Part shown: positions 1 through 21,040 of the stretch, piece by piece
Position numbering within the stretch: position 1 is the first letter of the stretch
Layout of the letters: each line of letters begins with the position of its first letter
DNA from: a virus
Length of the DNA stretch: 21,040 bases
IMG/VR virus record: IMGVR_UViG_3300009413_003408
Span: 1 to 21,040 of that record
Reading direction: 5' to 3' (one strand)
Notes under the pieces: model-generated
Databases searched by the model: none
Told to the model about the DNA's origin: nothing
The model's input: the letters and a program-made list of their open reading frames with translations, nothing else
Made by a program: the position numbers and the translations under genes

Positions 1-441
1 GTGACCGAACAACGACTTTTTCCCAAACCACTTTCTGCGCGCGACATCACCCCTTTTTCCAGTGCCCGACAGGCGTGGTTCTGGTTCGTGCGCTGTCAGA
101 CAGCCAGGATCGAAGGCGCGCGTGTGGTGGCCGACGCGGGCGAGGTGGTGCGCCCCTGTGACCCTGATGATGTTTATAACGCGGTGATGCGCCTTAAAAA
201 GGGGGGCATTCTGGGCGACCGGCATTTGCAGGTACTGGAATATTTTGGCCTCGTCGAACGCGAACCCGATGCCCGCGATCCACGTGAAAAGGACAAGGGT
301 GATTTATGGCAACAGGCCCTTGATGCGCTTGAAAATGTGCTGATCACGCGCGGCATTGTCAAACGCGGGCGTGATGAAAGTTTCCATCACGAGGATGTCG
401 CCGTCGAACTGGGTGGGGACCTGTCGCCATGCGGGATTTAA
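1..441 (+). CDS. Conserved hypothetical protein at left edge of late region
   Basis: This 146-residue protein starts with GTG at the first base of the window, so its ribosome-binding site cannot be checked and a longer upstream start is possible. The sequence is soluble, with no signal peptide or membrane segment. Recognisable features are an aromatic SARQAWFWFVRC stretch (about residues 21-32), a VRPCDPDDVYNAV segment (about 50-62) and a C-terminal helical DLWQQALDALE region. From memory this resembles a family of about 150 residues of unknown function in alphaproteobacterial chromosomes and prophages (SAREAWFW ... RPCEPDDV pattern); this was not searched. Its 3' end overlaps the next gene by 13 bases, suggesting translational coupling. 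No biochemical function can be assigned. Confidence 0.7.
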   Translation: MTEQRLFPKPLSARDITPFSSARQAWFWFVRCQTARIEGARVVADAGEVVRPCDPDDVYNAVMRLKKGGILGDRHLQVLEYFGLVEREPDARDPREKDKGDLWQQALDALENVLITRGIVKRGRDESFHHEDVAVELGGDLSPCGI

Positions 442-953
442 CCAATTTTCTCAAACTGGCCAAAACCGCCGAAACGGCTCAGGACTCCGCCGGTCCATGG
501 ATGGATCACTGGGCTGATAAATCTGCTTCCGGGCGCGAGGTTTCGGTGCTTGTCGTCTTTGCCGATGCGCCGGAAAAGCGATTGTTGCGTATCCTGAAAC
601 CGGGATTTCGTCATTGCTTTGTACTGGTTTCGGGGGTGCGGGCCGGGGAATGGATTTGCCTTGATCCGCAAAGCCATCGGGTGCGTTGTGAAAGCTGGTG
701 CTATTCGCCGATCTTTGATCCGGCGGCCTATTATCGTGGCCTTGGCTTTCACTGCATCTGGGCGCGGTATCCGGCCTCGGTTGCGCACAAGGTCCGCTTT
801 GGCCCGATGAGCTGTGTCGAGTTGGTCAAACGCCTTTTGGGCATTTCGGCCTTCTGGATCGTCACCCCCTGGCAGCTCTATCGCCATCTGCAACAGCGGG
901 CTGAAAACCCTGATCAGATCAGCGATGTGTTTTTTTCTGAAAAATGTTCTTGA
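429..953 (+). CDS. Phage protein, possible permuted papain/NlpC-like fold
   Basis: The protein has 174 residues. Its ATG overlaps the previous gene's stop region and is preceded by GGGGA at about 9 bases. There is no signal peptide. A His-first, Cys-later arrangement can be seen: FRHCFVLV (His62) followed by WICLDP (Asp79), then a helix beginning MSCVELVKRLLGI (Cys129) and TPWQLYRHL. In circularly permuted members of the NlpC/P60 superfamily (YiiX-like, LRAT-like) the catalytic His strand precedes the Cys helix, which this matches. The fold and any peptidase or amidase activity are inferred. A cell-wall or virion-associated hydrolase is possible, as is an inactive structural protein. A terminator follows at 1001, ending this two-gene unit. 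Confidence 0.7.
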   Translation: MRDLTNFLKLAKTAETAQDSAGPWMDHWADKSASGREVSVLVVFADAPEKRLLRILKPGFRHCFVLVSGVRAGEWICLDPQSHRVRCESWCYSPIFDPAAYYRGLGFHCIWARYPASVAHKVRFGPMSCVELVKRLLGISAFWIVTPWQLYRHLQQRAENPDQISDVFFSEKCS

Positions 954-1000
954 TTTGTTCTTTTTAGTGTGACATAAGAGACAAATCAACGCCACAGATG

Positions 1001-1034
1001 CGCCCGCAGGGTTCCGACCCTTGCGGGCGTTTTT
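1001..1034 (+). terminator. Intrinsic terminator
   Basis: An 11-bp GC-rich stem (CGCCCGCAGGG against CCCTTGCGGGCG, one bulged T) with a short loop is followed by TTTTT. It lies 48 bases after the stop at 953 and separates the first two genes from the capsid operon. Confidence 0.75.
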
Positions 1035-1058
1035 GCGTTTGGTCGTGCGCTTGTGGAT

Positions 1059-1142
1059 CGAGTTTCCCGCCTTCGCGGGAATGACGTTCGTTCCTTGCAA
1101 CTGTTTTGGGCACCTTCATCCCCGCGAAGGCGGGGATCTCGC
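1059..1142. repeat. REP/BIME-like inverted repeat, copy 1
   Basis: The left arm (1059-1086) carries the CCCGCCTTCGCGGG core followed by AATGACG. The right arm (1117-1142) carries the complementary CCCCGCGAAGGCGGGG element. The spacer is about 30 bases. This is one of four related inverted pairs in the window (see 3212, 5291 and 8317), all in gaps between late genes. Similar palindromes are dispersed in many proteobacterial chromosomes. Transcribed, it would form a long hairpin just upstream of the 1195 gene. Confidence 0.8.
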
Positions 1143-1194
1143 TCAACGTGGCTCTTTCGAAACCATCACCAAACATCACAACCCGGAGGCCCCG

Positions 1195-1431
1195 ATGGGA
1201 AGTCTGTTTTCCACGCCGAAACCGGCGCGTGTTGCGCCGCCGGTCCCAATGCGAACGGCGACCGAGCACGAAGCCGACACCAGTGCCGAAGATGCTGCAC
1301 GATCTGCCCGGACCGAGGCGCTTGAACGCCGCCGGTATGGCCGGGCCAGTCTGATCGGGACAAGTTATCGCGGGCTTTTGACGGACCGCATCGCCAAGGC
1401 GGGCGGTGGCAAGAACCTGTTGGGGGAATAG
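1195..1431 (+). CDS. Small phage protein preceding portal
   Basis: This protein has 78 residues (MGSLFSTPKP start). The ATG is preceded by CGGAGG with 5 bases spacing. An in-frame extension upstream to 1021 would cross the repeat and is unlikely. The N-terminus is proline- and alanine-rich, the middle is an acidic to arginine-rich helix (SARTEALERRRYG), and the tail reads TSYRGLLTD...GGGKNLLGE. Small proteins of this kind (MGxLFSxPKP ... RR ... LLG) commonly lie directly before the portal gene in BPP-1-like and other podoviruses. The stop is two bases before the portal start, so the pair is cotranslated. Its exact role in the virion is unknown. Confidence 0.75.
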   Translation: MGSLFSTPKPARVAPPVPMRTATEHEADTSAEDAARSARTEALERRRYGRASLIGTSYRGLLTDRIAKAGGGKNLLGE

Positions 1432-1433
1432 GC

Positions 1434-2957
1434 ATGGCGAAATCGCAAAAGGCAGTGACTGAGGACAAGGCAACCGACGGGGCAGATATCACCCAGTTGC
1501 GCGCCCGTTTTCAAAAGGCGATGGAGCGCCGGCGCAACTGGATTGCGCATTGGCAGGATTGCTATGAATTTGCCCTGCCACAGCGCAATGCGGCAGCCAG
1601 CAACCAGACCAATGGCGGCAAGCGCCTGGATCGGGTGTTTGACGCAACCGCATCGGATGCGGTCGAACAGCTTGCCGCCAGCCTGATGGCCGAAATCACC
1701 CCGCCCGGTGGCGGCTGGTTTGAGCTGGAACCGGGCGGCAATGTCGCCAATGCAGACCGGCAGGCTCTGACCGAGCAACTTGGCCGGGCCGTTCGGATTT
1801 TGCAGGGGCATTTTGATCGCTCCAACTTTGCGGTCGAAATGCATCAGGCGTTTCTCGATCTGGTAACGGCCGGGACGGCGTGCTTGCGGTTGGAAAAGGC
1901 CGATTTGCACAGCCCGTCTGCATTGCGCTTTACCGCCGTGCCGTTGCGGGATCTGGCGTTTGAAGAACGATCCGATGGCAAGATGGATGCGGTCTTTCGC
2001 AAACTGGCGCTTACCCGCGCGGAAATCCTTGCAACCTGGCCGGGGGCAACGGGCTTTGCCGATGATGATCGCGATGGCAAGGACGCGCCGAAACGCTTCA
2101 CCGTGATCGAGGCCGTGCTTCCGGCAACCGACCGCAAAACCGGCTATGAGCTGTGTGTGTTTCGCGAAGACGGTGACGCCAATACCAATGATCTGATCTA
2201 TCGCGACCGGTTTGATGTGTCGCCCTATATCGCCTTTCGCTGGATGAAGGCACCGGGCGAGATTTATGGCCGGTCCCCGGTGATGAAGGCGCTGCCCGAT
2301 ATCAAGACCGCCAACAAGGTGGTGGAGCTGGTGCTGAAAAACGCCTCGATCGCCGTTAGCGGCATCTGGCAGGCCGATGATGATGGCGTTCTGAACCCGG
2401 CAACCATCCGCCTTTTGCCGGGCAGTATCATCCCCAAGGCTGTGGGATCGGCGGGGCTGAAACCGCTTGAGGCACCGGGGCGCTTTGATGTGTCGGATCT
2501 TGTTCTTTCTGATCTGCGCGATCGCATTCGGCGCTGCTTGCTGGCCGATCGGTTGGGCCAAACTGATCAACCGGGCATGACCGCGACCGAGGTGCTTGAA
2601 CGTGCGTCGGAAAACGCCCGACTTCTGGGTGCAACCTATGGCCGGTTGCAGGCGGAATTGCTTTATCCGCTGATCCGGCGTGCGCTTTATATCCTGACCC
2701 AAACCGGCGAGCTTCCCGACATCCCGCTGGATGGCGATGTTGTGGTGCTGCGCCATGCAGCCCCCTTGGCGCAACTGCCAAAACGGGTACAGGCGGGCCA
2801 GGCGCTTGATTGGCTGTCGCGCATTGCCGCCCTTGGCCCGGATGCCCTGGCAGAGGTCGATCTGCCCGTCATGGTCCGCTGGCTTGCCGATCAGTTTGGT
2901 GTGCCGGATCATCTTTTGCGGCCAAGCCTGCCACCCGAAATCACGGAGGCCGTGTGA
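1434..2957 (+). CDS. Portal protein (head-to-tail connector, T7 gp8-like)
   Basis: This 507-residue protein has the length and sequence character of the podoviral head-to-tail connecting protein family. The N-terminal helix (QKAMERRRNWIAHWQDCYEFALPQ) and the following VFDATASDAVEQLAASLMAEITPPG segment are typical of this portal family, as is the later YGRSPVMKALPDIKTANKVVE region. It would form the dodecameric ring at one capsid vertex through which DNA is packaged and ejected. It follows the small 1195 gene by two bases. Its stop TGA shares a base with the next ATG, so the genes form one translational unit. A long minus-strand open frame opposite it is a composition artefact. Confidence 0.93.
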   Translation: MAKSQKAVTEDKATDGADITQLRARFQKAMERRRNWIAHWQDCYEFALPQRNAAASNQTNGGKRLDRVFDATASDAVEQLAASLMAEITPPGGGWFELEPGGNVANADRQALTEQLGRAVRILQGHFDRSNFAVEMHQAFLDLVTAGTACLRLEKADLHSPSALRFTAVPLRDLAFEERSDGKMDAVFRKLALTRAEILATWPGATGFADDDRDGKDAPKRFTVIEAVLPATDRKTGYELCVFREDGDANTNDLIYRDRFDVSPYIAFRWMKAPGEIYGRSPVMKALPDIKTANKVVELVLKNASIAVSGIWQADDDGVLNPATIRLLPGSIIPKAVGSAGLKPLEAPGRFDVSDLVLSDLRDRIRRCLLADRLGQTDQPGMTATEVLERASENARLLGATYGRLQAELLYPLIRRALYILTQTGELPDIPLDGDVVVLRHAAPLAQLPKRVQAGQALDWLSRIAALGPDALAEVDLPVMVRWLADQFGVPDHLLRPSLPPEITEAV

Positions 2958-3202
2958 TGGTTGAGAACGGATGGGACTGGTTCGAGGCCGAGAACGAGAC
3001 GCTTTCGGAAAATGGCAGTGACCACTGGCAGGCCTGTTTTGACAGCGATGCCGGGGCAAAGGTGCTGGCCGATCTTGAACGCCATTTCCTGCACACAGCC
3101 CTCGGCCCGGATGCCAGCACTGCGGCGATCTGGATGCGCGAAGGGAAGCGGGCGCTGGTGTTGCAGATCAAACGGCTGGCGGCTGGCGCGAAAGAGCAAT
3201 GA
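2957..3202 (+). CDS. Bbp19-like small phage protein
   Basis: This 81-residue protein starts at the ATG overlapping the portal stop (TGATG). The sequence includes an acidic aromatic N-terminus (NGWDWFEAENE), then KVLADLERHFLHTALGP and a C-terminal MREGKRALVLQIKRLA helix. This layout (an F/L-rich helix, a short linker, then a GxRxxVLxI helix) resembles the Bbp19-like domain found beside the portal in BPP-1-type podoviruses. The family call is from recognition, not a search. No enzyme motif is present. It is probably a minor virion or head-completion protein. Confidence 0.75.
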   Translation: MVENGWDWFEAENETLSENGSDHWQACFDSDAGAKVLADLERHFLHTALGPDASTAAIWMREGKRALVLQIKRLAAGAKEQ

Positions 3203-3211
3203 GCTTGCGGT

Positions 3212-3295
3212 GCGAGGTTCCCGCCTGCGCGGGGATGACGGAGCCCAATCAGCTACAAACAACAAACGTCATCCCCGCGCAGGCGGGAACCTCGC
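3212..3295. repeat. Perfect 29-bp inverted repeat, REP/BIME-like copy 2
   Basis: The arms at 3212-3240 and 3267-3295 are exact reverse complements around a 26-base spacer. Each carries the CCCGCCTGCGCGGGGATGACG variant of the palindrome. It lies between the Bbp19-like gene and the scaffold gene. A perfect 29-bp RNA stem would be very stable, but there is no T-run after it, so it is not a classical intrinsic terminator. Confidence 0.9.
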
Positions 3296-3342
3296 GCCGC
3301 ACGCACCAACCAAAGTTTGACCCCAATTAGCGGAGTGTTCGC

Positions 3343-4014
3343 ATGACAACCGAACCCGACCTTCTCGCAACCGAACCCGACCTTCTCGCAACCGAAACCG
3401 AGACGCCGGAAGCACCGGAGGCAGAAGAAACACCCGAACTGCCTGATATCGAAACGCCGGCGCCCGAACCCAAACAGGACGTCGCAGTCCTCGCCGATCT
3501 GGTGCCTGAAACACCGGATGCCTACGCAATCACGCTTGCAGATGGCATGGAAGATATTGATACGGATTTAAACGAGCGCCTGCATGCGGCAGGCTTCAGC
3601 AACGCACAGGCTCAGTTGGTTTATGATCTGGCGGGGGAGGTTCTTTCACCGCTTCTGGGCGATCTGGATCAGGCGGCACAGCGGGCCACGGATCGGGCTG
3701 CTTTGGTGGCCGAGTTTGGCGGGGCGGAAAGCTGGAAGAAGCTGGCGCCGAAAATCGAAAGTTGGGGCAAGGCCAACCTGCCCGAGGCCGCCTTTGAAAC
3801 CCTGTGTCAAAGCGCCGATGGTGTGCGTGCCATGCATCGCATGATGGCGCAAAACACTGAAGCCGCCCTTGGCAAAGCTGATGGCGGGGCCGGGGATACA
3901 AGCCTGCGCTCCGAAATCCGGCGCAAGATGAATGATCCGCGCTATTGGCGGGATCGCGATCCGGCGCTGGTGGCCGAGGTGCAGGCGGATTTTGCCCAGC
4001 TTTCCGGGGAATAG
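3343..4014 (+). CDS. Capsid scaffolding/assembly protein
   Basis: This 223-residue, strongly acidic protein lies between portal and major capsid, the position of T7 gp9. The first 55 residues are rich in Glu, Pro and Thr and probably disordered. The middle (about 75-150) is helical (ERLHAAGFSNAQAQLVYDLAGEVLSPLLGDLDQAAQ). The C-terminus has a basic-acidic helix pair (LRSEIRRKMNDPRYWRDRDPALVAEVQADFAQL), similar to the short C-terminal capsid-binding segment of podoviral scaffolds (NDPxYWxxxDP). It would direct procapsid assembly and then leave. The N-terminus contains a tandem 7-residue duplication (TEPDLLA twice). The start is supported by CGGAG at 3331-3335, with 7 bases spacing. Confidence 0.85.
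   Translation: MTTEPDLLATEPDLLATETETPEAPEAEETPELPDIETPAPEPKQDVAVLADLVPETPDAYAITLADGMEDIDTDLNERLHAAGFSNAQAQLVYDLAGEVLSPLLGDLDQAAQRATDRAALVAEFGGAESWKKLAPKIESWGKANLPEAAFETLCQSADGVRAMHRMMAQNTEAALGKADGGAGDTSLRSEIRRKMNDPRYWRDRDPALVAEVQADFAQLSGE
3349..3390 (+). repeat. Tandem 21-bp direct duplication in scaffold N-terminus
   Basis: Two identical, adjacent 21-bp units (3349-3369 and 3370-3390) encode TEPDLLA twice, with the start of a third copy (ACCGAA) following. The identity at all bases, including wobble positions, indicates a recent slippage or duplication event. Confidence 0.95.
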
Positions 4015-4040
4015 CCCAGGTAATTGCCCACGTCCTGCGC

Positions 4041-4169
4041 CTAGAACAGCTTGTCGGCGCGATCAAAAACCGCACTGACATAATCCGGGATCGGGGTCAG
4101 CGGCAAAATAAAATAACCCGCAACACCAAGCCCGATAAGGCCGAACACAAGCAAAACCGACTTCTTCAC
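4041..4169 (-). CDS. Possible small single-span membrane protein
   Basis: This minus-strand ORF would encode 42 residues from a GTG (VKKSVLLVF), with an AAAGAG 8 bases upstream. A further in-frame ATG at 4241 gives 66 residues. It has two basic residues, one hydrophobic span (about 4-22), then PLTPIPDYVSAVFDRADKLF. The LTPIPDYV piece faintly resembles the DLIPDFIP motif of DUF1232 proteins. It lies antisense to the late operon in the gap between scaffold and capsid. Its size leaves real doubt, and no promoter is clear. It may be a moron or a fortuitous ORF. Confidence 0.35.
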   Translation of the reverse strand: MKKSVLLVFGLIGLGVAGYFILPLTPIPDYVSAVFDRADKLF

Positions 4170-4447
4170 AGCAGATACTCTTTTTCTTTGTCTTGTTGTT
4201 TTTCCGGGACCGGACCGCGCGGAAAAGCCCGTCAGGTGCAACAGGTCGGGGCAAATCCTGCGCGTGTCCCATGGAACCTCAAGGAAAAGGTTCCCTGTAA
4301 CAGCGTTCTTAAACCACCAAACCTTGGCCGGAAAATGACCGGTTTTGGGGCAATTGTGGCACCGGCCTTAATGGCGAGCGCAATTGATCCCCGGCGGCTG
4401 CCTGCAATCACGACCAAACCATATCTGAAACAAGGGGATAAAAGGCG
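4170..4447. other. Intergenic region before the capsid gene
   Basis: No convincing plus-strand gene lies between the scaffold stop and the capsid start. The stretch holds a 7-bp hairpin (GGAACCT ... AGGTTCC, 4273-4294) and a CCGG-A-rich-CCGG small hairpin near 4330-4350, neither followed by a T-run. A 5' leader that controls high-level capsid synthesis is conceivable but not shown. AAGGGG at 4432-4437 and AAGG at 4442-4445 are the candidate ribosome-binding sites for the capsid gene. Confidence 0.5.
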
Positions 4448-5263
4448 ATGACAACCACGATTGATCAAAGCTTCATCGACCATTTTCAGGCCGATGTGCA
4501 TCAGGCCTATCAACGCATGGGATCAAAACTGCGCAACACGGTGCGGGTGAAAAACGCCATCAAGGGCGCGACCACGGTTTTCCAGAAAGTCGGCAAGGGC
4601 ACGGCCACCACCAAGGCCCGCCATGGCAAGGTGCCGGTAATGAATGTCGATCACGAGGCGGTCCGCTGTGACCTGCGTGATTACTATGCCGGCGACTGGG
4701 TCGATGCACTGGACGAGCTTAAAATCAACCATGATGAAAAGATGGTTCTGGCCAATGCCGGGGCCTATGCACTGGGCCGCAAGACCGACGAGCTGATCAT
4801 TAACGCGCTGGTCGGGGCCGATGATGTCGTGCCCGATAATACCGAGGGCATGACGCTTGATAAGGTGATGATGGCATTCGAAGGCCTTGGCGATCGCGAT
4901 GTGCCCGATGACGGGCAGCGCTATGCGATTGTCGGCTGGAAACAGTGGTCGGAGTTGCTTCTGATCGATGAATTTTCACGATCTGATTATATCGGTGATG
5001 AAGACCTTCCGTGGAAGGGCACACAGGCCAAACGCTGGCTTGGGACGCTCTGGATGCCCCATTCGGGCCTGCCGGTGGCAAGCGGCATTCGGTCCTGCTT
5101 CTGGTATCACCGCACCGCCATTGGCCACGCCATCGGCTCGGACGTTCAGTCCGACATCACCTGGCATGGCGATCACGCCGCACACTTTGTGAATAACTCC
5201 ATGAGCCAGGGGGCCGCGCTCATTGATGGCGATGGGGTGGTGTGCCTGAAAGCACAGGAATAG
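4448..5263 (+). CDS. Major capsid protein
   Basis: This 271-residue protein comes after the scaffold gene in the classical position of the major head protein. The sequence matches the general pattern of a podoviral capsid family often annotated as Phage_capsid_2: N-terminal YQRMGSKLRNTVRVKNAIKGATTVFQ, then HGKVPVMNVDHEAVRCDLRDYYAGDWVDALDELK. These are followed by an IVGWKQWSELLLIDEFSRSDY region and a C-terminal WMPHSGLP...CFWYHRTAIGHAIG segment. An HK97-type fold is expected from the family but cannot be seen directly. It would assemble with the portal and scaffold into the icosahedral head. No protease gene is visible nearby, consistent with T7-type heads that mature without a prohead protease. 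Confidence 0.9.
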   Translation: MTTTIDQSFIDHFQADVHQAYQRMGSKLRNTVRVKNAIKGATTVFQKVGKGTATTKARHGKVPVMNVDHEAVRCDLRDYYAGDWVDALDELKINHDEKMVLANAGAYALGRKTDELIINALVGADDVVPDNTEGMTLDKVMMAFEGLGDRDVPDDGQRYAIVGWKQWSELLLIDEFSRSDYIGDEDLPWKGTQAKRWLGTLWMPHSGLPVASGIRSCFWYHRTAIGHAIGSDVQSDITWHGDHAAHFVNNSMSQGAALIDGDGVVCLKAQE

Positions 5264-5290
5264 CGTCCCCGAACGCTTGAACCCGTGGCC

Positions 5291-5378
5291 CGGGATCCAC
5301 GCCTGCGCGGGGATGACGGTGTCTGGGGTCGGTGCATGGAACGAACGTCATTCCCGCGAAGGCGGGAACCTCGACCCG
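5291..5378. repeat. REP/BIME-like inverted repeat, copy 3
   Basis: The left arm (5291-5318, GCCTGCGCGGGGATGACG variant) pairs imperfectly with the right arm (5346-5378, CGTCATTCCCGCGAAGGCGGG). The two arms are of different sequence subtypes, so this copy has diverged or recombined. It lies between the capsid gene and the 5407 gene. Confidence 0.8.
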
Positions 5379-5406
5379 CAAGCTCAAAACCAAACAGGAG
5401 CCCAAA

Positions 5407-5682
5407 ATGGCAGAAGGTTTCAAAGCCAGAAACCTCAGTGTTCTGGCATACGCCAACGGCTTTACGCTGTGGCACTACATCACCCCGGACGTCGCCGCCG
5501 ACGTCGATACCGCCGACTACTTTGCTGATGCGCGCGACATGCTGCGCGTCGGCGATTTCATCATCGCCAACACCAACCGCGACGCCACCATGTCCGGCGG
5601 CCTGTTTGTCGTCGCAAGTGCGGGTGCAGGCGGTGTCGATGTTCGCGATATGACGGCAATCGGTACCTCGAACACCGACTGA
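5407..5682 (+). CDS. Small capsid-adjacent protein, function unknown
   Basis: This 91-residue protein begins at the ATG preceded by CAGGAG (5394-5399). An in-frame upstream ATG inside the palindromic repeat is not credible. The sequence has ARNLSVLAYANGFTLWHYIT, an acidic aromatic stretch, then DMLRVGDFIIANTN and a glycine-rich C-terminal part (VVASAGAGGVDVRDM). It is probably a small beta-rich protein. Its position directly after the major capsid gene suggests a head decoration or head-completion role, which is inference from context only. The gene closes the head module; the terminator at 5726 follows. Confidence 0.75.
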   Translation: MAEGFKARNLSVLAYANGFTLWHYITPDVAADVDTADYFADARDMLRVGDFIIANTNRDATMSGGLFVVASAGAGGVDVRDMTAIGTSNTD

Positions 5683-5725
5683 TCGCACACCCTCGATCCA
5701 CGCTTTTCATCCTCCCTCAACCTCG

Positions 5726-5758
5726 CCCCGGTGACAGATGTTGCCGGGGTTTCTTTTT
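5726..5758 (+). terminator. Intrinsic terminator before Mtd-like gene
   Basis: A CCCCGGT / GCCGGGG stem (7 pairs including one G-T) with a 10-base loop is followed by TTTCTTTTT. It lies between the head module and the receptor-binding cassette, 21 bases upstream of the 5779 start. Confidence 0.75.
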
Positions 5759-5778
5759 ATCAACCAAGGAGACTGCTC

Positions 5779-6930
5779 ATGCAGGGTTCAACCCCAGTGG
5801 AATGTGAAGTTCTCAACGTTATTCAGGGTGCAGGTATCTGGCCTGATTGCGATGACAAGACCCAGTTACTGCAGGCAATTCAGGTTTTGGCTGATGCGCA
5901 AGGCATGAATGGTATTGCTGCAGCAGCTGGATACTTTTCGATGATGGGCAAGATGTCGGCGTCAGGTGCGACGTCGCTCAATATCCCCGAAGGGTCGGTC
6001 AATATTGGTGGTAACGGTAAAGGTTTCATCATCACGGCTCAGACCGGGTTCGATGTATCGGACGCTGCGAGCCATGACGGGTCTTTTACCAGTTTGGCCC
6101 TTGGCGATGACATCTACATCTACGCCGTCGACAACGGGGTGGCAGAAGCAAAACTTATTGCCAGCAAAAACGCCGATTTTCCCGACGGCTATAGTGCCGT
6201 AACCAGTCGCAAGATTGGTGGCTTCCACTACGGGCGCGTGCGTCCAGTTGCCAGTCGCTATGACACGGTATTTGTGCCGACTGTTCAGATCGTACCGAAC
6301 AGTGTCTGGGATTTGAATCATCGCCCGACCTGCGATCCGACCGGTATGGTTGAGATCGTCCCGGGTGGTTTCTGGGCAGACATCTACCTGAACTCCGAGG
6401 GCGGCGGAACTTGGCCGGAAAATGTGCCGGTCAGTCGATATGGACAGACATTGATCCGGAACCTTGATTATGCGCGCTCCGATATGCACTTGCTTGTGCG
6501 GAACGCAGGAAAGCGTCTGCCGACCGTGGAGGAGTTCATGACCTATGCGGAAGGTGCTCCAGCAGGTCAAGACAACAATAATGAATTCGCGTGGGCAGCA
6601 AATACAAATGGCAGCCCTTCGAGTGCAGGTTTTGTTGAGAAGTCTGTTTCAATGTTCAATGTGGTCGATGCCGTTGGGAACCTCTGGGATTTCCTTGATG
6701 ACCATCACGATTGGGGCGGGGCCTTTTCGAAGGATGCTAGTGTCGTCAATGTCGGTAAGGATGCTGCAATCCCGCGTGGCACGGTTGAACATGCCGATTG
6801 GAGCAACTTTGCGGGCGGCGGATCGTACACATATGGCGCTGGCGCTGGGTCACGTTGTTTGTACACTTCTTCGAAGCCATGGGTTACGAACGGTGTCGTC
6901 GGTTTGCGTGGTGTCTGTGAAGCCGCTTAA
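5779..6930 (+). CDS. Mtd-like C-type-lectin receptor-binding protein
   Basis: This 383-residue protein starts at the ATG preceded by AAGGAG at 7 bases. It has three visible parts. The first is an N-terminal module, TPVECEVLNVIQGAGIWPDCDDKTQLLQAI, shared with the next gene. The second is a beta-rich middle part (about 50-190). The third is a C-terminal formylglycine-enzyme/C-type-lectin-like domain (about 190-383), with GKRLPTVEEFMTYAEGAP, VVDAVGNLWDFLDDHHDW and the ending AGSRC...GLRGVCEAA. This ending matches the variable region of Mtd, the receptor-binding tropism protein of Bordetella phage BPP-1. In that phage a reverse transcriptase diversifies it; none is visible here. The likely role is recognition of a bacterial surface ligand at the tail tip. 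Base composition is less GC-rich than in flanking virion genes, suggesting module exchange. Confidence 0.85.
   Translation: MQGSTPVECEVLNVIQGAGIWPDCDDKTQLLQAIQVLADAQGMNGIAAAAGYFSMMGKMSASGATSLNIPEGSVNIGGNGKGFIITAQTGFDVSDAASHDGSFTSLALGDDIYIYAVDNGVAEAKLIASKNADFPDGYSAVTSRKIGGFHYGRVRPVASRYDTVFVPTVQIVPNSVWDLNHRPTCDPTGMVEIVPGGFWADIYLNSEGGGTWPENVPVSRYGQTLIRNLDYARSDMHLLVRNAGKRLPTVEEFMTYAEGAPAGQDNNNEFAWAANTNGSPSSAGFVEKSVSMFNVVDAVGNLWDFLDDHHDWGGAFSKDASVVNVGKDAAIPRGTVEHADWSNFAGGGSYTYGAGAGSRCLYTSSKPWVTNGVVGLRGVCEAA
6811..6927 (+). other. Candidate DGR-type variable region
   Basis: The last 39 codons before the stop resemble the variable repeat of Mtd-type targets. Fixed residues (GGGS, GAGSR, KPW, GLRGVC) alternate with codons ending in C or T, such as TAC, TAT, TGT, TAC, GTT, AAC, GGT, GTC and GTC. 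That is the pattern expected when template AAC/AAT codons are randomised at adenines. A small hairpin (AGACA-ATG-TGTCT, 6947-6959) and the 6970 terminator stem lie just downstream, where target-recognition hairpins occur in BPP-1. No template repeat was found in the window, so diversification is not established. Confidence 0.45.
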
Positions 6931-6969
6931 ACGCGAAACTCGATAAAGACAATGTGTCTGAGTTTTCTT

Positions 6970-7003
6970 CCCCGGCAGCGCATCCTTGCCGGGGTTCTTT
7001 TTT
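6970..7003 (+). terminator. Intrinsic terminator between receptor-binding genes
   Basis: A perfect 8-bp stem (CCCCGGCA / TGCCGGGG) is followed by TTCTTTTTT. It lies 40 bases after the Mtd-like stop and 22 bases before the next start, mirroring the 5726 terminator. Confidence 0.8.
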
Positions 7004-7024
7004 GATCAAAGTTGGAGAATTTAT

Positions 7025-7627
7025 ATGCAGTGTTTCAGCCCGGTCGAAAGCGAAGTTCTCAATGTCGTGCTGGCGGCAGATATCCAGCCTGACCGTTTGG
7101 ATGACACGCAGTTGTTACAGGCGATCAATGCGTTGATTTCTGGCGGTGGCTCTGGCGGCAGTGGTGTTGTTGCAGGCAGCGAAATCGGTTCGGTTTCGGC
7201 CTTTGCCATGCCGACGCCACCGACTGGGTGGCTGGTCTGTGATGGGTCGGCGATCTCGCGCACCGAATATGCCGATCTATTTGCCGCTATTGGCACGCTT
7301 TGGGGCCATGGTGATGAGGTGACGACCTTTAACTTGCCGGACCTTCGTGGCGAGTTCGTTCGTGGCTTCGATGATGGTCGTGGTGTGGATGATGGGCGGG
7401 CGTTTGCTTCTGCCCAGAGTGATGAGTTTAAGAGCCATTACCATGGCTTTGTAAACCAGCTAGGCGCTCAGGACGCAGGCAACGATGGATACATCACAAC
7501 TGGCGACGATCCGGTTGATCAATCTCTTGCCAACTCAGTGACGGATAACGCAGGCGGTGACGAAACCCGTCCACGCAACATCGCGATGACTTATGCGATC
7601 AAGGCGTTTTATCCATCGGCGTCATAA
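7025..7627 (+). CDS. Tail-collar domain protein, second receptor-binding candidate
   Basis: This 200-residue protein starts at the ATG with GGAG 7 bases upstream. Residues 1-38 (SPVESEVLNVV...DDTQLLQAINAL) repeat the N-terminal module of the preceding Mtd-like protein. A Gly/Ser-rich linker (about 39-52) leads to a phage tail-collar domain: PTPPTGWLVCDGSAISRTEY, FNLPDLRGEFVRGFDDGRG, then SHYHGF and the C-terminal ETRPRNIAMTYAIKA. Tail-collar domains occur at the tips of tail fibres and short tails and often take part in host contact. The shared N-terminus implies that both proteins dock at the same virion site. It occupies the position where BPP-1 has the accessory, template and reverse transcriptase part of its diversity cassette. 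Confidence 0.85.
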   Translation: MQCFSPVESEVLNVVLAADIQPDRLDDTQLLQAINALISGGGSGGSGVVAGSEIGSVSAFAMPTPPTGWLVCDGSAISRTEYADLFAAIGTLWGHGDEVTTFNLPDLRGEFVRGFDDGRGVDDGRAFASAQSDEFKSHYHGFVNQLGAQDAGNDGYITTGDDPVDQSLANSVTDNAGGDETRPRNIAMTYAIKAFYPSAS

Positions 7628-7648
7628 GTCTGACGGCTGATTTTGTTG

Positions 7649-7678
7649 CGGGGTCCGGGTTTCCGGGCCCCGTTTTTG
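7649..7678 (+). terminator. Intrinsic terminator closing the receptor-binding cassette
   Basis: A 10-bp stem (CGGGGTCCGG / CCGGGCCCCG, one G-T pair) with a GTTT loop is followed directly by TTTTT. It lies 22 bases after the collar-protein stop. Confidence 0.85.
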
Positions 7679-7694
7679 TTTGGGGGCAAAACTG

Positions 7695-8273
7695 ATGGCG
7701 TTAAGTGATGTGGCGCTGTGTGCGCGGGCTTTGGTGATGATCGGGGCGGCGCCGATTTCATCGTTTGAGGAGGACGTCGCCGAGGCCGAGATTGCCCGGA
7801 TGCTGTATGCGAGCGTGCGTGACGGCATGCTGGCGGGCTATCCGTGGCGGTTTGCCGGGCGGGGGTGCTGGTTGTCGCGACTGGCTGGTGACGACGCGGC
7901 GACATCGCCCCAGGATGGAAGCCATCTGTTTGCCTTGCCACGCGATTTTATCCGCCTTCTGTCGCTTGAAAATGACGGGGGCAAGATTGCCCGGTTTGAG
8001 TTGCGCGATCAGGCGGTTCTGGTCGCGGGTGACAGTGCGCATCTTTCCTATGTCGCCAGACTGCCGGAGGGCAGCTTTCCGGCGTGGTTTGATATGGCCC
8101 TGATGGCGCGGCTGGCAGCGGAGTTTTGCCTGCCGCTGACCGAAAGCAGCACGCGGGCCGAGTACCTTTTCAAGCGGGCCGAGGACCAGTTGCGTGAAGC
8201 ACGGCTTGCCGATGCGCAGCAATCGACCCCGCATGCGATTGATGATTTTTCCCTGATTTCGGCGCGGGGCTAG
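7695..8273 (+). CDS. Tail tubular protein A (T7 gp11-like adaptor)
   Basis: This 192-residue protein has the start MALSDVALCARALVMIGA typical of the podoviral tail tubular protein A family. The body continues with the family pattern: ARMLYASVRDGMLAGYPWRFAGR, LPRDFIRLLSL, FDMALMARLAAEFCLPLTES. The ATG at 7695 is chosen because GGGGG lies 8 bases upstream; an in-frame upstream codon at 7680 sits inside the terminator T-run. In T7 this protein forms a dodecameric ring joining the portal to the nozzle. The next gene, the nozzle, fits this order. Composition is again GC-rich, unlike the preceding cassette. Confidence 0.88.
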   Translation: MALSDVALCARALVMIGAAPISSFEEDVAEAEIARMLYASVRDGMLAGYPWRFAGRGCWLSRLAGDDAATSPQDGSHLFALPRDFIRLLSLENDGGKIARFELRDQAVLVAGDSAHLSYVARLPEGSFPAWFDMALMARLAAEFCLPLTESSTRAEYLFKRAEDQLREARLADAQQSTPHAIDDFSLISARG

Positions 8274-8316
8274 GGGCGTGGGTCGGGCCTTGGTCCGCGG
8301 GTTTGGAGCCTGCGGT

Positions 8317-8420
8317 GCGAGTTTCCCGCCTTCGCGGGAATGACGTTTGTTCCATGAGATTGTTTTACCTTCCGTCATCCCCGCGAAGAGCCTGTGCCCG
8401 CGAAGGCGGGTACGGGGATC
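8317..8420. repeat. REP/BIME-like inverted repeat, copy 4 (composite right arm)
   Basis: The left arm (8317-8345) has the TTCCCGCCTTCGCGGGAATGACG element. The right side begins CGTCATCCCCGCGAAG at 8373, is interrupted by AGCCTGTG, then has CCCGCGAAGGCGGGTACGGGG to about 8417. The right arm is therefore a partial duplication of the palindrome. It lies between the tail tubular and nozzle genes. Confidence 0.8.
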
Positions 8421-8464
8421 CCGATCCACAAGCGTATTACCTTTATTCATTGAGGGAGCATCCC

Positions 8465-10393
8465 ATGGCACGCCGCGTTCTGGAGAAAAACACGTTTTCG
8501 ACCGGCGAACTGGCCCCGGAATTGTGGGGGCGCTCGGACCTGAGCGCCTATGCCAATGGGGCAGCACGCCTGCGCAATGTTTTTATCGAACCATCGGGCG
8601 GGGTGCGTCGCCGTCCCGGCATTCGATTGATCGATGAACTGTCCGGTCCGGCGCGGTTGATTCAGTTCGAGTTCAATACCGAACAGACCTATTTGCTGGC
8701 CTTTGGCGATAAACATGCACTGGTGTTCGAGGATGAGGCAAAGACGATCTGGTTTGAAACCACGTTCGGCGAAGAACAGCTTGATCTTTTGAACTGGACG
8801 CAAAGTGCCGATACGCTTCTGGTGGTGCATCCCGCGGCCCCGCCGGTGCGTATTACCCGGACAGGCGATGGCAGCTGGCAAACCACCCTTTGGGCCTGGC
8901 GCGAAACCAATTTCCGCACCAGCCAGCCCTATTACAAGTTTGTCGAACCCGCCGCCACCCTGACCCCGTCAGGCACCAGCGGGACGGTGAGCCTTACCGC
9001 GAATGTGGATTTGTTCGTTGCGGGGCATGTTGGCACGCTGTGGCGGATTCAGGGGATCGAGGGTGAGATCACCAACGTTTCCGATGCCCGGACCGCACAA
9101 ATCGCCCTGAAGCAGGCACTGCCCAACACCAATGCCACGGTCGATTTCGTCGAACAGGCCTTTTCCGAAGTGCGCGGTTGGCCGCGCAGTGTGACCTTTC
9201 ATCAGGACCGGTTGATCATCGGCGGATCGCGCGATCTGCCCAACCGCCTGTGGATGTCAAAGTCTGGTGATCTGTTTAATTTCGAACTGGGCGAGGGCCT
9301 TGATGACGAGGCGATTGAATTTGCCCTGCTGGCTGATCAGGTCAATGCGATCACGGGCATTTTCGCCGGGCGTCATTTGCAGGTCTTTACCAGCGGATCG
9401 GAATGGATGGTGACGGGTGATCCGCTCACCCCGGCCAATGTGCAGGTCACGCGCCAGACCCGGATCGGCAGCCAAAGTGATCGCACTGTGCCACTGGTCA
9501 ATGTCGATGGTGCGACGCTTTTTGCCGGGCGGAGCGGGCGCGAAATTCGCGAATTCCTGTTCACCGATGTCGAACAGGCTTATGGATCAGCCGACCTTGC
9601 CTTGCTGTCACGCCATCTGATCAATCATCCCATCGATCAGGCCTTTGATCCGGAACGCCGGCTTTTGCATGTGGTGATGCACGATGGATCGCTTGCCACC
9701 CTGACGCTGTATCGGTCTGAGGCCATCACCGCCTGGTCGGCGCAATCGGTTGCGGGATGTTCCTTTAGATCCGTTTCGGTATCCGGCGGGGATGTCTATG
9801 TTGTGCTGGAACGCGACGGGCATCATTTCCTGGGCGTGTTTGACCCGCAATGCGGTTTCGACCTTTATCGCCGCCATGCGGTGGCAGAGGGCGAACCGCC
9901 ACGCCGACATTGGGGCAATCTTGATGCACTGGATGGCCTTGATGTCAGCGTTTGGCACGATGGCGTTCTTGCCGATGACATCCCGGTTGCCGGGGGCACG
10001 ATTACGCTGCCAGATCGTATCGGGGCAGTGGCGGAGATCGAGGTCGGCTTGCCCTTTACCCATGAAATCTATGCCCTGCCGCCGGCCGCATCGGATGGCA
10101 GCCGCCCGCATGGCGGCAATGCCGTGCGGCTGGTCTCGGTGACCCTGCGCTTGCAGGAAACCGGGCAGTTGCGCGTTGATACCGGTCGGGGATTGCGCGA
10201 TGTCGCACTTCCGGTATCTGCGCTACCCGATGACAAAGACGCGCTGTATAGCGGGGATATCACGCTGCGCGCGCTTGGCTGGCGGCGGGGCAGTGGCGGG
10301 GGACTGAAAAGTGGACTTTGGCGCATCGCCGGGGCATTGCCCCGGCCTTTTTTATTGCTTGGTGTGGCCAGTGAAATGGGGGTGAATGACTGA
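8465..10393 (+). CDS. Tail nozzle protein (tail tubular protein B-like)
   Basis: This 642-residue protein starts at the ATG preceded by GAGGGAG. Upstream in-frame codons fall in the palindromic repeat. It shows hallmarks of the podoviral nozzle family: FSTGELAPELWGRSDLSAYANGAARLRNVFIEPSGG at the N-terminus ("FxxGExSPxLxGRxDLxxYxxG"), FVEQAFSEVRGWPRSVTFHQDRL, then GGSRDLPNRLWMSKSGDLFNF and the FTSGSEWMVTG segment. T7 gp12 forms the hexameric nozzle below the adaptor ring and carries the fibres. Its stop overlaps the next ATG (TGATG). An unusual terminator-like hairpin lies inside its last 70 bases. Confidence 0.9.
   Translation: MARRVLEKNTFSTGELAPELWGRSDLSAYANGAARLRNVFIEPSGGVRRRPGIRLIDELSGPARLIQFEFNTEQTYLLAFGDKHALVFEDEAKTIWFETTFGEEQLDLLNWTQSADTLLVVHPAAPPVRITRTGDGSWQTTLWAWRETNFRTSQPYYKFVEPAATLTPSGTSGTVSLTANVDLFVAGHVGTLWRIQGIEGEITNVSDARTAQIALKQALPNTNATVDFVEQAFSEVRGWPRSVTFHQDRLIIGGSRDLPNRLWMSKSGDLFNFELGEGLDDEAIEFALLADQVNAITGIFAGRHLQVFTSGSEWMVTGDPLTPANVQVTRQTRIGSQSDRTVPLVNVDGATLFAGRSGREIREFLFTDVEQAYGSADLALLSRHLINHPIDQAFDPERRLLHVVMHDGSLATLTLYRSEAITAWSAQSVAGCSFRSVSVSGGDVYVVLERDGHHFLGVFDPQCGFDLYRRHAVAEGEPPRRHWGNLDALDGLDVSVWHDGVLADDIPVAGGTITLPDRIGAVAEIEVGLPFTHEIYALPPAASDGSRPHGGNAVRLVSVTLRLQETGQLRVDTGRGLRDVALPVSALPDDKDALYSGDITLRALGWRRGSGGGLKSGLWRIAGALPRPFLLLGVASEMGVND
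10328..10353 (+). terminator. Terminator-like hairpin inside the nozzle gene
   Basis: A perfect 8-bp stem GCCGGGGC / GCCCCGGC with an ATT loop is followed by C and six T. It lies within the coding sequence, about 40 bases before the stop, and encodes AGALPRPFLL. By sequence it is as strong as the intergenic terminators, but translation would normally keep it unfolded. Confidence 0.55.
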
Positions 10394-10833
10394 TGGGTGG
10401 ATTTACATCAATCGTGCCGATGGCGGCATCGGTCCTGCAAACCGGACAACGCATTAGCGCCAACCAGACCAATGCACAAAGCCGGATTGATCAGGGCGAA
10501 GCCGCCCGTCAGGCGGAGCTGGCCGAGATCGAGGCGCGCCAGCGTGAAGACGCCACCAAACGCGAAGAGGAGCTTCGGCGGCGTCAGGCAACCGCGCGTG
10601 CCCGGCAAGGGGCATCGGGGCTGATGGCCGGTGGGTCTGGTTCGGCCAGCGCGGTTCTGGCGGGGTTTGAAAAGACCGCGCGGCAGGATGCGGAACTGGA
10701 CGCAGATGCCGCTGCCCGCAAGCGACGCCGCATCAACCAACAGGCCGCCTGGCGCGAAAAGTCGCTGTTGCGATCGACGCAGGATGACACGGTCGCACGG
10801 CTGAATGCCTGGTTTTCAAAGCGTGATGGCTGA
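10393..10833 (+). CDS. Coiled-coil virion protein, possible internal core protein
   Basis: This 146-residue protein begins at an ATG overlapping the nozzle stop. After a hydrophobic N-terminal stretch (FTSIVPMAASVLQTGQRI) it is almost entirely charged helix, about residues 30-70 (GEAARQAELAEIEARQREDATKREEELRRRQ pattern). A glycine-rich hinge follows (ASGLMAGGSGSAS, near 73-85), then a second charged helix rich in Arg and Ala. Proteins of this kind sit between nozzle and fibre genes in podoviruses, where internal or ejected virion proteins are encoded. The family identity is not certain. It is much smaller than T7 gp14, gp15 or gp16. No large lytic-transglycosylase core protein is seen nearby. 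Confidence 0.75.
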   Translation: MGGFTSIVPMAASVLQTGQRISANQTNAQSRIDQGEAARQAELAEIEARQREDATKREEELRRRQATARARQGASGLMAGGSGSASAVLAGFEKTARQDAELDADAAARKRRRINQQAAWREKSLLRSTQDDTVARLNAWFSKRDG

Positions 10834-10855
10834 GGTTTATTAGGGGGAAGAAGCT

Positions 10856-12259
10856 ATGGGCGCTGTTTTTGCCAATCAGATCCGTGCCACCATTGCCTTT
10901 GTCGGCGATGGCGCGCGTGACAAATTTCCGTTTGATTTTGATGTGTTTGATGCGGGTGATCTGCGCATCACCATCAATGGCAATGAAATCGAAACCGGGT
11001 TTCACGTCGCCTTGACGCCCAGTGATGAGGGCGGCGGTGGTGTGGTGCGGTTTGAACACCCGCCGGAAACCGGTGCCCGGATCACCATTGCCCGCCAGTT
11101 GCATTTGCGCCGGCTAAGTGCCTTTGACGCCATGTCGATCCCGCGCGGTGATGCGCTGGAACGTGATCTTGATTTCATGACGGCCGCCCTTGGCGATGTT
11201 GATCACGCACTGACCGGGACGCTGCGCTTTGGTCCGGATCAGGATGCACCTGCATCGGCTGAATTGCCGGTGATCACGCCCGGTCGGGCCCTGATCTGGA
11301 ACGCGGCGGGCACGGGGCTTGCCAACGGACCCAGTGGGGCGGAGATCGCGCAGGCCAGCACCAAGGCAGCGCAGGCACAGGATGCCGCCAACCGGGCGGA
11401 GGCCGCCGAAAGCCGATCTGAAATCGCGGTCGCGTCGTTTGAAAGATCAAACGCCTCGGCGATGCTTGATCTTGATTTTCGCAGTGGCGATGTCCTGGCG
11501 TGGGAGGATGAGCGCCGCATGCCGGTGATTGATGCGCCGGTCAGCCGGATCATGGATATCCGCGAAACCGGATCGCTGGTCAGGCTTTCCAGCGGGGCGC
11601 AATTGACCTTGCCGGTGGCATCTGTTGCGCGCAATGGGGTGAGCTATCGCGTGTTTAACGGTGATGGCACGATGGTCGATATTACAACGGCGGCGGGGAA
11701 TGTCATCCGCCCGACCAACGGCGGGGCGGAGGTGACCGTTTATCCGTTGCCGACACGCGGTGACATGGTCGATCTGATCTGTGATGGCACGCGCTGGTTT
11801 GCTGCCCCGATCCATGAAACCGGCCCGGTGGTGAAGCTTTTGCGGACGGCCAGCCAATCCATTCCGGCGGGTGGGGCGTTTCTGGTTGAATGGGATCAGG
11901 TGATCGAAGACAGCCACGGGCTTTATGACAGTGCGGTGCATGGCGTGACGGGCCTTCCGCCGGGCTTTTATCACGTTGATATCGGGGTGCGGCTTCCGAT
12001 TACCGACCAGTCGGTCTTTACGACTTTGTCGCTCGAACGCTTTGACGGCACCGATTGGTCGAGCCACCTGCAAGCCAATGACATCACCGCCACGGGCAGC
12101 GGGGCGGCGCACAGCTTGCGGCTGAATGGCATTGCCCGGATCGGGGCAACGCCCGGTACCGGATTGCGTTTGCGCATCGTGCATAGCGACACCCAAACGC
12201 GCGAAATCGCGGCAAGTGATCTTTTGACCTGGTGTCACATCCATCGCATTGGCGGCTAG
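10856..12259 (+). CDS. Tail fibre protein with T7-type N-terminus and C1q-like tip
   Basis: This 467-residue protein starts at the ATG preceded by GGGGGAAG. Residues 1-110 have the beta-rich anchor pattern of T7 tail fibres: FVGDGARDKFPFDFDVFDAGDLRI ... GVVRFEHPPETGARITIARQL. An alanine-rich coiled coil (about 160-195, TKAAQAQDAANRAEAAESR) probably trimerises the shaft. The C-terminal part (about 320-467) reads IPAGGAFLVEWDQVIED, LPPGFYHVDIGVRLP and LRLRIVHSDTQ, resembling the jelly-roll C1q/TNF-like tips of many phage fibres; this part of the call is less certain. It would attach to the nozzle and contact the cell surface. Confidence 0.82.
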   Translation: MGAVFANQIRATIAFVGDGARDKFPFDFDVFDAGDLRITINGNEIETGFHVALTPSDEGGGGVVRFEHPPETGARITIARQLHLRRLSAFDAMSIPRGDALERDLDFMTAALGDVDHALTGTLRFGPDQDAPASAELPVITPGRALIWNAAGTGLANGPSGAEIAQASTKAAQAQDAANRAEAAESRSEIAVASFERSNASAMLDLDFRSGDVLAWEDERRMPVIDAPVSRIMDIRETGSLVRLSSGAQLTLPVASVARNGVSYRVFNGDGTMVDITTAAGNVIRPTNGGAEVTVYPLPTRGDMVDLICDGTRWFAAPIHETGPVVKLLRTASQSIPAGGAFLVEWDQVIEDSHGLYDSAVHGVTGLPPGFYHVDIGVRLPITDQSVFTTLSLERFDGTDWSSHLQANDITATGSGAAHSLRLNGIARIGATPGTGLRLRIVHSDTQTREIAASDLLTWCHIHRIGG

Positions 12260-12314
12260 CACGCCACCACGCACCTGCCATCCATCGACTACACACTGAT
12301 CGGAGATGCATCCA

Positions 12315-13421
12315 ATGGGATTGCGTTATCAGCCGCTTGCGGCCTGCATGAATGTTTCGCGCGCCAGCACCAAGCTTATCCAAAGCCAAAATGGCCTGCT
12401 TGAAACCCGCGCGATTGATGAACCGGCCTATGACCATGATCGGCTTGGCCGTCGCCTGGGCCTTTTGATCGAGGGGGCGGCGACCAACCTGCTGCGCTAC
12501 TCAATGGCCTTTGACAATGCGCTTTGGGAAAAGAACATTGGTGTGGTGGTAAGTGCCAGCACAATCGCCGCCCCGGATGGCAGCCAAACCGCGATGCAGC
12601 TTGATCTGCCGGGCAGTGCGGCGGGTGCGGATGGCCTGTATCAGAATGTCGGCGGGCTTGTGGCCAGTGAAACCTATAGCTTTGCCGTCTGGATGCGTGC
12701 GGTATCAGGCACGGCTGACATCACGCTTGGCGGGATTGACGGGGCCTCCACACATGGTTTTGCCTTGGATGAAAACTGGCAGCGGGTGTGGATTGCTGAA
12801 CCGGCTTCAAACACCACGCGATACCCGAAAATCAGCACCGCAATCAGCGCACTTCCGGCATCCATCCTGATCTGGAATGCGCAGCTTGAAGTCGGGCCAG
12901 CCCCCACCAGCGATATCATCAGCAACGGCATTCCGGCAGCGCGGGCGTGCGATGATGTGCGGCTTGATCCCGGCGACTGGTTCGCCCAGGGCCCGGGCAC
13001 ACTGGTGTTTGATCTCCATACCGCCAAGGATTGGGCAGGTATCTGGCGGATCGTGCAGCTTTATTCCGCAAGCCTCAATGATGATCACCTTGATCTTGGC
13101 TATGACAGTGCCGCCGATCAGTTGCGCATTTCGCTGCGTTCTGATGGCGTGCCGCTCGTCACCCAGTCGCTTTATGGAAGCCTTGCCAAGGATACCCGCC
13201 ATCGCATCGCGCTGGCATGGGATGATGATGTGATTTCGGTCGGGCTGGATGGTGTGGTGCTGTCATCGCCGGATGGCTTTGCCATGCCACGCAATTTTTC
13301 CAACATCGTGTTGGGCTCGTTTGGCGGAACCGACAAGGCCCTGAACGGCCATGTGCGCAATCTGGCCTACTGGCCGGAAAAGCTATCGAATGCGCGGCTG
13401 ATCGAACTTTCAACGGTTTAG
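12315..13421 (+). CDS. Lectin-like phage fibre/tail-associated protein
   Basis: The call uses the ATG at 12315 (MGLRYQPLAACMNVS, 368 residues), which has CGGAG 9 bases upstream. The alternative ATG at 12306 touches that site. The N-terminal part has a phage motif seen in tailspike and fibre proteins: GRRLGLLIEGAATNLLRYS with a tryptophan nearby (LWEKN). A carbohydrate-binding-like beta sandwich follows (about 80-200; TYSFAVWMRAVSGTADITL, NWQRVWI). The C-terminal part (about 220-368; GTLVFDLHTAKDWAG, RHRIALAWDDDVISVGLDG, IVLGSFGGTDKALNGHVRNLAYWPE) has the pattern of a LamG/concanavalin-type sandwich. It probably binds surface glycans and is encoded directly after the main fibre. Confidence 0.75.
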   Translation: MGLRYQPLAACMNVSRASTKLIQSQNGLLETRAIDEPAYDHDRLGRRLGLLIEGAATNLLRYSMAFDNALWEKNIGVVVSASTIAAPDGSQTAMQLDLPGSAAGADGLYQNVGGLVASETYSFAVWMRAVSGTADITLGGIDGASTHGFALDENWQRVWIAEPASNTTRYPKISTAISALPASILIWNAQLEVGPAPTSDIISNGIPAARACDDVRLDPGDWFAQGPGTLVFDLHTAKDWAGIWRIVQLYSASLNDDHLDLGYDSAADQLRISLRSDGVPLVTQSLYGSLAKDTRHRIALAWDDDVISVGLDGVVLSSPDGFAMPRNFSNIVLGSFGGTDKALNGHVRNLAYWPEKLSNARLIELSTV

Positions 13422-13430
13422 GGATGGCGC

Positions 13431-13787
13431 ATGACTGAGACAGAAAAAGCCGATCCGGTTGCGAGTTTACGGGCCGAACTGCTACGTGATTTGCCCGGTG
13501 ATATCAAACGTGTGCGCAATGCCTATCGCCGTGCGGCACAGCAGGCCGCCCTTATGCGCGACGCCAAGGATTTCAACACCCATCAGGCGGCGTGCAAGGC
13601 GGCCCTTGGGCATCTTGATGGGTTGATCAAGTTGCTGCGGTGGGCGAGTGAAGAGGGCGAAGATAAAAAACAACTCCGTAAGAGTCTTAGTGCGGAAAGC
13701 TCTGATGATTTGATTAGAACTGCTAGAAAAAGAATGAACTATTCCTCTTGTCTGTTTGGATCTTCGACAGGGGCTCCCCAGCTTTGA
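13431..13787 (+). CDS. Probable small terminase subunit, altered 3' end
   Basis: This 118-residue helical protein (ELLRDLPGDIKRVRNAYRRAAQQAALMRDAKDFNTHQAACKAALGHLDGLIK pattern) starts 9 bases after the preceding stop, with AGGGA 6 bases upstream. It has no membrane segment. Position and size (T7 gp18 is 89 residues) suggest the DNA-recognising small terminase paired with the large subunit at 15564. Composition changes abruptly near base 13665 from GC-rich to AT-rich. The last 16 residues (YSSCLFGSSTGAPQL end) are encoded in the antisense of the KAP gene's 3' end, with 49 bases overlap. The original C-terminus has probably been replaced where that gene was inserted. Confidence 0.65.
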   Translation: MTETEKADPVASLRAELLRDLPGDIKRVRNAYRRAAQQAALMRDAKDFNTHQAACKAALGHLDGLIKLLRWASEEGEDKKQLRKSLSAESSDDLIRTARKRMNYSSCLFGSSTGAPQL

Positions 13788-15451
13788 AGTCGTTTAAGCC
13801 GGAGTGGTGACTTTTCAGCTATTGTTTGAAGGGCAGATTTTACTGTTTCTTTGATTATAGCGGCGTTTTCTCCGGGTTCATTTCCCATCGCAACGACATA
13901 CTTGATTGCGTTCCTGAGCTGTTTTCCTGAGAGTTTCTCAAAGATACCAATGAACTGATCTACAGTGACCTTGGATAGAAGAAATAATTCAGTTTTTTCC
14001 CAGTTTCCTGAGTCTGCTACTCCACAGACCACGTCGTAGGGGGTGCGATCATCTCGGTAGTTCTCTCGCTCTGTTTCAAGTGCTCTAAGAAGTTCAGGGT
14101 CAACATTTTTAGCCGAAAGAAAGTGGTTTTCTTCGATATCGAAGAACTCATAGTTTTCGTGTGAATGTGCTGAGATATAACTATCTATTAGGGCTCTGGC
14201 CTCATCATTATATCCGTAGCTCTTCAGGAAAATGACTGTACTGTTTATGTTTTGTAAGGAGATATATTCAGCCTCTTTGACCGCCGAGTTATACAATGCA
14301 CGTAGCACCTCGTCGTCATCGACAGCAAGAGAACCATGATAAAGGTCTTGCCATGCTGCACTAAACTCGTATGTGGTTTGCTTATTATCTTGGCGTTGGG
14401 AGATTACGGTCGCGTAGCCTTCAATCTCCTCAGTGGCAAAGTATCCCGTCTCAATTCCCGAGATTATTGCGTTATCAAAATCGTCTGTTTGCGCGTAACC
14501 GTAATTGTCCAGAAGTTGGCGCCACTTTGTCTCTTCATCTGAGAGAGCGTTGTCGTGTAACTTTGTGAACATTGACAAGGTGTTGAAGTCACGCAGAAAC
14601 TCAACTGAAGGGCCCCTTTTAGGCTCGTTAACTGCCCAAGATGCTAAAACCGTTGTTGAGATTGCTTGGTCAACGATTGAAGTTTTTTGACCAGAGAGGA
14701 TTTCACTAATTTGTTTTGCGTTACGACAGATCTTTCTCATGACTCTGATATTCGAAACGCCTAGTTTTGAAATTAGAGGTCTAATTTTATCTGTAAGTTC
14801 TGAGTTCTCGCTCAAACCAAGAGTTAAAGCTTCCTCGGATGTGATTTCAAATCTGAATGATTTGTCGACTACCTTCTCCAGGTGATTTTCGAACACAACT
14901 TGATCATTCTCTTCCAATTCTTGATCATTCAAGAGCAATACGACTTTGCAGTTCCTCTCTTCTTTCAGCAATGAGGCTAACCCAAGCAATTCAACTACTT
15001 CTAAACCGTTGCTCCGTCGTTCTAGGTCATCAAAGCAAACAATCTGATCTCGAACCATCATAAAAGAGGCATTCAGTAGTGGAGCGGATAAGCCACCTAA
15101 CTTGAAGTAACTGAGGCCTGCGGAAATAAAAGGAATAGTTCCCTTTCCTACTTTTTTTAGGCTGTTGATCATATTTACATAAGAATCGGGATCAGCGCTC
15201 CCCGAAGAGGTTGAGCAAGGTACAGTGTTTGAAAAGCACGTATATTTTAAATCAAATAGCGATTTGATCCCGAATAGAGACACATAAGAGTAGTTTTTTA
15301 GTCCGATATCATTGTTTTTTGAGGCTTCTTCGAAACATCTACGCCAAGTATAGGTTTTGCCCACTCCCCATTTCCCCTTAATGCAAAGTACTTCTGGCTC
15401 TTCGGAATTGAGAAACCGGCGTATCTCTTTTTCAATAAGCTCAAGTGACAT
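13739..15451 (-). CDS. KAP-family P-loop NTPase (prophage moron)
   Basis: This 570-residue protein is encoded on the minus strand between the two terminase genes. A P-loop GKWGVGKT (residues 26-33) is followed by a Walker B strand IVCFDDLER (137-145) and a VVLLLND sensor strand (170-176). The FDDLER form is typical of the KAP NTPase family, which includes PifA of the F plasmid. A weakly hydrophobic stretch (about 105-133) sits between the Walker motifs, where many KAP proteins carry membrane helices. The remainder is a helical C-terminal region of unknown fold. The gene is clearly AT-richer than its neighbours, has GAGG 7 bases before its ATG, and opposes late transcription. It is most likely a lysogen-expressed phage-exclusion gene; that role is inference. 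Confidence 0.8.
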   Translation of the reverse strand: MSLELIEKEIRRFLNSEEPEVLCIKGKWGVGKTYTWRRCFEEASKNNDIGLKNYSYVSLFGIKSLFDLKYTCFSNTVPCSTSSGSADPDSYVNMINSLKKVGKGTIPFISAGLSYFKLGGLSAPLLNASFMMVRDQIVCFDDLERRSNGLEVVELLGLASLLKEERNCKVVLLLNDQELEENDQVVFENHLEKVVDKSFRFEITSEEALTLGLSENSELTDKIRPLISKLGVSNIRVMRKICRNAKQISEILSGQKTSIVDQAISTTVLASWAVNEPKRGPSVEFLRDFNTLSMFTKLHDNALSDEETKWRQLLDNYGYAQTDDFDNAIISGIETGYFATEEIEGYATVISQRQDNKQTTYEFSAAWQDLYHGSLAVDDDEVLRALYNSAVKEAEYISLQNINSTVIFLKSYGYNDEARALIDSYISAHSHENYEFFDIEENHFLSAKNVDPELLRALETERENYRDDRTPYDVVCGVADSGNWEKTELFLLSKVTVDQFIGIFEKLSGKQLRNAIKYVVAMGNEPGENAAIIKETVKSALQTIAEKSPLRLKRLQSWGAPVEDPNRQEE

Positions 15452-15563
15452 TTAGGGCCTCAAGAAAATTCAGAACAATGGTTCGTAGGGTAAACGCAAA
15501 AAACTGTGATGGCGATGGATATAACCGTGATGGTTGTATTGTTTTCCAGAGAGGCGACGCTCT

Positions 15564-17078
15564 ATGAAGACTGTCAATATTACTGCAAGCTTCGCCGAAT
15601 TCGTCTGGATCTGGGATCAGATGTTGGGGCTGAATTTGCCCGGCCATCATCGCAAGATGGCCGATTGGCTTGAAGACTGCTGGCGGTCGGGCAAGCGGGA
15701 AATGCTTTTGATGGCGTTTCGCAATTCCGGCAAATCGACACTGGTCGGGTTGTTTTGTGCCTGGTTGCTTTATCGCGATGCCGATATGCGTATTCTGGTT
15801 CTGGCGGCTGATCTGGATCTGGCGAAAAAGATGGTGCGCAACGTCAAGCGCGTGATTGAACGCCATCCATTGATGAGCACCCTTTTGCCCGACAAGCGGA
15901 TCGATTGGGGCAGTGAGCGGTTTACCGTGGCGCGAACGGCTGTGTTGCGTGATCCGTCGATGCAGGCGGTGGGTATTGGCGGCAACATCACCGGATCGCG
16001 CGCCGATATCGTGATTTGCGATGATGTCGAGGTGCCCAAAAACAGCGATACCGCCCATAAACGTGCCGAGCTGCGCGAAAAGCTTGGCGAAATTGCCTAT
16101 GTGCTGGGGCCACGTGGTGCGCAGCTTTATGTCGGAACCCCGCACAGCTATTATTCGATCTACGCCCGCGAAGCGCGATCCGAGGTCGGCGAAGCTGCCC
16201 CGTTCCTTGACGGTTTTTCACGCTTTGAGCTGCCCATCGTCAATAAGGACGGGGCGTCAAACTGGCCGGAAAGATTTGATCTGACCGCGATCAAGGCGAT
16301 GCGGATCCGTACCCCGGTTCGCAAGTTTCAAAGCCAGATGATGCTTGAAATGGTCGCACCCGTGGCCGGGATGCTCGATCCGGCAAAATTGCGGTTCTAC
16401 GACGATCAAGCCGAGGTCACGCATGGCAATGGCCGCATGACGCTTCGGATTGGCGGGCGGACCATGGTGGCGAGTGCCTGCCATTTTGATCCGAGTTTCG
16501 GGTCGCTTCGGGGTGACGGGGCGGTGGTAGCGTGCGTTTATATCTGTGATCAGGGGGAATACTGGTTGCAGGATGTCGCGTGGTTGCGCGCGGCCAATCC
16601 GGGCGATCCGGCCGAAAGCGGTGACAGGCCATGGCGCGATGAAGCCAGCCAGCTTTGTGCGCAGGTGGCCGACTTCATGGCGCGCCATCACTTGCCGTCT
16701 GTTCGGGTCGAGACCAATGGCATTGGCCGGTTTTTGCCCAATATCCTTCGGCGTGAACTGAAATCAATCGGATGGGCCGCCAGCGTCGTAGAGCATTATG
16801 AGAGTACGAACAAAGCCACCCGGATCGAGGACGCCTTTGGCGCGGTGATGGGCGCGGGATTGTTGCATGTGCATGAAGGCGTTCGCCACACACCGTTCCT
16901 GCGCCAGATGCGCGATTGGCATCCTGAGGGGAATGGCCCGGATGACGGGCTGGATGCGGTGGCAGGCTGTATTTTGCATGATCCGGTGCGTTTGCCGCGG
17001 GTCGATATGCCGGTCAAACGTGCCGATTGGCGGGGGATTGGCGGGATTTTCCGGGCCGAGAGCCACTTCAACCCGTGA
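15564..17078 (+). CDS. Terminase large subunit
   Basis: This 504-residue packaging motor protein starts at MKTVNITASFAEF, with AGAGAGG 9 bases upstream; ten extra codons from 15534 are unlikely. The ATPase half has Walker A AFRNSGKST (51-59), Walker B IVICDDVE (149-156) and coupling motif YVGTPH (189-194). The RNase H-like nuclease half shows ACHFDPSFGS (first Asp at 309), VRVETNGIGRFLP, and the final acidic motif DDGLDA (460-465). It cuts and pumps DNA into the head through the portal. Its location after the fibres matches T7 gp19. It is separated from the small terminase by the KAP gene, which may uncouple their expression. Confidence 0.95.
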   Translation: MKTVNITASFAEFVWIWDQMLGLNLPGHHRKMADWLEDCWRSGKREMLLMAFRNSGKSTLVGLFCAWLLYRDADMRILVLAADLDLAKKMVRNVKRVIERHPLMSTLLPDKRIDWGSERFTVARTAVLRDPSMQAVGIGGNITGSRADIVICDDVEVPKNSDTAHKRAELREKLGEIAYVLGPRGAQLYVGTPHSYYSIYAREARSEVGEAAPFLDGFSRFELPIVNKDGASNWPERFDLTAIKAMRIRTPVRKFQSQMMLEMVAPVAGMLDPAKLRFYDDQAEVTHGNGRMTLRIGGRTMVASACHFDPSFGSLRGDGAVVACVYICDQGEYWLQDVAWLRAANPGDPAESGDRPWRDEASQLCAQVADFMARHHLPSVRVETNGIGRFLPNILRRELKSIGWAASVVEHYESTNKATRIEDAFGAVMGAGLLHVHEGVRHTPFLRQMRDWHPEGNGPDDGLDAVAGCILHDPVRLPRVDMPVKRADWRGIGGIFRAESHFNP

Positions 17079-17342
17079 GAACGGGTCTTCAATCCGTGAG
17101 GGAAGAAAAAACTTTCTCACAATGCCAAATGGTTAGCAGGGCTGTGTATCACATTTGTGAAATGTTTATGGAAAATTCAGCTTTGATGCCTACGTTTATT
17201 ATATGAAAGAATAGTAAGGAATTTTTCTTCCTATACCAAAGTGAGAATTTAAGCCAGCCAAGCAAGGTTGTCGGCGGATCGAAACCGGCACAAGGAAACG
17301 GCCAAAGATCATTTGTTGATCCATTTCGCAGTGCAGGAAAAC
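17079..17342. other. AT-rich intergenic region with possible moron promoter
   Basis: No gene is visible in this stretch. It begins with a short 6-bp hairpin at the end of the terminase gene (ACCCGT / ACGGGT, 17071-17086), too weak to be a confident terminator. Bases 17100-17250 are strikingly AT-rich, including TTTATTATATG near 17200, and could hold a promoter for the secreted-protein gene. No clear matched -35/-10 pair with normal spacing was identified. Confidence 0.4.
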
Positions 17343-17345
17343 AAG

Positions 17346-17385
17346 ACGTCCATGTGGACGCACCTGACTGTCAGGAGGCCTGACC
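17346..17385 (+). promoter_or_regulatory. Stacked palindromes over a ribosome-binding site
   Basis: Three short palindromes lie in 40 bases. CGTCCA-TG-TGGACG covers 17347-17360. CCTGAC-T-GTCAGG covers 17363-17375. TCAGG-AGG-CCTGA covers 17371-17383. The last contains the AGGAGG ribosome-binding site of the 17386 gene, and its left arm is shared with the middle palindrome, so the two hairpins exclude each other. The arrangement suggests translational control or an operator; this is inference. Confidence 0.4.
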
Positions 17386-17691
17386 ATGTTGAAAACACTG
17401 AGCTTGATCGCTGTGGTGGCAGGTGCCGTTGCAGTAGCAATTCCCCAAGCCTCGGCGTCCCCCGTCTGCGGGGATCGATCCAAGGTGATCGACAGCCTGA
17501 GCGCAAAATATTCCGAAGAGCCGGTCGCGGTTGGCGTCACGTCCAATGGTGGCGTGATCGAGGTGCTCAAAGCGCCCGATGGCCAGACATGGACCATCCT
17601 GTTTACCTATCCGTCCGGTCCAAGCTGCCTTGTTGCCTCTGGCGAGGCCTGGCAGGACCTTGAAGAAAAGCTGAAGGGCCCGGCAGCGTAG
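17386..17691 (+). CDS. Secreted small protein with two cysteines (moron)
   Basis: This 101-residue protein has a clear Sec signal peptide: Lys3, a hydrophobic core (about 5-19), and an ASA cleavage site after residue 24. The mature part of about 77 residues has one Cys near its start (Cys28) and one at Cys81, which could form a periplasmic disulfide. It has a beta-rich centre (VAVGVTSNGGVIEVLKAPDGQTWTILF) and a conserved-looking SGPSCLVASGEAW. No known enzyme motif is present. It resembles small periplasmic proteins of unknown function in alphaproteobacterial chromosomes. It has its own AT-rich upstream region, a perfect ribosome-binding site within a hairpin, and a terminator at 17778, so it is probably an independently controlled moron that modifies the lysogen envelope. 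Confidence 0.75.
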   Translation: MLKTLSLIAVVAGAVAVAIPQASASPVCGDRSKVIDSLSAKYSEEPVAVGVTSNGGVIEVLKAPDGQTWTILFTYPSGPSCLVASGEAWQDLEEKLKGPAA

Positions 17692-17777
17692 GCGTAACTC
17701 TTCTGCCGGCCTCCTGAATGCTCAAACCGCCTGTTCAACCCGTGGGATGTTGCCCCGGGGGAGGGGACGGTGAACTG

Positions 17778-17807
17778 ACCCGCAAGCCATAGGTTTGCGG
17801 GTTTTTC
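17778..17807 (+). terminator. Intrinsic terminator between moron and lysis genes
   Basis: A perfect 8-bp stem (ACCCGCAA / TTGCGGGT) with a 9-base loop is followed by TTTTC. It lies 24 bases upstream of the 17831 start, so lysis-gene expression must read through it or start nearby. Confidence 0.75.
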
Positions 17808-17830
17808 TTTGTCTGATTATCGAGGCCCCC

Positions 17831-18154
17831 ATGACCCTGCCTGTGACCCAGTCTGTCGATGTGATCTGGTGGATCACGGCTGTTGAAATCCCTGTTGTCG
17901 CCAGCCTGTTCTGGCTGCATTGGCGGATGCGTTCCGAATTGCTGAGCCGCGTGGAACAGCAACGCAGCCGACAGGACACAGACGTCACCGATCTGCGGGA
18001 TGGCTTGGCGGCGTTCAAGCTTGATGTCGCGCGCAACTATGTCTCCATCCCCTATCTCAAGGATGTCGAAAAGCGCCTGACCGGCCATTTGCTCCGGATC
18101 GAGGCCAAACTCGATACCCCCATCATCCCGACCCAAAAGGATCAGAGCTTATGA
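17831..18154 (+). CDS. Membrane coiled-coil protein of the lysis cassette
   Basis: This 107-residue protein starts at the ATG 5 bases after GAGG. In-frame codons further upstream lie inside the terminator. It has one N-terminal membrane span (about 10-29, VIWWITAVEIPVVASLFWLHW), a basic RMR, then a long charged helix (about 33-98) ending LKDVEKRLTGHLLRIEAKLD. Single-span plus coiled-coil topology and its place immediately before endolysin and holin suggest a lysis accessory protein, possibly spanin- or pinholin-like. It could equally be an unrelated membrane-anchored protein. It overlaps the hydrolase by ATGA (four bases), so the two are translationally coupled. Confidence 0.75.
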   Translation: MTLPVTQSVDVIWWITAVEIPVVASLFWLHWRMRSELLSRVEQQRSRQDTDVTDLRDGLAAFKLDVARNYVSIPYLKDVEKRLTGHLLRIEAKLDTPIIPTQKDQSL

Positions 18155-18621
18155 ATGACACCCAAACCCTGACCAGATCGGCCCCGCAACCGGTAACCGA
18201 CCCCGATATGCTGTCCGAAGTCGAAGTGCTTGCCCGCACGCTCTATGGCGAGGCGCGCGGCGAAGAACTCTCCGGGATCGAGGCCGTGGCATCGGTCATC
18301 CTCAACCGGGTGGCCTTTGCCAAACGGCGCGGTCGCTATTGGTGGGGCAATGACATCAAGTCGGTGTGCCTGAAACCGGCACAGTTTTCCTGCTGGAACG
18401 CCAAGGATCCCAACCGCAAGAAGCTGCTGGCACTCAGCCCGCGTGACCCGGCCTATCGCTTGTGCAAACGCATCGCCAAGCGCGCAGTGGCGGGTGAGCT
18501 TCCCGACCCAACCGATGGTGCCACCCACTATCACACCCATGCGGTCGATCCGTTCTGGGCAAGTGGGCATGTGCCGGTCGCCGAGATCGGAAACCACTTG
18601 TTTTACAAAAATATTGGGTAG
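18151..18621 (+). CDS. SleB-type cell wall hydrolase (endolysin)
   Basis: This 156-residue protein consists almost entirely of a cell-wall hydrolase SleB domain (Hydrolase_2 family). Visible family motifs are LARTLYGEARGE with the presumed catalytic Glu34, VASVILNRV (46-54), LKPAQFSCWN (about 74-83), and the C-terminal DGATHYHTHAVDPFWA. In this family the enzyme cleaves peptidoglycan glycan strands as a lytic transglycosylase. There is no signal peptide, so it needs the holin encoded next to reach the wall. It overlaps the upstream membrane protein gene by four bases and precedes the holin by 11 bases. Confidence 0.92.
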   Translation: MNDTQTLTRSAPQPVTDPDMLSEVEVLARTLYGEARGEELSGIEAVASVILNRVAFAKRRGRYWWGNDIKSVCLKPAQFSCWNAKDPNRKKLLALSPRDPAYRLCKRIAKRAVAGELPDPTDGATHYHTHAVDPFWASGHVPVAEIGNHLFYKNIG

Positions 18622-18632
18622 GGAGGTATCAC

Positions 18633-19121
18633 ATGATCCCGGCGTTGCTCGCCCAGATCGGCCTGCCGCTTTTGATGAAGGCGGTGGGTGCGGGGCTTGA
18701 TCATATCGACAACCCGATCGCCAAAACCGCGGCCGAGGGCCTCAAACAGGTAGAGGCGGCCGTGACCAAGGGCGACGTCACGCCCGAACAAATCAACGCG
18801 GCCAACCGCCACACCGAACGCATGGCCGAAATCGAACTGGCGCGCGATACCGAAACACTCAAATCGGTGAACCGCACCATCCGTGCCGAGGTCGCCAGCG
18901 AAGATGCGTTCGTACGGCGCTGGCGCCCCAGCTTCGGCTATGCCGTCGCCCTGACCTGGATCATGACCATGGGCGCAATTGCGGCTGCCATCATCCTCAC
19001 CCCGCTCCAGGCCCCGGCGATCATCGCAGCACTCGTCAATACCAGCCCGATCTGGGGTATTGCGCTTGGGGTTTTGGGTGTGAGTGTGGTTAAGCGGAGT
19101 GCGGATAAGAGGCTCACTTAG
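18633..19121 (+). CDS. 3TM-family holin
   Basis: This 162-residue protein matches the family "holin of 3TMs, for gene-transfer release". It has a hydrophobic N-terminal segment (IPALLAQIGLPLLMKAVGAG), a soluble helical middle with ITPEQ-type residues (GDVTPEQINAANRHTERMAEIELA), then the diagnostic RWRPSFGYAVALTW. Two further hydrophobic spans follow (about 102-122 and 128-154). GGAGG lies upstream of the ATG. It would permeabilise the inner membrane and release the SleB-type hydrolase. It is the last plus-strand phage gene; the following minus-strand gene ends one base after its stop. Confidence 0.88.
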   Translation: MIPALLAQIGLPLLMKAVGAGLDHIDNPIAKTAAEGLKQVEAAVTKGDVTPEQINAANRHTERMAEIELARDTETLKSVNRTIRAEVASEDAFVRRWRPSFGYAVALTWIMTMGAIAAAIILTPLQAPAIIAALVNTSPIWGIALGVLGVSVVKRSADKRLT

Positions 19122-20489
19122 CTACTTTATTTTTGCAAGATTTCGCATTGCCAAGCCGAGTAAAAATAGGAAAATAAACCCCAAAATTCCCTCAAAAGTA
19201 CTAATCCAATACAGATCAGCAAGGCAATCAGTATGAGCCTCTAACGTTCTGTTGTTTGGATTGCAGAGTGAGTTTTCTGTGATCGAGCGGCCTATGCTCA
19301 CTTGTCCAAAAAATGGGAAAAGACCTACAAAAGCTGCTATTAGAGCTTTGCTGTCTAAGTTTGTTACCAACTCTAGTCGTTCAGTGTATGACTGCGAAAT
19401 GAGTCCTGAATAGCAGTAGGCCGAGACGAATAAAGTTACGATTAGGCTGATCACTGGTCGAATAATTGATAGCCCGAAACTAGAGAAGATCCCATACGCA
19501 TGGTTTATCAACAAGTTAGGCCAATTTCGCGCATCTAGATAAGACAGAGCGTGTTTGCGCTTTGCCCTCATTTCCATTGCGAAGAAAAGTAATTCTTCCT
19601 CATGGCTATGCCTTTGTGCAGCAAACTTTCGCAGTGTGCGAAAGGCATCGTGCAAGCCGCGTGTTTTTGCTATCCCCAATAGTCTTTCTAGCCAGAATTT
19701 TGAGATGGGGTAGGAAATCTTAACATTGTCCAGAATAGGTGGGTATTCTGACGGAAATGAGGTGTCGCTGATATCCAATACACATTTTGGGAACTCCGAG
19801 AATTCAAATGATGAGTAGCCGTCGAAGCGACAGGAGCTAAGGGTTAGATTGTCGAAGAACTTCGAGGAAGTAATTCTGGCCTCTCTAATGAACGTACAGT
19901 TCAGAAGGCTTAGGCCCCTTGTGAATACATTCTCATCAATGAACGTTTCGCCTGACACACTCAAAAAGTGTATGTCTGCTAAAAAGTTGATGTCGCAATT
20001 GGAAAAAGTGAGGTCGGTTCCCACCTCGACTACGTCGATTGAGAACCAAGAATTCTCTGATGTCGATACGTTTTGAATATTGAGTTGGCCTAAAGTTGAC
20101 CCGCAGATCGAGAGTGCTCTCTCAAAATCGCAGTCAAAAATTAAAACCTCTCCATTCACTTGCGAATTTTCTATCTCGAACGACCCGAAGAAGAAGCAAT
20201 GTTCGAACTCTATACTTCTATGGAGTTCACTCGAACTGATATGAACGTTGTCTTTGAAACGGACATTTCTGAACTTAATCCCGATAGCACACTTAAAATC
20301 AACCAAGCGAATACCGGGTAGTTCGATGTCTGAGATTTGGATCAGGTAAATCCCAGACTCATTGATAAACTGGTTACTAAGTGGTGACTGCAACCAAGCT
20401 ATGAATTGGTCTAGATGATCAGAGGCAAGTTTATTCCAGTTTTTCTGGTCTACAAGTTTTCGTACCTTTGGGCTGAACAGTAAGCTCAT
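19122..20489 (-). CDS. Pentapeptide-type repeat protein with C-terminal membrane segments (moron)
   Basis: The ATG at 20489 gives 455 residues; a TTG at 20513 would add eight and looks less likely. Residues about 50-250 form an irregular beta-helix-like region in which F or L recurs every five residues (IKFRNVRFKDNVHI, FEHCFFFGSFEIENSQV, LSLLNCTFIREARI), as in pentapeptide-repeat proteins. A helical linker follows (about 265-325). Three hydrophobic segments come next (about 340-362, 382-397 and 432-448), with a basic C-terminus (RNLAKIK). Pentapeptide plus membrane-pore-like architectures are known in bacteria, but their function is mostly unknown. The gene is AT-rich, antisense to the late operon and at the prophage edge, so it is probably a lysogenic-conversion or exclusion gene. 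Confidence 0.75.
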   Translation of the reverse strand: MSLLFSPKVRKLVDQKNWNKLASDHLDQFIAWLQSPLSNQFINESGIYLIQISDIELPGIRLVDFKCAIGIKFRNVRFKDNVHISSSELHRSIEFEHCFFFGSFEIENSQVNGEVLIFDCDFERALSICGSTLGQLNIQNVSTSENSWFSIDVVEVGTDLTFSNCDINFLADIHFLSVSGETFIDENVFTRGLSLLNCTFIREARITSSKFFDNLTLSSCRFDGYSSFEFSEFPKCVLDISDTSFPSEYPPILDNVKISYPISKFWLERLLGIAKTRGLHDAFRTLRKFAAQRHSHEEELLFFAMEMRAKRKHALSYLDARNWPNLLINHAYGIFSSFGLSIIRPVISLIVTLFVSAYCYSGLISQSYTERLELVTNLDSKALIAAFVGLFPFFGQVSIGRSITENSLCNPNNRTLEAHTDCLADLYWISTFEGILGFIFLFLLGLAMRNLAKIK

Positions 20490-20514
20490 GCAAATCCCGC
20501 CAAGATCAGACAAT

Positions 20515-20530
20515 ACGAAAATTGTATCAT
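20515..20530 (-). promoter_or_regulatory. Candidate extended -10 promoter for the pentapeptide-type gene
   Basis: On the minus strand TG-A-TACAAT (-10 hexamer at 20521-20526) forms an extended -10 element within an AT-rich stretch. It would start transcription about 25 bases before the ATG at 20489. No good -35 box is visible, which is usual for extended -10 promoters. Confidence 0.4.
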
Positions 20531-20619
20531 ATATGGTTTCGTTGGGTTGAGAGGATTTTTTCGATCTATCGTTATTGGTTTTATTGCAGGATTTAACTTG
20601 CTCTTTCTCGAAAGAAGTT

Positions 20620-20658
20620 GCCTCTGCAAAAGAAAAGCCTTGGTTCTCTCGCAGAGGC
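20620..20658 (-). terminator. Hairpin between the prophage edge and the PhzF pseudogene
   Basis: GCCTCTGC (20620-20627) and GCAGAGGC (20651-20658) form an 8-bp inverted repeat around a 23-base spacer, 12 bases beyond the original PhzF stop. On the minus strand it is followed by a pyrimidine-rich stretch (AACTTCTTTC), so it may have ended the host gene. It could also mark the attachment-site area. Confidence 0.3.
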
Positions 20659-20670
20659 CGTCATCTCTTG

Positions 20671-21040
20671 TCAGGCGTCTTGTATTGCAATCTCAAGGTT
20701 CTTCATAACCTTGCCCTGACCACCTGCCAGAAGGCCGGTGATGCGGTCGTTTTTGAGCTCTAGCGTGACCTTGATCTGGCTGGGGGGACGGCTCAGTCAT
20801 GAATTCGCCCTAGGCGATCAAGAAGCTGTCCTTTTTGATGTCCAGCAGGTCATGGAGCACGCAGGCCAGCGGGCCGGCGGCCATGCCGGTGGCGGCTTCT
20901 TCGGATATGCCATAGCGCGGGGCGAACATGCGGGTGGTGGCGTCAATCCCGGCATCACGGGTGTCCGTTGTGAAGATGTAATAGCCGATCACGTCAAGCT
21001 TCTCGCTAATCGCGTTTTTTGGCGTCCTGATCGGGCGTGA
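20671..21040 (-). pseudogene. PhzF-family isomerase, 3' part, broken by stop and frameshift
   Basis: Reading the minus strand from the window edge, the frame is open: VIGYYIFTTDTRDAGIDATT, then the PhzF-family motif GISEEAATGMAAGPLA, which is the usual GxxEDPATGxA region. An in-frame TAG at 20810-20812 follows FLIA where family members have Gln (AQG). Beyond it the frame continues as GEFMTEPS. Removing one base from the six-G run at 20782-20787 restores SQIKVTLELKNDRITGLLAG, followed by GQGKVMKNLEIAIQDA and a stop at 20671-20673. Both lesions together indicate decay, though sequencing error in the G-run is possible. The 5' end lies outside the window. PhzF-like proteins are cytosolic isomerases or epimerases, and the substrate is unknown here. 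Confidence 0.8.

Follow-up and report, generated by a model that had tools for sequence, protein, structure and literature searches.

Introduction

Gene transfer agents (GTAs) are defined as Caudoviricete-derived, endogenized elements that are inherited vertically with the host, package mostly random host DNA and deliver it, whereby their own genome is not fully packaged (PMC9662315). For the alphaproteobacterial representatives, the portal and terminase of BaGTA have been described as lambda-like (PMC2697382), and Rhodospirillales have no RcGTA-like cluster in the GTA-Hunter table (PMC6821227). The report on FpGTA of Faecalibacterium presents it as the first GTA-like element of podovirus-like type (PMC12946183). 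Particles of Azospirillum contain ~10 kb of random host DNA and have no firmly assigned genes (PMC3899980); they are a lead for an element related to the one described here.

Here, we analyzed a complete IMG/VR virus record of 21,040 bases (the window), in which a preliminary description had pointed out an Mtd-like receptor-binding gene with a DGR-type variable C-terminus but with no reverse transcriptase (RT) or template in view. Two explanations had been offered, namely that the retroelement acts from a distance or that the target has been orphaned and fixed. Our analysis makes it probable that 5779-6930 encodes a fixed, exchangeable Mtd head on a particle-specific adaptor, as one part of a podovirus-like element of GTA type that Thalassospira has domesticated.

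Results

The Window Encodes an Mtd-Type Protein Within a Podovirus-Type Gene Cluster

The product of 5779-6930 matches the Pfam family mtd_2nd (4.6e-25) and, at the sequence level, the PDB entry of Mtd-M1, 1yu2 (1.4e-18). Its AlphaFold2 model (mean pLDDT 78.5, lowest in the adaptor and the lectin loops) likewise matched 1yu2 in Foldseek (E 7e-19), and the five top PDB matches of the model were the five Mtd variants (E ~1e-18). Membership in the Mtd family, as proposed in the preliminary description, is thus borne out, with homology in sequence and fold across the beta-prism/sandwich and lectin domains. The Mtd variable-region layout suggested for the C-terminus is also visible in an alignment with 48-61% identical relatives that have known templates. 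The Mtd head comprises a beta-prism and a C-type lectin, and in alignment A1 the Mtd of DGR phages begins at ~column 42. Searches of plasmids and of NCBIfam with the protein gave no match. Close relatives of the window Mtd (65-100%) are found in Thalassospira genomes and in virus records having the same element, and statements on the host of the window rest on these relatives. One record (L002), which is 100% identical with the same coordinates and probably represents the same genome as the window, was left out as an independent sequence.

The features of the window are compiled in Table 1. The 5332-5682 gene is present in nearly all element copies compared. The KAP-family NTPase gene is missing from L003, L007, L072, and L086 and is thus regarded as accessory cargo. 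No integrase or replication genes were found among the typed genes of the record.

Table 1. Features of the 21,040-base window.
Position	Strand	Feature	Evidence or remark
1..441	+	g1, first gene of the element	65-99% in Thalassospira loci
429..953	+	g2, conserved element gene	conserved in Thalassospira loci
1434..2957	+	portal / head-to-tail connector	Pfam Head-tail_con 9.5e-126; dN/dS 0.13
3343..4014	+	scaffold, T7 capsid-assembly family	Pfam PF05396 5.1e-12
4448..5263	+	major capsid protein	Pfam Phage_capsid_2 1.2e-79; dN/dS 0.09
5332..5682	+	small conserved gene directly upstream of slot	PHROG 18004 7e-20
5779..6930	+	Mtd-type receptor-binding protein, 383 aa	ATG 5779, stop 6930
5779..5913	+	N-terminal particle adaptor, socket A, ~residues 1-45	not in DGR-phage Mtd
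6442..6903	+	C-type-lectin head, swapped as block among strains	window vs L004 nucleotide identity
6814..6924	+	former DGR variable region (VR), without template	aligned with the VR/TR pairs from relatives
7025..7627	+	second receptor-binding gene: socket-B adaptor and tail-collar head	Pfam Collar 7.7e-24
7680..8273	+	tail protein directly downstream of slot	PHROG 394 tail 5.5e-36
8303..10393	+	tail protein	PHROG 376 3.6e-123; dN/dS 0.18
10393..10833	+	internal virion protein, T7 gp14-like (weak)	PHROG 418 1.7e-06
10856..12259	+	tail protein	PHROG 1640 3.7e-07
12306..13421	+	tail protein, laminin-G-like domain (weak)	PHROG 5939 1.1e-37; Laminin_G_3 7e-4, below cut-off
13431..13787	+	small conserved element gene	PHROG 31793 3.6e-13
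13739-15451	-	KAP-family NTPase gene, between 13431..13787 gene and terL	
15534..17078	+	terminase large subunit	PHROG 38 3.1e-84; dN/dS 0.09
17795..18154	+	small conserved gene, lysis end	conservation across element copies
18151..18621	+	cell wall hydrolase (endolysin)	Pfam Hydrolase_2 3.3e-21
18633..19121	+	holin, GTA_holin_3TM family	Pfam PF11351 6.5e-16
19122-20513	-	pentapeptide-repeat protein, accessory cargo; between holin and PhzF-like host gene	
20690..21040	-	host gene, PhzF-like by inspection; right chromosomal flank	91% nt G042, 85% G029

The Mtd Gene Has DGR-Bearing Relatives in Phages but No DGR Was Found in the Thalassospira Genomes Searched

Viral Mtd relatives with 48-61% identity have a template repeat ~400 bp downstream of the gene, plus an RT. 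The gene order in L008 is Mtd, an Avd-like ORF, the template, and the RT, and the annotation of Chromohalobacter phage YPCBV-1 gives avd and RT directly downstream of Mtd. In the DGR-bearing relatives, most differences between VR and template fall on template adenines. When near-identical pairs were compared (L017/18/19 and L015/16), 33-72% of AAY positions 1-2 had changed, along with 0/9 third positions and 0/84 other VR positions, at ~1% difference elsewhere in the gene. Since change is confined almost solely to AAY positions 1-2, the DGR is taken to be active in these phages. The YPCBV-1 Mtd itself (OP380511.1 33159-34208; L212) is annotated as a SUMF1/EgtB/PvdO enzyme, yet a DGR comes after it, which marks a misannotation. 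Another DGR-type phage record, L012, has two VR-like Mtd ends (10919-11053 and 12030-12164) and no RT within 43 kb; it is possibly a system with two targets whose RT is distant or missing.

Across all 21,040 bases of the window neither an RT nor a template repeat or second VR copy was found, so that what had been out of view in the preliminary description is missing from the entire record. We then searched the whole genomes of G024, G025, and G026, which carry the gene with an Mtd 65-72% identical to that of the window. No RT of any kind was found in G024 or G025, and the single RT of G026 (~1000 aa) is without the GNLTSQ motif, which is present in many of the DGR RTs compared. None of the three genomes contains a second VR copy. 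At the level of the genus, 17/29 Thalassospira genomes are without any RT, and the GNLTSQ motif occurs in 0/16 RTs found across Thalassospira. Thus, the near-copy of the VR beside a DGR-type RT, which had been put forward as a search target, was found in none of the three genomes, neither the copy nor the RT, and this speaks against a retroelement that acts from a distance.

The Lectin Head Changes in Blocks

The many C/T-ending codons that had been noted at the variable positions are not above chance, as 6/9 AAY-derived codons end in this way compared to 62% of codons gene-wide (P = 0.52). For the AAY-derived codons of Thalassospira the count is 41/54, compared to 104/108 in DGR phages (p = 0.00015, which is descriptive because the sequences are related and non-independent). 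Judged by these counts, the variable codons in Thalassospira have lost their pyrimidine-ending signature.

The expectation that variation concentrates at AAY-derived codons was checked by alignment and did not hold for the Thalassospira pairs, in which variation is spread out. The window and L004 share 97-100% nucleotide identity up to codon 220 but only 62-73% over ~codons 222-360, where synonymous change is saturated, before identity rises again at the 3' end. Further breakpoints lie near codons 240 and 320 in the comparisons L005/L006 and L006/L007. Between L004 and L025 (T. alkalitolerans), 0/18 AAY positions 1-2 differ, compared to 27% outside the VR. L003, whose Mtd is 98% identical to that of the window, departs from the latter at a single AAY-derived base. 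Among the Thalassospira copies, change is free at synonymous and non-AAY sites. The sharp breakpoints, together with the variation away from AAY positions, argue for block exchange and not retrohoming, as expected of lectin-head blocks that are swapped via homologous recombination.

In the sequences searched and compared, three features of a DGR are lacking: a DGR-type RT, an A-rich template, and variation confined to adenine-derived positions. Because no DGR-type RT or second VR was found in the record and the three genomes, the pyrimidine signature is gone, and the lectin head changes as blocks, the target appears orphaned. The proposal of an orphaned and fixed target gains support from the three DGR-free genomes and from variation away from the AAY codons. 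On this sequence evidence, the locus shows a DGR target that persists without a DGR.

The Receptor-Binding Slot Combines Adaptors and Heads

The Mtd gene lies in a slot between the 5332-5682 gene and the 7680-8273 tail gene, which holds one to four receptor-binding genes. This insertion is carried by many Thalassospira, and the window Mtd gene is one member of it. Each slot gene pairs an N-terminal adaptor, of which there are three (sockets A, B, and C), with one head, whereby the heads are of two collar types, a Gly-rich type, one further type without family, or Mtd. The three sockets each bear several head types, and Mtd is found on all of them: the window has it on A, T. alkalitolerans has it on B, and the 65% group has it with a short start of the C type. 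Elsewhere in Thalassospira, socket A bears a collar or a Gly-rich head, and the adaptor of the 7025-7627 product is homologous to the Mtd N-terminus. G042 and the window share 91-99% identity around the slot (lower in parts), yet G042 has other heads. In G035, G036, G183, and G150 the slot is empty and the flanking genes are only 85-148 bp apart, so that the receptor-binding array is a derived insertion.

In the preliminary description, a tail-collar gene was noted at the position where BPP-1 has its template repeat and RT. The collar gene has not taken the place of a lost DGR; collar and Mtd genes both belong to the derived, adaptor-bearing insertion. We also considered a DGR that decayed within the slot and rejected it, since nothing in the slots of 20 Thalassospira regions was recognised as the remnant of an RT or a template and the slotless genomes join the flanks within those few base pairs. 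Within the flanks compared, the Mtd part alone is common to the DGR phages and the window, which makes it most likely that the Mtd head was captured from unrelated DGR phages, with a presumed direction from phage to element.

The Element Is Conserved in Thalassospira and Beyond

The capsid gene is present as a single copy in 29/29 Thalassospira genomes (species). The same gene order was found in 20 Thalassospira regions, and in the eight genomes whose flanks were read the host flanks are syntenic on both sides; the right end of the window falls in the same host gene as those of G029 and G042. The capsid, portal, and terminase genes have dN/dS values of 0.09, 0.13, and 0.09, respectively, without internal stops. 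The median dS is 0.90 for the capsid gene and 0.87 for gyrB. Distance matrices of capsid, portal, and tail correlate with that of the host (gyrB) at a Mantel r of 0.87-0.89, and that of the terminase at 0.67 (9 genomes). Tree splits in common with gyrB amount to 12/25 (random mean 0.2), an agreement that covers only about half of the splits. An ordinary prophage context, as had been assumed, does not fit an element that is single-copy, syntenic, genus-wide, and under purifying selection and that diverges alongside gyrB.

In the order, the capsid gene was matched in 151/297 sampled genomes, so that losses or transfers must occur. In the class 84/385 match, in two groups of ~55% or more and of 35% or less. 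The nearest phages are HTVC010P-type podoviruses (~30-46%), and one 5-kb faecal fragment matches at 62%. L219, a contig of a 0.9-Mb genome, has conserved element genes in rearranged order.

Those Thalassospira regions in which a divergent S24 regulator gene was recognised have it 399-8509 bp upstream of g1. It lies 124 bp upstream of g1 in G150 of the same order, and it adjoins the cluster in L214, L215, L218, L221, and L222 of the class (42-59% identity). It is a candidate repressor of the element. Examples of the divergent S24 (LexA/CI-like) regulator are L136:956-1576, L148:12468-13085, and L154:13925-14554, and repeated AGAACAAAAWAGGA-like motifs separate the S24 gene from g1 in L148 and L150.

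Discussion

The fixed and exchangeable Mtd head that we propose builds on the Mtd homology, the absence of a DGR from the record and three genomes, the lectin blocks, the adaptor-head swaps, and the conservation of the element. The element would most likely make short-tailed particles, which may package host DNA and transfer it. The adaptor would dock the head onto the tail and the Mtd lectin would bind a surface receptor, whereby the exchange of heads and lectin domains by homologous recombination could reset which cells the particles bind.

A DGR acting in trans, whether encoded at another place in the host genome or by a co-resident phage, would fit the intact VR layout and the single AAY-derived base by which L003 differs from the window. 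We give this very little credence, however, in view of the three whole genomes with neither a DGR-type RT nor a second VR copy, the lost pyrimidine signature, and the free change at synonymous and non-AAY sites. Also improbable is a temperate podovirus prophage of the ordinary kind that lost its DGR through decay at this site. The structural and lysis genes are indeed of phage type, in many genomes the element is preceded by a divergent S24 repressor, and HTVC010P-type podophages have related capsids and portals, but a single-copy capsid gene in every species, identical host flanks wherever read, a capsid dS equal to that of gyrB with congruent distances, and the absence of integrase and replication genes among the typed genes are at odds with such a prophage, just as the slotless relatives and the slots without recognised remnants are with a DGR decayed in place.

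A conserved element that serves a purpose other than gene transfer, e.g., the killing of relatives by DNA-containing particles, deserves more weight, although we still regard it as unlikely. Bacteriocin-like phage particles typically have variable receptor-binding heads as well, and those of the slot would suit this role. On the other hand, capsid, portal, and terminase, none of which a tailocin needs, are intact and under purifying selection, and a GTA-family holin is present.

Going further than the exchangeable Mtd head in Thalassospira, we lean towards a third, podovirus-type lineage of alphaproteobacterial GTAs that would be ancient, extend over much of the class, and have its own S24 repressor, with an inserted array of plug-in heads in Thalassospira, one of which would derive from DGR phages and now change by recombination and no longer by retrohoming. 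This suggests that a particle which is domesticated and vertically maintained may continue to alter its receptor-binding protein around a core that remains frozen, and the recipient range of a GTA becomes testable as an evolving trait. The conserved podovirus-type cluster across Alphaproteobacteria stands as prophage in virus databases and is undescribed in the open-licence GTA literature searched, which is weak evidence of absence.

Compared to the GTA definition, the element has Caudoviricete-derived structural proteins, is fully endogenized, and shows vertical inheritance with co-diversification within Thalassospira. Because these are three of the defining features and the other three call for experiments, we refer to it as GTA-like and not as a GTA (definition in PMC9662315). 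The RcGTA-like elements (Rhodogtaviriformidae) and BaGTA (Bartogtaviriformidae) are likewise endogenized phage-derived clusters under vertical inheritance and purifying selection (PMC9662315). The portal, scaffold, and capsid of the Thalassospira element are of T7 type, unlike those of RcGTA and BaGTA. Its genes and those of RcGTA come from different phage types. The Mtd-type protein has the whole-length fold, the VR layout, and the C-terminal C-type lectin in common with known Mtd, whereas it has an extra N-terminal adaptor, is without template, Avd, and RT, and varies by block exchange. The YPCBV-1 Mtd is 49.6% identical to it over 88% of the length, but YPCBV-1 is a phage of the baseplate type, and its avd and RT genes directly follow Mtd. 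FpGTA is, like the Thalassospira element, podovirus-like and GTA-like, with structural, receptor-binding, and lysis genes (PMC12946183). It differs in its Gram-positive host, its two operons, and the ~9-kb DNA shown in its particles (PMC12946183), whereas the Thalassospira element belongs to Alphaproteobacteria, occupies one locus, and is known from sequence alone.

Follow-up and report, generated by a model that had tools for sequence, protein, structure and literature searches.

A KAP-like NTPase gene between the terminase genes of a podovirus-type element in Thalassospira is a candidate antiviral gene

The window carries T7-type virion genes and a KAP-like gene between terS and terL

The DNA that we analyzed, here called the window, is a single 21-kb IMG/VR record (21,040 nucleotides) that IMG/VR classes as viral. 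Two genes at its left end (positions 1 to 953, plus strand) encode element proteins of 146 and 174 aa that belong to no family. Nine further Thalassospira genomes have these genes in the same place, at the left end of the element. Virion genes follow on the same strand. They encode a 507-aa head-tail connector/portal (1434 to 2957; Pfam Head-tail_con, 9.5e-126), a T7-type capsid assembly (scaffold) protein (3343 to 4014; PF05396, 5e-12), and a 271-aa major capsid protein (4448 to 5263; PF19821, 1e-79; phrog_3437). An Mtd-like receptor-binding/tail protein (5731 to 6930) and a tail-collar-like protein (6986 to 7627) are both highly variable between loci. We noticed no reverse transcriptase, and therefore the window gives no evidence for a diversity-generating retroelement. 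The tail region continues with tail proteins (phrog_394 and phrog_376) and an internal virion protein (phrog_418) at 7680 to 10833, and with tail-fiber-like and LamG-domain proteins at 10856 to 13421. An endolysin and a GTA-type 3TM holin (PF11351) are encoded at 18151 to 19121. The right end has two genes on the minus strand, one for a pentapeptide-repeat protein with hydrophobic C-terminal stretches (19122 to 20513; G+C 0.43) and part of a chromosomal phzF-like gene (20783 to 21016) that borders the element elsewhere in Thalassospira.

The KAP-like gene lies at 13739 to 15451 on the minus strand, between the terminase genes. The ORF is intact, with an ATG start, a TAG stop, and no internal stops over 570 aa. 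To its left is a gene for a 118-aa TerS-like protein of the "type II" form (13431 to 13787, plus strand; phrog_31793), which we assigned by its position, its length, and its conservation beside TerL in 77 of 109 further loci. The KAP-like gene and terS overlap by 49 bp at their 3' ends, and the final 16 or so TerS residues are thus encoded by the insert. On the other side is the gene for the 504-aa terminase large subunit (15564 to 17078, plus strand; phrog_38, 3e-84), in which ATPase and nuclease-like motifs are present. In the divergent intergenic region (15452 to 15563), a ribosome-binding-like site, GAGG, precedes the KAP ATG, and AGAGAGGCG precedes that of terL. A sigma-70 promoter scan found nothing before the KAP-like gene, with counts not above those of shuffled sequences. 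The G+C content of the gene is 0.42, compared with 0.58 for terL and 0.59 for a tail gene. The original prediction of an AT-rich, reverse-oriented gene between the two terminase genes, coding for an NTPase with complete Walker motifs including FDDLER, is therefore correct.

The protein combines an AAA+/STAND-like ATPase part with a helical C-terminal part

The Walker A motif is GKWGVGKT (residues 26 to 33), the Walker B motif is CFDDLER (residues 139 to 145), and an LLLND motif is at residues 172 to 176. The Walker A and B core residues are invariant across 29 aligned homologues. The motifs G-WG-GKT, Y-S-FG, DD-ER, EK--D, and N-R are kept in alignments of 7 and of 29 sequences.

PifA of the F plasmid, which excludes T7, is a named member of the KAP family, and the original prediction leaned on this link. 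Neither this link nor an exclusion of podoviruses in particular is supported, since the Pfam match (KAP_NTPase, PF07693) is confined to the Walker A region and the KAP transmembrane insert is missing. The match covers residues 16 to 55 only, at 3.8e-5 and 23.5 bits against a cut-off of 20. We found no clear transmembrane helix in the protein, in which the best 19-residue hydropathy mean was 1.17. Residues 83 to 121, the equivalent of the KAP transmembrane insert, have low confidence in the structure model. The protein thus has the motifs and the Pfam match of the KAP family and lacks transmembrane helices in the NTPase domain, and we therefore call it KAP-like. According to the title of a 2004 paper by Aravind et al. 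(cited in PMC11846954), KAP NTPase domains carry inserted transmembrane helices. Tmn, a tested defense gene, encodes a KAP-family P-loop NTPase like that of the window; however, Tmn has two transmembrane segments (PMC11846954). The PADLOC hits of the window protein included no Tmn model.

Broader matches were found to two families. The PADLOC model PDC-S49 (5.8e-27) aligns over most of the protein, with residues 24 to 404 of 570 matching profile positions 29 to 407 of 624. The match to phrog_4740 (8.5e-53) covers residues 1 to 522. The window protein thus shares a detectable sequence family with PDC-S49 and phrog_4740, both uncharacterized, whereas the host element and the gene site differ. 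A literature search found no paper naming PDC-S49, which in PADLOC is only a candidate family.

A structure model built with an alignment had a pLDDT of 86. A model built without an alignment reached a pLDDT of 41 and was discarded. The architecture is an AAA+/STAND-like N-terminal part up to about residue 285 and a helical C-terminal part, and no separate effector domain was recognized. In a fold search that covered mainly residues 1 to 285, this first part of the model resembled AAA+/STAND-type ATPases, namely Orc1/Cdc6, TnsC, MuB, CED-4, and RdrA. The ATPase domain fold is common to the window protein, RdrA (RADAR), CED-4, Orc1/Cdc6, and TnsC (Z of 11.6 to 14.4 over about 200 to 270 residues). 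However, the likeness to these four is at the level of the fold, with about 8 to 17% identity and no common partner or effector. In the model, the matches have mostly similar Z scores, and the fold does not imply a function. A search of solved structures by sequence gave no match to the protein.

The terS-terL gap is a slot with changing cargo in Thalassospira

We read the terS-terL gap in 45 Thalassospira-type loci found through TerL relatives, several of which are near-duplicates. The gap holds different genes in relatives, a positive outcome for the check proposed with the original prediction. It ranges from 25 bp to 6 kb, and in 14 of the 45 loci it is essentially empty (25 to 215 bp) with the virion genes kept. 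A role in packaging is therefore unlikely for the KAP-like gene, judging from these related gaps. With the window counted in, just 2 of 46 gaps contain a KAP gene. The second is in one other Thalassospira MAG, in the same gap and orientation, and its product is 43% identical over 569 aa. This recurrence, together with purifying selection in the family (median dN/dS of 0.13 for 44 pairs in a P2-type subset), indicates that the observation is not due to chance.

Elsewhere, the gap contains genes for GIY-YIG, ParDE, Xre-RES, SoFic (PADLOC E value, 1e-119), PD-T4-7 (6e-44), PDC-M02A/B (1e-62 and 8e-94), and PDC-S31 (3e-44). Small secreted proteins, genes without a family, and combinations of up to 6 kb are also found. 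Because toxin-antitoxin (TA) genes and secreted proteins share the slot, not all of its cargo is antiviral. At an E value of 1e-10, PADLOC models matched at least 9 of 23 proteins from the cargo and no more than 6 of 60 from flanking host genes (P = 0.004, Fisher test); the cargo ORFs were picked by hand and the PADLOC models are permissive, and we therefore take this enrichment as supporting evidence. Two conserved genes thus enclose short defense cargo with high turnover, as expected of a phage-encoded defense hotspot.

Outside the Thalassospira group, TerS was found in the 77 loci mentioned above and mostly overlaps or abuts TerL; the 109 loci include a few of Thalassospira type. The few larger gaps outside the group hold mainly fiber-type virion genes or unassigned genes. 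Therefore, on this survey of gene order, the defense slot looks specific to the Thalassospira lineage.

The window and four other loci (L003, L005, L006, and L076) are 91 to 98% identical in the neighboring LamG, fiber, TerL, and holin proteins, and yet their TerS proteins are only about 46 to 50% identical to that of the window. The window protein encoded at 12306 to 13421, for example, is 95% identical to its counterpart in L076, and TerS only 50%. TerS of L008 is 88% identical to window TerS, like the remaining proteins. The simplest reading of these few comparisons is that homologous recombination in the conserved flanks probably exchanged terS and the cargo together, as a single block.

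There are two distinct TerS forms in Thalassospira, in the window (13431 to 13787) and in other loci, and their distribution is discordant with TerL relationships.

Relatives of the KAP-like gene occupy an antiviral hotspot of P2-like phages

A single-sequence search of viral contigs found no close relatives of the KAP-like gene. An alignment-based search of IMG/VR found 58 distant relatives. The P2-type portal gene gpQ is nearby in 36 of the 58, mostly adjacent to the KAP gene and convergent with it, and gpA is also in view in 32 of these 36. PHROGs confirmed gpQ and gpA in two loci and a gpP-type terminase in one. The P2 old/tin locus between gpA and gpQ was shown to be an antiviral hotspot by Rousset et al. 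(PMC9122126). Judged by their flanking genes, the gpQ/gpA-flanked relatives sit in this hotspot, so that full-length KAP relatives are, by context, prophage cargo at a known antiviral site. The three systems newly validated at the P2 hotspot do not include one described as a KAP NTPase (PMC9122126). In the P2-type examples listed, the KAP gene is AT-rich, with a G+C content of 0.29 to 0.36, versus 0.42 to 0.51 for the locus. Plasmid relatives are about 29 to 34% identical over the whole length, and they are solitary or near TIR, S8-peptidase/ATPase, or SOS-type genes. Members of the family are more frequent in P2-like phages and plasmids; KAP genes are rare in the order of Thalassospira (7 of 297 genomes).

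The old/tin locus and the terS-terL gap are alike as small slots between two conserved phage genes, with exchangeable antiviral cargo and the same KAP-like family. They differ in that the slot of the window is between terS and terL, in a podovirus-type element that is apparently nonmobile and vertically inherited. The proposal of a candidate anti-phage accessory gene has thus gained ground from the PDC-S49 match, the P2 old/tin relatives, and the defense and TA genes in sister gaps. Gene context in two unrelated element types makes an anti-phage role plausible. The gene could instead be a selfish or neutral passenger, addiction-like or a decaying insertion, which has no antiviral role and is tolerated because the gap is permissive. 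The rarity of KAP in the order would fit such a passenger, as would the TA modules, GIY-YIG genes, and secreted proteins in the same gap. However, the ORFs are intact, the family is under purifying selection, the cargo is enriched in matches to defense models, and the family recurs at the P2 hotspot. We therefore consider a passenger unlikely and favor an antiviral gene.

A second, distant KAP-like NTPase of about 633 aa is encoded at other chromosomal sites of two Thalassospira genomes (L159 and L160). It has 29% identity over about 245 residues, and its gene adjoins a GTPase-like gene.

The element is inherited with its host and resembles a gene transfer agent

The original prediction placed the gene inside a T7-like prophage, where it could be a classical moron by which an active temperate podophage keeps out rival podoviruses. 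The T7-type capsid, scaffold, connector, and TerL genes and the viral classification by IMG/VR are compatible with such a phage. However, each of the 29 Thalassospira genomes searched has a single copy of TerL (full-length in 28, partial in one). Across the order, 131 of 297 sampled genomes have TerL, almost always as one copy. In 10 of 10 Thalassospira genomes examined, the element is at one chromosomal locus. Its conserved neighbors include, on the left side where this is covered, genes for an S24 repressor-like protein and an inositol monophosphatase, and, on the right, DUF952, flavin oxidoreductase, and pyrD genes. The window ends in part of the phzF-like flanking gene and is therefore at this locus too. 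Across 24 species, the distances for TerL and for rpoB are strongly correlated (Mantel r = 0.919; 0 of 5,000 permutations), and 15 of 21 splits are common to the two trees, with one well-supported conflict. TerL has a dN/dS of 0.21. The span from the first gene to the holin is 16.0 to 22.2 kb in complete regions, and in one region it is 24.5 kb from the connector. Family scans of part of the flank ORFs detected no integrase, replication gene, or polymerase. We found no att repeat, and the longest exact direct repeats in the flanks were 10 to 13 bp. The integrase, att repeats, replication genes, and patchy distribution of an active temperate podophage were thus not found, and a moron of such a phage is very unlikely. 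The prophage assignment is not supported, since the element is genus-wide and vertically inherited.

The single copy, the one locus, the vertical inheritance, and the lack of detected integrase and replication genes make the element resemble a domesticated or GTA-like one. A definition of GTAs lists six features (PMC9662315). Among them, we found Caudoviricete-derived particle genes, full endogenization in the host genome, and vertical inheritance with codiversification. RcGTA, BaGTA, and FpGTA are likewise Caudoviricete-derived, endogenized, and codiversifying with the host (PMC9662315, PMC12946183). In contrast to them, the element described here has T7-type packaging and capsid genes and occurs in the Rhodospirillales. 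It looks like a previously undescribed, podovirus-type GTA-like element rather than an ordinary T7-like prophage.

The S24 peptidase/HTH repressor-like gene adjoins the left end of the element (L174, 14689 to 15309, plus strand) and is a candidate regulator of it. We found it in five other Thalassospira regions, at 84 to 100% identity.

The KAP-like gene probably encodes a sensor NTPase for antiviral defense

We suggest that the KAP-like gene probably encodes a cytoplasmic sensor NTPase for antiviral defense and that it is cargo of a domesticated podovirus-type element, in a slot whose contents can be exchanged. The steps to this reading are taken from sequence: the intact NTPase, its family, the turnover of the slot with virion genes kept, and the inheritance of the element with its host. 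In this scenario, the gene would have its own minus-strand promoter, and the AAA+/STAND-like domain (residues 1 to about 285) would stay switched off until the helical C-terminal half (about 285 to 557) sensed an infection cue. ATP-driven assembly would then halt growth or phage development. Because no separate effector domain was recognized, either the oligomer would act as the effector or it would recruit one. The contents of the slot would probably be swapped with terS carried along.

Least likely is that the NTPase serves the element itself by controlling particle production, lysis, or GTA release, as its place between two packaging genes and the precedent of Caulobacter LypABC (a CARD-NLR-like, immunity-like NTPase system on which GTA-mediated lysis depends; PMC13236601) might suggest, because nearly all terS-terL gaps do without a KAP gene, many of them essentially empty, and P2-like phages and plasmids are the more usual carriers of the family.

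More tentatively, an antiviral KAP-like gene in this slot might be part of a wider arrangement, in which a podovirus-type GTA inherited vertically in Thalassospira carries a lineage-specific antiviral slot. If so, the conserved genes of the element would be the recombination anchors for swapping defense genes between strains. Active prophages and satellites are known to carry defense hotspots; the slot described here would place one within an apparently domesticated phage element that is fixed in a genus. Two questions follow: do Rhodospirillales produce gene transfer agents of the podovirus type, and do such elements contribute to the swapping of immune genes? The KAP-like family itself, concrete and independently recurring, is now available for defense assays.

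Further observations

The same TerL family is present in Azospirillum (loci L146, L147, L153, and L155). Azospirillum is reported to release GTA-like particles with about 10 kb of random host DNA, whose gene source has been assigned to other regions, and strain B510 has a prophage region of about 20 kb, B510PP02 (PMC3899980).

The region between the holin and phzF-like genes is a second variable, accessory slot, which we examined in the window and in nine other loci (L076, L077, L078, L080, L082, L084, L094, L090, and L095). The window carries the pentapeptide-repeat, membrane-type protein here. Elsewhere in Thalassospira, the slot holds a HipA-like gene, named by eye, or an AbiLi/AbiLii-like pair, which in L090 has PADLOC E values of 9e-90 and 1e-25.
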